Source: Microbacterium luteum (GTDB lineage: Bacteria > Actinomycetota > Actinomycetes > Actinomycetales > Microbacteriaceae). Taken from it: a DNA stretch of 64,000 nucleotides. The position numbers and the translations under genes were made by a program. Under the pieces are notes generated by a model. That model searched no databases. It was not told the DNA's origin and saw only the letters and a program-made list of their open reading frames with translations. The stretch covers positions 2,976,001 to 3,040,000 of the forward strand of contig NZ_CP063814.1 in assembly GCF_015277875.1 (NCBI RefSeq), given 5' to 3'. Below, in pieces: positions 1-64,000 of the stretch. Within the stretch, counting starts at the first letter, position 1, and every line of letters begins with the position of its first letter.

Positions 1-1
1 C

Positions 2-1054
2 GGTCAGCGCGGCGCGGCGATGGGGCTGTGGGGCGGAACATCCGGCGTCGCGATGCTCGTCGGCCCGTTGGCGGGCGGCTTCCTCGTCGACGGCCTCGGG
101 TGGGAGTGGATCTTCTTCATCAACATCCCCGTCGGCATCGTCGGGTTCGTTCTGGCATGGATGCTCGTGCCCGACCTCGGCAGGCAGCCGCACCGCTTCG
201 ACGTGGTCGGCGTCGTCCTGAGCGCCACCGCACTGTTCCTCATCGTCTTCGGGCTTCAGGAGGGTGAGGCGTATGACTGGGCGCCGTGGGTGTGGGTGAT
301 GATCGGCGCCGGTGTCGTCGTGCTCGGGCTGTTCCTCTGGCAGCAGAAGCTCACACGGGGCGAGCCCCTCGTGCCGCTGGGACTGTTCGGCGATCGCAAC
401 TTCGCGCTCGCCAGCGCCGGAGTCGCCATCGTCGGGTTCACCGTCACGAGCATGTCGCTGCCACTGATGTTCTTCATCCAGCTCGCCCGGGGACTCTCGC
501 CGACGCAGGCGGCCCTGCTGCTCGTGCCGACAGCCGTGTTCGCCGGCGTGCTCTCCCCGTTGGCCGGACGCCTGCTCGACCGCGTCGATCCGCGCGCTCT
601 CCTGGTGCCGGGACTGCTGACGGTCACGGGCGCCCTCGTGTTGTATGCCGCGCTCATGAACATGGACACGCCGGTCTGGGCGTTCCTCATCCCGGCGGCG
701 ATGATGGGGATCGGCAACGCGGGCATGTGGGGACCGCTCGCGACGACGGCCACCCGCGATCTTCCGCGCCATCAGGCGGGGGCGGGCGCCGGGATCTACA
801 ACACCACCCGCACCGTGGGATCGGTGCTCGGATCATCGTCGATCGCGGCGATGATGCAGCTGAGCCTCGAAGCACAGCTGCCCGCCGGATCGGCTGCGGG
901 TGACGTCGCCGCCGCCACCGAGCTCCCCGCCGACCTGGCCGGCCCGTTCGCCACCGCGATGGCCCAGTCGATGCTGCTTCCCGCCGCGGTCATGGCGCTC
1001 GGCGTCGTGGCCGTCTGCTTCCTCCGGCGCCCGGATCACCTGCGCACCCGATAG
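2..1054 (+). CDS. MFS drug-exporter-type permease (DHA2-like), 5' end outside window
   Basis: The reading frame is already open at the window edge (GQRGAAMGLWGGTSGVAMLVGPLAGG), so the ATG at 20 is an internal Met and the N-terminal half lies upstream. The visible start resembles motif C of the antiporter-type major facilitator superfamily, a Gly/Pro-rich stretch followed by WEWIFFINIPVG, which is typical of 14-helix DHA2 exporters. About eight hydrophobic segments follow, ending in a short basic tail (FLRRPDHLRTR). The expected role is proton-coupled export of drugs or other small molecules across the cytoplasmic membrane; the substrate cannot be read from sequence. The next gene is about 200 bp away on the same strand and looks unrelated. 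Sure of the family, unsure of the substrate. Confidence 0.85.
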   Translation, partial: GQRGAAMGLWGGTSGVAMLVGPLAGGFLVDGLGWEWIFFINIPVGIVGFVLAWMLVPDLGRQPHRFDVVGVVLSATALFLIVFGLQEGEAYDWAPWVWVMIGAGVVVLGLFLWQQKLTRGEPLVPLGLFGDRNFALASAGVAIVGFTVTSMSLPLMFFIQLARGLSPTQAALLLVPTAVFAGVLSPLAGRLLDRVDPRALLVPGLLTVTGALVLYAALMNMDTPVWAFLIPAAMMGIGNAGMWGPLATTATRDLPRHQAGAGAGIYNTTRTVGSVLGSSSIAAMMQLSLEAQLPAGSAAGDVAAATELPADLAGPFATAMAQSMLLPAAVMALGVVAVCFLRRPDHLRTR

Positions 1055-1260
1055 CCACGGAACGGGCCTCCCAGCCGCCTCGAGCGTCGGCGTGCTACCG
1101 TCGTGGTGCGGCTTCCTGCCGCTGCGTCGACGATACGCTTTCCGGCCTCCCGAGCCGCGACTTCTTCTCGATCGGCGAACCGATGCGCGATCCCGCGCCG
1201 TCGCCCACCCCGCGCCCCGCGACTTCTCGCGTGCCGCGCTCTGTCAGAAAGCACTCCCCC

Positions 1261-2715
1261 ATGTCCTCCTTCCTCGCTCTCGGCGTGCCCGAGACCCTCG
1301 CCTCCTCCCTCGCCTCGCGCGGCGTGACCGAGCCGTTCCCGATCCAGCGCGACACCCTGCCCGACGCCCTCGCTGGCCGTGACGTGCTCGGCCGCGGCCG
1401 CACCGGCAGCGGCAAGACGATCGCGTTCTCGCTTCCGATGGTCGCGCGCCTCTCCGGCGCGAACGCCGCCCGCCGCACCGGCGGGCACCCGCGCGGACTG
1501 GTCCTCGCCCCCACGCGCGAGCTCGCCTCGCAGATCGCGGCGACCATCAAGCCCCTCGCCGATGCGACCGGCCTGACGGTCACCACCGTCTTCGGCGGCG
1601 TCAGCCAGCGTCCGCAGGCCGACGCGATCCGCGCCGGCGTCGACATCGTCGTGGCCTGCCCCGGTCGCCTCGAGGACCTCATGCAGCAGGGCATCGTCAA
1701 GCTCGACCGCATCGAGGTCACGGTGCTCGACGAAGCCGACCACATGGCCGACCTCGGATTCCTGCCCGGCGTGACCCGCATCCTCAAGGCCACGCCGCAG
1801 GGTGGTCAGCGCATGCTCTTCTCGGCCACCCTCGACCGTGGCGTCGACACCCTCGTGTCGAAGTTCCTCCAGAACGAGGTGCGTCACTCCGTCGACGAGT
1901 CCTCGGTGCCCGAGGGCACGATGATCCACCGCGTCTTCGTCGCGGCCGACGCCGAGGCCAAGAACGCCCTCGTGCGCCGCATCGCCTCGGGATACGGCCG
2001 CCGCATCCTGTTCACCCGCACCAAGCACCAGGCGAAGAAGCTCGCCAAGCAGCTCACCGCGGCCGGCATTCCCGCCGTCGACCTGCACGGCAACCTGTCG
2101 CAGAACGCGCGCGAGCGCAACCTCGCCGCCTTCGGCGCGAACCCGGATGCCGGCGGCGTGCGCGTGCTCGTCGCCACCGACGTCGCCGCACGCGGCGTGC
2201 ACGTCGACGGCGTGGAGCTCGTCGTGCACGTCGACCCGCCCGTGGAGCACAAGTCGTACCTGCACCGCTCCGGCCGCACCGCACGCGCGGGTGCCGACGG
2301 CGTGGTCGTGACGATCGCGCTCGAGGCGCAGCGCCGCGAGGTGAAGGACCTGCTGCGGAAGGCGCAGATCACGGCGGCCCTGGAGCCGGTCGACGCCGCG
2401 CACGCGACCGTCGCCGAGCTCGTCGGGGAGTCCGCCCCCGCGGTAAAGCCCGCCCCTCCGGTCGCATCGACCGGTGGACAGAAGCAGTCCGGTGGCGGCC
2501 AGAAGCGCGCGGGCGGCCAGAGCCGCTCGGCTCGCGGCGACAAGCCCGCGGCCGGCCACGGCGGCGCCGTGCACGGTCAGCGTCAGCGGGCGGGCGCCCA
2601 GGGGTCGGCCGCGGCGCACAACCCGGCCGAAGCGCCGTCGAACCGTCGGCGCCGGTCGCGCCGCGGCGGGCGCGCACGCTCGGGCGCGGCGCGCGGCGGC
2701 AACGTCGCGAACTGA
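1261..2715 (+). CDS. DEAD-box ATP-dependent RNA helicase
   Basis: A 484-residue helicase that unwinds or remodels RNA using ATP. The core motifs occur in order: Q motif (GVTEPFPIQRDTLP), Walker A as GRGRTGSGKT, PTREL, the DEAD box in VLDEADHMADLGF, SAT in FSATLDRG, and HRSGRTARAG (motif VI). After the core the C-terminal ~100 residues are low-complexity Gly/Ser/Arg/Lys/Gln, a basic tail typical of RNA-binding extensions in actinobacterial DEAD-box proteins. The open frame extends upstream to an ATG at 1183, but that leader is Pro/Arg-rich and unlike the family, so the ATG at 1261 (MSSFLALGVPETLASSLASRG) was chosen. It is monocistronic and convergent with the hydrolase downstream. It resembles RhlE/CsdA-type proteins; the exact orthologue is not assigned. 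Confidence 0.93.
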   Translation: MSSFLALGVPETLASSLASRGVTEPFPIQRDTLPDALAGRDVLGRGRTGSGKTIAFSLPMVARLSGANAARRTGGHPRGLVLAPTRELASQIAATIKPLADATGLTVTTVFGGVSQRPQADAIRAGVDIVVACPGRLEDLMQQGIVKLDRIEVTVLDEADHMADLGFLPGVTRILKATPQGGQRMLFSATLDRGVDTLVSKFLQNEVRHSVDESSVPEGTMIHRVFVAADAEAKNALVRRIASGYGRRILFTRTKHQAKKLAKQLTAAGIPAVDLHGNLSQNARERNLAAFGANPDAGGVRVLVATDVAARGVHVDGVELVVHVDPPVEHKSYLHRSGRTARAGADGVVVTIALEAQRREVKDLLRKAQITAALEPVDAAHATVAELVGESAPAVKPAPPVASTGGQKQSGGGQKRAGGQSRSARGDKPAAGHGGAVHGQRQRAGAQGSAAAHNPAEAPSNRRRRSRRGGRARSGAARGGNVAN

Positions 2716-2733
2716 TCGGCGGCTCGACGCGCG

Positions 2734-3582
2734 TCAGACCCGCACGGGGAAGCGCGCGTCGAGCCATGCCGAGAGGTCGGCTCGCACCTCGGCCTGGGCC
2801 ACGTCGTTGAAGACCTCGTGGCGGATGCCGGGGTAGACCAGTGTCGTGACATCGCCGAACCCCGACCGACGCCGGTAGGCATCCGCCAGGCGATGCACGC
2901 TCTTCGGCCCCCCCACGGTGTCCTCGCTCCCGACCAGCATCAGTGTCGGAATGTCGCGCGCCAGACCGCGCTTCGGCCGCGACAGCACCTGGAGGGTGTT
3001 CCAGGGACCGAACAGCTGCAGCATCGGCGTGGCCGTGGTGAGCGGATCGTCGAGGAACGCGGCGCCGGTCGCGGGGTCGGACGAGAGCCACTCGACGCCG
3101 GTCGCATCCGGACCGCTCCACGGCTTGTTCAGCGGGCCGGAGTTGAGGGTGCCGGGCCACGGCAGCGCGGAACCCGACAGCACCAGACCGTCGTAGGCGG
3201 TGGGATGCGCATTGACGAGCTTCTGCGCGAGGAACGACCCCCACGAGTGGCCGAGCAGAACCAGCGGCAGATCGGGGTTCTCGTCACGGATGAGCCGCGT
3301 GAACCGCCACAGCGCGTCGACGGCGGCGCGATGCCCGCCCTTGCCGAGGCGGCCGAGCTTGCCGGAGCCGCCGTGCTGACGGAGGCCGGTGCGGCCGTGC
3401 CCGCGGTGATCGTCGGCGTACACGGTGAAACCGTCGGCGGTGAGCGCCTCGATGAGGGCGGCGTAGCGGCCGGCGTGCTCGCCGACGCCGTGCAGCAGCT
3501 GCACGACTCCGCGGGCCGGCGTGCGGGCGGCGTGCACGTCGTAGACGATCGCGACCCCGTGTGCGTCGATGAACTCGGGCAT
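2734..3582 (-). CDS. Alpha/beta hydrolase (lysophospholipase/monoacylglycerol-lipase-like)
   Basis: A 282-residue single-domain serine hydrolase. It shows the oxyanion-hole region HGVGEHAGRY after the third strand, the DHRGHGRTG segment common in monoacylglycerol-lipase-like proteins, the nucleophile elbow GHSWGS, and a late histidine in YPGIRHEVFND fitting the catalytic His, with an Asp in LMLVGSEDTVGG. There is no signal peptide, so it is probably cytoplasmic. It would hydrolyse an ester such as a monoacylglycerol or lysolipid, but substrates in this family are poorly predictable. It is divergent from the MarR gene, whose operator lies in the 70-bp gap. Confidence 0.88.
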   Translation of the reverse strand: MPEFIDAHGVAIVYDVHAARTPARGVVQLLHGVGEHAGRYAALIEALTADGFTVYADDHRGHGRTGLRQHGGSGKLGRLGKGGHRAAVDALWRFTRLIRDENPDLPLVLLGHSWGSFLAQKLVNAHPTAYDGLVLSGSALPWPGTLNSGPLNKPWSGPDATGVEWLSSDPATGAAFLDDPLTTATPMLQLFGPWNTLQVLSRPKRGLARDIPTLMLVGSEDTVGGPKSVHRLADAYRRRSGFGDVTTLVYPGIRHEVFNDVAQAEVRADLSAWLDARFPVRV

Positions 3583-3618
3583 GGGCCGAGTCTAGGCGCA
3601 TCACGTCCGCCGACATTC

Positions 3619-3648
3619 CTTTAGCAGGACTAATGAGCTATGCTAAAG
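3619..3648. promoter_or_regulatory. Inverted repeat, probable MarR operator
   Basis: CTTTAGCA (3619-3626) and TGCTAAAG (3641-3648) form a perfect 8-bp inverted repeat with a 14-bp spacer, directly in front of the MarR-family gene and in the gap to the divergent hydrolase. A palindrome overlapping the 5' end of its own gene is the usual arrangement for MarR autoregulation. If this is the operator, the ATG at 3640, which lies inside it, is less likely to be the start than the ATG at 3655. Confidence 0.6.
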
Positions 3649-3654
3649 AACCGC

Positions 3655-4128
3655 ATGGACTCTCCCGAAACACCCACCACCGCCCCAGCAGCCGTTCACG
3701 CCGACGAACTCGAACGCGACATCTCCGCCGCCGACTTCCGCATGGCGACCTTCCGCTTGGCCCGACGCCTCCGCGCAGAACGCGCGATCGACAGCATGAG
3801 CGACGGCCAGTTCGCCGTGCTCGCCGCGCTCAAGGTCCACGGCCCGCACACGCTGAGCGAGCTGGCCGAGCGCGAGCGCGTGACGGCTCCGTCGATGAAC
3901 CGCACCGTGAACTGCCTCGAAGAGCTCGGATTTCTCAGCCGCACCGCGGATGAGACCGACCGCCGCAAGGTCAACATCGCCCTCACCGGCCCCGGACGCG
4001 ACGTCGTCGATGAGACCGTGCGCCGGCGCGACGCGTGGCTCGATCACGGCCTCGCCTCACTCACCCCCGCGCAGCGGCGCACGCTCGCGGCCGCATCCGA
4101 GATCATGAAGGAGCTGGCCGCACGATGA
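3655..4128 (+). CDS. MarR-family transcriptional regulator
   Basis: A 157-residue winged-helix regulator. The recognition region TLSELAERERVTAPSMNRTVNCLEELGFLSRTADETDRRKVNIALT is the typical MarR HTH plus wing, including the D-x-R-x-x motif in the wing. The upstream ATG at 3640 would add five residues and falls within the palindromic operator, so 3655 is preferred. The stop overlaps the start of the MFS gene by ATGA, so the two are translationally coupled. The expected role is ligand-relieved repression of itself and the exporter. Confidence 0.9.
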   Translation: MDSPETPTTAPAAVHADELERDISAADFRMATFRLARRLRAERAIDSMSDGQFAVLAALKVHGPHTLSELAERERVTAPSMNRTVNCLEELGFLSRTADETDRRKVNIALTGPGRDVVDETVRRRDAWLDHGLASLTPAQRRTLAAASEIMKELAAR

Positions 4129-5537
4129 GCATGTTCCGTTCCTTCTCGGTCTTCAACTACCGCGTGTGGTTCATCGGCGCCCTGGTGTCGAACGTGGGCC
4201 AGTGGATGCAGGCGACCGCCCTCAGCTGGGTGGTGCTGACCGTGCTCACCGACAACGACGCCGGCGCGATGGGGGTCACCATGGCGCTGCAGTTCGGTCC
4301 GCCGCTGCTGCTGGTGGGGGTGACCGGATGGGTCGCCGACCGGTTCGACCGGCGGCGCCTGCTGATGATCACGCAGGGGGCCCTCATGCTGCTCGGCGGC
4401 GCGATCGGCCTCCTCATTCTGGTCGGGGCGATGTCGCTGCCGCTGATGTACGGCTTCGCGCTGGTGCTCGGCATCGTCGCCGCGTTCGACAACCCCACCC
4501 GGCAGGCGTTCGTCTCCGACCTCGTCGCCCGCGAGAACGCCTCGAACGCGATCGCGCTGAACGCGGCATCCTTCAACTCCGCCCGCATGCTGGGCCCCGC
4601 CGTCGCGGGCGTCGTGATCGTCGCGGTCGGCACCGGCTGGGTGTTCGTCATCAACGCCCTGACCTTCGTCGGGATGATCGCCGCGCTCGCGATCATCCGC
4701 CCCGATGAACTGGTCCCGCGCGCGAAGGCCCAGGGCCGGGCGCGCCTGGCCGACGGCTTCCGCTACGTCGCGCGCCGCAGCGATCTGCTGGTGACGTTCG
4801 TGATCGTGTTCATCATCGGCGCGTTCGGCATGAACTTCCCCATCTACGCCTCCACGATGGCGATCGAGTTCGGCCAGGAGGCCGACGGCTTCGGTCTCCT
4901 GAGCTCGATCCTCGCCGTGGGCTCCCTGACGGGCGCGCTGCTGGCCGCGCGCCGCGACCGCGCCCGCTTCCGCATCATCCTGTTCGGTGTCGGGCTGTTC
5001 GCCGTCTCCGCGGCGGTGGGCGCCTACATGCCCGTGTACTGGGCGTATGCCATCACGCTCATGTTCCTCGGGTTCTCGATCGTGACGATGCTCACGACGG
5101 CCAACGGCTACGTGCAGACGACGACGGAGCCGGCCCTGCGCGGCCGGGTGCTCGCGCTCTACATGGCGGTGCTCATGGGCGGCATGCCGTTCGGCGCACC
5201 CATCGTCGGCGCGGTCGTCGACGCGTTCGGCCCGCGCGTGGGCATTCTCGTCGGAGCGGGAGCCGGCGTGGTCGCCTTCTCGATCGGCCTCGTCTGGCTG
5301 CTGTCGTCGGGTCGTGTGCACCGCCACGAGGCTCGCCGTTTCCGCCTCACGATCGACGAGACCCGCCCACTGTCCGTGGTGCGGCCGACGCCGGAGGAGT
5401 TCAGCGAGCCGATCGCCCAGACGACGCCCATCCCGCTGACAGACGGCCGTGCGGCCCCGCGGCGCGGCCGCGCGGTCAGCCGACCGGAACCGGCGCCGCG
5501 CCGCCCGGCGCGTCCGGCACGACCTCACGCGGACTGA
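4125..5537 (+). CDS. MFS transporter, MFS_3/EntS-like exporter
   Basis: A 470-residue permease beginning MSMFRSFSVFNYRVWFIGALVSNVGQWMQ, the characteristic start of the MFS_3 (enterobactin-exporter-like) group, with the loop 2-3 motif VADRFDRRRLLM. Around twelve membrane segments are followed by a ~60-residue Pro/Arg-rich cytoplasmic tail. The start ATG overlaps the MarR stop, so it is very probably a MarR-controlled efflux pump. Its 3' end overlaps the convergent MFS gene by about 60 bp (5476-5537), a tail-to-tail overlap. The transported compound is unknown. Confidence 0.88.
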   Translation: MSMFRSFSVFNYRVWFIGALVSNVGQWMQATALSWVVLTVLTDNDAGAMGVTMALQFGPPLLLVGVTGWVADRFDRRRLLMITQGALMLLGGAIGLLILVGAMSLPLMYGFALVLGIVAAFDNPTRQAFVSDLVARENASNAIALNAASFNSARMLGPAVAGVVIVAVGTGWVFVINALTFVGMIAALAIIRPDELVPRAKAQGRARLADGFRYVARRSDLLVTFVIVFIIGAFGMNFPIYASTMAIEFGQEADGFGLLSSILAVGSLTGALLAARRDRARFRIILFGVGLFAVSAAVGAYMPVYWAYAITLMFLGFSIVTMLTTANGYVQTTTEPALRGRVLALYMAVLMGGMPFGAPIVGAVVDAFGPRVGILVGAGAGVVAFSIGLVWLLSSGRVHRHEARRFRLTIDETRPLSVVRPTPEEFSEPIAQTTPIPLTDGRAAPRRGRAVSRPEPAPRRPARPARPHAD

Positions 5538-6921
5538 CCAGGCGCCGCAGCACGATCGTGACGACGCCCGCCACGGCACAGCCGGCGGCGATGATCGACA
5601 GCGTTCCGAACAGTCCGATCCCGGCCTGGAGCTGCGGGAAGAAGAACGTTCCCACCGCTGCGCCCGCCTTGCCGGCAGCGGCCGCGAAGCCGGCGCCGGC
5701 ACCGCGCACCTCGACGGGGAAGACGGCGGTCGGCATCGCGAAGGTGGTCGCGTTGGGTCCGGCGTTCATGAACAGGTTGAACGCCGCGAAGGCGAGGAAG
5801 ACGATCGCGAGCTGAAGCGGTGACTGCGCCATCAGTTCGGTCGCGCCGAGAACGACGAGCGCCCCAGCCATGACGAAGAAGCCTACGGACTGCATGGCGA
5901 CCAGACCGAGTCGGCGCACGAGGAGGATCGCCGCCGCGAAACCGACGACGAGGAAGATGTCGAGCACCGCGGCCCCCTCGGTCGAGACGATGTCGTCGGC
6001 GATGTAAGGGGTGTTCGCGGCGGATCCGAGCGCGAGTGCGGCGAGGATCGTCGGCGTGAACACGCCGACGCCGTAGGTCGCGATGTCCATGAGGAACCAG
6101 GGCGCACTCGTCAGCACGGTGGCGGCTCGGTGCCGAGCGGAGAAGAGGGCGCCACGGCGAGCGGACGGCACGGTGCGGGTCGCGGCGACGAGCACCGCGT
6201 GGCCCTCCGACGGGGACCTGTCGTGGATCTCGCTGACCGCGACCGTCCGCCCCGCGAACCGGGACAGCGCGGCGGCCGCTTCGAGATACTTCGCCTGCGA
6301 CGCCAGCCACATGGGGCTCTCCGGCACCACGCGCCGCAGGATCACGACCGCGGTGGCCGGAACGACGCCGGCGGCGAGCATCCACCGCCACGCCTCCGGG
6401 TGCGGGTCGAGCAGCAGCACGGCCAATCCCACGAGGGCCCCCAGGAGCTGACCGACCGCCTGGAAGCTGAAGGCGCCGATGAGCAGCCGCGGCCGCAGCC
6501 GGCGGGGAGAGATCTCGGACACGTAGCTGGCGGCGATCGGGTAGTCGGCGCCGATTCCGACGCCGAGAAGGAAGCGGAAGGCGATGAGCCACCAGATGTC
6601 GGGGGCGAAGGCCGACGCCAGCGAGAACACGACGAACATGGCCAGATCGATTCGGAAGGCGATCTTGCGGCCGATCCGATCCGACAGCGGCCCCATGACG
6701 GCTGCTCCCACGATCGCCCCGAGGACGGCGGCGCTCGTGAGCAGACCCGTCTCGAAGGGCGTGATGCTCCACTGCGCGACGATGAGCGGCGAGGCGACGC
6801 CGATGATGAAGAAATCGAAGCCGTCGAGCATGATGCCCATCGCCGACAGCCACCACACGCGGCGGTGCATCGGCCCGAACCTCAGCCCGTCGAGGAACCT
6901 CAGGGCGGTGTGCTCGCGCAT
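5476..6921 (-). CDS. MFS transporter (sugar/organic-acid:proton symporter type)
   Basis: A 481-residue permease. It has the MFS motif GPLSDRIGRK after helix 2, the sugar-porter-like FLLGVGIGADYPIAASYVSEISPRRLRPRL and the mid-protein PESPMWLASQAKY, as in sugar and aromatic-acid symporters. The start at 6921 (MREHTALRF) is preferred because GGAAAG sits 9 nt upstream, whereas for the in-frame ATG at 6930 it would abut the start. It lies directly downstream of, and co-oriented with, the GntR gene, which is divergent from the apiose-type operon. An uptake role for D-apiose, apionate or a related acid is inferred from position only. Confidence 0.85.
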   Translation of the reverse strand: MREHTALRFLDGLRFGPMHRRVWWLSAMGIMLDGFDFFIIGVASPLIVAQWSITPFETGLLTSAAVLGAIVGAAVMGPLSDRIGRKIAFRIDLAMFVVFSLASAFAPDIWWLIAFRFLLGVGIGADYPIAASYVSEISPRRLRPRLLIGAFSFQAVGQLLGALVGLAVLLLDPHPEAWRWMLAAGVVPATAVVILRRVVPESPMWLASQAKYLEAAAALSRFAGRTVAVSEIHDRSPSEGHAVLVAATRTVPSARRGALFSARHRAATVLTSAPWFLMDIATYGVGVFTPTILAALALGSAANTPYIADDIVSTEGAAVLDIFLVVGFAAAILLVRRLGLVAMQSVGFFVMAGALVVLGATELMAQSPLQLAIVFLAFAAFNLFMNAGPNATTFAMPTAVFPVEVRGAGAGFAAAAGKAGAAVGTFFFPQLQAGIGLFGTLSIIAAGCAVAGVVTIVLRRLVSPREVVPDAPGGAAPVPVG

Positions 6922-7019
6922 GCCCGGCATCTTTCCGGCGGGACATGGCCGGCGAGGGATACGACACCTGAATGCCGCGTGAACACCCGGAGCGGCAGGC
7001 TCCGCCGGGCGGCGACGAT

Positions 7020-7748
7020 TCAGGCGTCTGCGAGGCGCGCGGAGGCCGTCGCCATGTGCAGCGCCATGGCCGACGCAGCGGCGTCGGCGTCGGCGCGCTC
7101 GAGAGCTGCGAGGATCGTGGCGTGCTCCTGGACCGCCACGCGAGCCGCGTCGGCGTCGTGGACCGCCCGGTCGGCGTAGACCCGCAGGAGGGAGCGCGCG
7201 ACGTCGAGCTGATCGACCAGCACGCCGTTCCCGGCCGCGGCGGCGAGGGCGAGGTGGAAATCGCGGTCCGCCGCGGCGAAGGCCCGAAGATCGTCGACCG
7301 ACGCGCGCATCCGATCGACCGTTGCGCGCATGCCGGCCAGGGAGCTCTCGTCGACCCGCCCGGCCGCCAGGCGAGCGACGAAGATCTCCAGGCCCGAGCG
7401 CAGCTCGAGCAGCTCGGCGGTGTTCCGCTCGCCGATCAGCAGCCCCCACCGCAGCGTCTGCGGCAGCAGCTCGCTGGCCGTTCCACGCAGGTAGGTGCCC
7501 GAACCGGGACGCACGTCGACGATGCCGAGGATCTCGAGCGCTGCGAGCGCCTCGCGCACGGCGGAGCGGCCGACCTCGAGAGTCGCCGCGAGGTGGCGCT
7601 CCGGCGGGAGCCGCGTGCCGGCCGCGATGGATCCGCTCGTGAACAGGTCGAGCAGGCGCCGCGCGACCTCCGACACCGGCGAGCCGGCGGGCACGGCGGC
7701 GAGCGCCGATGCGATCGCGGCCGAGCGGTCGTCGGAGTAGGCGGGCAT
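7020..7748 (-). CDS. GntR/FadR-family transcriptional regulator (FCD domain)
   Basis: A 242-residue regulator. The N-terminal winged helix reads VARRLLDLFTSGSIAAGTRLPPERHLAATLEVGRSAVREALAALEILGIVDVRPGSGTYL, followed by an all-helical FCD ligand domain with the metal-ligand pattern DRDFHLAL and later His residues (EHATILAALE, ALHMATASA). MPAYSDDRSA at 7748 is the preferred start; the frame stays open to 7853 but would run through the operator sites. It is divergent from the kinase operon and co-directional with the MFS gene, so it is the obvious local repressor, with a pathway intermediate as the likely ligand. Confidence 0.9.
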   Translation of the reverse strand: MPAYSDDRSAAIASALAAVPAGSPVSEVARRLLDLFTSGSIAAGTRLPPERHLAATLEVGRSAVREALAALEILGIVDVRPGSGTYLRGTASELLPQTLRWGLLIGERNTAELLELRSGLEIFVARLAAGRVDESSLAGMRATVDRMRASVDDLRAFAAADRDFHLALAAAAGNGVLVDQLDVARSLLRVYADRAVHDADAARVAVQEHATILAALERADADAAASAMALHMATASARLADA

Positions 7749-7786
7749 GGTGATCAACCTATCCGGTCCGATCATCGTGGGCGAAG

Positions 7787-7824
7787 ATTGGTCCACCGGT
7801 TGTTTGCAATTGGTCAACCGGTTG
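7787..7824. promoter_or_regulatory. Two direct operator repeats in the gntR-kinase intergenic region
   Basis: ATTGGTCCACCGGTTG (7787-7802) and ATTGGTCAACCGGTTG (7809-7824) are 15/16 identical with a 22-bp period, about two helical turns. Each contains a GGT..ACC dyad, and the second a perfect CAACCGGTTG palindrome. They lie between the divergent GntR gene and the kinase operon. The same 13-mer GGTCAACCGGTTG recurs at 35823-35835. Confidence 0.7.
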
Positions 7825-7877
7825 TGGAAGATGGGGGTTGCGCACCCGCGCATCGATCATCGCTGTGAGGAGCCGCA

Positions 7878-9611
7878 ATGACGCGACTGTGGAACGATCC
7901 GGCCGACTTCGCCGACGAGATGATCGACGGCTTCGTCGCCGCCAATGGCCGCTCGGTGCGACGCGTGACCGGCGGGGTCGTGCGCAGCACGGTCGTCCCC
8001 GCCGGCCAGGTGGCCGTGGTCGTCGGCGGCGGCTCGGGGCACTACCCCGCCTTCGGCGGGTTGGTCGGTCCGGGTCTCGCGCACGGCGCGGCGATGGGCA
8101 ACCTGTTCGCCTCGCCGTCGACGCAGCAGGTGTACGCGGTGGCGAAGGCAGCGGATGCCGGCGGCGGCGTCTTCTTCAGCTACGGCAACTACGCCGGCGA
8201 CGTGCTCAACTTCGACGCGGCGCAGGAGCGCCTGCGCGCCGAGGGCATCCGATGCGAGACCGTCACGGTCACCGACGACGTCGCCAGCGCCCCCGCGGCC
8301 GAGGCGCACAAGCGTCGCGGGATCGCCGGGGACCTCACCGTCTTCCGCAGCGCGGCCGCTGCGGCGGAGGCCGGCGCCGATCTCGGCGAGGTCGCACGCA
8401 TCGCCGCCCACGCCAACGCCCGCACCCGCTCGTTCGGCGTCGCCTTCAGCGGGTGCACCCTCCCCGGTGCCGGCGCACCTCTGTTCACCGTGCCCGAGGG
8501 ACGCATGGCGATCGGCCTCGGCATCCACGGCGAACCCGGGGTGGACGAGGCGGCGATCCCCACCGCCGACGAGCTCGCCGACCTCCTCGTCTCTCGCCTG
8601 CTCGGCGAGATCCCCGACGGCGTGACGGTGCCGGGAGCGCGCGTGGTCCCGATCCTCAACGGGCTCGGATCGCTGAAGTACGAGGAGATGTTCGTCGTGT
8701 ACCGGCGCATCGCCCGGCTGCTCGAAGACGCCGGGGTCGAGGTCGTCGACCCGCACGTGGGCGAGTACTGCACGTCGTTCGACATGGCCGGCACCTCGCT
8801 CACCCTCTTCTGGCTCGATGACGAGCTCGCCGGCCTCTGGGAGACGCCGGTCGACACCCCCGCCTACCGGCGCGGCTCGGTGGGTCCCGTCGCCCAGGCC
8901 GACGCGGCTGAGGTCGCCGACGGCGACATCGACGCCATCCCCGACGCCGACGACGCCTCGCGACGGGCCGCCCGGCTCGTCCGCACGGCGCTTCGGACCC
9001 TCGTCGACACGATCGACACCCACGTCGACGAACTCGGCCGGATGGACTCCGTCGCCGGCGACGGCGACCACGGCATCGGCATGCAGCGCGGCTCGCACGC
9101 CGCCCTCGCCGCCGCCACGAACGCCGTCACCGCCGGCGCCGGGGCCCGCACGACGCTCGAGCGCGCCGCCGATGCGTGGTCCGATCGGGCCGGCGGCACC
9201 TCGGGCGCGCTGTGGGGCGTGATCCTGTCGTCGATCGCCACCGAGCTCGGCGACGCCGGCGCACCCGAGCCGACCGCCGTCGCGCGCGGGGTGGATGCGG
9301 CCGCTCGCGGCGTGATGGCCTACGGCAAGGCCGAGGTCGGCGACAAGACCCTCGTCGATGCCCTCGTTCCCTTCGCCGAGACGCTCACCGCACAGGTCGC
9401 CTCGCGCGACCTCGCCGCCGCGTGGACGGCTGCCGCGAAGGCGTCGACCGAGGCCGCCGCTGCGACGGCCGACCTCCTCCCCCGCATGGGCCGTGCGCGC
9501 ACGCACGGCGAGCACAGCGTGGGAACCCCCGACCCGGGTGCGCACTCGCTCGCCCTGATCGCCAGCGCGGTGGGCGCGATGCTCGCCGATCCGACCCCCG
9601 AGGAGAACTGA
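7878..9611 (+). CDS. Dihydroxyacetone/erythrulose kinase, fused DhaK-DhaL (LerK/DerK-like)
   Basis: A 577-residue ATP-dependent ketose kinase. The N-terminal DhaK domain (about 1-325) has [12 protein letters not shown] and the substrate-binding His in GLGIHGEPG (about residue 217), which forms a hemiaminal with the ketone. The DhaL domain (about 365-577) has the ATP/Mg loop [10 protein letters not shown]. Such single-chain enzymes act on dihydroxyacetone or C4 ketoses. As the first gene of an operon with TPI-like and RpiB-like isomerases and an OiaC-like decarboxylase, it most likely phosphorylates L-erythrulose to L-erythrulose 1-phosphate. GAGGAG precedes the ATG. Glycerone kinase activity is the alternative. 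Confidence 0.88.
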
Positions 9612-9612
9612 C

Positions 9613-10089
9613 ATGTCCGACACCACACCGCTGCGCCTGATCATCGGCTGCGACGACGCCGGCTACGACTACAAGGAGATCCTCAAGAAGGACCTCGACC
9701 AGAACCCCGGCGTCGCGTCGGTGGTGGATGTCGGCGTCGATGCCGACGGCCACACCCCCTACCCCAAGGTCGCGATCGAAGCCGCGGAGCGCGTCGCGCG
9801 CGGCGAGGCGGACCGGGCCCTGCTGATCTGCGGCACGGGCCTCGGTGTCGCGATCGCCGCCAACAAGGTCGCCGGCATCCGCGCCGTCACCGCCCACGAC
9901 TCGTTCTCCGTCGAGCGCGGCGTGCTCTCCAACGATGCTCAGGTGCTCACGATGGGGCAGCGCGTGGTCGGCATCGAGCTCGCCCGCCGTCTCGTGCGCG
10001 AGTGGCTCACCTACCGCTTCGATCCGAGCTCGGCCTCCGCCGAGAAGGTCGCCGTCATCGGCGCGTACGAGCAGACCGGATCCTGCTGA
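9613..10089 (+). CDS. RpiB/LacAB-family isomerase (EryI-like, D-erythrulose-4-P isomerase)
   Basis: A 158-residue member of the RpiB/LacAB aldose-ketose phosphate isomerases. It has the N-terminal [11 protein letters not shown] loop and the catalytic Cys in [16 protein letters not shown] (about residue 73), followed by [27 protein letters not shown]. The start is 1 bp after the kinase stop, and the 3' end overlaps the TPI-like gene by TGATG. In the described tetritol and apionate pathways a homologue (EryI/DerI) converts D-erythrulose 4-phosphate to D-erythrose 4-phosphate, which fits this operon. Ribose-5-phosphate isomerase is possible but less likely here. Confidence 0.87.
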
Positions 10090-10862
10090 TGACCGCACCC
10101 GTCACCGTCGGTGTGAGCCTGAAGACCTACTTCGGCAACGCCCGCGCGCGCGCCTGGTTCGCCGAGGTCGCACCGCGACTGCAGGCCCACCCGGGGATCG
10201 CCGACGGTCGGGTGCGATTCTTCGTCATCCCCACCTACCTGCAGATCCCGGCTGCGATCGAAGCGTTCGCGGAGACCCCGGTGCTCGTCGGGGCGCAGGA
10301 TGTCTCCGCCCACCCGCCGGGCGCGTTCACGGGTGAGATCACCGCCGCCGAACTCGCCGAGGTCGGGGTTCAGGTCGCGGAGATCGGCCACGCCGAGCGC
10401 CGGCGGCTCTTCGGCGAGACCGACGAGGTCACGGCGAGCAAGGCCGCCGCGTCGCTCGAGCACGGCATCACCCCCGTGCTCTGCATCGGCGAGGATGCCC
10501 GCATGAGCGGCGCCGACGCGGCCTCCGCCAATCTCGACCAGCTCGCCGCGGACCTCGAGGGCGTTCCGGCCGGACCGGTCGTCGTCGCCTACGAGCCGGT
10601 CTGGGCGATCGGCGCCACCGAGCCCGCACCCGACGACCACATCGCGACCGTCACGCGCGCCCTGCGCGGCGCGATCGACGCCGACGCGGGCCGCGCCGGG
10701 AGCGTCGTCATCTACGGCGGATCCGCCGGGCCCGGCCTCCTCGCCCGCCTCGACGGCGCAGCGGACGGCCTCTTCCTCGGCCGCTTCGCCCACGATCCGG
10801 ACAACCTGCTCGCCGTGATCGACGAAGCCGCCGCCCTCGCCGATGCCCGGAGCGCGTCGTGA
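10089..10862 (+). CDS. Triosephosphate-isomerase homologue (EryH-like, L-erythrulose-1-P isomerase)
   Basis: A 257-residue TIM barrel with all three catalytic residues: Lys12 (SLKTY), His101 (EIGHAERR, for IGHSERR in TPI) and Glu169 (VAYEPVWAIG), plus the phosphate loop IYGGSAGP. The N-terminal GVSLKTY replaces NWKMN of housekeeping TPI, a difference expected in the EryH/LerI paralogues that interconvert L-erythrulose 1-phosphate and D-erythrulose 4-phosphate. It overlaps both neighbours (TGATG upstream, GTGA downstream), so the isomerases and decarboxylase are translated together. Assignment to a C4 substrate is by context. Confidence 0.85.
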   Translation: MTAPVTVGVSLKTYFGNARARAWFAEVAPRLQAHPGIADGRVRFFVIPTYLQIPAAIEAFAETPVLVGAQDVSAHPPGAFTGEITAAELAEVGVQVAEIGHAERRRLFGETDEVTASKAAASLEHGITPVLCIGEDARMSGADAASANLDQLAADLEGVPAGPVVVAYEPVWAIGATEPAPDDHIATVTRALRGAIDADAGRAGSVVIYGGSAGPGLLARLDGAADGLFLGRFAHDPDNLLAVIDEAAALADARSAS

Positions 10863-11653
10863 TCGGCCTGGGCACGTACGCCTTCTTCTGGCAGCACTCC
10901 GATCGGGTGCCCGCTCCGCTGTCGCTCGTCGACGCTCTCGAAGCGACTCGCGAGATGGGCGTCGAGCTGTTCCAGATCTGCGACTACGCCCCGCTGGAGT
11001 CGATGACCGCGCGCGACCTCGCCGACGCGGCAGCCGCCGCGCGCGACCTCGGCGTCGCGATCGAGCTGGGCACCAAGGGCATCGAACCCGATCGCCTCTC
11101 GCGCTTCCTCGAGCTCGCCGATGTCTTCGATGCCCGGCTGGTGCGGAGCATGGTGAACGGACCCACGACGCGCCCGACGCTCGCCGAGGCGGAGAGCGCG
11201 CTGCGGGCAGCGATCCCGGACTACGAAGCCGCCGGCGTGACCCTCGCGCTCGAGACGTACGAGCAGCTCCCGACCGCCGACCTCATCGGGCTCATCGAGC
11301 GCGTCGACAGCGACCGCCTCCGGATCTGCCTCGATCCGGCGAACGTCGTCGCGCGGCTGGAGTCCCCCCGCGCCTGCGTCGAGGCGACGGCGCCGTGGGT
11401 GAAGAACGTGCACGTGAAGGACTTCGCCTTCGCACGCCAGGCCGGCTGGGTCGGATTCACCTACGGCGGAGCCCGCATGGGTGAGGGCTTGCACGACTAT
11501 GCGCACCTGCTGGAGACCGTCGGCCCGCGCGCGCGAGGCGTCAACGAGATCGTCGAGCACTGGCTGTCCTGGCAGGGCGACGCCGAGACCACCATCCGAA
11601 CCGAGCGGGAATGGACCCGCAACACCGTCGACTACCTGAGGAGCACGTCATGA
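10859..11653 (+). CDS. oiaC: 3-oxo-isoapionate decarboxylase-like TIM-barrel enzyme (OiaC)
   Basis: A 264-residue xylose-isomerase-like/AP-endonuclease-2 fold protein with a GTG start overlapping the TPI-like stop. Putative metal ligands are seen as Glu in LALETYEQ, Asp in CLDPANV, His in VKNVHVKDF and Glu in NEIVEHW. OiaC of the D-apionate pathway belongs to this fold and decarboxylates 3-oxo-isoapionate to L-erythrulose. Position between an ApnO-like dehydrogenase and erythrulose-handling enzymes supports that role. A plain sugar-phosphate isomerase/epimerase is the fallback annotation. Confidence 0.75.
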   Translation: MIGLGTYAFFWQHSDRVPAPLSLVDALEATREMGVELFQICDYAPLESMTARDLADAAAAARDLGVAIELGTKGIEPDRLSRFLELADVFDARLVRSMVNGPTTRPTLAEAESALRAAIPDYEAAGVTLALETYEQLPTADLIGLIERVDSDRLRICLDPANVVARLESPRACVEATAPWVKNVHVKDFAFARQAGWVGFTYGGARMGEGLHDYAHLLETVGPRARGVNEIVEHWLSWQGDAETTIRTEREWTRNTVDYLRSTS

Positions 11654-12522
11654 GCACCACCGCCGAGACCACGACCACGTACAAGATCGCCGTCATCGGC
11701 GCGGGCGGCAAGATGGGCATGCGCGTGTCCAACAACCTCGTCCGCACCGACCACACCGTCTGGTACGTCGAGACCTCACCCGCGGGGCAGCAGCGCACCC
11801 TCGACGCGGGCCGCGAGCTGTCGGATGCCGCGACCGCCGTCGCCGACGCCGACATCGTCGTGCTCGCCGTGCCCGACCTCGCCCTCGGGCCCGTCACCGC
11901 CGACCTCGTGCCGCAGATGAAGGCCGGGGCGATCGTGCTGACGCTCGACCCCGCCGCCGCATACGCGGGGCTGCTCACCACGCGCGACGACGTCGTCCAG
12001 GCCGTCGCGCACCCCTGCCACCCGTCGGTGTTCCTGGAGCGCACGACCAAGGAGGAGTGGGCCGACACCTTCGGCGGCATCGCCGCCCCGCAGGACGCGA
12101 TCGCCGCCGTCGAGAGCGACGACCCCGCGCACCGGGAGATCGTCGAGGCGACCGTCCGCGCGATCTACGCTCCCGTCATCGACGTGCACTTCGTCACCGT
12201 CAAGCAGCTCGCCCAGCTCGAGCCGACTCTCGTCGAGACCGTCGCCTGCATGATCGGGTCGCTGCTGAACGAGGCCCTCGACGAGGCGATCCACACCATG
12301 GGCGTGCCGGAAGCAGCCGCGCGGAGCATCCTCTACGGGCACACCCAGGTCGCTCTGGCCAACGGCCTGCGCGGCGACAACCCGTTCAGCGACGCGTGCC
12401 TGATCGCGATGGACTACGGCCGCGAGTCGATCATCAAGGACGACTGGAAGAAGATCTTCCGCGACGACGAGCTCGACAAGAACCTGGCGCGCATGCTGCA
12501 CCTCGACCGCATCCAGCGCTGA
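11650..12522 (+). CDS. apnO: D-apionate oxidoisomerase-like NAD(P)-dependent dehydrogenase (ApnO)
   Basis: A 290-residue Rossmann dehydrogenase of the 6-phosphogluconate-dehydrogenase/ketol-acid-reductoisomerase-like superfamily. KIAVIGAGGKMGMRVSNNL binds the dinucleotide and VVLAVPDLALG is the next strand; the C-terminal helical domain carries the HPCHPSVF segment and VKQLAQLEPTLVETVACMIG. ApnO oxidises and isomerises D-apionate to 3-oxo-isoapionate. The call relies on fold plus neighbours (OiaC-like upstream, ApnL-like two genes downstream). The start overlaps the OiaC stop by ATGA. Confidence 0.75.
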   Translation: MSTTAETTTTYKIAVIGAGGKMGMRVSNNLVRTDHTVWYVETSPAGQQRTLDAGRELSDAATAVADADIVVLAVPDLALGPVTADLVPQMKAGAIVLTLDPAAAYAGLLTTRDDVVQAVAHPCHPSVFLERTTKEEWADTFGGIAAPQDAIAAVESDDPAHREIVEATVRAIYAPVIDVHFVTVKQLAQLEPTLVETVACMIGSLLNEALDEAIHTMGVPEAAARSILYGHTQVALANGLRGDNPFSDACLIAMDYGRESIIKDDWKKIFRDDELDKNLARMLHLDRIQR

Positions 12523-12545
12523 CCGCCGACATACTGAGGAGCACC

Positions 12546-13301
12546 ATGACTCGACTCGAGGGAAAGACCGCGCTGATCACCGGAGGCGCGCTCGGCATCG
12601 GGCTGGCCGTCGCGCAGCGATTCGCCCGCGAGGGCGCGCGGGTCATCGTCGCCGACCGCAACGGCGACGGCGCCGCAGCCGCGGCCGCGGAGATCGGCGA
12701 CCGCGCCCGCGCCGTCACGATGGACATCTCCGACGAGGCCGCCGTCTCATCCGCGTTCGCCGCGGTGGAAGCCGACGGCTGGGCACCGGATGTGGTCGTC
12801 GCCAACGCCGGCGTGCAGCTGTTCGGGCAGGACGCGCCCATCGCCGACCTCGACCTCGAGGTCTGGCGTCGCACGGTCGACATCAACCTCACCGGCACCT
12901 TCCTCACGGTCAAGCACGCGGTGCGCACGATGCTCGCCCACGGCGGCGGGTCGATCATCCTCACCGGAAGCCCCACCGCGATCAACGGCGAGGGCAAGGA
13001 CTTCACCGCGTACAGCGCGTCGAAGGCCGGGATGCACGGCCTCGGCCGCACCGTCGCGGCGGCGTATGCCGATCGCGGCATCCGCGTGAACACGGTGCAG
13101 CCCGCCTACACCGAGACACCGCTCGTCGCCGCCATCAGCGACGACCCGGAGTCCCGCGCGGCGATCGTCTCGCGCATCCCCATCGGACGGGCCGGCACTC
13201 CGGACGACGTCGCGGGGATCATGGTCTACCTCGCCAGCGACGACGGCGCGTTCGCCACCGGCGCGACCTTCCAGGTCGACGGCGGCATGACCTCGCTCTG
13301 A
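12546..13301 (+). CDS. Short-chain dehydrogenase/reductase, possible apiose dehydrogenase
   Basis: A 251-residue classical SDR with cofactor motif TGGALGIGLA, NAG in VVANAGVQ, catalytic Ser in ILTGSPTAI, YxxxK in YSASKAG, and the typical C-terminus GATFQVDGGMTSL. An Asp at the end of strand 2 (IVADRN) suggests NAD preference. GGAG precedes the start, and the stop overlaps the next gene by TGATG. The characterised D-apiose dehydrogenase (ApsD) is, as I recall, a Gfo/Idh/MocA protein, so an SDR in this slot would be a non-orthologous oxidant of apiose to apionolactone. Acting on a tetritol is an alternative. Confidence 0.85.
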   Translation: MTRLEGKTALITGGALGIGLAVAQRFAREGARVIVADRNGDGAAAAAAEIGDRARAVTMDISDEAAVSSAFAAVEADGWAPDVVVANAGVQLFGQDAPIADLDLEVWRRTVDINLTGTFLTVKHAVRTMLAHGGGSIILTGSPTAINGEGKDFTAYSASKAGMHGLGRTVAAAYADRGIRVNTVQPAYTETPLVAAISDDPESRAAIVSRIPIGRAGTPDDVAGIMVYLASDDGAFATGATFQVDGGMTSL

Positions 13302-15025
13302 TGGCCTCGTCGCTGAGCGCGCTGTGGGCCGAGACCTCCCGCGCGTGGACGAGCGGGCGCTGGAGCGCCGAGCTGCGCGGCGACGAGATCGCCGACCTCG
13401 CCGTCGACGGCGCCGTCGTGCTGCGCTCGGTGCGCGCCGTGGTCCGCGATCGCGACTGGGACACGGCGGCGCTCACCGTCGACGAGGTGATCGAGCGCGA
13501 GGGCGGGCTCACGATCCGGGTTCACACCCGCGAACTCGGCGCCGACCTGACCGGCCAGGTGCGGGTGGATGCCGCCGGCGACACGGTGACCGTCGCCCTC
13601 GACCTGCGCGCGGCCGCCGACTTCGAGACCAACCGCACGGGCCTCGTCGTGCTGCACCCGGCCACGCTCGCCGGTGCCGCGATGCGGATAGACCACACCG
13701 ACGGCTCGTCCGAGGCGAGTGCCTTCCCGGTGAGAATCAGCCCGCATCAGCCGGCCTTCGACATCGCGGGACTGTCGTGGGAGGGTCGCGGCGGCGACGT
13801 GGCGTTGCGGTTCCACGGCGACGTGTTCGAGATGGAGGACCAGCGCAACTGGACCGATGCGTCGTTCAAGACCTACAGCCGGCCGCTCTCGCTGCCCTTT
13901 CCGTACCGACTCGCCGAGGGGGAGACCGTCTCGCAGGCCGTCACCGTCTCCGTCACCTCGGGCCCCGGTGAATCCGCACGCCCCGACCGCGACGTCGTGA
14001 TGCTGGGCGATCCGGTCAGGATGCCGCTCCTGGCCGTGTCGGCGTCGACGGCACCGGATCCGGCTCCGCAGCTGCCGGCGATCCCGTGGGCCGCAAGCCT
14101 CGTCGAACTCGACCTCGCCTCGCCGACATGGCGGGCGGCGCTCGATCGTGCGGCGGCGTCGGACCGGCCGCTCGACGTGCGCTTCATCCTCGCCGATGCC
14201 GAGCCGCTCCTCATCGAGGCCGCGGCGGGTGAGCTCGCCGGCCTCGACCTCGCCCGTGTCACGGCGTTCTGGCCGACGGGCGACGCGCGGCTCGTGTCGG
14301 ACACGGCCGCCGTCGCGCTCGTGAGGGCTGCGCTGCGCGACGCCGGGATCACCGCGTTCCTCGCCGGCGGGGTGCGATCGCACTTCACCGAGCTCAACCG
14401 CGAGCAGCATCGGCTCCCCGAAGGGCTGGACGGCATCGTCTTCAGCAGCACACCGCTGTTCCACAGCCTCAGCACGGCGCAGCTGACCGAAGCGGTCGCC
14501 ATGCAGCGCCTGGTCGCCGAGCAGACCGTCGAGATCGCCGGCGGCGGCGCCGTGCACATCGGGCCGATCTCGCTGCGACCGCATGTCAACGACGTGGCGA
14601 CCACTCCACCGCCGATGTCCGCCCACGGCGACCTGCGCGACGGCTACGGGCCGGCGCTGCTGGATGCCGCCGACCCCCGGATGGATGCGCCCGAGCTCGC
14701 GGCCTGGACGCTCGCGAGCGCAGCGGCCTTCACCGCGCCCGGCGTCGCGACACTCGCCTACTTCGAGGAATGGGGGCCGCGCGGGGTGTTCCGCGCCGAC
14801 GGCTCCTCACGGCCGGTGACCGAGGCGATCGAGATGCTGGCCGCGCTTCAGGGCCGCGTCGTCGCGACGGGCGGAACCGCAGATGGCCTCGTGTGGGCGA
14901 TCCGCGATGTCGAGGCCGGAGAGGTCGTCGTCGCGAATCTGGATGCCGCCGACCGCGTGGTGCGCGTCGGCGACGCCGCCGTCACGGTGCCGGCGCTCTC
15001 GTGGCGCCGAACCGCGGCATCCTAA
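13301..15025 (+). CDS. apnL: D-apionate lactonase-like protein (ApnL)
   Basis: A 574-residue protein, last gene of the operon. No common hydrolase motif was found. The first ~240 residues look beta-rich, the middle (about 250-560) alternates strands and helices like a TIM barrel, with acidic motifs such as FTELNREQ and AYFEEWGPRG, and the end is a small beta domain. The size and two-part build match my recollection of ApnL, which hydrolyses D-apionolactone. The operon has SDR, ApnO and OiaC but no other lactonase candidate. Family assignment is moderate; 'hypothetical glycosidase-like protein' would be the neutral label. Confidence 0.6.
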   Translation: MASSLSALWAETSRAWTSGRWSAELRGDEIADLAVDGAVVLRSVRAVVRDRDWDTAALTVDEVIEREGGLTIRVHTRELGADLTGQVRVDAAGDTVTVALDLRAAADFETNRTGLVVLHPATLAGAAMRIDHTDGSSEASAFPVRISPHQPAFDIAGLSWEGRGGDVALRFHGDVFEMEDQRNWTDASFKTYSRPLSLPFPYRLAEGETVSQAVTVSVTSGPGESARPDRDVVMLGDPVRMPLLAVSASTAPDPAPQLPAIPWAASLVELDLASPTWRAALDRAAASDRPLDVRFILADAEPLLIEAAAGELAGLDLARVTAFWPTGDARLVSDTAAVALVRAALRDAGITAFLAGGVRSHFTELNREQHRLPEGLDGIVFSSTPLFHSLSTAQLTEAVAMQRLVAEQTVEIAGGGAVHIGPISLRPHVNDVATTPPPMSAHGDLRDGYGPALLDAADPRMDAPELAAWTLASAAAFTAPGVATLAYFEEWGPRGVFRADGSSRPVTEAIEMLAALQGRVVATGGTADGLVWAIRDVEAGEVVVANLDAADRVVRVGDAAVTVPALSWRRTAAS

Positions 15026-15049
15026 TCCGGCATCCTGACGCGCCCGCGC

Positions 15050-15114
15050 GGAGGAGATCACGGCTGCCGAGGACGGAACGCCGTCCGCAGATCCTCTCCA
15101 GGCGGGACCTCCTC
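15050..15114. terminator. Palindromic intergenic element, copy A (bidirectional terminator candidate)
   Basis: An imperfect inverted repeat of about 65 bp lies between the convergent apnL-like and GH2 genes. The left arm starts GAGGAGATCACGG; the reverse complement of the right arm reads GAGGAGGTCCCGCC; the centre is GGACGGAACGCCGTCC. Related elements flank the IS30 insertion and lie at 47431-47498, always at gene 3' ends. There is no U-tract, so a Rho-independent terminator role is uncertain. Confidence 0.5.
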
Positions 15115-15160
15115 TTCAGGCGCGTGACCACCGCCAGTCTGCGCACCTTCCGTGTACACG

Positions 15161-17581
15161 TCAGGGCAGGGAGATATCGACCGGGGTGAAGCCGTCCGCG
15201 GCGACCGACACCGAGACCGGACCCTCGCCCACGCGGCGGACGACCGCGAGGGCGCGCCCGTCGAAGGTCGTGCAGGACGGCCCGGCGAAGCCCTCCTCCG
15301 TACGCGCGCGACCGGTTCCGAGTCCCGCGATCTCCGCGGCGCCGGTCACCTCGACCGTCACGCGCACATCCCGATCGCACGGAACGATCCCCGCTCCGTC
15401 GGCGAGCGAGATGTCGACGAAGGACAGCGGACCCGCGAGGATCTCCTCCTCCATATCGACATGCAGCTTGACGTCACCGCTTGCGGATGCCAGGGCGTGC
15501 GTGCCGATGACGGTCCCCTCACGGCGGGCTACCGCGGTGAGCTCCCCGGGCGCATAGCCGACCTCGAACCTCGCCACGAGGTCTCGCACCCGGCCGACCG
15601 GCTCGAGCCCGAGCGACCGCCCGTCGAGGAGCAGCTCCACTTCGTCGGCGTCGGCGTAGACGTCGACCGTCACCGGTGCGCCCTGCGGCGCGTCCCACGA
15701 CCAGCTCGCGACCACGTCATCCCATGACCACGGCGTCTTGGCCGTCGGGCGACCGTGGTGCTGCGGGCGGTGGACGGCGATGTAGGGATCGCGACGCAGC
15801 CCGAAGGCGATCTCGCGGTAGAACGACGCCGGAAGCCGGTGCCCGGTGATGTCGATGTCTCCGCAGTCGGCCAGCAGATAGGGGTAGGGGCCGGCGGTGC
15901 CGGTCGGCACGTAGCCGTCGACGTCGGTGTAGTCGACGCGCCCGATCCCCGCCTCGCCGATGTAGTCCCACCCGGTCCAGGTGAAGTCCCCGATGACGTG
16001 CGGAAGCTCGGTGACCAGGCGCCACAGCTCGGCGATGCGATCGGGAAAGGTCTCCGACCCCACGATCACCCGGTGCGGGTGATCGTGGGCATCCTGCCGG
16101 TAGCGGGAGTCGGCGTAATTGAAGCCGACCACATCGAGCACGGAGGCAGACTCCTCGATCGAGCGGGAGATCGCCTCCGAGGCGTTCGCCGCGGCCATCT
16201 GTGCGCCCATGTTGGCCATCATCGTGTTCGGATCGGCCGCGTCCTCCTCGGCGGCAGCCATCGACTCGGCGACCGCGTCGAGGTTGGCGATGATGCCGTT
16301 GATCCCGTTCGTGACGTACCGCGACGGATCGAGCGAACGGAACTCCTCCGCGATGCGACGGCCCCACGCCGCGCCGAGGGGACGGCCGAGTTCGAGGATC
16401 TCGTTGCCGATCGAGTACATGATCACGCTCGGGTGGGCGCGGTCCTTCGCGACCAGAGCCGCCACCTCCTCGCGCCAGGTCGACGGAAAGGCGAGAGACG
16501 AGTCGAAGGCGGTCTTCGAGCGGGTCCAGACGTCGGTGAGCTCGTCCATCACGAGCATGCCGTGGCGATCGCAGGCTTCGAGCACCGCTCGCGAGGCGGG
16601 GTTGTGCGCACTGCGGATCGCGTTGAACCCGGCGTCCTTCAATCGCCGGATGCGGCGGTCCTCCGCCGCGGCGTCACCTGCCGCGCCGAGGACGCCGTTG
16701 TCGTGGTGCACGCAGGCTCCCCGAAGGTCGACGCGCGCGCCGTTGATGCGCAGACCCCGGAGCGGATCCAGCTGAAGGGTGCGGATGCCGGTGACGACGC
16801 TGGCCCGGTCCAGGCGCGCACCGTCGGTCTCGTCGTCGAGCGTCGTGTCCACGGTGTAGAGGTGCGGCGACTCCGGACCCCACAGCTGCGGATGGAGCAC
16901 GGCCACACGGGCGCGAGCCGTGCCGGTCTCGCCGGGCGCCAGCGTGAGCGGCACCGAGACGGCGGCGACCGAGACCCCGCGCGGATCGTGCACCTCCCAC
17001 GCGACCCGCGTGGTGCGCGTGCGCCGCGTGGTGTTGACGACATCGGTCGACAGCGCGAGCATCGCCCGCTCCGCATCCACGTCTGCCGCCTCGGCGCGGA
17101 CCCCGTCGAGGACGATGTGAACCGGGTCGGCGACGACGAGGTGCACGGGTCGGTAGATGCCGGCGCCGGTGTACCAGCGGCTGTCCTTGTGCACGCGCGC
17201 CTCGACGGTGAGACGGTTGGTCTCCCCGAATCGGAGGTGTCCGTCCAGGGAGACGGTGAAGGCGGAGTATCCGCCGGCGTGGTGGGCGGCGAAGTCGCCG
17301 TTCACGCAGACGACGGCGTCGCGGTAGACGGCCTCGAATTCGACGAGCACCGTCTTCTCGCGCCACTCGGCGGGGGCGTCGAACTCGACGGCGTACTCGA
17401 AGACGCCGCCCGGGATGTAGCCGGCGTGGACCCCCTGCTCCGTGCGCGGGTCACGGGCGAGGTCCCGCAGGGCGTCATGGGGAAGCCGGACCGGTCGCGG
17501 GGCGGTCGAGGCATCGGGCCGCTCGAAGGCGCCGAGCTTCGGTCCGACCGTCCAGGAACCGGGGAAGGACGTGCGGATCAT
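15161..17581 (-). CDS. Glycoside hydrolase family 2 (beta-galactosidase/beta-glucuronidase-like)
   Basis: An 806-residue retaining glycosidase. The sugar-binding jelly roll (YIPGGVFEYAVEF...HKDSRWYTGAGIYRPVHL) is followed by an immunoglobulin-like domain and a TIM barrel (LRGACVHHDNGVLG...IRSAHNP). The acid/base Glu is in MYSIGNEI (about residue 394) and the nucleophile Glu in VGSETFPDR (about residue 510). A WDYIGEAGIG aromatic site and C-terminal beta domains complete it. There is no signal peptide, so substrates are probably imported first. Its ATG overlaps the TetR stop by ATGA. The residue released (galactose, glucuronate or another) is not determined. Confidence 0.9.
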   Translation of the reverse strand: MIRTSFPGSWTVGPKLGAFERPDASTAPRPVRLPHDALRDLARDPRTEQGVHAGYIPGGVFEYAVEFDAPAEWREKTVLVEFEAVYRDAVVCVNGDFAAHHAGGYSAFTVSLDGHLRFGETNRLTVEARVHKDSRWYTGAGIYRPVHLVVADPVHIVLDGVRAEAADVDAERAMLALSTDVVNTTRRTRTTRVAWEVHDPRGVSVAAVSVPLTLAPGETGTARARVAVLHPQLWGPESPHLYTVDTTLDDETDGARLDRASVVTGIRTLQLDPLRGLRINGARVDLRGACVHHDNGVLGAAGDAAAEDRRIRRLKDAGFNAIRSAHNPASRAVLEACDRHGMLVMDELTDVWTRSKTAFDSSLAFPSTWREEVAALVAKDRAHPSVIMYSIGNEILELGRPLGAAWGRRIAEEFRSLDPSRYVTNGINGIIANLDAVAESMAAAEEDAADPNTMMANMGAQMAAANASEAISRSIEESASVLDVVGFNYADSRYRQDAHDHPHRVIVGSETFPDRIAELWRLVTELPHVIGDFTWTGWDYIGEAGIGRVDYTDVDGYVPTGTAGPYPYLLADCGDIDITGHRLPASFYREIAFGLRRDPYIAVHRPQHHGRPTAKTPWSWDDVVASWSWDAPQGAPVTVDVYADADEVELLLDGRSLGLEPVGRVRDLVARFEVGYAPGELTAVARREGTVIGTHALASASGDVKLHVDMEEEILAGPLSFVDISLADGAGIVPCDRDVRVTVEVTGAAEIAGLGTGRARTEEGFAGPSCTTFDGRALAVVRRVGEGPVSVSVAADGFTPVDISLP

Positions 17582-18246
17582 TCGGCGGGGACCTTTCCGT
17601 CGAGGAACGATTCGAGCGACTCGAGATCGAATCCGCTCACGATGGTGCGGAAGTAGCGGGCGAGTTCGTCTGCCATGTCGACCACGGTGCGATCCAGCAG
17701 CCACTGCACCTGCAGGCCGTCCATGAGCGAGATCGTCGCGATCGCCGCAGCGGTCGGCGTCGTCGCCGAGGACAGCCGGCCCTCCTCCGCGATCTGATCG
17801 AACGAGCGGGTCACCTCGCGCCGCGTCCACTCGTAGCGGTTGAGGAAGTACGCGTGGGCGGGATGATCGGCCGAGGTGGCCTCGGCCGACAGCGTGCAGT
17901 AGAGCTCGACGACCCCCGGTACGGAGGCGTTGTAGGCGGCGAGGCGCACGAGACCTCGAAGCCGCTCGATCCCGTCGACCTCGTTGAATCTCGTGATGTC
18001 GAAAGCGTGTTCGTCGCGACGGTCCAGCACAGCCATCAACAGTTCGCTCTTGTTCTTGAAGTGGTGAAGCAGGCCCGCTTCGCTCATGCCGACGCGCTGT
18101 GCGATCTCGCGCAGGGACCCCGCTCGGTACCCCGACTCTGCGAAGACGGCGAGAGCCGCGTCGAGGATCGCGGCACGCGTCGCCTCCGATTTCGCGTACT
18201 CGCCGCGGCGTTTGCGCGGCGGCGCCGCCGTCTTCGCGTTCGTCAT
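17578..18246 (-). CDS. TetR-family transcriptional regulator
   Basis: A 222-residue repressor. The N-terminal HTH is ATRAAILDAALAVFAESGYRAGSLREIAQRVGMSEAGLLHHFKNKSELLMAVLDRRD, and the C-terminal helical domain is of the TetR_C type. It is translationally coupled to the GH2 gene and divergent from the transporter/hydrolase operon beginning at 18442. A CTAGCG palindrome in the gap is a candidate operator, so it probably controls both directions with a released glycoside or aglycone as inducer. Confidence 0.9.
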   Translation of the reverse strand: MTNAKTAAPPRKRRGEYAKSEATRAAILDAALAVFAESGYRAGSLREIAQRVGMSEAGLLHHFKNKSELLMAVLDRRDEHAFDITRFNEVDGIERLRGLVRLAAYNASVPGVVELYCTLSAEATSADHPAHAYFLNRYEWTRREVTRSFDQIAEEGRLSSATTPTAAAIATISLMDGLQVQWLLDRTVVDMADELARYFRTIVSGFDLESLESFLDGKVPAE

Positions 18247-18325
18247 CTGACCACCGTATCCCCGGCCTCAGCGCCCTCCTCGGCGCCGTGTCGAGGTCCC
18301 TTCGGTACCGTTCTATAACGAATTC

Positions 18326-18339
18326 CTAGCGACCGCTAG
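18326..18339. promoter_or_regulatory. Palindrome between tetR and the ABC operon, probable TetR operator
   Basis: CTAGCG-AC-CGCTAG is a perfect 6+2+6 inverted repeat about 80 bp from the tetR start and 100 bp from the transporter start. It is followed by an A/T-rich stretch (AGTTTTTTAGGCCAAAAACCTAG) that is unusual in this GC-rich DNA and contains a second small dyad, AGG..CCT. Confidence 0.6.
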
Positions 18340-18441
18340 TTTTTTAGGCCAAAAACCTAGTGTGCGCTCGGAATTACTGTTACGGTCGCAGACAACCCGG
18401 CGATCCACAGGGGAATCGCCACGACCCGAAGGGGACCAAGG

Positions 18442-19971
18442 ATGTTCCGATGGAAGGCCACAGCAGCCACATTCGCCATCGCGGCACTCGCACTGACCGG
18501 ATGCTCGGGCGGAGGCTCGGACTCCGGGAACGGCGGTGACGCGAGCGGTGGAACACTCACGCTGGGCGCGGCGATCGAGCCGTTGACCCTCGATCCGTCC
18601 GGTGCCGAGTGGGGCAACCGCTCGCCGTACTACCAGGCGATGTACGACACGCTTCTGGTCGCGACCCCCGAGGGAACGATCGAGCCCTGGCTCGCGACCG
18701 CGTGGGAGTACAACGAAGACAACACCGTCCTCACCCTCACCCTGCGCGACGACGTCACCTTCAGTGACGGCAGCGAGATGACCGCCGACGTGGTCGTCGA
18801 GAACCTGCAGCGCTTCAAGGACGGCACCTCGCCCGACGCGTCGTACTTCGCGAACGTCGACACGTTCGAGGCGGTCGACGCCGGCACCGTGGCGATCAAC
18901 CTCGTCGCACCCGACCCGTCGATGCTGAACTACCTCACGCGCGATGCCGGCCTCGTCGCCTCGAGCGAGGCCATCGCCGCCGGAGACCTGGCCACCAACC
19001 CGATCGGCTCCGGCCCCTACATCTACGACGCCGCCGCCTCGGTGCCGGGGACGAGCTATCGCTACACCGCGAACCCGGACTACTGGAACCCGGATGTGCA
19101 GCATTACGACGAGCTGGTGATCAACGTGCTCGGCGACGCCACGGCCCAGCTGAACGCGATTCGCGCCGGCGAGGCCAACGCCGTCAAGGTGTTCAGCAGC
19201 GAGAACCTCGCCGAGATCGAGGGAGCCGGCTGGACCATCAACTCCAACGAGCTCGACGTCGCCAGCATTCTGCTGATGGACCGCGCGGGCGAGATGAACG
19301 AAGCCCTCGGCGATGTGCGTGTGCGTCAGGCCATCAACTACGCATTCGACCGCGAGGGTCTCCTGCAGGCGCTGGAGAGCGGCTACGGCACCGTCACCGG
19401 CCAGATGTTCCCCGAGAGCTCGGCGGCCTACGACCCGGAGCTGGACGACTACTACGGATACGACCCCGAGAAGGCGCGCGAGCTGATGGCAGAAGCCGGC
19501 TATGCCGACGGCTTCACGCTGTCGCTGCCGAACTCCGCCCAGCTGGGCGCGACCACCTACACGCTGCACGAGCAGGCCCTGGCCGACATCGGCATCACCG
19601 TGGAGTACACCGATCCGGGAAGCAACTTCATCGCCGACTTCCTGGCGCCGAAGTTCCCCGCGGGCTACATCCCGCTGGAGCAGAACCCCGACTGGCAGCT
19701 CATCCAATTCATGGTCTCGCCCACCGCCATCTTCAACCCGTTCGGCTACCAGGACGACCAGGTGGACGCGTGGATCGAGGAGTTCCAATTCGGTGACCAG
19801 GCCACGCAGGACGAGGTCGCGGCGGAGCTGAACCGCTACCTGGTCGAGCAGGCGTGGTTCGCGCCGCTGTACCGCGTGCAGGGCAACTTCCCGTCCGACG
19901 CGGACACCGTCGTCGAGATGCTGCCGACCAACACCTACCCGGCCATCTACGACATCTACCCCGCCAACTGA
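18442..19971 (+). CDS. ABC transporter solute-binding lipoprotein, family 5 (DppA/OppA-like)
   Basis: A 509-residue periplasmic-type binding lipoprotein. The signal peptide ends in ALTGC with Cys21 as the lipidation site, followed by a Gly/Ser-rich linker. The mature part has the SBP_bac_5 pattern: EPLTLDPSG near the start, YDTLLVATPEGTIEPWLATAWEYN and LTLTLRDDVTFSDGSEMTADVVVENLQR, then NPIGSGPYIYD and DVRVRQAINYAFDREGLLQ. Family 5 proteins bind peptides or nickel, and some bind oligosaccharides. Here the operon continues into GH3, GH43 and GH78 hydrolases, so a plant oligosaccharide or glycoside is likely. A strong hairpin follows the stop. Confidence 0.9.
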   Translation: MFRWKATAATFAIAALALTGCSGGGSDSGNGGDASGGTLTLGAAIEPLTLDPSGAEWGNRSPYYQAMYDTLLVATPEGTIEPWLATAWEYNEDNTVLTLTLRDDVTFSDGSEMTADVVVENLQRFKDGTSPDASYFANVDTFEAVDAGTVAINLVAPDPSMLNYLTRDAGLVASSEAIAAGDLATNPIGSGPYIYDAAASVPGTSYRYTANPDYWNPDVQHYDELVINVLGDATAQLNAIRAGEANAVKVFSSENLAEIEGAGWTINSNELDVASILLMDRAGEMNEALGDVRVRQAINYAFDREGLLQALESGYGTVTGQMFPESSAAYDPELDDYYGYDPEKARELMAEAGYADGFTLSLPNSAQLGATTYTLHEQALADIGITVEYTDPGSNFIADFLAPKFPAGYIPLEQNPDWQLIQFMVSPTAIFNPFGYQDDQVDAWIEEFQFGDQATQDEVAAELNRYLVEQAWFAPLYRVQGNFPSDADTVVEMLPTNTYPAIYDIYPAN

Positions 19972-19977
19972 TCACCT

Positions 19978-20007
19978 CCGGGGTCCGCCCATGCGGGCGG
20001 GCCCCGG
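19978..20007 (+). terminator. Strong intercistronic hairpin after the binding-protein gene
   Basis: A 13-bp stem with one wobble pair and a 4-nt loop (ATGC) occupies the gap between the binding-protein stop and the permease start; GGGGTCCGCCC at 19980-19990 pairs with GGGCGGGCCCC at 19995-20005. Such hairpins after solute-binding-protein genes usually stabilise the upstream message or partly terminate, giving excess binding protein over permease. Confidence 0.65.
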
Positions 20008-20033
20008 GAATCACACTGTCAAGGACGCTCAGC

Positions 20034-20975
20034 ATGCTCACCTTCATCGTCCGGCGCCTGCTCGCCGGCCTGGTGCTCATCGTCGCGGTCTCGGCGGTCG
20101 CCTTCAGCCTGCTCTACGCGGGCGGCGGCGACATCGCCCGCCGGATCATGGGCCAGAACGCCTCCGAGGAGGTCGTCGCCCTCCGGGCTCAGCAGCTCGG
20201 TCTCGACCAGCCGCTGATCGTGCAGTACGGCAACTGGCTCACCTCGGCGCTCACCGGCGACTTCGGGGTGTCGTGGTTCACGAGCCAGCCGGTCACGGCA
20301 AGCCTGTCGAGCCGTCTCGCGGTGACCCTCACGCTCGTGGTGGGCACGACGATCGTCGCGGCCGTCGTCTCAGTCGTGCTGGGCGTCCTCGCCGCCCGCC
20401 GCGGCGGCTGGGTCGACGGGGTGGTGCAGTTCATCGCCGTCGTCGGCTTCGCCGTGCCGGGCTTCCTCATCGCCCTCTACCTCGTGCTGTGGTTCGCCAT
20501 CGACCTCGGATGGTTCCGCGCCACCGGATACGTCCCCATCGGGGAGTCCTTCACCGGGTGGCTCTCCTCGGTCACCCTGCCCATCGCGGCGCTCTCGTTG
20601 AGCGCGATCGCGGCGGTGGCGCAGCAGGTCCGCGGATCCGTGATCGACGCCACGTCTCGTGACTACGTGCGCACACTCCGCGCCCGAGGCCTCAGCACGA
20701 ACCGCGTCGTCTACAAGCACGTGCTGCGCAACGCCGGCGGCCCCGCCCTCGCGGTGCTGGCGGTGCAGTTCGTCGGCCTCCTCGGCGGCGCCGTGATCGT
20801 CGAACAGGTCTTCGCCCTGCCCGGCATCGGCCAGCTGACCGTCTCGGCCACCAGCTCCGGCGACATCCCCGTGGTGATGGGGGTCGTCGTCGCCACGGCG
20901 GTGATCGTCGTCGTCGTCAATCTCCTCATCGACCTCGCGCAGGCCGCTCTCAACCCGAAGGTGCGACTGTCATGA
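20034..20975 (+). CDS. ABC transporter permease (DppB/OppB-like)
   Basis: A 313-residue inner-membrane permease, BPD_transp_1 family, with about six membrane helices. The start MLTFIVRRLLAGLVLIVAVSAVAFSLLYAGGGD is typical of DppB, and the EAA-like loop YVRTLRARGLSTNRVVYKHVLRNAGGPALAV contacts the ATPase. An upstream in-frame extension was rejected because it runs through the hairpin. The 3' end overlaps the next gene by ATGA. It works with the fused DppC-DppD protein and the DppF-like ATPase. Confidence 0.92.
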   Translation: MLTFIVRRLLAGLVLIVAVSAVAFSLLYAGGGDIARRIMGQNASEEVVALRAQQLGLDQPLIVQYGNWLTSALTGDFGVSWFTSQPVTASLSSRLAVTLTLVVGTTIVAAVVSVVLGVLAARRGGWVDGVVQFIAVVGFAVPGFLIALYLVLWFAIDLGWFRATGYVPIGESFTGWLSSVTLPIAALSLSAIAAVAQQVRGSVIDATSRDYVRTLRARGLSTNRVVYKHVLRNAGGPALAVLAVQFVGLLGGAVIVEQVFALPGIGQLTVSATSSGDIPVVMGVVVATAVIVVVVNLLIDLAQAALNPKVRLS

Positions 20976-22834
20976 CCGCCATCGACACCCCGCAGACCGT
21001 ACCGACCCGCGGCACCGGGAACGCCCACATCATGCGGCGACTGCTGCGCCGACCGCTCGCCGTGGCATCGCTCGTCTTCCTCGCGCTCGTCGCGCTGGTG
21101 GCCGTCTTCGGCCCCCTCCTCGCCCCCTACGACCCCAACCAAGCATCCCTGTCGCTGATCCTCGCGCCACCCTCGCCCGAGCACCTCCTCGGCAACGACA
21201 GCGCCGGTCGCGACGTCTTCTCCCGGCTGCTCGCGGCCACGCAGGTCTCCGTCGCCGCCTCGCTCGTCGCCCTGATCACCTCCCTGATCATCGGCGTGGT
21301 CTCGGGCCTCATCGCGGGGTACTTCCACGGATGGTTCGACACCGTCGCCTCGTGGGTCACCTCGCTGTTCATGGCGCTTCCCGGGATCATCGTGCTGCTG
21401 GCCGTTCAGGCGGTCGTCGGCCCGTCGGTGTGGATCGCGATGCTCGTCTTCGGCGTGCTCATCTCGCCGGCCTACTTCCGCCTGGTCTACGCATCGGTGA
21501 ATGCCGTGCGGAGCGAGCTCTATGTCGACGCCGCCCGCGTCGCAGGCCTCAGCGACATGCGCATCATCGGCCGGCACGTCTTCTCGGTCGTGCGCGCGCC
21601 GATCATCATCCAGTCGGCGATCGTGGCCGGCATCACCATCGCGATTCAGGCGGGCCTGGAATTCCTCGGACTCGGCGACCTCTCGGTGCCGACGTGGGGG
21701 CAGATGCTCAACGACGCGTTCCAGAGCATCTACCGCGCACCACTGCTGATGCTCTGGCCCGCGCTCGCGATCGCCCTCACGTGTATCGCACTGACCCTCC
21801 TGGCGAACGCGATGCGCGATGAGCTCGAGCGGACCATCCCCGTCCGACGTCGGCGTCGCCGCGCCGTGACAGGCGCGACGACCTCCATCGCGGCGGTGAC
21901 GACGTCGATCTCCACCTCGGGTGGTGACCTCGCACTGGAGGACTCCGGCCCCATCCCGGTCGGCGGCGAGACCATCGTGCACGATGACGACACCCCCGGT
22001 CGCACGCTGCTTGCGGTCGACGACCTCCACGTCGCGTACGACCAATCGGATGGATCCGTCGTCGAGGTCGTGCACGGCGTGAGCCTGAAGATCCGGGCCG
22101 GCGAGGTGCACGGTCTGATCGGCGAGTCGGGATCGGGCAAGACCCAGACCGCGTTCAGCGTGCTCGGACTGCTCCCCCGCGGCGGTCACGTGTCGGGCGG
22201 GCGCATCGACTTCGATGGCAGCGACCTGACCGCAGCCTCGGAGAAGCAGTACACGGCGCTGCGCGGGACGCGCATGGGCTACATCCCCCAGGAGCCGATG
22301 TCGAACCTGGACCCGTCGTTCACGATCGGCAGCCAGCTGGTCGAGCCGCTCCGGGTCGGCCTCGGGATGTCCAAGAAGGACGCCACCGAGCGCGCACTCA
22401 GCCTGCTCGACCGGGTCGGCATCCCGAACCCGCAGCGCACCTTCGACGCCTACCCGTTCGAGGTGTCGGGCGGCATGGCGCAGCGTGTGCTGATCGCGGG
22501 CGCCGTGTCGACCGATCCCGACCTGATCATCGCCGACGAGCCGACCACGGCTCTGGATGTGACCGTGCAGGCCGAGGTCCTCGACCTTCTGCGCGACCTG
22601 CAGAAGGAGCGTGGAATGGCCATGCTGCTGGTCACCCACAACTTCGGCGTGGTCGCCGATCTCTGCGACCGCGTGACCGTGATGCAGCAGGGCCTGTTCG
22701 TCGAGTCCGGCCCGGTGCGCACGATCCTCGGCTCCCCGTCCCACCCCTACACGCAGTCGCTCCTCGACGCGATCCTCGACGAGGGCCCCGCCCGGCCGGC
22801 CTACGCCTCCCGTCAGGAAGGAGGCCGGGCATGA
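20972..22834 (+). CDS. Fused ABC permease (DppC-like) and ATP-binding protein (DppD-like)
   Basis: A 620-residue two-function protein. Residues ~25-285 form a DppC-type permease (HLLGNDSAGRDVFSRLL at the start, EAA loop YVDAARVAGLSDMRIIGRHVF). After a basic linker (RRRRRR, about 290) comes an ABC ATPase: Walker A GESGSGKTQTAF (about 385), Q-loop PQEP, signature VSGGMAQR, Walker B LIIADEPTTALD, H-loop THNFG. Most organisms encode these separately; fusions are known in actinobacteria. The C-terminal HPYTQSLLDAI is the usual oligopeptide-transporter ATPase tail. It overlaps both neighbours by ATGA. Confidence 0.93.
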   Translation: MTAIDTPQTVPTRGTGNAHIMRRLLRRPLAVASLVFLALVALVAVFGPLLAPYDPNQASLSLILAPPSPEHLLGNDSAGRDVFSRLLAATQVSVAASLVALITSLIIGVVSGLIAGYFHGWFDTVASWVTSLFMALPGIIVLLAVQAVVGPSVWIAMLVFGVLISPAYFRLVYASVNAVRSELYVDAARVAGLSDMRIIGRHVFSVVRAPIIIQSAIVAGITIAIQAGLEFLGLGDLSVPTWGQMLNDAFQSIYRAPLLMLWPALAIALTCIALTLLANAMRDELERTIPVRRRRRRAVTGATTSIAAVTTSISTSGGDLALEDSGPIPVGGETIVHDDDTPGRTLLAVDDLHVAYDQSDGSVVEVVHGVSLKIRAGEVHGLIGESGSGKTQTAFSVLGLLPRGGHVSGGRIDFDGSDLTAASEKQYTALRGTRMGYIPQEPMSNLDPSFTIGSQLVEPLRVGLGMSKKDATERALSLLDRVGIPNPQRTFDAYPFEVSGGMAQRVLIAGAVSTDPDLIIADEPTTALDVTVQAEVLDLLRDLQKERGMAMLLVTHNFGVVADLCDRVTVMQQGLFVESGPVRTILGSPSHPYTQSLLDAILDEGPARPAYASRQEGGRA

Positions 22835-23676
22835 CCGCGCCGCTGCTGGATGTGAAGGACCTCGTCGTGGAGTATCCCGGCAAGGGGTTCCGCGCCAAGC
22901 CGTTCCGCGCCCTGAAGGGCGTCTCGCTCGACATCCGGCCCGGCGAGACGGTGGGCCTGGTCGGCGAATCCGGGTCGGGCAAGACCACCCTCGGTCGCGC
23001 GCTGCTCGGGCTCGCTCCGGTCACCGAGGGGTCCGTCCGTTATGCCGGCCGCGACATCGGCCACCTCTCCCGCGGCGAGCGACGCGAGCTCTCCAGCGAG
23101 ATCCAGGTCGTCTTCCAGGACCCGTACTCCTCGCTGAACCCCGCGATGACGATCGAGCAGATCCTGTCGGAACCGCTCACCGCCCGGGGCACCTCCGCCA
23201 GGGAGGCCAAGACGCGCGTGCGAGACCTCCTCGACCGCGTCGGCCTTCCGGACGGGGCGCGCTCACGGCTGCCCCGGGAGTTCTCCGGTGGCCAGCGGCA
23301 GCGCATCGCCATCGCGCGCGCCCTCGCGCTCGACCCGAAGCTCATCGTGTGCGACGAACCGGTCTCCGCGCTCGACCTGTCCACCCAGGCACGCGTGCTC
23401 GACCTCTTCATCGAGATCCAGGAGCGCACCGGCGTCGCCTACCTGTTCATCACCCACGACCTCGCCGTCGTTCGCCACATCAGCCACCGCGTCGCGGTGA
23501 TGTATCACGGCGAGATCGTCGAGAACGGCGACGGCGACCAGGTGACCTCGCACCCGCAGCACCCCTACACCCAGCGCCTGTTCATGGCCGCCCCGCTGCC
23601 CGATCCCGACAAGCAGGAGCAGCGTCGCCACGAACGCGCCGCTCTGCGCGCCCAGGCCGAAGGAGAAGCCGCATGA
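22831..23676 (+). CDS. ABC transporter ATP-binding protein (DppF/OppF-like)
   Basis: A 281-residue second ATPase of the uptake system: Walker A GESGSGKTTLGRALLGL, Q-loop VFQDPYSSLNPAMT, signature FSGGQRQRIAIARALA, Walker B LIVCDEPVSALD, switch His in ITHDLAVVRHI and the oligopeptide-transporter tail HPYTQRLFMAAPLPDP. It completes a family-5 importer together with the lipoprotein and the two permease units. The stop overlaps the GH3 start by ATGA, tying transport to intracellular hydrolysis. Confidence 0.94.
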   Translation: MTAPLLDVKDLVVEYPGKGFRAKPFRALKGVSLDIRPGETVGLVGESGSGKTTLGRALLGLAPVTEGSVRYAGRDIGHLSRGERRELSSEIQVVFQDPYSSLNPAMTIEQILSEPLTARGTSAREAKTRVRDLLDRVGLPDGARSRLPREFSGGQRQRIAIARALALDPKLIVCDEPVSALDLSTQARVLDLFIEIQERTGVAYLFITHDLAVVRHISHRVAVMYHGEIVENGDGDQVTSHPQHPYTQRLFMAAPLPDPDKQEQRRHERAALRAQAEGEAA

Positions 23677-26099
23677 CTGCCCCCGCCACCACCGAGGTCG
23701 ATCATCTCGTGCCGCTGCTGCAGCAGCTCACCCTCGAGGAGAAGGCGGCGCTCGTGCAGGGCGCGGACTTCTGGACGACGGTTCCGCTGCCGAGGATCGG
23801 CCTGCGCGCGATGACGCTCTCCGACGGCCCCGCCGGCGTGCGCGGTCCCCGCTGGGATGAGCGCGAGCCCTCGCTCAACCTGCCTTCGGGGTCGGCTCTC
23901 GCGGCCTCGTGGGACGACGCGCTCGCGTACCGGTACGGCGCCGCCGCGGCATCCGAGGCGCGCCGGAAAGACGTCGACGTCGTGCTCGGCCCGACGATCA
24001 ACCTGCACCGCTCGCCTCTCGGCGGACGCCACTTCGAGTGCTTCAGCGAAGACCCCGAGCTCACGTCGGGACTCGCCGCCGCCTACGTGCGCGGCCTGCA
24101 GGACAACGGCGTCGCCGCCTGCCCGAAGCACTACGTCGCGAACGACTCGGAGACCGACCGCTTCACCGTCGACGTGCAGCTCGATGACCGCCCGCTGCGC
24201 GAGCTGTACCTCGCGCCGTTCGAGCGCGCGGTCGCCGACGCCGGCGCGTGGACGATCATGAGCGCGTACAACTCGGTGCGCGGCGTGACCATGACCGAGA
24301 ACGACCTGCTCGAGACGCCGCTGAACTCCGAGTGGGGCTTCGATGGCGTTGTGATCAGCGACTGGACGGCCGTGCGGTCACTCGACGCGGTCGCCGCCTC
24401 GCAGGATCTCGCGATGCCCGGTCCCGCGCCGGCGTGGGCCGGGCTCGTCGACGCCGTGCGCGAGGGCGGCGTGTCCGAATCCGACCTCGACCGCAAGGTG
24501 CTGCGGCTGCTGCTGCTTGCCGAGCGCGTCGGGGCGCTCGGGGCGGATGCCGCTGTCACGCCGAATCCGGTGGACGCCCGCGCGTTCGCGCGCGAGGCCG
24601 CCGTCGAGGGAACCGTGCTGCTGGCGAACGACGGGTCCCTTCCGCTGTCCCCGGCGCTGTCTCGCATCGCCGTGATCGGTCACAACGCTCTCGAAGCGCG
24701 CACGCAGGGCGGCGGCAGCGCGACCGTGCTGCCCGAGCAGATCGTGACGCCGCTCGAGGGCATCCGCACCGCCTTCGCGAACGCCGAGGTCTCGTACGAG
24801 ATCGGGGCCGTGGTGCAGGAAGGTGTGGCGGAGATCCCGCTCGAGCAGATCGCGAACCCCGTGACCGGTGCGCCCGGAGTGCGGGTGAGCTTCTTCGACG
24901 CTCACGGGGCGGAGCTGTTCGCCGAGGACCGCCGCTCGACCGCCCTGGTGTGGTTCGGCGGCGACGCCCCGATCGCGGCGAGCCGACGCGTCGTGCTCGA
25001 GGCGGACTTCGTCGCCGACGAGACCGGCGAGGTCGAGCTGGGCTTCGCCGGCGCCAATCGCGGTGTCCTGCAGGTCGACGGCGAGACGGTTCTCGACGAG
25101 GCGCCCGTGATCGAGGGCACCGACCTCGGCGCGGCCTTCCTCAACCCGCCGTCGCTGACCGCGACGGTGCCCGTGGAGCAGGGCGTCGCCCGCCGCATCC
25201 GGCTGGAATTGCGCGTGAACGAGGTCGAGAGCGCGCTCAGCGGCGCCCTGTCCGTCACGCTCGGGATCGCCCCGGAGCGCACCGACCCCGACGAGCTCAT
25301 CGCCCGTGCGGTCGCTTCGGCGGACGACGCCGAGGTCGCCGTGGTCGTCGTCGGCACGAACTCGAAGGTGGAATCGGAGGGCTACGACCGCACCGACCTG
25401 GCCCTTCCCGGTCGTCAGGACGATCTGGTGCGCGCGGTGGCCGCCACGGGCACGCCGACCGTGGTCGTCGTCAACGCCGGCTCACCGGTCGAACTGCCGT
25501 GGGCCGCCGATGTCGCCGCGATCGTGCAGGGCTACTTCGGTGGCCAGGAGTTCGGCGCCGCCCTGGCCGACGTGCTCACCGGCACCGCCGAGCCCGGCGG
25601 ACGGCTCCCCACCAGTTGGCCCGCTGCCCTGGCCGACGTCCCCGTCACCGCCGTCACTCCGACCGACGGCATTCTGCGGTACGAGGAGGGGATCCACATC
25701 GGCTACCGGGCGTGGCTGAAGGATGCGGCCGCTCCGGCGTTCCCGTTCGGACACGGCCTGGGCTACACGACGTGGTCGTGGGGCGCGGCGCAGCGCGACG
25801 GCGACGCGCTCGAGGTCACCATCGCGAACACCGGCGCCCGCGCCGGCAAGCAGGTCGTGCAGGTCTACGCCGAGCGCGCCGACTCGTCGGTCGAGCGTCC
25901 GGTGCGCTGGCTGGTCGGGTACGGCGTCGTGCGCGCTGCGGCCGGCGCGACGGTGACAGCCCGTATCGCGCTGCCCGCCCGCCGCTTCGCCCACTGGAAC
26001 GGCGCCGGCTGGCAGGTCGAGCCCGGCACGTACACCCTGCGGATCGGCGCGTCCGTTGCGGCGTCGAACCTCGAGCTGGATTGGAGCATCAACGCATGA
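23673..26099 (+). CDS. Glycoside hydrolase family 3 beta-glycosidase with PA14-type insertion
   Basis: An 808-residue retaining beta-glycosidase without a signal peptide. The N-terminal barrel contains DGPAGVRGPRWDE, GRHFECFSEDPELTSGLAAAYVRGLQ and KHYVANDSET; the nucleophile is Asp about 230 in VISDWTAV. The alpha/beta sandwich follows, interrupted at about 405-535 by a beta-rich PA14-like insertion, then RLPTSWP, GIHIGYRAW and a fibronectin-III-like end domain. This architecture is seen in beta-glucosidases and in xylosidase/arabinofuranosidase members. It sits in a coupled transporter-hydrolase operon, so it should act on imported oligosaccharides or plant glucosides. Confidence 0.92.
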   Translation: MTAPATTEVDHLVPLLQQLTLEEKAALVQGADFWTTVPLPRIGLRAMTLSDGPAGVRGPRWDEREPSLNLPSGSALAASWDDALAYRYGAAAASEARRKDVDVVLGPTINLHRSPLGGRHFECFSEDPELTSGLAAAYVRGLQDNGVAACPKHYVANDSETDRFTVDVQLDDRPLRELYLAPFERAVADAGAWTIMSAYNSVRGVTMTENDLLETPLNSEWGFDGVVISDWTAVRSLDAVAASQDLAMPGPAPAWAGLVDAVREGGVSESDLDRKVLRLLLLAERVGALGADAAVTPNPVDARAFAREAAVEGTVLLANDGSLPLSPALSRIAVIGHNALEARTQGGGSATVLPEQIVTPLEGIRTAFANAEVSYEIGAVVQEGVAEIPLEQIANPVTGAPGVRVSFFDAHGAELFAEDRRSTALVWFGGDAPIAASRRVVLEADFVADETGEVELGFAGANRGVLQVDGETVLDEAPVIEGTDLGAAFLNPPSLTATVPVEQGVARRIRLELRVNEVESALSGALSVTLGIAPERTDPDELIARAVASADDAEVAVVVVGTNSKVESEGYDRTDLALPGRQDDLVRAVAATGTPTVVVVNAGSPVELPWAADVAAIVQGYFGGQEFGAALADVLTGTAEPGGRLPTSWPAALADVPVTAVTPTDGILRYEEGIHIGYRAWLKDAAAPAFPFGHGLGYTTWSWGAAQRDGDALEVTIANTGARAGKQVVQVYAERADSSVERPVRWLVGYGVVRAAAGATVTARIALPARRFAHWNGAGWQVEPGTYTLRIGASVAASNLELDWSINA

Positions 26100-27604
26100 C
26101 AACGCTTCACAACCCCCTGATCAACGGGTTCCACCCCGATCCGAGTGTCGTCGCGGTCGACGGGTGGTACTACATCGCGACCAGCACGTTCGAATACCTG
26201 CCGGGCATCCCCATCCACCGCTCGAGGGACTTCGTGACGTGGGAGCTGATCGGCCACGTCGCCACCCGGGCGGGTCAGCTCGGTGTCGAGTCGGTCCCGA
26301 CCGGCGGCGGCGCGTGGGCCCCCACGATCCGCCACCACGACGGCCGGTTCCACCTCGTGATAACCGACGCGATGGGCCGTGGGATGCTGCACTTCACCGC
26401 CGAAGACGCGGCGGGGCCGTGGTCGGACGGCGATCTGATCGTGATGGCCGACGGCTCGGAGAGCGTGTTCGGCATCGACCCCGACATCGCGTGGGACGCC
26501 GACGGCACCTGCTACATCACCTTCTCCGGCCTGCTCCTCTCGGGCGACCTGAACCCGAATGCACCGACTCACCTGGGGATCCAGCAGGTGCGCGTCGACC
26601 TCGACACCCACACTGCCCTCGAGGCGCCGCGGTCGCTGTGGTCGGGCACCGGGCTGATGTTCCCCGAAGCTCCTCACCTCTACGAGATCGACGGCTCCTG
26701 GTACCTGATGATCGCCGAGGGCGGTACGGAGCGCGGGCATGGCATCAGCATCGCTCGCGGCGACAGCCCGGAAGGACCCTTCGAGGGCGCTCCGCGCAAT
26801 CCCCTCGTCTCGGCACGGTCGACGCCGCGGCCCATCCAGAACACCGGCCACGGCGATCTCGTCGTCGGCCCCGACGGACAGTGGCTGTGCGTGCTGCTCG
26901 GCGTGCGCCCGCGCAGCGGAACCCGAGCCTTCTCGGCGCTGGGCCGTGAGACCTTCGTGACCCCGGTCACGTGGCAGGACGGGTGGCCGAGCATCGCTCC
27001 CGTCGAGCTGAACCCGCGCCCCGGCACGCGCGTCGACATCGACTTCTCCGCTCCGCTGGACGCGGAGTGGATGGCCGTGCGCCGGCTCCCCGAAGACGTG
27101 TCGCATCGGGACGGGAACCGTCTCGTGTTGACCGCCGACGGCTCGACCCTCGCCGATTCCCAGCCGGTGTTCGTCGGGCGCCGTCAGGAGCACCTCACGA
27201 ACGAGGTGACGGTTCGCATCGACGTCTCCGACGGCACCGGTGGACTCGCCGTGCGATACGACGAGCGATTCTTCATCGAGATCGAGGCCGACGGGGAATC
27301 GGTCACCGCGCGCGCCCACATCGGCGGGCTGCTGCAGGAGTGGTCGGCGGCCGCGGCGTCGGACGTCATCGACCTCCACCTCGGGTCCCGACCGCCACAG
27401 GCCGGTGCCGCCATGGTGACCACGAGCGATGAGTTCCACCTGGCGGCGACCGTCGACGGGACCCGCGTGGATCTCGCGCGCATCGACGGACGATTCCTGT
27501 CGAGCGAGGTGACCGAGTCGTTCACCGGCCGGGTCATCGGCGTCTACGCGGTCGCCGGCCGGGTCGCCGTATCGTCGTGGGAGGCGGAGGGGCACGACGG
27601 ATGA
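26096..27604 (+). CDS. Glycoside hydrolase family 43 (beta-xylosidase/alpha-L-arabinofuranosidase-like)
   Basis: A 502-residue inverting glycosidase. A five-bladed propeller domain begins NPLINGFHPDPSVVAVDGWYYIATSTFEYLPGIPIHRSRD, with catalytic base Asp about 15 in HPDPSV, the pKa-setting Asp about 130 in GIDPDIAWD and the acid Glu about 191 in MFPEAPHLYE. A C-terminal beta-sandwich (about 315-500) matches the XynB-type C domain. It is intracellular with ATGA overlaps at both ends. Expected activity is release of xylose or arabinose from imported oligomers. Confidence 0.92.
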   Translation: MTTLHNPLINGFHPDPSVVAVDGWYYIATSTFEYLPGIPIHRSRDFVTWELIGHVATRAGQLGVESVPTGGGAWAPTIRHHDGRFHLVITDAMGRGMLHFTAEDAAGPWSDGDLIVMADGSESVFGIDPDIAWDADGTCYITFSGLLLSGDLNPNAPTHLGIQQVRVDLDTHTALEAPRSLWSGTGLMFPEAPHLYEIDGSWYLMIAEGGTERGHGISIARGDSPEGPFEGAPRNPLVSARSTPRPIQNTGHGDLVVGPDGQWLCVLLGVRPRSGTRAFSALGRETFVTPVTWQDGWPSIAPVELNPRPGTRVDIDFSAPLDAEWMAVRRLPEDVSHRDGNRLVLTADGSTLADSQPVFVGRRQEHLTNEVTVRIDVSDGTGGLAVRYDERFFIEIEADGESVTARAHIGGLLQEWSAAAASDVIDLHLGSRPPQAGAAMVTTSDEFHLAATVDGTRVDLARIDGRFLSSEVTESFTGRVIGVYAVAGRVAVSSWEAEGHDG

Positions 27605-30375
27605 CGGGTGCGACCGCTTGTCTGCGGGCGGAGCTGCGGGATGACGTCCCACTCGTCGCGACGGCGACGCCGCGACTGACCTGGCAGATCACGGATGCGC
27701 CGGACGGATGGCGGCAGCGCTCGGCGGAGCTCACCGACGGCACCGACACCGTGGTCCTCGAAACGGCCGAGAGCGTGCTCGTCGCCTGGCCCTTCTCCCC
27801 GCTGGCGGCCGGCGAGCGCCGTGACGTCGCCGTGCGCGTGCACTCAACGGCCGGGGCGACCACGGCCTGGAGCACCGCCGTCACCCTCGTAGCGGGATTC
27901 CTCGCTGCGGACGAGTGGATCGCCGAACCCGTCGGGCTGGCATCCCCCACCCGCGAGGCGCAGCCGTTCGAAGCGCGCACGCGCTTCACCCTCGGCGATG
28001 ACATCGCACGGGCGGAGCTGCTGTGGACGGCGCTCGGTGTCGCGGAGCCGCGCGTGAACGGCTCACCCGTGTCCGACGACGTCCTCGCGCCGGGATGGAC
28101 GGCCTACCGCGACCGGCTGGTGCATGAGACGGTCGACGTCACCGCCCTCGTGCACCCGGGCGAGAACGAGCTCGCCGCCACGGTGGCCGGCGCCTGGTAC
28201 ACCGAGAAGTACGGCTTCTTCACCTTCACCGACCGGCTCTACGGGTCGCAGCCGGCCTTCCTCGCCCAGGTTCGGGTGACCGGCCTCGACGGGACGGTGC
28301 GCACGGTCGCCGCGACCGACGCGTCATGGGAGGCGGCCGGGGGGCCCGTGGTGGACAGCGGGATCTACGCCGGAGAGCACCAGGATCTCCGGCGCTCCGC
28401 GACGAGCTGGGCGCCCGTGCGCGTCGGTGCCGCCGCGAAGCCCGGATATGAGAGCGTGCCCGTTCCCGAAGCCCGCATCGCAGCGCCGGTGCGGCGCACG
28501 CAGACGCTGCCCGTCGCAGAGGTCGTCGTCTCGGCGACAGGCGGCCGCATCCTCGACTTCGGACAGAACCTCGTCGGCCGCGTGCGGATCCGGGTGAGGG
28601 GCGACCGCGACGCCCGGCTCGTCGTGCGTCACGCCGAGGTGCTCGAAGACGGCGAGCTCGGCATCCGACCGCTTCGCAACGCCGCCGCGACCGCCACCTT
28701 CGATCTGTCCGGCGGCGACGACGTGCTGGAATCGCGCTTCAGCTTCTACGGCTTCCGCTACGCGGAGATCACCGGCACCGATGTCTCTCCCGACGACGTC
28801 GAGGCGGTCGTGCTGCACACCGACATGCGCCGCACCGGATGGTTCGACTCGTCGCACGCCGAGCTCAACCGCCTGCACGAGAACGTCGTATGGGGCATGC
28901 GCGGCAACTTCCTGTCCATCCCGACGGACTGCCCGCAGCGCGACGAACGCCTCGGCTGGACCGGCGACATCCAGGTCTTCGCCCCGACCGCGAGCTACCT
29001 GTACGACTGCGACGGATTCCTCACCTCCTGGCTGCGGGACCTGGCCTACGAGCAGGCGCGCACCGCCGACGGCTCGGTGCCGCTGGTCGTGCCCGCGGCT
29101 CTGCCCGCCTTCGGGCCCGGCGGCCCGACGGCGGCCTGGGGAGACGCCGCGACGGTCGTGCCCGACGTGCTCCACGAGCGCTTCGGAGATGCGGGCGTCG
29201 TCGCCGCACAGTATTCCTCGATGCTCGGCTGGATCGAGGCGGTGCTGGCCGACACCGACGGGTCGGGGCTCTGGACCGGTCGCATGCAGCTGGGCGACTG
29301 GCTCGACCCCTCCGCCCCGCCGGATGACCCCGGGGCGGCCAAGGTATCGGGCGACATCGTCGCCTCGGCCTATCTCGCCCGCTCGCTGCGACGCGTCGCC
29401 GAGGCGGCCGACCTGCTGGGCCACGAAGCGGATCGGGACCGATACGCCCGGCTCGCCGACGCATCCCGCAGCGCGTTCGTCGCCGAGTACGTCACACCGG
29501 CCGGGCGCATGATGGACGACGCCCCGACGGCGTATGCCCTCGCGCTGGAATTCGACCTGGTGACCGACCCGGCGCTGCGCACGAGACTCGCGGCGCGGCT
29601 CGCCGACCTCGTGCGCGAGGGCGGCTACCGCATCGGCACGGGCTTCGTCGGCACGCCCCTTGTCACCGATGCTCTCACCGAGGCCGGGCACCTGGACGTC
29701 GCCGAACGCCTGCTGCTGCAGACGGAGTGTCCCTCGTGGCTCTACCCGGTGACGATGGGAGCGACGACCGTGTGGGAGCGCTGGGATTCCATGCTGCCCG
29801 ACGGGTCGATCAACCCCGGGGAGATGACCTCGTTCAACCACTACGCGCTGGGTGCGGTGGCCGACTGGCTGCACCGCTCGGTGGCCGGGCTCGCTCCGGC
29901 GGCGCCCGGGTACCGCAGGCTGCGCATCGCTCCGCGCCCTCTCCCCGCACTCGAGCACGCGTCGACCCGGCACCTCACGCCCTATGGCGAGGCTGCCGTG
30001 GCGTGGCGGCGCGAGGGCGACGAGATCGTGGTGTCGGCCGTCGTCCCGGCCAATACCGTCGCCGAGGTCGATCTGGGCGACGGAGCCGCGCGGGAGGTCG
30101 CATCCGGTTCCCACGAGTGGCGCGTCGCCGCCGCGGCGCCGCGGCAGCATCCGGCTCTACCCGGACTCGACGCGATGCTCGCCGACGTCATCGACGACCC
30201 GCGCGCCTACCGGGCCCTGCTCGACACCCTCTCCGAGCACGCGCCCGAACGGGTGGATGCGGTGCGCACGGGAACGGTGTGGGGCACGCGTCGAGCCCTG
30301 TCGACGGCTCTGATGTTCACGCCGCCGCACGTTCTCGCCGAGGTCGACGCTGCGATCCGCGCCGCCACCGCCTGA
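27601..30375 (+). CDS. Alpha-L-rhamnosidase, GH78
   Basis: A 924-residue enzyme, last gene of the transporter-hydrolase operon. N-terminal beta domains (CLRAELRDDVPLVATATPRLTWQ...) lead to the rhamnosidase N domain (PRVNGSPVSDDVLAPGWTAYRDRL), then ILDFGQNLVGRVRIRV and the (alpha/alpha)6 barrel. TDCPQRDERLGWTGDIQVFAPTASYLYD (about 442-469) carries the catalytic acidic residues, and WERWDSMLPDGSINPGEMTSFNHYALGAVADWLHR closes the active site. The last ~100 residues are an extra helical extension that the second GH78 at 44715 lacks. It cleaves alpha-L-rhamnosyl residues from plant glycosides or rhamnogalacturonan fragments. Confidence 0.94.
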   Translation: MTGATACLRAELRDDVPLVATATPRLTWQITDAPDGWRQRSAELTDGTDTVVLETAESVLVAWPFSPLAAGERRDVAVRVHSTAGATTAWSTAVTLVAGFLAADEWIAEPVGLASPTREAQPFEARTRFTLGDDIARAELLWTALGVAEPRVNGSPVSDDVLAPGWTAYRDRLVHETVDVTALVHPGENELAATVAGAWYTEKYGFFTFTDRLYGSQPAFLAQVRVTGLDGTVRTVAATDASWEAAGGPVVDSGIYAGEHQDLRRSATSWAPVRVGAAAKPGYESVPVPEARIAAPVRRTQTLPVAEVVVSATGGRILDFGQNLVGRVRIRVRGDRDARLVVRHAEVLEDGELGIRPLRNAAATATFDLSGGDDVLESRFSFYGFRYAEITGTDVSPDDVEAVVLHTDMRRTGWFDSSHAELNRLHENVVWGMRGNFLSIPTDCPQRDERLGWTGDIQVFAPTASYLYDCDGFLTSWLRDLAYEQARTADGSVPLVVPAALPAFGPGGPTAAWGDAATVVPDVLHERFGDAGVVAAQYSSMLGWIEAVLADTDGSGLWTGRMQLGDWLDPSAPPDDPGAAKVSGDIVASAYLARSLRRVAEAADLLGHEADRDRYARLADASRSAFVAEYVTPAGRMMDDAPTAYALALEFDLVTDPALRTRLAARLADLVREGGYRIGTGFVGTPLVTDALTEAGHLDVAERLLLQTECPSWLYPVTMGATTVWERWDSMLPDGSINPGEMTSFNHYALGAVADWLHRSVAGLAPAAPGYRRLRIAPRPLPALEHASTRHLTPYGEAAVAWRREGDEIVVSAVVPANTVAEVDLGDGAAREVASGSHEWRVAAAAPRQHPALPGLDAMLADVIDDPRAYRALLDTLSEHAPERVDAVRTGTVWGTRRALSTALMFTPPHVLAEVDAAIRAATA

Positions 30376-30423
30376 CCCTGGCTCGGAACTCGTCGGCTCG
30401 GCACCGGATCACCCGACGCTTCG

Positions 30424-30471
30424 AGAGGAGATCCGGTCTCGAGAGGATCGACACGCCGGGTGAGTTCAGGG
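30424..30471. repeat. Palindromic intergenic element, copy B, left half
   Basis: GAGAGGAGATCCGGTCTCGAG with GACACGCCGG matches, as an inverted repeat, the sequence right of the IS30 element (33182-33232: CCGGCGTC...GGAATCTCCTCTGG). TTCAG at 30465-30469 faces CTGAA at 33184-33188. IS30 therefore sits at the centre of the palindrome. Before insertion it lay between the 3' ends of convergent genes. Confidence 0.5.
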
Positions 30472-31070
30472 GGTCAGTGCAACACCTCGAGTGAGAGGTG
30501 TTGCGGGTGGTGAGGCGGCGGTTCTGGTGTGGGATCGCGGCGGGGTTGTCGACGAAGGATGCGGCGGTTGCTGCGGGTGCGTCGCGGCAGGGTGCGGAGA
30601 GGTGGTTCCGGGATGCTGGCGGGATGGCGCCGCTGTCTCTTTCTGAACCATCGGGTCGATTCCTCTCGATCCTTGATCGTGAGCGGATTGCGGTAGGGGT
30701 AGCGCGTGGGGAGTCGATACGGGAGATCGCTCGCGTGATCGGCCGTGCCCCATCGACGGTGATGCGGGAGCTGAACCGGAACCGGGGCAAGACGCCCCGC
30801 TATCGACCTCGCTGGACCACACGTCCCGCGTTGCGGGCGCCGTCGTATTCACCGTCGACCGCGCAGTTCCGAGCGGACAAGCGGATGGTGCGCCCGAAGC
30901 CCTCCAAACTCGCGCTGGATGACCGGTTGCGGGTCGAGGTGGAGCGGCGCCTGAGGCTGGGGTGTTCACCGGAGCAGGTCAGTCACCGGCTGAGGGTGGA
31001 CTTCCCCGATGATGAAGGCATGCGCATTTCGCATGAGGCGATCTACCGGTCTCTGTTCGTGCAGGGCCGG

Positions 31071-32519
31071 GGGGTGTCAGATGGTCTGTGTGAGTGGGGT
31101 TCACCTCGAAGGAGAACATCATGGAGACCATGGCTATCAGTCCGGAGCGCGAGGAGCGCAGGCGTCGGCAGAAGGAGCTCGCTGATCAGTTGAAGTCGTC
31201 GGGTGCGATGGATGAGATCTTCGCGAAGATCGATGCCGGCACCCCGCTGACGGGCGATCAGGGGCTGCTCGGTGGCATGCTGAAGGCCGCGCTGGAGCGG
31301 GGCCTGGACGCGGAGCTGACCGAGCACGTCGGGTACGAGCGTGGTGATGCGGAAGCGTCGCTGTATCCGAACTCCCGCAACGGCACGACGCCGAAGACGG
31401 TGTCGACCGAGATCGGTGAGATCGACCTATCGGTCCCGCGGGATCGGAACGGGTCGTTCACCCCGATGCTCGTCCCGAAGGGGCAGCGCCGGCTGGATGG
31501 GCTGGACGGGATGATCATCTCGCTCTATGCCGGCGGGATGACCATCCGCGATATCCAGCATCATCTCGCGAACACGATCGGCACCGAGCTCAGCCATGAG
31601 ACGATCTCGAAGATCACCGACCAGGTCGCCGACGAGGTCCTCGCGTGGCAGACCCGCCCATTGGAAGCGTTGTATCCGGTGATCTATCTCGACGCGATCA
31701 TCGTGAAGATCCGTGACGGCGGTCACGTGCGCAACAAGGCCGCGCATATCGCCGTCGGGGTCGACATGGACGGGATCAAGCACGTCCTGGGTATCTGGGT
31801 GCAGGCCACCGAAGGCGCGAAGTTCTGGGCATCGGTCTGCGCCGAGCTTGCCAACCGTGGCATCCGCGACGTGCTGATCGTCTGCACCGACGGGCTCACC
31901 GGATTTCCCGAGGCGGTCGCGGCGACGTGGCCGCAAGCGACCGTGCAGACCTGCGTGGTCCACCTGATCCGCGCGGCGATGCGGTTCGTGAACTACAAAG
32001 ACCGCAAAGCCGTCGCCGCCGCGCTGAAACCGATTTACACCGCGGTGAACGAGGACGCCGCGCTCGAAGCGCTCGAGGCGTTCAGCGACTCCGAGCTCGG
32101 CCGCCGCTACCCCTCGGCGGTGAAGACGTTCCAGGACGCCTGGGACCGGTTCACCCCGTTCCTGGCGTTCCCGCCCGAGCTGCGCCGCGTGATCTACACC
32201 ACCAACGCGATCGAGTCGCTGAACTACCAGCTGCGGAAAGTGACGAAATCGCGGGGTCACTTTCCCAACGACGCCGCCGCGGTCAAGCTGCTCTGGCTGG
32301 CGATCTGCGACATCGAAGACAAGCGCGCCCGAGAACGCGAGAAGGAACGCGGGCGCCCCTCCAGCCAGCGAAAAGCTTCCGGCCGACTCATCGAGGGCAA
32401 CGTGACCACGAACTGGAAACAAGCCCTCGAACAACTCGCACTCGCCTACCCCGACCGCATCACCCCCTACCTCTAACCACCAACACCAACCCGCTTACAC
32501 AGAAGACTTGACAAGCCCC
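31071..32519 (+). mobile_element. IS256-family insertion sequence nested in IS30
   Basis: An 8-bp target duplication AGGGCCGG is present at 31063-31070 and 32520-32527. The ends are imperfect inverted repeats: the left end begins GGGGTGTCAGATGGTCTGTG, and the right end read inward begins GGGGCTTGTCAAGTCTTCTG. Length is 1449 bp with one complete transposase gene. G-runs at the left junction make the boundary uncertain by 1-2 bp. Confidence 0.9.
31121..32476 (+). CDS. IS256-family transposase (mutator type)
   Basis: A 451-residue complete DDE transposase. It has the N-terminal region LKAALERGLDAELTEHVGYERGD, then GEIDLSVPRDRNGSFTPMLVPKGQRRLDGLDGMIISLYAGGMTIRDIQHHL. First Asp is in VIYLDAIIVKIRDGG, second in VLIVCTDGLTGFPEAV, and the Glu in RRVIYTTNAIESLNYQLRKVTKSRGHFPND. 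AAGGAG (31109-31114) sets the ATG at 31121; the frame is open a little further upstream. It looks intact, so the element may still be mobile. Confidence 0.95.
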   Translation: METMAISPEREERRRRQKELADQLKSSGAMDEIFAKIDAGTPLTGDQGLLGGMLKAALERGLDAELTEHVGYERGDAEASLYPNSRNGTTPKTVSTEIGEIDLSVPRDRNGSFTPMLVPKGQRRLDGLDGMIISLYAGGMTIRDIQHHLANTIGTELSHETISKITDQVADEVLAWQTRPLEALYPVIYLDAIIVKIRDGGHVRNKAAHIAVGVDMDGIKHVLGIWVQATEGAKFWASVCAELANRGIRDVLIVCTDGLTGFPEAVAATWPQATVQTCVVHLIRAAMRFVNYKDRKAVAAALKPIYTAVNEDAALEALEAFSDSELGRRYPSAVKTFQDAWDRFTPFLAFPPELRRVIYTTNAIESLNYQLRKVTKSRGHFPNDAAAVKLLWLAICDIEDKRAREREKERGRPSSQRKASGRLIEGNVTTNWKQALEQLALAYPDRITPYL

Positions 32520-33181
32520 AGGGCCGGGGCGAGCTCCGCAACGAACTGACCCGCCACCTGCGTTCCGGACGCACGACCCGCAAGCCCCGCGCCCGCACGC
32601 AACGGCAGGCTGCTGCAGCTTCGGGGAAAAAGATCCCCGGGATGGTGATGATCAGCGACCGGCCAGCAGAAGTCGATGACCGTGCCGTTCCCGGCCACTG
32701 GGAAGGCGACCTGATCATCGGGAAGGACGGTCTATCCCAGATCGGCACCCTGGTCGAACGCGCCACCCGGTTCGTAATCCTGCTGCACCTGCCCCACCGT
32801 CGTGACGCTGAGACAGTCGCCGACCAGATGATCACCCAGATGACACTGCTCCCCGAGCATCTGCGCCGCTCGATCACCTGGGACCAAGGAAGCGAAATGG
32901 CCGCCCATGAACGCGTAACAGCCAGCCTGGACTTGCGCGACGGGGTGTTCTTCTGCGACCCCCACTCACCCTGGCAACGCGGCAGCAACGAGAACACCAA
33001 CGGCCTCCTCAGACAGTACTTCCCCAAGGGCACCGACCTCGCTGGCTACACCGCCGACTACCTCGACTACGTCGCCGCGCAACTCAACGCCAGACCCCGA
33101 AAGACCCTGAACTGGGCCACACCCGCCGAAGCCCTCCAGAAGCTACTCTCGAACCCAACAAGCAACGGTGTTGCACTGACC

Positions 33182-33232
33182 GGCTGAATCCGCCCCGCTC
33201 CGGCGTCCTCCCCGCGCGGAATCTCCTCTGGA
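33182..33232. repeat. Palindromic intergenic element, copy B, right half
   Basis: Right arm of the palindrome split by IS30: GGCTGAATCC next to the insertion, then CCGGCGTCCTC and GGAATCTCCTCTGGAGG, matching the reverse complement of 30424-30471 imperfectly. It ends 8 bp before the stop of the DUF1593-type gene. Confidence 0.5.
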
Positions 33233-33239
33233 GGCCGGG

Positions 33240-34700
33240 TCAGCGGACGGTGAGAATGACGCGCTGCCAGCTCGCGAGAGGGTGGGTCGGATGCCGATCA
33301 CGGGCCTCGGCGATCACGTGCACCGTGGCGCCGGGCTCGGCATCGGCCGGGATGCGCACGCGCGCGCGGGCCTCACCCTCGGGTGAGTCCCCCGCCTCGA
33401 GCTCCGCGCGACGGCAGGTTCCGGCGTCGTCGAAGACCCACCAGTGCACGTCGACGCGGTCTCCGTCGGGATCGGTCGCCCGGGCGAGCAGCTCGACACT
33501 CTCCCCCGGCGCTGCCTTCCGATCGGCGGCGCCGTCGATCTCGATGCGCGGGTGGTGGTTCGCGGAACCGGCATCCGGCGTGATCGACCAGCGCAGGCGC
33601 GCGGCGAAGTCCGCCTGCGCGTCGGCGAACCATCGCGTGACCGAGTGCTCGTCGGCCTCATCGCCACCTCCGAAGATGCGCGCGTCGACCGTTGCCCACG
33701 TGTCGGGTCCGATGTCGGTGCGCTCCGCCCGCCCGCCCCACCCGCCGTAGGAGGGGTGCTCCCCCGCCCGCAGTCCCGGCACGAGCAGGTTCAGCATCGT
33801 GGTCGTGTCGCCCTCGGAGATCCACTCCCCGGCGGGCTGCGGCGGCATCCACACCCGGTAGCCGTCGGCGCGGAGTTCCTCGGCCGAGCGCCCCGAGAGG
33901 TGGAAGTAGTCGGTCGGGTCGCCGGGCACCATCTGGCGTCCGTCGCCCCACACCCGGTAGAGCGCGCCGAGCGTGCCGGCGCTCGTGACGTTCTCGCGCA
34001 TCCATTCCGCCGCCAGCAGGGGGCGGTCCTCGTCGCGGATGGTCTCGCGGATCAGGTATCCCCACGCCATCGCAGCGGCCTCGGTCACGCGGATGTCGGG
34101 CCAGACGGGGAGGATGTAGTCGTCGTAGGTGGCATCCTGCGATGCGAACTTCGTCACGATCGCGCGGCGGGAGACGGATGCGCGCACTTGCGGCCACGCG
34201 GGGGTCTCGGCGTACCGCTCCTCGATCGAGCGGAGTGCGCGGGCGAGCGTGGCCGGTCCCGCCCACAGCTGGATGTGCACCGGGCGCGGGTCGTCGTCGA
34301 GCAGCGCGTCGGCGATCAGGCGAGAGCCGGGGGTGTCCGCGGACATGTCCCCCTCGAAATCGACGTTGCCGAAGCGGATGATCCCGCGGAGCGCGTCGGG
34401 GGACGGGTATCGGTCGTCGTGGACGGCGAGATTCGGGTACGCCTCGGCGTAGGCCTCGACGGCGTCATGGATGAATCGCTCGCCGGGCGCCCACCGCCAC
34501 GAGGTCTGCGGTTCGGCGTATTCGCGGTCGGGCAGGAAGAATGTCGTGCCGGCGCCGTCGCCGCGCCAGTGGAAGCGGCTGCTCGCGTAGACGAGACCCT
34601 GCAGGTCGATGTCGTTCGTGTAGAGCAGCAGGCGCAGCAGGGAATTGAGGTCGTCGAGCTCGGGGTCGGCGGTGACGATCGTGCGGACGCGACCGCTCAT
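33240..34700 (-). CDS. Nucleoside-hydrolase-like protein, DUF1593 type
   Basis: A 486-residue protein. It begins RTIVTADPELDDLNSLLRLLLYTNDIDLQGLVYASSRFHWRGDG, where the Asp cluster matches the calcium-binding DxDxxxDD signature of nucleoside hydrolases in a variant form. The first ~290 residues form the hydrolase-like domain (VHIQLWAGPATLARAL, IRVTEAAAMAWGYL), and the C-terminal ~150 residues are an immunoglobulin-like domain (ATDPDGDRVDVHWWVFDDAGTC). There is no signal peptide. DUF1593 proteins are often annotated as cellulose-binding or glycosidase-related; the reaction is unknown. Its ATG overlaps the upstream nucleoside-hydrolase stop by ATGA, so the pair may cooperate. Confidence 0.82.
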   Translation of the reverse strand: MSGRVRTIVTADPELDDLNSLLRLLLYTNDIDLQGLVYASSRFHWRGDGAGTTFFLPDREYAEPQTSWRWAPGERFIHDAVEAYAEAYPNLAVHDDRYPSPDALRGIIRFGNVDFEGDMSADTPGSRLIADALLDDDPRPVHIQLWAGPATLARALRSIEERYAETPAWPQVRASVSRRAIVTKFASQDATYDDYILPVWPDIRVTEAAAMAWGYLIRETIRDEDRPLLAAEWMRENVTSAGTLGALYRVWGDGRQMVPGDPTDYFHLSGRSAEELRADGYRVWMPPQPAGEWISEGDTTTMLNLLVPGLRAGEHPSYGGWGGRAERTDIGPDTWATVDARIFGGGDEADEHSVTRWFADAQADFAARLRWSITPDAGSANHHPRIEIDGAADRKAAPGESVELLARATDPDGDRVDVHWWVFDDAGTCRRAELEAGDSPEGEARARVRIPADAEPGATVHVIAEARDRHPTHPLASWQRVILTVR

Positions 34701-35749
34701 GCGACGCCCTGCGCGGCATCCCGCCATTCGGCGAACTCGGCGAGCTTGACGAACATGTCCTCGAACATCATGCGCGTGTCGACCTGCGTGTACACGCGCA
34801 TGGGTCGCGCGCCGGTGACCGCCACATACGATCCGTGGTCATCGAGAGCCGGAGTCGGCCTTTCGACGTACCGGCTCGATGACGGGTCGGGTTCGAACAG
34901 GGACTGCAGCGCAGTGAGCAGCACGAGGGGCGAGTCGCCGAGGGCGTAGGTCTCGGATGCCCCACCGAGGAACGATCCCGCCATCTCGACGATCGCGGCG
35001 ATCTCGTCATAGAGGTATCGCCCGAGCGGGCCCGCCGTGGCCACCCGTCGCCGCAGCTCCGCGTCGGAGACGAGGCACTGCCGGTAGACGTCGCGCGGAA
35101 CCTGCCAGATCGGAATCGCGGAGTGACCGAACACGACCTGACCGGCGACGACGTCGATGAGGAGGTTGTACTCGGTCTCCATCGCGTTCGGCGGCGGCAC
35201 GGCGAGTCCCTCGTGCTCCTCTCCGCCGATCCAGATGAGGGTCATGCGCTGCGCGATCGCCGGCTCGGTCAGCAGCGCCGATGCGAGGTCGGTGAGGCCG
35301 CCGCCGGCGACGTAATACAGGGGCGAGGCGACGTCTTCGCGCATCGCCTCCGCGATGATGGCGTCGACAGCCGCCGACGGTCGAGGGGTGGCGGTGTCGG
35401 CGAGCGCCTCGTTCGATCCGCGGTGGATCACGTCGGTCGAGAGGAGCCCCATGCGTCCGAACACGTCGCGCACGATCGTCTCGGCGTTCTCGGCCGCCCG
35501 ACCGGAGGGGTCGAACGGGTCGCCGTCGCGCAGGCGTGACGCGACGACGGCGCGGATGTCGACACCGGGCGAGAGGAGATGATGCACGAGCTGGTACAGA
35601 TCGTCCGGGTCGCCGGAGAAGTCGTTGTCGATGATCACCCGCGCGTGCGGACCCGCGGCCGGCGGCAGCGTCCGCCACGGCGCCTCGCCCAGTCGCCAGG
35701 TCGGCGCGGCGGGCGGCGTGATCCGATCAGCGGCGGGAATGCGGGTCAT
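34697..35749 (-). CDS. Inosine-uridine-preferring nucleoside hydrolase family protein
   Basis: A 350-residue protein with the nucleoside-hydrolase Asp signature in VIIDNDFSGDPDDLYQLVHHLLSPGVDIRAVVAS and later YYVAGGGLTDLASALL, LIWIGGEEHEG and AMETEYNLLIDVVAGQVVF. Family enzymes cleave N-ribosides, but some relatives act on other glycosides. Here two members are coupled next to plant-sugar hydrolases, so a non-nucleoside glycoside is conceivable. ATG at 35749 with GAGAGG 6 nt upstream was chosen over the ATG at 35773. It is divergent from the GH63-like gene, with operator-like repeats between. Confidence 0.85.
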   Translation of the reverse strand: MTRIPAADRITPPAAPTWRLGEAPWRTLPPAAGPHARVIIDNDFSGDPDDLYQLVHHLLSPGVDIRAVVASRLRDGDPFDPSGRAAENAETIVRDVFGRMGLLSTDVIHRGSNEALADTATPRPSAAVDAIIAEAMREDVASPLYYVAGGGLTDLASALLTEPAIAQRMTLIWIGGEEHEGLAVPPPNAMETEYNLLIDVVAGQVVFGHSAIPIWQVPRDVYRQCLVSDAELRRRVATAGPLGRYLYDEIAAIVEMAGSFLGGASETYALGDSPLVLLTALQSLFEPDPSSSRYVERPTPALDDHGSYVAVTGARPMRVYTQVDTRMMFEDMFVKLAEFAEWRDAAQGVA

Positions 35750-35791
35750 CGTCGGCCTCTCGTCGTGCGTCAACGCCCTCCGAGAGTACCA

Positions 35792-35835
35792 CCGGTTGAC
35801 CGGTTTTCCGCCTGCGCGGTGCGGTCAACCGGTTG
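35792..35835. promoter_or_regulatory. Two GGTCAACCGGT operator-like sites in a divergent promoter region
   Basis: ACCGGTTGACCGGTT at 35792-35806 is the reverse complement form (GGTCAACCGGT), and GGTCAACCGGTTG occurs at 35823-35835. The second is identical over 13 bp to 7812-7824 upstream of the apiose-type operon. They lie between the nucleoside hydrolase pair (minus) and the GH63-like gene (plus), positioned to control both. No regulator gene is adjacent. Confidence 0.65.
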
Positions 35836-35906
35836 AAAGCTTTCACTCGTTCGCGCAAGAATGAGCGGACGTGCGCAGCCGCACGCCCCGACACGGAGAG
35901 ACGACG

Positions 35907-37172
35907 ATGCTCGAACGATGGATCCCCCTGCTCACCGACTACATCCACGCCCACGCCTCGGAGATGACACGAGAACCGGGGGGCGTGCTTCAGCACCCGT
36001 ACATCGTTCCCTCGAGCCCGCACTCGCCCCTGTACTCCGATGCGCTGTGGGACTGGGATTCCTGGACGATCAGCATCGCCCTCGGGCAGGTCGAGGTCGA
36101 CACCGATCGCGTCGGGCACTACTTCGAGTACGAACGCGGCGCCATCGTGAACTTCCTCGAGCACAGCGACGAAGACGGCGTGATGCCGATCCAGCTGAGC
36201 CCGAAAGGGTCGCTGACCCACGGCGACGCGGGCCGGGAGGGCGGATTCCGGCAGAACATGCACAAGCCGGTGCTCGCTCAGCACGCGGCGATGCTGTCGC
36301 AGCGCACGGGCTCGGCGGAGTGGGCGCGGCCGCATCTGTCCGCCATCACCCGCTTCCTGGAACGGTACGTCGAGAGCCACGTGCACACCGAGACGGGATT
36401 GGCCTACTGGCAGACCGACTTCGCCGTCGGCGTCGACAACGACCCCTCGGTGTACTACCGGCCCGACGCGAGCACCGCGGCGGTCTACCTCAACGCCCTG
36501 CTGTACCGGGAGTTCCTCGCCTTCGGTTACCTGCTCGAGCAGACCGGTGACCTCGACTCCGCGAACCGTTGGCGTGGCCGTGCGAGCGACCTCGCGGACG
36601 CCCTGCACCGCCACGCCTGGGATGAGCGCGACGGCACGTTCTACAGCGTCGATCTCACCCTTCGGCCGATCGACGCCGACGACTGGCTCCATCGCGGAGC
36701 TCCGCGGCACTGGTCTTCCCTTCCGCTGCGAATCGACAACTGGTCGAGTTTCCTGCCGATGTGGGCGGGCATCGCCACCGCCGAACAGGCCGCCCGCATG
36801 GTCGAGCGCTACCGCGACGACCGCACCTTCCGCGCCCCCTACGGCATCCGCACGCTCTCGCGGTTGGAGAAGATGTACGACCTGCGCGCCTCGAACAACC
36901 CCTCCAACTGGCTGGGCCCCGTATGGGGCATCAGCAACTACCTCACCTTCCGCGGCCTCGTGCGGTACCGCTACCTCGACGACGCCCGCGAGCTCGCGGA
37001 GAAGACGGTGCGCCTGTTCGGCCAGGATCTTGACGCCAACGGATCACTCCACGAGTACTACAACCCCGATAACGGCGACCCGATCATCACGCACGGATTC
37101 CAGAACTGGAACTTCCTCGTCCTCAACATGATCGCTTTCCTCGAGGGCCGTCGCGCCGTCGCAGAGTTCTGA
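35907..37172 (+). CDS. GH63/trehalase-like (alpha/alpha)6-barrel glycoside hydrolase
   Basis: A 421-residue protein without a signal peptide. Motifs LYSDALWDWDSWTISIALGQ, GREGGFRQNMHKPVLAQHAAML, RIDNWSSFLPMWAGIAT, SNNPSNWLGPVWGISNYLTFRGL and GSLHEYYNPDNGDPIITHGFQNWNFLVLNMIAF follow the pattern of GH63 and GH37-type inverting glycosidases, with candidate catalytic acids in DWDSW and LHEYYNP. GGAGAG 6 nt before the ATG at 35907 supports that start over the GTG at 35871. The substrate, perhaps a glucoside or mannoside, is unknown. It sits just upstream of the CUT1 sugar ABC operon. Confidence 0.8.
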   Translation: MLERWIPLLTDYIHAHASEMTREPGGVLQHPYIVPSSPHSPLYSDALWDWDSWTISIALGQVEVDTDRVGHYFEYERGAIVNFLEHSDEDGVMPIQLSPKGSLTHGDAGREGGFRQNMHKPVLAQHAAMLSQRTGSAEWARPHLSAITRFLERYVESHVHTETGLAYWQTDFAVGVDNDPSVYYRPDASTAAVYLNALLYREFLAFGYLLEQTGDLDSANRWRGRASDLADALHRHAWDERDGTFYSVDLTLRPIDADDWLHRGAPRHWSSLPLRIDNWSSFLPMWAGIATAEQAARMVERYRDDRTFRAPYGIRTLSRLEKMYDLRASNNPSNWLGPVWGISNYLTFRGLVRYRYLDDARELAEKTVRLFGQDLDANGSLHEYYNPDNGDPIITHGFQNWNFLVLNMIAFLEGRRAVAEF

Positions 37173-37195
37173 GCGCAGCGCGGCATGCGAACATA

Positions 37196-37209
37196 TTGTG
37201 ACGTTTCAG
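37196..37209. promoter_or_regulatory. LacI-type operator (upstream site)
   Basis: TTGTGACGTTTCAG; its reverse complement CTGAAACGTCACAA shares 13 of 14 bases with the site at 43508. It lies about 66 bp upstream of a second site at 37262, a spacing compatible with looping between two operators around the promoter of the sugar ABC operon. Confidence 0.6.
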
Positions 37210-37227
37210 TAACACGGCCCCGCGACG

Positions 37228-37275
37228 TTGACAGCCCGCCGAACAGTGACCTAGCATCATATTGAAACGTCTCAA
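37228..37275 (+). promoter_or_regulatory. Sugar ABC operon promoter with overlapping LacI-type operator
   Basis: A -35-like TTGACA (37228-37233) and -10-like TAGCAT (37252-37257) are 18 bp apart. The operator TTGAAACGTCTCAA (37262-37275) covers the expected transcription start, a classic repressor position. AAGGAGG follows at 37293-37299 before the GTG start. Confidence 0.65.
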
Positions 37276-37303
37276 AGACGATGTCACCTTTCAAGGAGGA
37301 AAC

Positions 37304-38626
37304 GTGTCCACAGCAACGCGCCGGGGTACCCGAACCCCGCTGAGAAGCCTCGCTGCCGTCGCCGGCGTCAGTGCCCTCATCCTCACCGGCTGCGCGGCCG
37401 GTGACAACGGCGGAGGGGAAGCGAGCAACCCCGAAACGCTCGAGTTCCTGAAGAACGCCGAGAACACCACCACCGAGCCGGTGCTGCAGGCCCTCGCCGA
37501 CGGCGGCGTGTGCGCCGACGCCAACGAGGCCGCCCCGCTCGAGATCAACTCCATCCCCCAGGCCGAGCTCGACGCCCAGGTGCAGCTGCTCGCCACCCAG
37601 GACAGCCTGCCGCCGATGTTCTCGGCCGGCGGAAACCCCGCGGAGGGTCAGAAGCTCTGGGACGCCGGCTACCTCGTCGACTTCGACGAGGCCCTCACCG
37701 AGCTGGGTGTGCGGGACAAGATCGCCGAGGGAGCGGTCTCGACCATCGAGAAGCTTTACGGCGGGGCCTTCAACTTCCTGCCCTTCCAGTACAACATCGA
37801 GGGCATCTGGTACAACAAGGCCGTCTTCGAAGAGAACGGCTGGGAGATCCCCGAGACCTGGGACGACCTGCTCGCCGTATCCGCCGAAGCGGCTGCCGCC
37901 GGCTACACCCCCCTCGCCGCCTCGGGCGAGCAGGGCTGGCCGCTGACCCGCCTCATCAGCGGGTACATCTTCCGCGATCTCGGCCCCGACGCGATGCAGA
38001 AGGTCGCCGACGGAGACGCCAAGCTCACCGACCCCGAGTACGTCGCCGCCGCCCAGGCCGTCGCCGACCTCGGAGCCGACGGCTACTTCGGCGACAATGT
38101 CGCCTCCCTCGACTACGACGCCGCGACCAACGAGTTCCTCACCGGCAACGCCGCGATGATGTACATGGGCAGCTGGCTGCTGGGCAACATCAACGGCGAG
38201 GGCAACGCGATCGGCGCCGACAACGTCGGATTTTTCCCGTTCCCCACCGTCTCCGGCGGCGCCGGCTCGATCGAGGAGTACCCGTCGAACGTCGGCCTGC
38301 CCGCCACCTTCAACGCCTCCACCTACTCGGCTGACAACAGCGTCGGCGCGTGGCTCGAATGCATCGCCTCCGGCTACGGCGACGAGGCCCTCAAGCAGGG
38401 CCAGATCACCGGCTTCATCGCCGATGAAGAGGTCGAGCTGCCCGCCATCTCGCAGGAGATCGCCGACACCATCTCCACCGCGACCGACAGCGTGCTGTGG
38501 TTCGAGGCACTGTTCAACGCCAAGGCATCGAACGTCTCGTCGACCAACGCGGCGCTGCTGGTGACCGGCCAGCTCTCGGCGGACGAGTTCATGAACCTCG
38601 TCCAGACGGCTCTCGACGAGGGCTGA
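37304..38626 (+). CDS. CUT1 sugar ABC transporter binding lipoprotein (SBP family 1)
   Basis: A 440-residue binding protein starting at GTG 37304 behind a strong AAGGAGG. The signal peptide ends in ALILTGC (Cys30) with a Gly-rich linker. Domain features include QDSLPPMFSAGG, FQYNIEGIWYNKAVFEENGWEIPETWDDLLAVSAEAAAAGYTPLA, GNAAMMYMGSWLLGNI and PSNVGLPATF, typical of carbohydrate-uptake family-1 binding proteins. A longer frame from 37262 was rejected because it crosses the operator. Likely ligand: a mono- or oligosaccharide from plant glycans. Confidence 0.92.
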   Translation: MSTATRRGTRTPLRSLAAVAGVSALILTGCAAGDNGGGEASNPETLEFLKNAENTTTEPVLQALADGGVCADANEAAPLEINSIPQAELDAQVQLLATQDSLPPMFSAGGNPAEGQKLWDAGYLVDFDEALTELGVRDKIAEGAVSTIEKLYGGAFNFLPFQYNIEGIWYNKAVFEENGWEIPETWDDLLAVSAEAAAAGYTPLAASGEQGWPLTRLISGYIFRDLGPDAMQKVADGDAKLTDPEYVAAAQAVADLGADGYFGDNVASLDYDAATNEFLTGNAAMMYMGSWLLGNINGEGNAIGADNVGFFPFPTVSGGAGSIEEYPSNVGLPATFNASTYSADNSVGAWLECIASGYGDEALKQGQITGFIADEEVELPAISQEIADTISTATDSVLWFEALFNAKASNVSSTNAALLVTGQLSADEFMNLVQTALDEG

Positions 38627-38633
38627 TCACCGC

Positions 38634-38671
38634 CCTCCCGGTGCGCCCGACATTCCGGACGCACCGGGAGG
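38634..38671 (+). terminator. Hairpin after the sugar-binding-protein gene
   Basis: CCTCCCGGTGCG (38634-38645) and CGCACCGGGAGG (38660-38671) form a perfect 12-bp stem, with a small inner CCG/CGG extension. It lies 8 bp after the binding-protein stop and before the permeases, so it probably protects the upstream mRNA or attenuates downstream transcription. Confidence 0.65.
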
Positions 38672-38713
38672 CTTCCCCCCGTCGGCCCGTCGTTCCGGCA
38701 GGATCCGTCACAG

Positions 38714-38731
38714 CCCCCCCCCCCCCCCCCC
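38714..38731. repeat. 18-base poly-C homopolymer tract
   Basis: Eighteen consecutive C residues lie 22 bp upstream of the first permease start, within the gap between binding protein and permeases. It is far longer than any other homopolymer in the window. It could vary in length by slippage, or its length could be an assembly error. Confidence 0.9.
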
Positions 38732-38752
38732 GAACACGAAAGGCCGTACGAG

Positions 38753-39634
38753 ATGAAGTCCGTCCTCGGCGACCGCAGAGCCATCCTGCTTCTGCTCACC
38801 CCGGCACTGGTGGTGTACACCCTCATCATCGTCGTTCCGGTCTTCTGGTCGTTCGGCCTCACCTTCTTCACCGGCGGCATCCTCGAAGGCTTCAGCTTCA
38901 CGGGGCTGTCGAACTTCGAAAGACTCTTCCGCGACCCGTACGTGCTGGACGCCCTGTGGTTCACCCTCAAGTACGCGTTCCTCGTCACCGCCCTGCAGGT
39001 GGTGGTCGGATACGGACTCGCGCTGCTGTATCACTTCGTCCTCAAGAAGTCGTCGGTGGTGGTTCGCACGCTCGTCTTCTTCCCGGTCGTGCTGCCCACC
39101 GTCGCCATCGCGATCCTCTACCAGAAGCTCTTCCAGTCGGCTCCGTCCGACGGCCTCGTCAATGAGCTGCTCGTGAACGTCGGACTCTCCGGCATCGACT
39201 GGCTGGGCGCCGGCGACACGGCATTCGTCGTGATCGTCATCATGGACGTCTGGCGTTCGGTCGGCTTCTACGGCGTGCTCATCTTCTCGGGCCTGCTCGA
39301 CATCCCCGACGACATCATCGAATCCGCGCGCATCGACGGAGCCAAGACCTGGAGCCTGCTGCGCAACATCGTGCTGCCCATGTCGCTGCCCATTCTGTTC
39401 GCGTCGTTCATCTTCTCCATCAACGGCACGATCAAGGTCTTCGACTCCGTCTTCGCCCTCACCGGCGGAGGCCCGGGCAATTCGACGACCCCGCTCACGC
39501 TGTACATGTACCGCACCGCGTTCCAGTTCAGCGACTTCGGATACGGCTCCACGATCGCACTCCTGCTGACGATCATGTGCCTCATCCTGACCCTGGCCAT
39601 CTTCCGCTCGTCGCGCCGCGACAACACGGTCTGA
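38753..39634 (+). CDS. CUT1 sugar ABC transporter permease (MalF/UgpA-like)
   Basis: A 293-residue permease with about six helices: LLLTPALVVYTLIIVVPVFWSFGLTFF at the start and the EAA loop ESARIDGAKTWSLLRNIVLPMSLPILFASF. It pairs with the next permease. No ATP-binding gene is in the operon, so a shared MsiK-type ATPase elsewhere is expected. The ATG at 38753 has only a weak upstream GAAAGG and follows the poly-C tract. Confidence 0.92.
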   Translation: MKSVLGDRRAILLLLTPALVVYTLIIVVPVFWSFGLTFFTGGILEGFSFTGLSNFERLFRDPYVLDALWFTLKYAFLVTALQVVVGYGLALLYHFVLKKSSVVVRTLVFFPVVLPTVAIAILYQKLFQSAPSDGLVNELLVNVGLSGIDWLGAGDTAFVVIVIMDVWRSVGFYGVLIFSGLLDIPDDIIESARIDGAKTWSLLRNIVLPMSLPILFASFIFSINGTIKVFDSVFALTGGGPGNSTTPLTLYMYRTAFQFSDFGYGSTIALLLTIMCLILTLAIFRSSRRDNTV

Positions 39635-39648
39635 AAGGAGCACCGACG

Positions 39649-40560
39649 ATGACGACACTCGACGCCCAGACGACCGCGGTGCCCACACCCCGCGCGTTCC
39701 AGCCCCACCGGCGCACGCCCGCCGAACGCGTCCGCCACGTGCTCCGACGACTGCCCGCCTGGTTGACGATCGCCTTCCTCGTGGTGGTGACCGCCTATCC
39801 GCTGCTGTGGATGGTCATCAACTCGTTCAAGTCGAACGCCGACTTCCTCAACAACCCCTCCTACACGTTCCCCGAGGTGTGGGAATGGTCGAACTACATC
39901 ACCGCATGGGAGACGGGCAACCTGTCCACCACGATCACCAACTCGGTGATCGTCACGCTGCCCTCACTCGCCCTCATCGTGCTGCTCGGCACGGCGGCGG
40001 GCTTCGCGCTCGAGGTGCTCGTGTTCAAGGGCCGCGGCGGCATCCTGCTGCTGTTCCTGGCGGGCATCATGATCCCGCTGCAGATGATCGTGCTGCCGCT
40101 GTTCAACATGTTCTACGCCCTCGGCGTGAACAACTCCTACCTGCCGATGATCCTCATCTACACCGCCAGCGGGCTGCCGCTGACGGTGTTCATGATGGCG
40201 ACGTTCTTCCGTGCGATCCCGCGCGAGATCTTCGAGGCGGCCACCATCGACGGCGCGTCGATGATCCGCGCATTCTTCTCGATCGGCTTCCCGATGATGC
40301 GCAACGCCGTGGTCACCGTCGCGATCGTGCAGTTCTTCCTCATCTGGAACGACCTGCTCATCGCCCTGATCTTCGGCGGCAAGAAGAGCCTGAACACGAT
40401 CCAGGTCGGTCTGTTGAACTTCTCCGGCGAGTACGGCGCGATCAACTACGGTCCGCTGTTCGCCGCGATCTGCATCACGACCTTCGGCATCCTCGTGCTC
40501 TACCTCTTCCTGAATCAGCGGATCATGAAGGGGCTCGCAGCCGGCGCGGTGAAGGGCTGA
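39649..40560 (+). CDS. CUT1 sugar ABC transporter permease (MalG/UgpE-like)
   Basis: A 303-residue permease. A soluble N-terminus of ~45 residues precedes six helices; the EAA loop is EAATIDGASMIRAFFSIGFPMMRNAVVTV, and the end NQRIMKGLAAGAVKG is the standard MalG-type C-terminus. AAAGGAG precedes the ATG. Last gene of the ABC operon, nearly abutting the convergent LacI gene (22 bp). Confidence 0.93.
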   Translation: MTTLDAQTTAVPTPRAFQPHRRTPAERVRHVLRRLPAWLTIAFLVVVTAYPLLWMVINSFKSNADFLNNPSYTFPEVWEWSNYITAWETGNLSTTITNSVIVTLPSLALIVLLGTAAGFALEVLVFKGRGGILLLFLAGIMIPLQMIVLPLFNMFYALGVNNSYLPMILIYTASGLPLTVFMMATFFRAIPREIFEAATIDGASMIRAFFSIGFPMMRNAVVTVAIVQFFLIWNDLLIALIFGGKKSLNTIQVGLLNFSGEYGAINYGPLFAAICITTFGILVLYLFLNQRIMKGLAAGAVKG

Positions 40561-40582
40561 CCCGACCGCTCGTCTCGACGGA

Positions 40583-41587
40583 TCAGGGGGCCGAGCTCGC
40601 ACGGACGACGAGTTCGGGCCGGTAGCGGATGATCCGCTCCCCGTCGGCAGCGCCCTCGATCTCGCGCAGGAGGAGTTCGACGGCGGTACGCCCGATGGCC
40701 GACGCCGGTTGACGGATCGAACTCAGCGGCACGACGGTGGCCGACGCGAAGTCGATGTCGTCGTATCCGATGAGGGCGATGTCGCCCGGTACGCGGATGT
40801 CCGACATCAGGGCGAAGGCCTGAAGGAGTCCGACCGCGAGCAGGTCGTTGGCGGCGAAGACGGCGTCCGGCCGGTCGCCCGCGGCCATCGCCACGATGCG
40901 CTCACCGGCCGCACGACCCTGAAGCACGGTGAGGGCTGCGACCTCCACCGTCTCGAGCGTCGCCTCCGGCACCTCGCGCACCGCTCGGCGGGCACCCTCG
41001 AGCCGGTCTGCGACCTGGCGGATCGAGGGCGATCCACCGACGAAGACGACACGTCGGCGACCCTGTGCGAGAAGGTGCGCGACGGCGAGATAGCCACCTT
41101 CGACGTCGTCGACCGCGACGGACGCGAGACCCGATCCGGGTGCGTCGTGGTCCACGAGCACGACGGGGATGCCCGCGGTGCGCAGTCTCTCGAGCTTCGG
41201 GATGTCGTCGCCGGCCGGGGTGATCAGAACCCCGTTCACCCGCTGCTCGCGGAAGAGGTCGAGGTAGGCGTCCTCGCGTGCGGGCGCCTCGTCGGTGTTG
41301 CCCAGCAGCACGACCATGCCCGCCTCTCCGGCACGATCCTCGGCGCCGCGGGCGACGTCGGCGAAGAACGGGTTCGCGGCGTCGAGCACGACGAGGCCGA
41401 TGCTGCGGCTGCGGCCGGCGCGCAGCTGCCGCGCGGCGTCGTTGCGCACGAAGCCGAGCTCGTCGATCGCCGCCGTCACGCGCCTGACGGTGCTCTCGGC
41501 CACCTTCTCCGGGCGATTCAGCACATTCGACACGGTGCCCACCGACACCCCCGCAGCTGCGGCGACTTCCTTGATGCTGACGCTCAT
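40583..41587 (-). CDS. LacI-family transcriptional regulator (second of a tandem pair)
   Basis: A 334-residue regulator. HTH and hinge read SIKEVAAAAGVSVGTVSNVLNRPEKVAESTVRRVTAAIDELGFVRNDAARQLRAGRS, followed by a periplasmic-binding-protein-like sensor (LGNTDEAPAREDAYLDLFREQRVNGVLITPA, VAFVGG-type VVFVGGSPS, DAVFAANDLLAVGLLQ, IALIGYDDIDFA, LSSIRQPASAIGRTAVELLL). The ATG overlaps the stop of the upstream LacI gene by ATGA. It is convergent with the sugar ABC operon and is a candidate for binding the TTGAAACGT-type sites. Confidence 0.94.
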   Translation of the reverse strand: MSVSIKEVAAAAGVSVGTVSNVLNRPEKVAESTVRRVTAAIDELGFVRNDAARQLRAGRSRSIGLVVLDAANPFFADVARGAEDRAGEAGMVVLLGNTDEAPAREDAYLDLFREQRVNGVLITPAGDDIPKLERLRTAGIPVVLVDHDAPGSGLASVAVDDVEGGYLAVAHLLAQGRRRVVFVGGSPSIRQVADRLEGARRAVREVPEATLETVEVAALTVLQGRAAGERIVAMAAGDRPDAVFAANDLLAVGLLQAFALMSDIRVPGDIALIGYDDIDFASATVVPLSSIRQPASAIGRTAVELLLREIEGAADGERIIRYRPELVVRASSAP

Positions 41588-42603
41588 GGCCTCACGAATC
41601 CCGCGCTGCTGGTACGCACGACGAGGTCGGGGGCGAAGACCTTGTGCGGGTCAGGGACGGGCTTGCCGCCCCGGGCGATCGCGTCGAACAGCAGATCGAC
41701 GATGGCTTCGCCGAACCCCTCGTGCCGACCGCGAATGCTGCTCAGCGGGATGAGCGACGCCTCACCGAACTGGGTGTCGTCGAACCCGACCAGGGCGAGC
41801 TCCCGCGGCACGTCGACGCCCGCGGCCGACAGCTCGTGGAGGATGCCCAGGCCCAGCAGATCGTTGGCGGCGAAGACGCCGTGCGGACGTTCGGCGGGCG
41901 GCCGTGCGGCGATCATCCTGCCGACCTCGCGACCACCGGGAATCGTGCGATCGGGCATGTCGATCACCTCGAGCGAGACGGCCGCGGTGCGGGCGGCGCT
42001 GCTGGCGCCGGCGATGCGGTCGGCGATCTGCGGCACGGTCAGGGGGCCCCCGACGAAGGCGATGCGACGACACCCGATGTCGATGAGGTGCTGCAGCGCC
42101 TGGTGACCGCCGGACACGTCGTCGATCGACACCGACGGCTGGGTGGCGAACCGGGCCCGCTGGCCCACGAGCACGGACGGCGTGCCGCGTTCGCGCACCT
42201 GCGCGAGCCGCTCCTCGATCGGCTGATGGGAGGCGACGATCAGCCCTCGCACCTGGTGCTGTTCGAAGACGTGGAGGTAGGCGTCCTCACGCTCCCGGCT
42301 GCGGTGGGAGTTCGCGATGAGCACCGAGACGCCGCGCGCGTCTGCGTGCATCTCGACGCCCTCCGCGATCTCGGCGAAGTGCGGATTGCTGACGTCGGGC
42401 ACCATGTAGCCGAGCAGCGTGCTCACCCCGAGACGAAGCTGGCGACCGGCGATACTCGGCACGAATCCCAGAGAGTCGATCGCCGCGCGGATGCGCGCGG
42501 ACTTCTCCGGCGAGACCCGCTCGGGGTGGTTCAGGTAGTTCGAGACGGTGCCGATCGCCACATCGGCAGCGACCGCGACGTCGCGGATGCCCGGTCGTGA
42601 CAT
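41584..42603 (-). CDS. LacI-family transcriptional regulator (first of a tandem pair)
   Basis: A 339-residue paralogue of its neighbour. HTH and hinge read GIRDVAVAADVAIGTVSNYLNHPERVSPEKSARIRAAIDSLGFVPSIAGRQLRLGVS; the sensor domain includes YMVPDVSNPHFAEIAEGVEMHADARGVSVLIANSHRSREREDAYLHVFEQHQVRGLIVAS and HGVFAANDLLGLGILHELSAAGVDVPRELALVGFDD. GAGGGGAG before the ATG at 42603 supports that start over the one at 42633. Two similar repressors in one message could form heteromers or sense two sugars. Confidence 0.94.
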   Translation of the reverse strand: MSRPGIRDVAVAADVAIGTVSNYLNHPERVSPEKSARIRAAIDSLGFVPSIAGRQLRLGVSTLLGYMVPDVSNPHFAEIAEGVEMHADARGVSVLIANSHRSREREDAYLHVFEQHQVRGLIVASHQPIEERLAQVRERGTPSVLVGQRARFATQPSVSIDDVSGGHQALQHLIDIGCRRIAFVGGPLTVPQIADRIAGASSAARTAAVSLEVIDMPDRTIPGGREVGRMIAARPPAERPHGVFAANDLLGLGILHELSAAGVDVPRELALVGFDDTQFGEASLIPLSSIRGRHEGFGEAIVDLLFDAIARGGKPVPDPHKVFAPDLVVRTSSAGFVRP

Positions 42604-42645
42604 GCGCTCCCCTCGCGACGTAGGCCGTGGCACGACAGTAGCCGA

Positions 42646-43476
42646 TCAGCGCCAGTCGTGACGCGCGGCGAAGCCGAGCCGGTCGCGGATCTTCCTCGTC
42701 GACATGAGGGATTCGTGCTCCCCCAGGTCATCGGCGACCGGCGTGCCGGGGAACCACCGTGCGGCGAGCTCGCGTGAGGGCATGGCGCAGCCCGATTCCG
42801 GGGCCGCGACGTTGTAGACCTCGAACCCCGGTCGGGCGTCGGCGAGAGCGAGGGCGACCGCTTCGGCACCGTCGCGCGCATCGATCCAGGACCCGAGGAG
42901 GTCGCGGCGGTAATCGGGCTCGCCCGCGCGGTCGAAGGTGTCGTACTCGTCGGCGGCGACGACGTTCGTGAACCGCAGCGCCGTGATGGAGGTCCCCGGC
43001 GCCCACCCGACGATCTGTGCGGCAATCGCCTCCTCGGCGACCTTGCCCAGCCCATAGGTGTTGTGCGCGCGGGTGAAGGTCTCGTCCACGGGGAGCGCCG
43101 GCGGGGCCTGATCGAAGGGGAATCCCATGGCGGTGATGCTCGACGCGGAGACGATGGTGCGGATCCCCGCGCGGTGGGCGGCGAAGAGCACGTGGAAGCT
43201 CACGGACATGTTGTTGTCGAAGGCGGCCGCGTCGGGCACGAGTCCGTTCACGGGGATCGCCGCCAGGTGCACGATGGCGTCGAGTCCGCCGTGGCGGGCG
43301 GTCACGCCGAGGAAGGCGTCCAGGGTCTGGCCGTAGTCGGTGAAATCCACGCGCGTGAAGCCGACACCCGCCGGCCCTTGCAGGTCGAAGCCGACGACCT
43401 CGTGACCGTCGGAGCGCAGGCGTTCGACGGTGGCCCGCCCGAGCTTTCCGCCGCTTCCGGTAACCCCGATGATCAT
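42646..43476 (-). CDS. NAD-dependent epimerase/dehydratase (extended SDR)
   Basis: A 276-residue protein with cofactor motif GVTGSGGKLGRATVERL, Asp in VVGFDLQ (NAD-type), VHLAAIPV, Ser in VSASSITAMG and YGLGK as the catalytic YxxxK. The length and sequence style match the uronate-dehydrogenase-like or sugar-epimerase group. LMSTRKIRDRLGFAARHDWR at the end is typical of such proteins. Upstream sits a TTGAAACGT-type operator, so it belongs to the same regulon as the ABC system and GH78. The exact sugar substrate is unknown. Confidence 0.85.
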   Translation of the reverse strand: MIIGVTGSGGKLGRATVERLRSDGHEVVGFDLQGPAGVGFTRVDFTDYGQTLDAFLGVTARHGGLDAIVHLAAIPVNGLVPDAAAFDNNMSVSFHVLFAAHRAGIRTIVSASSITAMGFPFDQAPPALPVDETFTRAHNTYGLGKVAEEAIAAQIVGWAPGTSITALRFTNVVAADEYDTFDRAGEPDYRRDLLGSWIDARDGAEAVALALADARPGFEVYNVAAPESGCAMPSRELAARWFPGTPVADDLGEHESLMSTRKIRDRLGFAARHDWR

Positions 43477-43507
43477 CCCGACTCCCTCGTCCCGGCATCG
43501 CCTGCTG

Positions 43508-43521
43508 TTGAAACGTCACAA
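43508..43521. promoter_or_regulatory. LacI-type operator upstream of the epimerase gene
   Basis: TTGAAACGTCACAA sits 32 bp upstream of the epimerase start (minus strand) and 66 bp upstream of the SorC start (plus strand). It shares TTGAAACGT and CAA with the sites at 37262 and 44632. Confidence 0.6.
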
Positions 43522-43586
43522 TTCTAGCGCGCCAGCCCACACCGCAGCGAGCGCGGCTGCGAATAAACTTGCAAGCCGGGAGGATC

Positions 43587-44570
43587 ATGTCGGCGCACTA
43601 CGGCTCGTCGCTCGATGTCCATCTCCGCCAGTTGACCAAGGTGGCGGTGATGTATCACGAGCGCGGCATCCGCCAGGCCCAGATCGCAGAGACCCTCGGG
43701 ATCTCCCAGGCGAAGGTCTCGCGATCGCTCAAGCGTGCCGAGGACCTGGGGATCATCCGCACCATCGTCTCGATCGCCCCGGGACTGCACCCCGACCTCG
43801 AGGCTCGCCTGGAGACGACTTTCGGGCTGGATGAAGCGGTCGTCGTCGATATCGAGGACGCCGACCGCGACGATGCCGCCGCTGTCATGGGCGGAATCGG
43901 CAGCGCCGCAGCCTCCTACCTCGAGGAGACGTTCGCCGCCGGCGAGCGCATCGGGATCTCCTCGTGGAGCCGCACCCTCCTCGCGACGGTGGATCGCATG
44001 CGACCGCTGCGCACCCCGATCGGCGGTCACATCGTGCAACTCCTCGGAGGACGGGGCTCGAGCGAGGCCCAGGCGCAGTCGCACCGCCTGGCGGGAGACC
44101 TGGCGCGCCTGATCGGCGCCGTCCCGTCCTACGTCCAGGCCCCCGGCGTGGTCGCCGATGCGAGCCTGCGCGAACGCCTCTTGGAAGACCCCGGTCTGGC
44201 AGCCGTCACCGCGCAGTGGCGGGAACTGACGACGGCGGTGGTCGGTATCGGAGATGTCCGACCGTCCGCCCTCCTCGCCGACAGCGGGAACGCGTACGGC
44301 CCGGGCGAGCTCGAGGCGCTCCTCGCCGACGGCGCGGTCGGTGACATCTGCCACCGCGTGTTCCGCGCGGACGGCTCGGTCATCCATGGGCCTCTCGACG
44401 AGCGGACGATCTCCATTCCCGCCGAGGAGTTCCGCCGCATCCCTCGCCGCATCGGCGTCGCCGGCGGACCCCACAAGCGTGAACCGATCCGGGGAGCGCT
44501 CGCCGGCGGCTGGGTCACCGTTCTCCTCACCGACGTGCACACCGCACGCGACCTCATCGAGGGCGCTTGA
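43587..44570 (+). CDS. SorC/DeoR-type sugar-binding transcriptional regulator
   Basis: A 327-residue regulator. The N-terminal HTH is LTKVAVMYHERGIRQAQIAETLGISQAKVSRSLKRAEDLGIIRTIVSI, followed by the SorC sugar-phosphate-binding domain (ERIGISSWSRTLLATVDRM, HIVQLLGGRGSSEAQAQSHRLAGDLARLIGA, VVGIGDVRPSALLADSGNAY, GAVGDICHRVFRADGSVI, IGVAGGPHKREPIRGALAGGWVTVLLTDVHTARDLI). GGGAGG precedes the ATG at 43587. It is likely to respond to a phosphorylated sugar and to act on nearby glycan-use genes. Confidence 0.92.
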   Translation: MSAHYGSSLDVHLRQLTKVAVMYHERGIRQAQIAETLGISQAKVSRSLKRAEDLGIIRTIVSIAPGLHPDLEARLETTFGLDEAVVVDIEDADRDDAAAVMGGIGSAAASYLEETFAAGERIGISSWSRTLLATVDRMRPLRTPIGGHIVQLLGGRGSSEAQAQSHRLAGDLARLIGAVPSYVQAPGVVADASLRERLLEDPGLAAVTAQWRELTTAVVGIGDVRPSALLADSGNAYGPGELEALLADGAVGDICHRVFRADGSVIHGPLDERTISIPAEEFRRIPRRIGVAGGPHKREPIRGALAGGWVTVLLTDVHTARDLIEGA

Positions 44571-44631
44571 GCCCGACCGCGTGACGCAGCGACGGCGGGC
44601 TTCGTCGACGCGCGCACTTTCGTCCGTTATA

Positions 44632-44700
44632 TTGAAACGTACCAACTCGCGAATGGTGGACGTCGTCGATGACGCGGCCTGCGAGCTTGAAACGTTACGA
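44632..44700 (+). promoter_or_regulatory. Pair of LacI-type operators before the second GH78 gene
   Basis: TTGAAACGTACCAA (44632-44645) and TTGAAACGTTACGA (44687-44700) are 55 bp apart, just upstream of the rhamnosidase start at 44715. A TATATT hexamer at 44628-44633 overlaps the first site and may be the -10 box. The second site lies between promoter and gene, a roadblock position. Confidence 0.6.
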
Positions 44701-44714
44701 ATCACAGAGGATCC

Positions 44715-47333
44715 ATGAACGTCACTGTCGCGGCACCCCGCATCGAGCACCATCGCGATCCGCTCGGGATCGGCGAGGCAGCTCCGCGCATCTCCTGGCG
44801 CATCAGCGACGCGCCGACCGGATGGACGCAGAACTCCTACCGCCTGCTCATCGAGCGCGAGTCCGGCAGCCGCGCGCACGAGGTCGCGGGCGACGATCAG
44901 GTTCTCGTGCCGTGGCCCGAGTCGCCTCTCGCCTCTCGCGAGCGCGCCGTCGTGCGCGTGCAGATCGCCGGCGCCGACGGCCTCTGGAGCGATCCCTCAC
45001 CGGCCCGCACGGTCGAGGCGGGCCTTCTCGAGCCGACGGACTGGACCGCCCGACCCGTCGGCGCACGTCGGCTCGAGCCGCGCGAGTCCGACGAGCGGCG
45101 TCCGTCGCTGGTGCGCCGCTCGTTCACCGTCGACGGCGAGGTCGTGCGAGCACGCCTCTACGCCTCAGCGCACGGACTCTACGAGGCCGAACTCAACGGC
45201 CGCCGCGTCGGCGACGACACCCTCTCCCCGGGGTGGACCTCCTACGACTCGCGCCTGCGGTATTACACCTACGACGTCACCGACCTTCTCGCACCGGGAG
45301 AGAACGCCATCGGCGCGTGGCTGGGCGACGGCTGGTATCGCGGACGCGTCGGCTGGTACGAGGGCTTCCGCAACGTCTTCGGCGAGGACCTCTCCTTCCT
45401 CGGACAGCTCGAGATCACCTACGCCGACGGCCGTCGCGAGACGATCGCGACGGACAGCACGTGGCGCACCGCCGCCTCGCCGATCCTGCGCTCCGGCATT
45501 TACGACGGCGAAGACTACGACGCGCGGCTCGAGCACGACGGATGGAGCTCCCCCGGCTTCGACGACTCCGCCTGGGAGCAGGCCGCGGTGCGCTGGCGTG
45601 ACCCGGCGACCCTCGTGGCACCCACCGCCCCTCCCGTGCGCTGCACCGAGGAGCGGCGGCCGGTCGAGGTGCTCACCTCGCCGAGCGGCGCCCGCATCCT
45701 CGACTTCGGACAGAACGTCGCGGGCCGCGTGCGCCTGCGCGTTTCCGGGCCGGCCGGCGCGACCGTGCGCCTGCGCACCGCCGAGGTGCTGCAGGACGGC
45801 GAGATCTACACACGTCCGCTGCGCTCGGCGCGCTCGAGCGACCACTACACCCTCGCCGGGCGCAGCGTGGAGGAATGGGAGCCCCGGTTCACCTTCCACG
45901 GCTTCCGGTACGTCGAGGTCGACGGGTGGCCGGGCGACTTCGACGCCGATGTCGCCGCCGGCGCCCTCGTCGCCCGCGTTCTGCACACCGACCTCGAGCG
46001 CACCGGGTGGTTCTCCGCCTCTGACCCCGACGTCCAGAAGCTGCACGACAACGTGGTGTGGGGGATGCGCGGAAACTTCGTCGACATCCCCACCGACTGT
46101 CCGCAGCGCGACGAGCGCGCCGGCTGGACCGGCGACATCCAGGTCTTCGGCCCCACCGCGTCGTTCCTCTACGACGTCTCGGGCATGCTCAGTGGATGGC
46201 TGCGCGACGTCGAAGCCGATCAGCTGCCCGACGGCACGGTGCCCTGGTACGTGCCGGTCATCCCGTCGCACCGCATGTGGACCCCCATCCGGCCGGGTGC
46301 CGCGTGGGGCGATGTGGCGACGATCCTGCCGTGGACCCTCTATCAGCGCTTCGACGACGCCGGCGTCGTGCAGCGGCAGTTCGACAGCGCGCGACGCTGG
46401 GTCGACCTCGTCGAGAAGCTCGCCGGCGAAGACCGGCTGTGGAACGAGGGCTTCCAGCTCGGCGACTGGCTCGATCCCGCCGCGCCGCCGGAGGATCCCG
46501 CGGATGCGCAGACCGATCGCTACCTGGTCGCGACGGCCTACTTCGCCCGATCGGCGCGCATCGCGTCGTGGATGGCGGCGCTCCTCGGCGACGAGACGGC
46601 AACCGCGCACTACGCCCGCCTCGCCGACGAGGTGGATGCGGCCTTCGCCGACGCCTACGTACTGCCCGACGGTCGCATGACCAGCGACGCCCAGACCGCC
46701 TACGCGCTCGCGCTCGCGTTCGACCTCATCCCGGATGCGCCCCGCCGCGAGGCGGCGGGACGACGCCTCGGCGAACTCGTGCGCGCGGCGCAGAACCGCA
46801 TCTCCACCGGCTTCGTCGGCACACCGCTCGTCTCGGACGCCCTCTCCGGAGCGGGTGAGCTGGACACGGCGTACGCGGTGCTGCTGGAGAAGGAGTGCCC
46901 CTCCTGGCTGTACCAGGTCGGCAAGGGAGCCACGACGGTGTGGGAGCGATGGGACTCGATGCTTCCCGACGGCACGGTCAACCCCGGCGCGATGACCTCC
47001 TTCAACCACTACGCGCTGGGAGCGGTGGCCGACTGGCTCCACCGGGTGGTCGCAGGCCTGGCGCCGGACGCCGCGGGGTATCGGCGCATCCGCTTCGCCC
47101 CGCGCCCCGGCGGCGGGCTCACCTCGGCGAGCGCGCGCCACCTCACGCCCTACGGCGAGACGGCTATCGCGTGGCGCATCGACGGCGATCTGCTGCACGC
47201 CGAGATGACGGTTCCGGTCGGGGCGACGGCGGTGATCGACCTGCCCGGCGCCGCGCCGGAGACGGTCGGCCACGGAACGCACCCGCGCACGGTGGCGCTC
47301 GTCGCTCCCGCCACGGTCGCGGCCCCCGCCTGA
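44715..47333 (+). CDS. Alpha-L-rhamnosidase, GH78
   Basis: An 872-residue second rhamnosidase. It has N-terminal beta domains, the carbohydrate-binding segment LYASAHGLYEAELNGRRVGDDTLSPGWTSYDSRLRYYTYDVT, ILDFGQNVAGRVRLRV and the (alpha/alpha)6 barrel. The catalytic stretch TDCPQRDERAGWTGDIQVFGPTASFLYD begins near residue 460, and WERWDSMLPDGTVNPGAMTSFNHYALGAVADWLHR follows. It lacks the extra helical tail of the first copy. There is no signal peptide. The LacI-type operators upstream put it in a different regulon from the 27601 copy, suggesting distinct rhamnosylated substrates. Confidence 0.94.
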   Translation: MNVTVAAPRIEHHRDPLGIGEAAPRISWRISDAPTGWTQNSYRLLIERESGSRAHEVAGDDQVLVPWPESPLASRERAVVRVQIAGADGLWSDPSPARTVEAGLLEPTDWTARPVGARRLEPRESDERRPSLVRRSFTVDGEVVRARLYASAHGLYEAELNGRRVGDDTLSPGWTSYDSRLRYYTYDVTDLLAPGENAIGAWLGDGWYRGRVGWYEGFRNVFGEDLSFLGQLEITYADGRRETIATDSTWRTAASPILRSGIYDGEDYDARLEHDGWSSPGFDDSAWEQAAVRWRDPATLVAPTAPPVRCTEERRPVEVLTSPSGARILDFGQNVAGRVRLRVSGPAGATVRLRTAEVLQDGEIYTRPLRSARSSDHYTLAGRSVEEWEPRFTFHGFRYVEVDGWPGDFDADVAAGALVARVLHTDLERTGWFSASDPDVQKLHDNVVWGMRGNFVDIPTDCPQRDERAGWTGDIQVFGPTASFLYDVSGMLSGWLRDVEADQLPDGTVPWYVPVIPSHRMWTPIRPGAAWGDVATILPWTLYQRFDDAGVVQRQFDSARRWVDLVEKLAGEDRLWNEGFQLGDWLDPAAPPEDPADAQTDRYLVATAYFARSARIASWMAALLGDETATAHYARLADEVDAAFADAYVLPDGRMTSDAQTAYALALAFDLIPDAPRREAAGRRLGELVRAAQNRISTGFVGTPLVSDALSGAGELDTAYAVLLEKECPSWLYQVGKGATTVWERWDSMLPDGTVNPGAMTSFNHYALGAVADWLHRVVAGLAPDAAGYRRIRFAPRPGGGLTSASARHLTPYGETAIAWRIDGDLLHAEMTVPVGATAVIDLPGAAPETVGHGTHPRTVALVAPATVAAPA

Positions 47334-47430
47334 TCCGCGTCGCCGCCTGATCCGCGTCGGGGTGCCCCGGGTCATGCTCAACGCCGGCGAGCGTCTCCTC
47401 GGCAGGTCGCCGGCGCCTGCAACCGGCACA

Positions 47431-47498
47431 GGAGAGGAGATCAGGCCTCCAGAGGTCGATTCCGGGCTCCTGGTCCTCTGGAAGGCGTTTCTCCTCCG
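47431..47498. terminator. Palindromic intergenic element, copy C
   Basis: GGAGAGGAGATCAGGCCTCCAGAGG pairs imperfectly with CCTCTGGAAGGCGTTTCTCCTCC, giving a ~68-bp hairpin in the 296-bp gap between the GH78 stop and the surface-protein start. It belongs to the same family as the elements at 15050 and around the IS30 insertion. The rest of the gap shows no gene. Confidence 0.5.
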
Positions 47499-47629
47499 TA
47501 AGCGTGCGGGTCTCGGACGCCGGGCCCGGTCTCGTGCCGCCCAGGGTTCCGGTATCGAGACCGCTGCGGTACCGTCGTCGCGACGACGCTCCCGTGCACC
47601 GAGGGATGCGCGACACCTCGAAGGACGCC

Positions 47630-50600
47630 ATGCCTCACACCGCTCGGTCCCGCATCCGCTCGATCGTGGCCGGCGCGGTCGCGACCGCCCTCGTCGCCAC
47701 CGGCGCCACCGTCGCGACCGCCGCAGCGCCGCCGGCGCCGGCTCAGGCGGCATACCCCGACACCTTCAACCCGTTCGCGTTGAACGGCGGCTTCACCGTC
47801 TACGCCCGCGAAGACCTCACGATGGGCAACGACGAGACCGAGGGCAGTCTCGCGGCCGGGGGCGTCGCCACCAAGCCGGGCGACGGGCAGTACACGATCA
47901 TCCACGTCGCCGCCGGAACGGCCGACTACACGCTGCCGACCGTCGACGGCGACCCGACGCGGCTGCTCGTCGGCGAGTACAGTCCCGGCAGCGGCGGCAT
48001 CCTCGCGATCACGAGTGCCGGCACGTCGGACCCGTCTCTGCAGGGCGACCTCAAGATGGTGCAGCGCGACGGACCGTTCCAGGCCTTCACGCGCGCCGAC
48101 TGGCTGCGGCTGAACACGAACCCGGCCAACCCCGACCAGACGCCGCTCATCGACGCGACCGCTCAGGTCTACCCCGAGGATGCCGCTCCCCCCGCCTCGG
48201 CAGCGGGCGACGGCAGCATCTACACGGCCGACACGTCTGCCACCGCCGTCGCCGACTACGTGGAGGCGAACCGTCAGGCCGACTACGACCAGGCCGCCGC
48301 GTGTCTCGATGAGATCGCCGATCCCACCCTGGACCTCGGCTATCCGGTCGGCGTGGCCGAAGACGCCGGTTCGCGCAAAGTGCTCGAGCCGCTCAGCGCC
48401 GATCGACCGAACGTCGTCGACTACAGCGAGATCGCCGGTGCGGCGCTGCTGCAGTTCTCCGCCGGTCCGACTCCGGGTGCCGCGAATCCGCTGATCATTC
48501 GCGTTCCCGCCGGCACCACCGACGTCGTCGGCCTGCGCATCGACCCGCAGGGCACCTACTCGCCGTACACCTTCTGGGACCTCTCGGCGCTCACCGGCGA
48601 CGTCTCGGTTACCGCCGCCGAGGGCCGGATCGACGGATCCATCTACGCGCCGAACGCGAACGTCACCGTCGACGCGGCACCGCTGGACGGGCAGGTGATC
48701 GGTCAGAACGTCGTGCTCGAGGGCGGCGAGGTGCACTCGTTCCTCTTCGCCGGCGAGATCGCGTGCGCGGCGGACAGCGGCTCGTTCCGGGTGCAGAAGG
48801 CGCTCGAGGGCATCGCCGAGGACGACCTGCCCGCAGGGACGACGTTCACCGTGTCATGGACCGCCACCGAGCCCGACGGAACCGAGCTCACCGGATCCCT
48901 CGACGTGCCGGCAGACGGGGGCTGGGTCGACCCCGGCGAGCAGTTCCCGATCGGCACCGAGATCGTCTTCGACGAGATCGCCCCGCCGTCGGTCCCCGGC
49001 TATGAATGGGGCTCGCCGACGATCGCGCCCGACAGCATCACCGTCGGCACCGGCACCGCGGACATCGTCGTCACCAACACCGCGACCGCTCTCGTCGGCA
49101 CGTTCGAGGTGACGAAGTCGGTGCAGACCACCGACGGGTCGACCCCGGCGCCGCCGGCCGGCACGGTGCCGGTGACATGGACGGCGTCGTTCGGCGGCGA
49201 GCAGATCGCCGAGGGCACGCTCGAGGTTCCGCTGGACGGAACGCCCGCGCCCGTCGGACAGGACTTCCCCGTCGGCACCGAGATATCGCTGGACGAAGAC
49301 CTGTCCGGCGTCACGCCGCCTCCCGGGTACGACTGGACCGGCGCGAGCTGGGACCCCTCGGCGACGTTCGAGATCGACGACACGTCGACGGTCGCCGTCT
49401 CGCTCGTGAATCTCCTCACCCCCGAATCCGCCGACCGCACGGTCACCCTGGTGAAGTCAGCCAGCGGAGACGCCGCCGACGATCGGTTCGGCTACGAGGT
49501 CAGCTACAACACCGATCCGGCCGGGGAACGCACGACGCGCGACCTGCCCGTGGGCGATCCCGAGACGCTCGACGACCTCGAGACCGACGCCGATGCGATC
49601 GCCCTCGCCGAGCTCGTGCCGACGCTCGACGGGAGTCCGACCGACGCGGACGCGTGGGAGCTGCCGACCTTCACCGTCACGACCGACGACGGCGAACCGC
49701 AGACGTTCACCCCCGAGAACTTCGAGGGCGCCGGTCCGCTCGACGGCGCGATCGTCGAGATCCCGATCGCCGAGAGCGGCGACATCGTCATCGAGATCTC
49801 GAACACCCTGCAGGAAGGCACTTTCGCCCTCAGCAAGGCCTTCGCCGGCATCGACGGCGCGAACCTTCCCGCCACCATCGGCTTCGCCGTCGCGTGGACT
49901 GCACAGACGCCGCTCGGCGATGTCGTCACCGGCACCGTGCGCCTTCCGGCCGACGGCACAGCGGTCTCGCCGCTCGATGACGAGGGGCAGCCGGTCACAT
50001 TCCCGGTCGGGACCGAGGTCACCTTCGTCGAGCAGACACCTCCCGGTGTGGGATGGATCGACTGGGGAGACCCCGTCGTCTCCCCGGAGCCGCTCGTCAT
50101 CGTCGGCGACGACGAGCCCGTCGCGACCGCGACGCTCACCAACTCCGCGACCCTGCGCACGAGCACCTTCCAGGTGGTCAAGCGCTTCGCGGGCATCGAC
50201 CCCGGAGATGTGCTCGCCGGATCCTTCACCGTCGAGTACACGGCGTATCAGCCCTTCGCGGGCATCGCGACGGGCTCGATCGAGGTTCCCGCCGACGGAA
50301 CCCCGGCGGGACCGACCGTCGACGGCGAGCCGGTGCAGTTCCCGGTGGGCACGGCGGTGCGCCTGGCCGAGGTCGAGCCCGACGCCTCGGCGCTACCGCC
50401 GAACTACGCGTGGGCCGAGGCGACCTGGAACCCCTCCGCCTTCCTGCTTGTGCGACCAGGCGTCGTGGCGGAGCGGGAGCTGGTGAACTCCGTGTCCGAG
50501 CTCGCCCGCTTCTCGGTGGAGAAGGCGGTCAGCGGTGACGCCGCGGACCTCGTGCCGGCCGACACCACGTTCCCGGTCGAGTGGTGGCTCGGCCTGCAGT

Positions 50601-51292
50601 CGCAGGATCCGTTGAACGCCGGCATCGGTGCGCCGGCGGTGTCGCCGTATCTGCCGGTCGGTTCGACGGTGGAGCTGCGCGAAGGGGATCTCCCTGAGAT
50701 CGACGGTGTCGAGTGGGGCGCCGTGTCCTGGACCGCCGCGGGCGAGCCGGTGCCGACGACCCCGGGCGGACTCGTGGCCTTACGCGTGGACGGCGATCCG
50801 GAACCGCTCGCCCTGGTCATGACGAACACCGCGTCGACCGAGCCGACCGGAGGGTTCACGGTGACGAAGACGCTCACCGGCGGAGCCGCATCCGAGGTGC
50901 CTACCGACACCGCCTTCACGATCGAGTACATCGTCGACGACGGCGAGGCGCAGACGTCGCAGGTGGCGGCGGGCGAGACGGTCGAGGTGGTGGATGTGCC
51001 CGCCGGCGCGACCGTGCGGCTGCGCGAGCTCGCACCGCCGTCCGTCGAGGGCGTGGCTTGGGGTGCAGCGACGTGGAGCATCGACGGCGAGGAGCTGACC
51101 CCGGACGCGGACGGCTGGGTGACGACGACGGTGGATGCCGGCGCGACACTCGCCTTCTCGCTCGTCAACACGGCCGCTCCGGGCGCGCTTCCGGTGACCG
51201 GCGGCTCGGGGGTGATCCCCCTCCTTCCGGTGCTGGCGGTGATCGCCGTGGCGATCGGCGCGGGGCTCGTCGTGCGGCGGCGGATGGCGTGA
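47630..51292 (+). CDS. LPXTG-anchored surface protein: choice-of-anchor-A domain plus seven beta-sandwich repeats
   Basis: A 1220-residue secreted wall protein. A signal peptide (RSRIRSIVAGAVATALVATGATVATAAAPPAPAQA) precedes a choice-of-anchor-A-type domain (about 42-390: FNPFALNGGFTVYAREDLTMGNDETEGSLAAGG, and IDGSIYAPNANVTVDAAPLDGQVIGQNV near its end). Then follow seven DUF5979-like repeats opening with a pattern such as GSFRVQKALEGI, GTFEVTKSV, RTVTLVKSASG, GTFALSKAFAGI, STFQVVKRFAGI, ARFSVEKAVSG and GGFTVTKTLTGG. The end is LPVTG, a hydrophobic helix and RRRMA, a sortase sorting signal. It is probably an adhesin or wall-structure protein. The repeats may form isopeptide-stabilised folds; this is inference. 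Confidence 0.9.
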   Translation: MPHTARSRIRSIVAGAVATALVATGATVATAAAPPAPAQAAYPDTFNPFALNGGFTVYAREDLTMGNDETEGSLAAGGVATKPGDGQYTIIHVAAGTADYTLPTVDGDPTRLLVGEYSPGSGGILAITSAGTSDPSLQGDLKMVQRDGPFQAFTRADWLRLNTNPANPDQTPLIDATAQVYPEDAAPPASAAGDGSIYTADTSATAVADYVEANRQADYDQAAACLDEIADPTLDLGYPVGVAEDAGSRKVLEPLSADRPNVVDYSEIAGAALLQFSAGPTPGAANPLIIRVPAGTTDVVGLRIDPQGTYSPYTFWDLSALTGDVSVTAAEGRIDGSIYAPNANVTVDAAPLDGQVIGQNVVLEGGEVHSFLFAGEIACAADSGSFRVQKALEGIAEDDLPAGTTFTVSWTATEPDGTELTGSLDVPADGGWVDPGEQFPIGTEIVFDEIAPPSVPGYEWGSPTIAPDSITVGTGTADIVVTNTATALVGTFEVTKSVQTTDGSTPAPPAGTVPVTWTASFGGEQIAEGTLEVPLDGTPAPVGQDFPVGTEISLDEDLSGVTPPPGYDWTGASWDPSATFEIDDTSTVAVSLVNLLTPESADRTVTLVKSASGDAADDRFGYEVSYNTDPAGERTTRDLPVGDPETLDDLETDADAIALAELVPTLDGSPTDADAWELPTFTVTTDDGEPQTFTPENFEGAGPLDGAIVEIPIAESGDIVIEISNTLQEGTFALSKAFAGIDGANLPATIGFAVAWTAQTPLGDVVTGTVRLPADGTAVSPLDDEGQPVTFPVGTEVTFVEQTPPGVGWIDWGDPVVSPEPLVIVGDDEPVATATLTNSATLRTSTFQVVKRFAGIDPGDVLAGSFTVEYTAYQPFAGIATGSIEVPADGTPAGPTVDGEPVQFPVGTAVRLAEVEPDASALPPNYAWAEATWNPSAFLLVRPGVVAERELVNSVSELARFSVEKAVSGDAADLVPADTTFPVEWWLGLQSQDPLNAGIGAPAVSPYLPVGSTVELREGDLPEIDGVEWGAVSWTAAGEPVPTTPGGLVALRVDGDPEPLALVMTNTASTEPTGGFTVTKTLTGGAASEVPTDTAFTIEYIVDDGEAQTSQVAAGETVEVVDVPAGATVRLRELAPPSVEGVAWGAATWSIDGEELTPDADGWVTTTVDAGATLAFSLVNTAAPGALPVTGGSGVIPLLPVLAVIAVAIGAGLVVRRRMA

Positions 51293-51310
51293 GCGGTCGC
51301 CGGGCGATGT

Positions 51311-51324
51311 CGGAGGTATGTTCG
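51311..51324. promoter_or_regulatory. Degenerate LexA-box-like sequence at the 13E12 gene start
   Basis: CGGAGGTATGTTCG resembles the actinobacterial SOS box CGAACNNNNGTTCG in its right half only. 13E12-type genes are often LexA-controlled, but the left half here is poor and overlaps a GGAGG that could be a ribosome site. Confidence 0.25.
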
Positions 51325-52832
51325 ATAATGGAGGCATGCTCGAAGCGCTCGACACCCTGACCGATCTGAAGGATCGGCTCAGCGCGCTCGTGCCCGGCGC
51401 CTCCGACGAGTTGGTCGCCGGTGCCGCCACCGACGGCGAACTTCTCGGCGTGCTGCAGGTGCTCGGCGACGTGTCCCGCCAGGTCGATGCGCTGATCGTG
51501 GCCTCCACCGTTCAGGCTCAGTCGGCCTCGACCGGCGGTCACGACGAGAAGCTGACCACCCGGCTCGGCTGCGCGAACGTGGGCGACCTGCTGCGCCGCA
51601 CGACCCGGTGCGACAAGAAGCAGGCGGGCGTGTGGACCGCGGCGGCTGCGGCGTTCCCGCACGAGGTGTCCCTGACCTCGGGCGAGCCCCTGCCCGGTGC
51701 GTTCCCCGCCATGCGGGCGGCGATGCGCGACGGCGCCGTGTCGGCCGCCGGAGTCGTGGCCGCCACGGCGCGCCTGCGCGCGGCGTCGGCTCGTATCGAC
51801 CCGGCGGGAATGCACCTGGCAGATCGCGTTCTCGCCGCGGCCGCGCGCGGCATCCGTTCCGACGACCTCGACGAGCACGGCGAGCCCGTGACCGATGCGC
51901 CCGCGGAGCATCCTCCGATGGACGCGTGGGAACTGCGCACGCTCGCCGATGCCCTCGTCGACCGCCTCGATCAAGACGGTGCCGCGCCCTTCGAGGAGCG
52001 CGCGCTCCGCGACCGTGGGCTGTGGGTCGGTGTACGCGGGCGCGACGGTCTTATTCCGGTGCGCGGCGAGCTCCTGCCCGAGGTGGCCGGGCAGTTGCAG
52101 ATACTCATCGACGCCGTGTTGAATCCGCACGGTCCGGAGCGCGCGCCGGGACCGCGCTTCACCGACGACGCGGCGGAACGATCCGCCGAAGAGCCGGCCG
52201 TACACGACGACCGCACGGTGTCGCAGCGCCAGCACGATGCATTCGCCGTTGCGCTCGGCATCGCGGCGCGAGCCGCCGACGCTCCCACGATCGGTGGCGC
52301 GGCACCCACGCTGGTCGTTTCGGTGAGCGCTGAGGATCTAGCCGCGGGTCGCGCCGCCCATATCGACGGCATCGGCGCAGTGCCGGTCGCGGTCGCCCAC
52401 CAGGTGGCGTGCGGCGGAACGGTGCAGCGCGTCGTGCACGACCCGAGGGGCAAGATCATCGACCTCGGCTTCAGCGGCCGCATCTTCAGCGCGGCCCAGC
52501 GGCGGGCGATCATCGCGCGCGACGGATCGTGCATCATTCCCGGATGCCCGGTGCCCGCGCGCTGGTGCGAGGTGCACCACGTCGACGAGCACGCCCGGGG
52601 CGGCCCGACCCACGTCGACAACGGCGTGCCGCTGTGTTTCTTCCACCACCGCACGCTGGAGCGATCGGGGTGGGAGATCGTCATGCGAGACGGTGTGCCG
52701 CACGTGCGCGGTCCCGCCTGGTGGGATCCGCAGCGACGTTTCCGACCGGCATCGAAAGCCCCAGGCCACGCGGCTCCGAGTCGCTCACCCCGTCGCGGCA
52801 GTCCCGCCCGCGCGCGAGCCGACACCGGATAG
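51318..52832 (+). CDS. HNH endonuclease-domain protein with DUF222 (13E12 family)
   Basis: A 504-residue protein. The N-terminal DUF222 helical region runs to about 300, and the C-terminal HNH domain reads FSAAQRRAIIARDGSCIIPGCPVPARWCEVHHVDEHARGGPTHVDNGVPLCFFHHRTLERSGWEIV, with two Cys plus CxxH-type zinc ligands and the HH catalytic pair. This family is multicopy in actinobacteria and often DNA-damage induced; its natural role is unclear. The start is uncertain: ATG at 51318 and at 51336 are in frame, each with GGAGG too close. Confidence 0.9.
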   Translation: MFDNGGMLEALDTLTDLKDRLSALVPGASDELVAGAATDGELLGVLQVLGDVSRQVDALIVASTVQAQSASTGGHDEKLTTRLGCANVGDLLRRTTRCDKKQAGVWTAAAAAFPHEVSLTSGEPLPGAFPAMRAAMRDGAVSAAGVVAATARLRAASARIDPAGMHLADRVLAAAARGIRSDDLDEHGEPVTDAPAEHPPMDAWELRTLADALVDRLDQDGAAPFEERALRDRGLWVGVRGRDGLIPVRGELLPEVAGQLQILIDAVLNPHGPERAPGPRFTDDAAERSAEEPAVHDDRTVSQRQHDAFAVALGIAARAADAPTIGGAAPTLVVSVSAEDLAAGRAAHIDGIGAVPVAVAHQVACGGTVQRVVHDPRGKIIDLGFSGRIFSAAQRRAIIARDGSCIIPGCPVPARWCEVHHVDEHARGGPTHVDNGVPLCFFHHRTLERSGWEIVMRDGVPHVRGPAWWDPQRRFRPASKAPGHAAPSRSPRRGSPARARADTG

Positions 52833-52867
52833 CCCGCCCGCGCACCCCATCCCTTCACCCGGAGTAC

Positions 52868-53527
52868 CTAGCTGCGCGTGACGATGTCGCGCAGGCGCTG
52901 GATGCCCGGGCGCAGACTCGTGAGCACCGGAACGTCGACGTGCGCCGCATCCGCAGCCGACGCCATCGAGGCCTGAGCGAGCACGACGACGTCGGCATCG
53001 GCGGCGACGCGGGTGATCGCGTCGGCGACCAGACGGTCGTGCGACGCGCGATCGCCGCCGGACACCGCGGCGAAGGCGCCGTCGATCACCTCGCTGACGA
53101 CCGTCGGCCTCGCTCCCGCGAGGGCGGCGCGCTCACCGATCAGTGCCAGCGTGGGCTCGAGCGTCGTGGGCAACGTGGCCAGCACGGCGATGCGATCCCC
53201 CGTCGCGACCGCCTCGTCGGCCATCGCCTCGTCGATGCGCAGCACGGGGATGCCGACCTCGTCCGCCGTCGTAACGGCCAGCTGCGAGATCGACGAGCAG
53301 GTGAGCATCACCGCATCCGCCCCGGCCGTCTTCGCCGCACGCACCAGCTCGGCGACCCGCGCCGCAACTCCCGCGGCCCGGCTCTCGTCGCGCAGGTCGG
53401 CGACGATACGGTCGTCGAGATAGTTCACGGTGTCCACACCCGGAAGGAACTCGCGTGCGAGTTCGGCGACGGGCGCGATCACCACCGCGCCGGTGTGCAG
53501 AAAGGCGACCCGTGTGGATTCGGACAT
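52868..53527 (-). CDS. Aspartate/glutamate racemase-family protein
   Basis: A 219-residue protein of the Asp/Glu/hydantoin racemase fold. The first catalytic Cys is in DAVMLTCSSISQL, and IPVLRIDEAMADEAV and RIAVLATLPTTLEPTLALI match the family. The position of the second catalytic Cys reads VVVLAQASMAS, so the two-Cys racemase pair is incomplete; it may be a decarboxylase-, isomerase- or lyase-type member instead. It is divergent from the GH127-RLP-kinase operon, with a TGGAT-N4-ATCCA dyad between, so it may belong to sugar-acid metabolism. Confidence 0.82.
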   Translation of the reverse strand: MSESTRVAFLHTGAVVIAPVAELAREFLPGVDTVNYLDDRIVADLRDESRAAGVAARVAELVRAAKTAGADAVMLTCSSISQLAVTTADEVGIPVLRIDEAMADEAVATGDRIAVLATLPTTLEPTLALIGERAALAGARPTVVSEVIDGAFAAVSGGDRASHDRLVADAITRVAADADVVVLAQASMASAADAAHVDVPVLTSLRPGIQRLRDIVTRS

Positions 53528-53560
53528 GTGTCGATCATCCCCTTCGATGGAGTCCACGGC

Positions 53561-53574
53561 TGGATGAATATCCA
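53561..53574. promoter_or_regulatory. Dyad in the racemase-GH127 divergent region
   Basis: TGGAT-GAAT-ATCCA (5+4+5) lies 34 bp upstream of the racemase start and 68 bp upstream of the GH127 start. It is a candidate operator for a regulator not encoded nearby. Confidence 0.4.
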
Positions 53575-53641
53575 TGCAGCGTTGCGAGAAGTTGCACACC
53601 CAGGTTAGCCTGTGACCACGTTGATGCGAAAGGACCTGCCA

Positions 53642-55630
53642 ATGTCGGCGACCACTCCCCTGCGCACCCACGCCCCGCTGCATCCGCTCACGGCGGAGAA
53701 CGCGCGCTGGTCGAGCGGCTTCTGGGCCGGCATCGCGCAGCGCACGCACGAGGTGACCGTCCCCTCGATGTGGGACATGCTCCGTGACCCGGCGATCAGC
53801 CCCGGCCTGACGAACTTCCGGATCGCCGCCGGACTCGAAGACGGCGAGCACCAGGGTCCGCCGTTCATGGACGGAGACACCTACAAGTGGTTCGAATCCG
53901 CCGTCGCGCAGCTCGAGCTTCATCCCGATGCCGAGGTCGAACGGCAGCTGGAAGACATCGCGGCCCTCATCGCCTCCGTGCAGCGTGAGGACGGATACCT
54001 CCACACCCCCACGGCGATCTCGGAACGCCACCGGCAGCAGGTCGTCGCCCTCGCCGATCGCTTCAACTTCGAGACCTACAACCTCGGCCACCTCATCACC
54101 GCCGCCGTGCGCCACTACGAGGTCACCGGCAGCGAGACTCTACTGAACGCGGCCAAGAACGCGGCACGATTCCTGCAGAGCCTCGCCACCGACAAGCCCG
54201 TGGAGCTCGCCCGCAGCGCGATCTGCCCGTCGCACTACATGGCCGCGATCGAACTCCACCGCGTCACCGGCGACGAGCAGCACCTGCGCCTGGCCGAGGA
54301 CTTCCTGCGCGTGCGCGACGAGTTCGAGGAGGGCGGCGACGACAATCAGGACCGCATCCCGGTGCACGAGCAGACCGCCGTCGCCGGTCACGCGGTTCGT
54401 GCCAACTATCTCTACGCGGGTCTCGCCGACCTCGTCGCCGAGACCGGCGATGAGCGTCTGACGTCGGTGCTCGAGCGCCTCTGGAACGACGTCGTCGACA
54501 CCAAGCTCTACATCACCGGCGGATGAGGCGCCCTCTACGACGGCGCCTCGCCCGACGGCTACCCCTGGCAGAGCGAGATCAGCCGGGTGCACCAGGCGTA
54601 CGGGCGCCCCTTCCAGCTGCCGAACACGACCGCCCACAACGAATCGTGTGCGCAGATCGGCATGATCTTCTGGTCCGAGCGGATGCTCGCCCTCGAGCCC
54701 GACGCGCGATACGCCGACGTCATCGAGCGCATCGCCTTCAACTCGCTGCTGTCCACCATCGGCCTCGACGGCACGACCTACTTCTACACCAACCCGCTGC
54801 GCCAGGTGCGCGGTCTCCCCTTCCCGCTGCGGCGCGCGGGCGACACCGCCCTCCACCCGGTGCCCGAGCCTCCCGCCTCCGACGCGCGCGGGCGGGCACG
54901 CTACCTCAGCTGCTTCTGCTGCCCGCCGAACATCGCCCGCACACTCTCGCGGCTGCACGAGCGCATCGCCTCGGTGTCACCGGACGGTCTGTTCGTGCAC
55001 CAGTACGGGGGATCCCGCATCGACGTTCCTTTCGAGGAGGGCCGGATGCTGGCGCTCGACGAGCACTCCGACTACCCGTGGGATGGGCGCATCGTCTTCA
55101 CCGTGCGCGAAGCGACCGGCACCGTGCCGCTGCACCTCCGCATTCCGGGATGGTCGTCGGATGCGACGCTCACGGTCAACGGCGAACCGGTCCCGGTGAG
55201 CGCCCCGTCCTCCTACACCCGCATCGAGCGCGCGTGGTCGGCCGGCGACGAGATCGTGCTCGACCTGCCCATGCCGGTGCGGCTCCTGCGCGCGCACCGC
55301 CTCGCCGAGGAGGTGACGAACCAGGTGGCCGTGCAGCGCGGCCCGGTCGTCTACGCGCTGGAGAGCCACGACCTTCCCGAGGGCGTGATGCTCGAGCAGG
55401 CCGCCCTTCGCCGTGGCACGGAGCTCTCACCGGTCCAGGCCGAGATCGCCGGGCACCGCGTCATCGCACTCGATACCGAGATCGCCGTGCTCCCCCGCCC
55501 CGACGACACCCTCTACGCCGACCTCGACGACGCCACCGTGCGAACGGCGGGCGCGCGCCTCATCCCGTACTACGCGTGGAGCAACCGCGGGCCGGGCGAG
55601 ATGTCGGTATGGCTGCCGGTGGTGTGGTGA
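53642..55630 (+). pseudogene. GH127-type hydrolase (beta-L-arabinofuranosidase family) with an in-frame TGA
   Basis: One continuous frame of 662 codons interrupted by a single TGA at 54524-54526 (codon 295). Upstream: a helical barrel start (LTAENARWSSGFWAGIAQRT, FMDGDTYKWFESAVAQLE, EDGYLHT, FETYNLGHLITAAVRHYEVTG, HEQTAVAGHAVRANYLYAGLADLV). Downstream: GALYDGASPDGYPWQSEISRVHQAYGRPFQLPNTTAHNESCAQIGMIFWSERML, then CFCCPPNIARTL and a beta domain. The Zn/catalytic residues of GH127 (Glu and Cys in HNESC, Cys pair in CCPPN) are all present after the TGA. As I recall, relatives read TGGCGALYDG, so the TGA falls at or near a conserved Cys. It is a nonsense mutation, a sequence error, or conceivably a recoded selenocysteine. 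ATG 53642 follows AAAGGA. Confidence 0.85.
54525..54549 (+). other. Perfect 8-bp hairpin starting within the in-frame TGA
   Basis: GAGGCGCC (54525-54532) pairs perfectly with GGCGCCTC (54542-54549) around a 9-nt loop, CTCTACGAC. It begins inside the TGA codon. It arises from repeated Gly-Ala codons (GALYDGAS), so chance is plausible. It is recorded because bacterial SECIS hairpins lie immediately downstream of the Sec codon. Confidence 0.4.
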
Positions 55631-56891
55631 GCACCATGACCGCGCCGCACGTCATCGCGACCTACATCATCGAGACCTCCCTGCCGCTGGAGCATGCCGC
55701 CGAGGTGCTCGCGGGCGAGCAGTCGACCGGCACCTTCGTGCGGGTGGAGCGCGAGTCCGACGATCTGCGCGCGCGGTTCGCGGCCCAGGTCGAATCGCTC
55801 GAGGAGATCCCGCTGACCGGCGCATCACCGCTGCCCGGGTCGGTGGGAGACCCGGCCACGCGGCGACGCGCTCGGCTGCGCATCCGCTTCCCCCTGGAGA
55901 ACTTCGGGCCCTCGCTGCCGAACCTGCTGGCCGCCGTCGCGGGGAACCTGTTCGAGATCAAGCAGCTGTCGGCGATCAAGCTCGTCGACCTCGACCTGCC
56001 TCCGGCGTTCGCCGAGCGCTACGCCGGCCGCAGTTCGGCGTCGCCGGCACCCGACGACTGATGTCCCGCCCCGACGGCGCCATGATCGGCACGATCGTCA
56101 AGCCCAGCATCGGGCTCTCCCCGGCCGACCTCGCCGACCTCGTGGGCGATCTCGCCGCGGCCGGCGTCGACTTCATCAAGGATGACGAGCTGCAGGGCAA
56201 CGGCCCCCAGGCCCCGCTGCGGGAGCGGGTCGCGGCGGTGATGCCGGTGCTCGAACGCCACGCCGATCGCACCGGCGTCAAGCCGATGTACGCGTTCAAC
56301 ATCACCGACGACATCGACCGGCTCGAAGCCAACCACGATCTCGTGCTCGCCGCCGGCGGCACCTGCATCATGGTGTGCGTGAACCTCGTCGGTCTGCCCG
56401 GCCTCGAATACATCCGCCGCCGCTCGCAGCTGCCCATCCACGGGCACCGCGCCATGTTCGGGTCGATCAGCCGATCCGAACAGCTGGGCATCGGCTTCCG
56501 CGCGTGGCAGAAGATCGCACGCCTCTCGGGCGCGGACCACCTGCACACCAACGGCATCTCCAACAAGTTCTACGAGACCGACGCGCAGGTGCTCGATGCG
56601 ATCGCCGCCGTCCGGGAGCCCCTCCTCGGCCTCGAATCCACCGTGCCCGTGCTCTCCTCGGGGCAGTGGGGCGGCCTCGCGCACGCCACCTATGCCGAGA
56701 CGGGGACCACCGATCTGCTCGTGCTCGCCGGCGGCGGCATCCACGGGCACCCCGACGGTGCGCGCGCCGGCGTGGCGAGCATGCGCGAGGCGTGGGCGTC
56801 GGCGGCAGCGGGCGAGAGCGTCGAGACGGCCCTCGAGCGCTCCGCCGCCCTGCGCCGCGCGACGGAGGCGTTCGGGGCCGCTCGTGTCTGA
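55627..56891 (+). pseudogene. oiaX: RuBisCO-like protein (OiaX-like), split by a one-base frameshift
   Basis: Two overlapping frames together make one ~420-residue RuBisCO-like protein. The N-terminal frame (GTG 55627 or ATG 55636 to TGA 56061) gives VIATYIIETSLPLEHAAEVLAGEQSTGTFVRVERE...NLFEIKQLSAIKLVDLDLPPAFAERYAG, then a nonsense tail. The next frame continues the homologous PQFGVAGTRRL and then MSRPDGAMIGTIVKPSIGLS. Inserting one C near 56028 (GGCCG to GGCCCG) would join them. Active-site residues persist: Lys in GTIVKPS, the KDDE metal cluster in VDFIKDDELQ, IHGHRA, SNKFYE and LAGGGIHGHPDG. OiaX decarboxylates 3-oxo-isoapionate 4-phosphate to L-erythrulose 1-phosphate; the kinase next door fits. 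The alternative start ATG 56061 (TGATG) could yield a separate barrel domain. Confidence 0.85.
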
Positions 56892-58176
56892 GGCCGCCGG
56901 CGCCGCGCCGCGCGCCGGGTTCTACGGCGACGACTTCACCGGCAGCGTCGACGCCCTCCTCCAGTTCGCGCGCGCCGGCTGGAGCGGACGGCTGTTCGTC
57001 GGCCTTCCCGACGACGACGCGCTGCGTGAGGCGGCCGCGACCGTCGACGTGGTGGGCATCGCCGGAATCGCCCGGTCTCTGCCGCGCGAGGCGCTCGACG
57101 CCGAAGTGCGCCCGGCGCTGACGGCCCTTGCGGCGCTGCATCCGCCCCTCGTGCAGTACAAGGCCTGCTCGACCGCCGACTCCTCCCCCGACGTCGGAAG
57201 CATCGGACGCGTGATCGAGATCGCCCGCGACGTCGTCGGCGACGGCCCCGTCCCGCTGCTGTTCGCCCAGCCGGACTTCGGACGCTACACCGTCTTCGGG
57301 CACCACTTCGCAGCCGAAGACGGCGTCGTGCACCGCCTCGACCGGCAGCCGACGATGTCGACGCACCCGTCGACGCCCATGACCGAATCCGATCTCGCCC
57401 GCCACCTGTCGCGACAGACGACCCTCCCGATCGACGGGATCCCGTTCACCCGCTACACCTCGTCGGCGGCGGTGATGGCCGCCCTCGCGGCCTCCCCCGC
57501 CGCGGCGACGGTGCTCGACGCCGCCGACGCCGCCCACCTCGCCCTCGTCGGCCGCGCCATCGCGGCGCTCGAGACGCCGGTGTTCGCCGTCGGGTCAGGC
57601 GGGCTGAGTCTCGCCGTCGCCACGGCACGCCCGGGTCGGGAGTCGCCGCCGCCGGCCGCCACCCCGGCACGCGGGCCCGTGCTCGCCGTCTCGGGCAGCC
57701 GGTCGACCCAGACCCGTCGCCAGATGGATGCCGCCGCCGACGCCGGCTGGCTCGTCGAGACCCTGCCGTTGGATGCCGCCGACCGCGACGCCGCGATCGC
57801 GCGCACGATCACCGCGCTCGGCGCCGGACGCAGCGTCGCCTTCCGGTCCGACCACCTCCGCCTCGACGACGCCGACCCGCTGCACGCGCTCGCCCGTGCC
57901 GGCGCCCACATCGTGGCGGCTGTGCTCGACGCGGGCGCCGCGTCTCGGGTGATCGTGTGCGGTGGCGACACCTCCAGTCGCATCACGACGCTGCTGGGCG
58001 TGCGGTCGCTGTCGATCGCGGCGAACCCGGTCGGCAACATCGTGCTGCTGCGCGCCCACGCCGACGACCCCGCCGTCGACGGCGTGGAACTCCTGCTGAA
58101 GGGAGGCCAGGTCGGCGGCGTCGACCTCTTCGACGAGGTGCGCCGGCTGGGCGAGTCCGAGGCCGGCAGTCGATGA
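56884..58176 (+). CDS. oiaK: Four-carbon-acid-sugar-kinase family protein (DUF1537), OiaK-like
   Basis: A 430-residue kinase. The N-terminal substrate domain begins GFYGDDFTGSVDALLQFARAGWSGRLFVGLP, with YKACSTADSSPDVGSIGRVIE and FAQPDFGRYTVFGHHFA; the C-terminal nucleotide domain has VLAVSGSRSTQTRRQMDAA, VIVCGGDTSSRITTLLGVRSLSI and LLKGGQVGG. The pairing of this family with a RuBisCO-like protein is the signature of 3-oxo-isoapionate kinase (OiaK) with OiaX; other members phosphorylate threonate, erythronate or related acids. GTG start overlaps the RLP 3' end by 8 bp; the stop overlaps the next gene by ATGA. Confidence 0.85.
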   Translation: MSEAAGAAPRAGFYGDDFTGSVDALLQFARAGWSGRLFVGLPDDDALREAAATVDVVGIAGIARSLPREALDAEVRPALTALAALHPPLVQYKACSTADSSPDVGSIGRVIEIARDVVGDGPVPLLFAQPDFGRYTVFGHHFAAEDGVVHRLDRQPTMSTHPSTPMTESDLARHLSRQTTLPIDGIPFTRYTSSAAVMAALAASPAAATVLDAADAAHLALVGRAIAALETPVFAVGSGGLSLAVATARPGRESPPPAATPARGPVLAVSGSRSTQTRRQMDAAADAGWLVETLPLDAADRDAAIARTITALGAGRSVAFRSDHLRLDDADPLHALARAGAHIVAAVLDAGAASRVIVCGGDTSSRITTLLGVRSLSIAANPVGNIVLLRAHADDPAVDGVELLLKGGQVGGVDLFDEVRRLGESEAGSR

Positions 58177-60998
58177 CGGCCGCAACCTCCGCCGACACCG
58201 GCCTCTCCCGCCTCGCCGCGGAACTCGACGATCCCGCACGCCTCAGCACGCGAGCCATCGACCGCGTCGCCCAGGCGAGCGACGCATCCCACTATCTGCT
58301 CACCCCGGAAGCGGTGGTGACCGCGGCGGACGCGACCGAGGTCGCTCGGCTGCTGCGAACCGCGTCGACGCTGCGCCGCCCCGTCACCTTCCGATCGGGC
58401 GGCACGAGCCTGTCGGGACAGAGCGCCGGTGACGGACTGCTCGTCGACGTGCGCCGCGGATTCCGCCGCATCGACGTGCTCGACGACGGCCGGCGCGTGC
58501 GCGTGCAGCCGGGCGCCACCGTGCGTCAGGTCAACGCCCGCCTCGCGCGCCACGGATACCGGCTCGGTCCCGACCCCGCCAGCGAGGCCGCCTGCACGAT
58601 CGGCGGGGTCGTCAACAACAACTCCAGCGGCATGGCCTGCGGCACGACCGAGAACACCTACCGCACCCTCGAGTCGATGGTGTTCGTGCTCCCCTCGGGC
58701 ACACGGGTCGATTCGGGCGCACCCGACGCCGACGAGGCGCTGCAGCGCGCCGAACCCGGCCTCGTCGACGGGCTGCTGCGGCTGAGGCGACGAGTCGCCG
58801 AGAACCCCGCGACGGTAGAGCTCATCCGCCGCCAGTTCGCGATGAAGAACACCATCGGCTACGGCGTCAACGCCTTCCTCGACCACGATCGCCCCGCCGA
58901 CCTGCTCGCGCACCTCGTGATCGGCAGCGAGGGCACCCTCGCGTTCGTCGCGGAGGCCACCTTCCGCACGGTGCCGATCCGGCCTCACACCGCCACCGCC
59001 CTCGCCGTCTTCGACGACCTCGACGCCGCGACCCGCGCCCTCCCGGCTCTCGTGGACACCGGCGCCGCCACCGTCGAGTTGATGGATGCGACCTCGCTGC
59101 GCGTCGGTCAGGCTCTCGCCGACGCGCCACCGCAGATCGTCGGGTTCGACGTGCACCGCCACGCCGCCCTGCTCGTGGAGTACCAGGCGTTCGAGGCCGA
59201 CGCCCTCGCCCGCCTCGTCGCAGTCGGCGACCGCGCGCTCGGCGCCGAGCCGCTGCGCGCACCGGCGCCCCTATCGACCGACGCGGCCATCCGTGCCCGC
59301 GCCTGGAAGCTCCGCAAGGGCCTCTACGCGTCGGTCGCCGGCGCTCGCGCAAGCGGCACGACGGCACTCCTCGAAGACGTCGTCGTCCCCGTCCCCACCC
59401 TCGCCGAGACGTGCGCTTCACTGCAGGAGCTGTTCTCCCGCTACGCCTATCGCGACAGCGTGATCTTCGGACACGCGAAGGACGGCAACATCCACTTCAT
59501 GCTCACCGACCGGTTCGAGACCGACGAGCAGCTCGACCGCCTCACCGGGTTCACCGACGACATGGTCGACCTGGTACTGGCCGCTGGCGGCAACCTCAAG
59601 GCCGAACACGGCACCGGACGCGCGATGGCCCCGTACGTGCGACGGCAGTACGGCGACGAGCTCTACGACGTCATGCGCGAGCTCAAGCGCCTGTGCGATC
59701 CCGCCGGCATCCTCAACCCCGGCGTGATCATCGACGACGACCCCGACGCCCACGTGCGCCACATCAAGCTCACGCCGTCGATCGAGGCCGAGGCCGACCG
59801 GTGCGTCGAGTGCGGCTACTGCGAGCCGGTGTGCCCGTCGAAGGACCTCACGCTCACGCCGCGCCAGCGCATCGTCACGCGCCGCGCGATGGAGCGGGCG
59901 AGGGCATCCGGCGATCACGACCTGCGGCGCGAGCTGGAACGCGACTACGCCTACGAGGGCCTGCAGACCTGTGCCGCCGACGGCATGTGCGCGACGGCGT
60001 GCCCCGTGCTCATCGACACCGGCTCCCTCGTCAAGCGCCTTCGCACCGAGAACCGCAGCCGCATTCTCGAGACCGGATGGACCGCCGCCGCGCGCAGCTG
60101 GGGAGCGGTCACGCGCGTGGGCTCCGGTGCGCTGACGCTGGCCGACGCCGCACCCGCCGGTGCGGTGACGGCGGTGACGGATGCCACGCGCGCCGTCGCC
60201 GGCTCCGACACGGTGCCGCGCTACTCGGCCGAGCTTCCCGCGGGCGGCCGCGCGCGGCGGATACTCGGGCGCCACGTCGGAGCGGCCGGCGCCGAGCCGG
60301 TCGCGGTGTACCTGCCGGCGTGCGTCGGCAGCATGTTCGGCGGTGCGGGCGGCGGTGCGGGTGCGAGCGCCGCGTTCACCGCATTGCTCACCCGCGCGGG
60401 GATCGCCGCAACCGTGCCCGACGACATCGAGGCGCTGTGCTGCAGCACGCCATGGACGTCGAAGGGATTCCCGCGCGGGCGCGACGTGATGCAGAGGCGG
60501 GTCGTCGACGCCGTGCGCACCGCCGTTGCGGCCGGACTGCCGATCGTCAGCGACGCGTCCAGCTGCACCGAGGGCTTCGCGCACCTGCTCGCGGGCGCCC
60601 GCCTCGACGCCACGGTGGAGGATGCGGTCGCCTTCGTCGACCGCGAGGTGCTGCCGCGCCTGCCTGCGGCGTCGCACGTCGCGTCACGCCTGGTGCTGCA
60701 TCCGACCTGCTCTTCCACCCAGATGGGACTGAACGACGCACTCGGCCGGATCGCCGAGCGCGTGGCCGACGAGGTCGTCACCCCGGACGCGTGGGGGTGC
60801 TGTGCGTTCGCGGGCGACCGCGGCATGCTGCATCCCGAACTGACCGCATCGGCCACCGCCGCCGAGGCGGCCGAGGTCGCCGCCCTGGCCGGCGACGCCC
60901 ACGCCTCCTGCAACCGCACGTGCGAGCTCGGCATGACCCGCGCCACCGGCGTCGGCTACCGCCACATCCTGGAGCTCCTCGAAGAGGCCACCCGCTGA
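58173..60998 (+). CDS. FAD-linked oxidase fused to 4Fe-4S/CCG domain (D-lactate/2-hydroxyacid dehydrogenase type)
   Basis: A 941-residue flavo-iron-sulfur protein. The FAD_binding_4 domain has FRSGGTSLSGQSAGDGLLVDVRRGFRRID and GGVVNNNSSGMACGTTENTYRTL; the FAD-oxidase C domain ends in HAKDGNIHFML and GGNLKAEHGTGRAMAPYVRRQYG. Near 540 comes a CVECGYCEPVCPS cluster and near 605 CAADGMCATACP, each a 4Fe-4S motif, and then a CCG-type domain (PACVGSMFGG, CCSTPWTSKGF, HPTCSSTQM, WGCCAFAGDRG). Such enzymes oxidise D-lactate, glycolate or other 2-hydroxyacids into the respiratory chain. In this operon a sugar-acid substrate is possible. Confidence 0.88.
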   Translation: MTAATSADTGLSRLAAELDDPARLSTRAIDRVAQASDASHYLLTPEAVVTAADATEVARLLRTASTLRRPVTFRSGGTSLSGQSAGDGLLVDVRRGFRRIDVLDDGRRVRVQPGATVRQVNARLARHGYRLGPDPASEAACTIGGVVNNNSSGMACGTTENTYRTLESMVFVLPSGTRVDSGAPDADEALQRAEPGLVDGLLRLRRRVAENPATVELIRRQFAMKNTIGYGVNAFLDHDRPADLLAHLVIGSEGTLAFVAEATFRTVPIRPHTATALAVFDDLDAATRALPALVDTGAATVELMDATSLRVGQALADAPPQIVGFDVHRHAALLVEYQAFEADALARLVAVGDRALGAEPLRAPAPLSTDAAIRARAWKLRKGLYASVAGARASGTTALLEDVVVPVPTLAETCASLQELFSRYAYRDSVIFGHAKDGNIHFMLTDRFETDEQLDRLTGFTDDMVDLVLAAGGNLKAEHGTGRAMAPYVRRQYGDELYDVMRELKRLCDPAGILNPGVIIDDDPDAHVRHIKLTPSIEAEADRCVECGYCEPVCPSKDLTLTPRQRIVTRRAMERARASGDHDLRRELERDYAYEGLQTCAADGMCATACPVLIDTGSLVKRLRTENRSRILETGWTAAARSWGAVTRVGSGALTLADAAPAGAVTAVTDATRAVAGSDTVPRYSAELPAGGRARRILGRHVGAAGAEPVAVYLPACVGSMFGGAGGGAGASAAFTALLTRAGIAATVPDDIEALCCSTPWTSKGFPRGRDVMQRRVVDAVRTAVAAGLPIVSDASSCTEGFAHLLAGARLDATVEDAVAFVDREVLPRLPAASHVASRLVLHPTCSSTQMGLNDALGRIAERVADEVVTPDAWGCCAFAGDRGMLHPELTASATAAEAAEVAALAGDAHASCNRTCELGMTRATGVGYRHILELLEEATR

Positions 60999-61031
60999 GC
61001 CGCACCCGCTGGCCAGCTACTCCCACCGCGG

Positions 61032-61253
61032 CATGTCCCACTTTCTGTCCTCAAGAGTGGCCATACCAACCGAAAGTGGGACATGATGCCGCCCCGCAGC
61101 ATCCGCCCACCGCGGTATGTCCCACTTTCTGTCCTCAAGAGTGGCCATACCAACCGAAAGTGGGACATGATGCCGCCCCGCAGCATCCGCCCACCGCGGT
61201 ATGTCCCACTTTCTGTCCTCAACAGCCGCCATGGCGTCAATAAGTGGGACATG
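61032..61253. repeat. Tandem array of 84-bp palindromic repeats
   Basis: Three units start at 61032, 61116 and 61200 (84-bp period). Each holds the inverted repeat CATGTCCCACTTTC ... GAAAGTGGGACATG (14 bp perfect in unit 1: 61032-61045 with 61072-61085; unit 2: 61116-61129 with 61156-61169; unit 3 decayed on the right, TAAGTGGGACATG). Loops of units 1 and 2 are identical. They fill most of the 477-bp gap after the oxidoreductase gene, in which no coding sequence is visible. Confidence 0.85.
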
Positions 61254-61312
61254 CCGCGGGAGAGGCATCCATCGCCCGCCTCTCGGCATCCACTTGCCCA
61301 CCTGCCCTCCGC

Positions 61313-61342
61313 CATGTCCCACTTTCTGTCCCTAAGCCTCGA
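61313..61342. repeat. Left arm of a fourth TGTCCCACTTTC palindrome
   Basis: CATGTCCCACTTTC at 61313-61326 has no nearby partner. The matching GAAAGTGGGACATG is at 63026-63039, beyond the IS1380-type element. Inside them, GCCTCGATCCACCGATG (left) and CATCGGTGGATCGAGGC (right) are also inverted repeats. Confidence 0.7.
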
Positions 61343-61399
61343 TCCACCGATGAGCCGTAGTTGCGCCGGGGCGGCATGATCGGTGCGCGGTGACGTGTC

Positions 61400-62945
61400 G
61401 AGGGCAGGGTTGAGTTCCGGGCGTCGCATCCCGGTCGTCCACGTGGTCCTCGGTCGTGCCGCGTTGCGGCGATGGTCAGGTGGTTACCGTTGGCGGTGGT
61501 GCGTGCGTGATCTTGAAGAGTTGTGTGAACGCGTGCTCCCAGGGCCAGGCCTCGGGCAGGTGGAGCGTGATCCGGCGCGCGGAGCGTGCCAGCCGTGCGG
61601 GGACGTTGATCAGGGTGCGGCGGATCGTCGCGGTCGTTGCTCTCGCGAGCCGTCCCACCCGGTCGGCGATGACCCCAGCGGTCCGGGTGAGGTTGAATGC
61701 GATCACGGCGAGCACCAGCCAGGCGCTGTTCGCGGTGAACACCCCGGAGGGCAGGTGCGCGAGCGGCCCCGCTTTGAGGTCGGCGTGGACTTGCTCGATG
61801 ATCGCGTGACCGCGGTGCGTCTTGTCCGCGGCCACCGTGTCCATCACGTCCTTCGCTGTGGTGGTGAAGAACGCGTGATGCCGCCAGACGTCGAACAGCG
61901 TCGGCTGCTGCACCTGTCGCGGGTTCAGGTCGGGGACCCGGCGCACCACCAACCGTCCTGCGACCTGTTCGGCCTTCTTCCTCGATCGGAACGCAGTGAA
62001 CGGGACCTCGGCGACTTCGGCTTTGGAGATCAGCTGCCCGGTGGTCTCGTCACGGATCGAGTCGGTGTACTCGATCATCGTCCACGCGTCATCGGGGATG
62101 GTCGCGATCGCGGCCTTCACTGCGGGGTCCATCCTGACGGTCACCGACACGTCGGCGCCGGCTGTGATCGCGGTGCCGACGGTCGCGTGTCCGTAGAACG
62201 CGGAGTCCGCCCGCAGCAGCGGCCGAGTCCCTGCGGCGACACCGGTGCGGCGCAGGGTCGCCAGAGCATCGCCGACGATCCGTGCGGCCCCCTTCGGGGA
62301 CCCGGTCTTCCCTTGCCGCAGCCGCTGCCCGAGGATTACCGGCGCCGACGAGGTGGTCGATGCCGTGGCGAGGAGGGCGTTCAGGCCGCGGACGCCGGAG
62401 TATCCGAAACCGGCGCCCTGCTTCTGGTATCCGTGGACCTCGATGATCGTGTCGTCAAGATCGACCATCACCCGCTCGCCATCGCCTGCTCGGAGCAGCG
62501 GCGCGTTGACAGCGAGATTCGCGAACACCCGGGAGGCGACGGCGTCGAGCTGGCGGACGTGTCCGAACCGGAACTCCCGCAGGAACGACCCGAGCGTCGA
62601 CGGCGCATACGTCCGGTCGAACAACCGGCCAATTCCGCCATGGCGGAGCAGGTTCATGTCGTCGATCGAGTCCGCCCCGGCGAGCATGCCCGCGACCAGT
62701 GCCATCACCTTCGCACCCGCGTTGGCGCCCTTGTCCGCCGGGACGCTCAACCGCTCACGCGCGAGCTCGTCCAGCCCCGCGGAACGCGCCAGACGGAGCA
62801 TCGGCACCAGCCCCGCGGCCGACACGAGATTCGGATCGTCGAACACCGCGGACACCCCAGCAGGAGCGTGCTTGAATTGCATCTACGAGATGCCTCTCGG
62901 ATCGGGTGAATAGGGGCCTTAGACAAGCTCTATTCTTCCTGATCA
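61400..62945 (-). mobile_element. IS1380-family insertion sequence (ends approximate)
   Basis: The element contains one complete IS1380-type transposase gene and separates the two arms of a TGTCCCACTTTC palindrome, implying insertion into that repeat. I could not identify terminal inverted repeats or a target duplication with confidence, so the boundaries are approximate. Confidence 0.6.
61476..62882 (-). CDS. IS1380-family transposase
   Basis: A 468-residue complete DDE transposase. The N-terminal segment (MLRLARSAGLDELARERLSVPADKGANAGAKVMALVAGMLAGADSIDDMNLLRHGG) is typical of the family. Catalytic motifs are VMVDLDDTIIEVHGYQKQGAGFGYSGVRGLN, PLLRADSAFYGHATVG and the late Glu in HAIIEQVHADLKAGPLAHLPSG. 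No frame damage is seen, so it may be active. Four Tyr-poor, Arg-rich helices close the protein. Confidence 0.93.
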   Translation of the reverse strand: MQFKHAPAGVSAVFDDPNLVSAAGLVPMLRLARSAGLDELARERLSVPADKGANAGAKVMALVAGMLAGADSIDDMNLLRHGGIGRLFDRTYAPSTLGSFLREFRFGHVRQLDAVASRVFANLAVNAPLLRAGDGERVMVDLDDTIIEVHGYQKQGAGFGYSGVRGLNALLATASTTSSAPVILGQRLRQGKTGSPKGAARIVGDALATLRRTGVAAGTRPLLRADSAFYGHATVGTAITAGADVSVTVRMDPAVKAAIATIPDDAWTMIEYTDSIRDETTGQLISKAEVAEVPFTAFRSRKKAEQVAGRLVVRRVPDLNPRQVQQPTLFDVWRHHAFFTTTAKDVMDTVAADKTHRGHAIIEQVHADLKAGPLAHLPSGVFTANSAWLVLAVIAFNLTRTAGVIADRVGRLARATTATIRRTLINVPARLARSARRITLHLPEAWPWEHAFTQLFKITHAPPPTVTT

Positions 62946-63025
62946 GAGGGGCATTTCTACGTCACGACGCTCGCTCAGCGCCCCCGCCCATCGGTGGATC
63001 GAGGCTAAGAGCCGCCATGCCGACC

Positions 63026-63039
63026 GAAAGTGGGACATG
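63026..63039. repeat. Right arm of the split TGTCCCACTTTC palindrome
   Basis: GAAAGTGGGACATG, partner of 61313-61326 across the IS1380-type element. It is preceded by CATCGGTGGATCGAGGC at 62989-63005, the inverted counterpart of the left internal arm. Confidence 0.7.
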
Positions 63040-63101
63040 CCTCCGCCCCGCAACGCCTACCCTCCGGCGGACTTGCGCATCACGCGGCACTGGCTTATCG
63101 T

Positions 63102-63113
63102 TGAATCGATTCA
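63102..63113. promoter_or_regulatory. LacI-type operator of the rhamnose operon
   Basis: TGAATCGATTCA is a perfect 12-bp palindrome with the central CG typical of LacI-family operators, 24 bp before the mutarotase start. It differs from the TTGAAACGT sites further left, so a separate regulator (a rhamnose LacI/RhaR, not in this window) is likely. Confidence 0.65.
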
Positions 63114-63137
63114 TAGACGCCTGAGGAGCGCTACTCG

Positions 63138-63521
63138 ATGACGAGCCACACCCCGACGCGGGTCTGCTTCGAACTGCAGATCAAGCCCGAGCTCCTCGAC
63201 GAGTACATCGCCCGCCATTCTCCGGTCTGGCCCGAGATGCTCGTCGAGATCGCCGCCGCCGGGCGCCGCAACTACTCCCTCTTCCTCGCCGAGGGCGGCC
63301 GCCTCGTGGGCTACTACGAGACCGACGACGACGACGCGGCGCAGGCCTACCTCGCCGGCAGCGAGGTCGCCGCGCGATGGGAGGCCGACATGTCCCGATT
63401 CTTCGTCGACCTCTCCGGTCGCCCCGACCAGGCCGCCACCCCCCTCACCGAGATCTTCAACCTGCACGACCAGCTCGCTGCCACCGGCACGGCTCCGACC
63501 GAAGAAGGCACTGCATCATGA
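63138..63521 (+). CDS. rhaM: L-rhamnose mutarotase
   Basis: A 127-residue dimeric ferredoxin-like enzyme that interconverts alpha- and beta-L-rhamnose. Motifs RVCFELQIKPELLDEYIARHSPVWPEMLVEIAAAGRRNYSLFLAEGGRLVGYYETDDDDAA and VAARWEADMSRFF are diagnostic, including the conserved His in ARHSPVWPEM. TGAGGAG precedes the ATG. The stop overlaps the isomerase start by ATGA. It supplies the right anomer for catabolism of rhamnose released by the two GH78 enzymes. Confidence 0.93.
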   Translation: MTSHTPTRVCFELQIKPELLDEYIARHSPVWPEMLVEIAAAGRRNYSLFLAEGGRLVGYYETDDDDAAQAYLAGSEVAARWEADMSRFFVDLSGRPDQAATPLTEIFNLHDQLAATGTAPTEEGTAS

Positions 63522-64000
63522 CGACGCTGTCCGACGACATCCTCACCCAGCTCGAAGGCCAGGGCATCGAGCTGCCCAGCTGGGCGTTCGGCAACTCCGG
63601 CACCCGCTTCCGCGTGTGGACCACCGAAGGCACGCCGCGCGACCCGCGCGAGAAGATCGCCGACGCCGCGCAGGTCAACAAGCACACCGCGCTGGCGCCG
63701 TCGGTCGCCCTCCACATCCCGTGGGACACCGTCGACGACTACGCCGAGCTGCGCTCCTACGCCGAAGACCTCGGGGTCACTCTCGGAACGGTCAACTCCA
63801 ATACGTTCCAGGACGAGGACTACAAGTTCGGCGCCCTCACCCACCACGACGACCGCATCCGCCAGAAGGCGGTCGACCACCACCTCGAGTGCATCGACAT
63901 CATGGATGCGACCGGGTCGCGTGACCTCAAGATCTGGCTCGCCGAGGGATCGAACTATCCCGGCCAGATGGACATGCGCGCCCGGCAGGACCGCCTGAAC
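63518..64000 (+). CDS. rhaI: L-rhamnose isomerase (RhaI type), 3' end outside window
   Basis: The first ~161 residues of a xylose-isomerase-like TIM barrel: LTQLEGQGIELPSWAFGNSGTRFRVWTTEGTPRDPREKIADAAQVNKHTALAPSVALHIPWDTVDDYAELRSYAEDLGVTLGTVNSNTFQDEDYKFGALTHHDDRIRQKAVDHHLECIDIMDATGSRDLKIWLAEGSNYPGQ. This matches the Pseudomonas stutzeri/actinobacterial L-rhamnose isomerase group rather than RhaA. It converts L-rhamnose to L-rhamnulose; the kinase or aldolase genes presumably follow beyond the edge. The frame is open to the last base. Confidence 0.93.
   Translation, partial: MTTLSDDILTQLEGQGIELPSWAFGNSGTRFRVWTTEGTPRDPREKIADAAQVNKHTALAPSVALHIPWDTVDDYAELRSYAEDLGVTLGTVNSNTFQDEDYKFGALTHHDDRIRQKAVDHHLECIDIMDATGSRDLKIWLAEGSNYPGQMDMRARQDRLN

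Follow-up and report, generated by a model that had tools for sequence, protein, structure and literature searches.

A RuBisCO-like protein gene divided between two reading frames in Microbacterium luteum, and its conserved pairing with a GH127 gene

Introduction

Within a stretch of 64,000 nucleotides of the Microbacterium luteum chromosome, referred to here as the window (bases 2976001–3040000 of a single-contig genome of 3,520,443 bases), the gene for a RuBisCO-like protein (RLP) is divided between two reading frames. An initial annotation, made from the sequence alone, offered three options for this locus: a recent lesion, a sequencing error, or an RLP that is naturally made in two pieces. 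The question is which of these applies, and what the surrounding genes indicate about the role of the protein. The first two options stand after comparison with related loci and protein records; the third is not supported, since the related loci are unsplit and intact alleles exist. Among the papers listed by a literature search (10 of 129), none dealt with a split RLP.

Organization of the divided gene

The features of the locus are collected in Table 1. The RLP gene probably starts at ATG 55609 or later, with 55627 or 55636 as alternatives. Counted from ATG 55609, the N-terminal piece has 150 residues, 140 of them native and the last 10 out of frame. The initial annotation was correct in placing the end of the N-terminal frame at 56061 and the return of homology, in the −1 frame, at about 56028, and the one-base frame change that it proposed could be located within a short interval (Table 1).

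Table 1. Features of the RLP locus, with positions in the window.
Feature	Position	Strand	Evidence and comments
Alpha-L-rhamnosidase	44715..47333	+	Homologue in 26/48 related loci
Asp/Glu/hydantoin racemase-superfamily protein	52868..53551	−	PF01177, 2.5e-18; homologue in 47/48 related loci
GH127 (aceric acid hydrolase-like), immediately 5′ of the RLP	53642..55630 or 53612..55630	+	NF049879, 354.9 and 352 bits on two pieces
In-frame TGA in GH127	54524..54526	+	118 relatives: Cys 84, Ala 33, Val 1
RLP N-terminal domain piece	55609..56061	+	RuBisCO_large_N PF02788, 2.2e-13; identical to P0004
RLP frame-change site	56026..56030	+	Frame unbroken here in 104/104 relative loci
RLP barrel (catalytic) part, −1 frame	56028..56891	+	PF00016, 4.5e-64
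TGATG overlap (TGA 56059–56061, ATG 56061–56063)	56059..56063	+	Sequence
OiaK/DUF1537-like kinase, overlaps the RLP stop, uninterrupted	56884..58176	+	PF07005/PF17042; NF042436, 268.5 bits (cut-off 700)
GlcD-like FAD and Fe-S oxidoreductase, uninterrupted	58194..60998	+	PF02913, PF01565, Fer4

Assignment of the gene to the RLPs is borne out by a Pfam search, in which the N-terminal piece matches RuBisCO_large_N and the −1 frame ORF (55413–56891) matches RuBisCO_large. Both RuBisCO domains are thus present in order, one per piece, and they are joined in the intact allele P0128. All of the motifs cited at the outset (PQFGVAGTRRL, IVKPS, FIKDDE, HGHRA, NKFYE, and GGGIHGHP) are found in the −1 frame ORF. 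FIKDDE carries a K-x-D-E motif, which we take to be the metal/carbamate motif, and all 18 sequences compared agree at its residues K191, D193, and E194.

On the model of OiaX (NF042437), the N piece covers profile positions 3–126 and the C piece positions 124–412; because the pieces meet in this way, the RLP is disturbed in little but its frame. Similarly, across 24 relatives (the matches among 197 genomes besides this one), the N piece aligns as far as its residue 134, and the next codon opens the C-piece alignment; in three of the relatives (L008, L020, and L025) the latter begins two or three codons earlier. The C piece adjoins the N piece both on the model and in the relatives, and PQFGVAGTRRL belongs to the RLP homology, as had been proposed. 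The stop and start codons overlap in TGATG as described. Re-initiation at this site would be possible and would give a free barrel of 276 residues; inspection of the sequence revealed no purine-rich ribosome site directly upstream.

Intact alleles and related loci

The whole gene, with an otherwise identical protein, is found in other records, which favors either a recent break or a slip in sequencing over a natural two-part enzyme. Sixteen full-length proteins (P0124–P0139), from the best 120 of 4927 matches listed, are 99–100% identical to the barrel piece, and the 287 residues of that piece are the same as those in P0124–P0129. P0128 (427 amino acids) consists of the N piece of the window through residue 140 followed by the whole barrel, and is recorded on 99 contigs of up to 319,870 bases. 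P0127, on 108 contigs, has another start and differs in one N-terminal residue. Judged by sequence, the intact proteins that equal both pieces presumably come from the same species. P0004, which reproduces the frameshifted N piece exactly, is recorded on three contigs, this chromosome among them; they could be copies of a single assembly.

Comparison with relatives, which the initial annotation had suggested as a check, finds the frameshift in none of those compared. One uninterrupted frame runs across the position of the break in 104 of 104 related loci, comprising the 24 from the genome search and 80 named loci (kept from 87), with partial overlap in the genomes that they represent. An RLP match is present in 27 of 398 genomes of the family: this genome, 17 others with nearly full-length matches, and nine with weak partial matches of less than 83 bits that were left aside. 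Only this genome, among the 398, has N and C matches that lie apart. It contains one RLP locus, and no second copy was found at E 0.001. Viral contigs gave no match to the query, and a plasmid search returned two records, covering 8% and 3% of it.

Shortened forms of RLPs are also recorded. P0140 is a barrel-only protein of 280 amino acids, made up of Met, three Leu, and 276 unchanged residues starting at window position 56061, and it is listed on 126 contigs, the longest of 370,357 bases. An IS1380 insertion was considered as its source and rejected: the 5′ codons of P0140 (ATG, Leu, Leu, CTG) are not found in the window or the 5 kb around it, and the ends of the IS1380 copy in the window do not read as these codons. 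That copy, an IS1380-family element at 61332–63009, has inverted ends of 24 nt, and its transposase has seven full-length and four fragment matches genome-wide. It is flanked, at 61026–61330 and 63022–63041, by a repeated palindromic unit based on ATGTCCCACTTTCTGT / ACCGAAAGTGGGACAT, and these repeats include a direct one some 84 bases long. N-only RLP fragments are known from various taxa. On contigs longer than 9 kb there are 27 among P0004–P0123, a selection biased by length and score, and 21 of these end by alignment at reference residues 118–157, in or just before the linker. Their ends may mark the linker region as an indel-prone, GC-rich stretch.

Consequences of the split for the protein

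If the barrel were re-initiated at ATG 56061, residues 141–151 of the intact allele would be missing from both products. All 18 sequences compared share six of these residues (P141, G144, G147, T148, R149, and L151). Structure prediction for P0128 places a helix at 144–152, leading toward the first barrel strand at 159–164, and the split removes most of this helix. The P0128 model has a mean pLDDT of 78.9, and confidence in it is moderate since the other four models reach only 53–59. The N domain of RuBisCO supplies residues to the active site of the partner subunit and, by analogy, a barrel on its own should lack activity. From the loss of the linker stretch from both products, together with the lack of a second copy in the search described above, we infer that no active RLP is made in the strain.

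The interrupted GH127 gene

The GH127 gene directly upstream contains an in-frame TGA, which the initial annotation did not mention. Its sole NCBIfam match is to aceric acid hydrolase (NF049879), and an intact protein, P0244, reaches 761 bits on this model, below the cut-off of 950. P0244 is 99% identical to the GH127 of the window and has no interruption; it comes from one contig of 11,039 bases and stands for 42 sequences. Near-identical intact alleles are therefore on record for both the RLP (P0124–P0139) and GH127 (P0244).

Besides the TGA, the two GH127 sequences differ at eight sites, which were compared with 118 relatives (the best 120 listed, minus P0244 and P0245). At sites 202, 214, 391, and 419, P0244 has the commonest residue of the relatives, shared by 117, 111, 89, and 76 of the 118, respectively; at site 391, the residue of the window is found in 15 of them. 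The pattern is reversed at sites 215 and 248, where the residue of the window is that of 118 and 111 of the relatives, respectively, and sites 17 and 378 are uninformative. On sequence comparison, these changes give hints of relaxed constraint.

Selenocysteine was considered at the TGA because cysteine stands at this position in 84 of the 118 relatives. It is unlikely, since the best matches to SelB and tRNA-Sec both fall below their cut-offs. For SelB, the best match scored 190.2 of 242.25 bits over positions 1–262 of 581; all 14 controls gave matches, two of them over the cut-off. For tRNA-Sec, the best match, one of nine below the cut-off, scored 44.2 of 47 bits, and five of 14 controls exceeded the cut-off. 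A stable hairpin lies 3′ of the TGA (z −2.37), and five of 200 shuffled sequences fold equally well.

Lesion or sequencing error

The frequency of such lesions was gauged in a survey that set 864 kb of this genome beside 794 kb from a relative, G232, which has the closest rhamnosidase gene (80%) among 295 genomes of the genus. It contained 193 assessable orthologous genes, 15 of which were flagged. Apart from GH127 and the RLP, four flags were checked by alignment: in one, the stop falls at a natural C-terminus, and three look like antisense or out-of-frame readings. Nine further flags were judged from coordinates alone to be gaps within one frame, incomplete ends, or a stop close to the terminus. 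For one of the three apparent antisense or out-of-frame readings, with two frames at 89–92% identity, an RNA gene was considered and gave no Rfam match. The opposite strand there holds two uninterrupted ORFs, presumably the genes for ribosomal proteins L2 and L23, and the flag is on that account an antisense reading. The reverse survey flagged 14 of 197 genes, one of which may carry a frameshift close to its C-terminus in G232. On these judgments, partly made from coordinates alone, GH127 and the RLP gene are the only two real lesions, with homology on both sides, in the 193 genes. By our own estimate, two lesions placed at random would be neighbors by coincidence in about 1% of cases, and their adjacency therefore favors real decay over error.

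Two of the possible explanations would make the divided gene functional. A naturally two-piece RLP, with N domain and barrel made separately through re-initiation at TGATG and then associating, would fit the overlap of stop and start codons, the continued identity of both domains to intact alleles, and the existence of P0140, with its last 276 residues matching the free barrel. Against these points stand the single frame of all 104 related loci, the intact alleles with the same flanking sequence, and the loss of an invariant segment and most of a helix from both products, and we regard a two-piece enzyme as very improbable. Programmed −1 frameshifting, which would join the two frames, agrees with the direction of the shift; the relatives, with their single frames, need no such shift, and 56015–56063 contains no heptamer of the form X XXY YYZ with A or T as Y. 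It is hardly credible as an explanation.

Sequencing or assembly error is a possible explanation that we hold to be of limited likelihood. The gene of the strain would then be intact, with one base lost in a GC-rich stretch, and the TGA would be either another consensus error or a mutation with no connection to it. The missing base does fall in a short C/G run, the flanking protein is otherwise identical to intact alleles, and the concentration of N-only fragment ends near the linker would suit an indel-prone stretch. An error accounts less readily for the adjacency of the only two lesions judged real in the survey, for a lesion in GH127 that is a substitution and is accompanied by other changes at conserved sites, or for the identical frameshifted N piece on three contigs, possibly copies of one assembly. 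On balance, we consider it probable that the RLP gene was an ordinary, full-length one and recently lost a single base in the sequenced Microbacterium strain, and that the cluster is decaying there, as suggested by the nonsense codon that also breaks the upstream GH127. Both lesions would be real in the DNA of the strain, and they need not share an age or a cause. The absence of decay in the RLP protein sequence beyond the deletion, and the small number of changes in GH127, count against decay. TGATG may allow ribosomes to continue into the kinase gene. Strain-specific pseudogenes in catabolic operons are a general, known kind, and this locus is like them in having a frameshift and a nonsense codon in neighboring genes of a cluster, with intact alleles elsewhere.

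Relation to OiaX and other known RLPs

OiaX (NF042437), a 3-oxo-isoapionate-4-phosphate decarboxylase of the D-apiose pathway, is the best-scoring family for this RLP. The intact allele P0128 reaches 416.1 bits, short of the curated cut-off of 700, and on sequence grounds 'OiaX' is accordingly a loose label for it. The cut-off is also strict: it is passed by no genome of 198 or of 398, nor by a Phyllobacterium RLP (412.6 bits). The scores of the RLP and kinase fall well short of the OiaX and OiaK cut-offs, and since this is equally true of a Phyllobacterium pair, cut-offs alone do not separate groups of RLPs. The likeness to OiaX consists of two RuBisCO domains in order, beside an OiaK-like kinase. 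The locus differs in its split RLP and in its cluster with GH127 and a racemase-family gene, both absent from 32 more distant RLP loci. The best sequence match in the PDB is the RLP structure 3nwr (7.8e-110, residues 16–424 of the intact allele), whose protein, unlike the RLP of the window, is uninterrupted.

A conserved GH127–RLP pairing

The cluster probably serves the use of plant-pectin sugar acids from rhamnogalacturonan-II (RG-II). Its conservation was assessed in the 80 named RLP loci (L027–L106), which extend up to 10 kb on each side, some being ended by the contig, and were divided at 60% RLP identity. In the 48 loci with at least 60% identity, GH127 is always present, and in 47 of them it lies within approximately 75 nt upstream of the RLP as measured from alignment ends; the kinase and the racemase-family gene are each found in 47, the rhamnosidase in 26, and the oxidoreductase in 20. 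In the 32 loci with lower identity, neither GH127 nor the racemase-family gene occurs, and 30 have a kinase homologue. In the window, the interval between the rhamnosidase and racemase genes (47504–52832) contains an ORF of 1262 amino acids that combines an ice-binding-like adhesive domain with DUF5979 repeats, as well as a DUF222 gene; in L027, the rhamnosidase and racemase genes are directly adjacent.

The carboxylate of aceric acid is borne on a hydroxylated branch carbon, as is that of 3-oxo-isoapionate-4-phosphate. By this analogy, it is plausible that RLP chemistry could act on a derivative of aceric acid after oxidation next to the branch carbon. Excerpts of published work describe apiose-pathway RLPs as acting on 3-oxo-isoapionate-4-phosphate (PMC6302742), BT1003 as an aceric acid hydrolase (PMC10850190, PMC5698469), and aceric acid as 3-C-carboxy-5-deoxy-L-xylose (PMC5698469). 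In the proposed pathway, GH127 would free aceric acid, a sugar acid of RG-II side chains, the OiaK-like kinase would phosphorylate an oxidized derivative, and the RLP would remove the branch carboxylate. Among the titles and opening lines of abstracts covered by a literature search, none linked aceric acid to an RLP. We suggest, tentatively and with some doubt, that the intact RLP is not an apiose enzyme and may be the decarboxylase of an undescribed actinobacterial pathway for aceric acid, one that is being lost here.

The split amounts to an ordinary lesion of recent date or an error, and it should not be mistaken for a new RuBisCO form made in two pieces. The neighborhood of the split gene matters more, and the conserved pairing is the better lead. 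The actinobacterial RLP subfamily that is paired with GH127 may serve an undescribed aceric acid pathway, and the pairing, in 48 of 48 loci, offers a testable assignment for RLPs outside the curated OiaX model and for what becomes of a rare sugar acid from plants.
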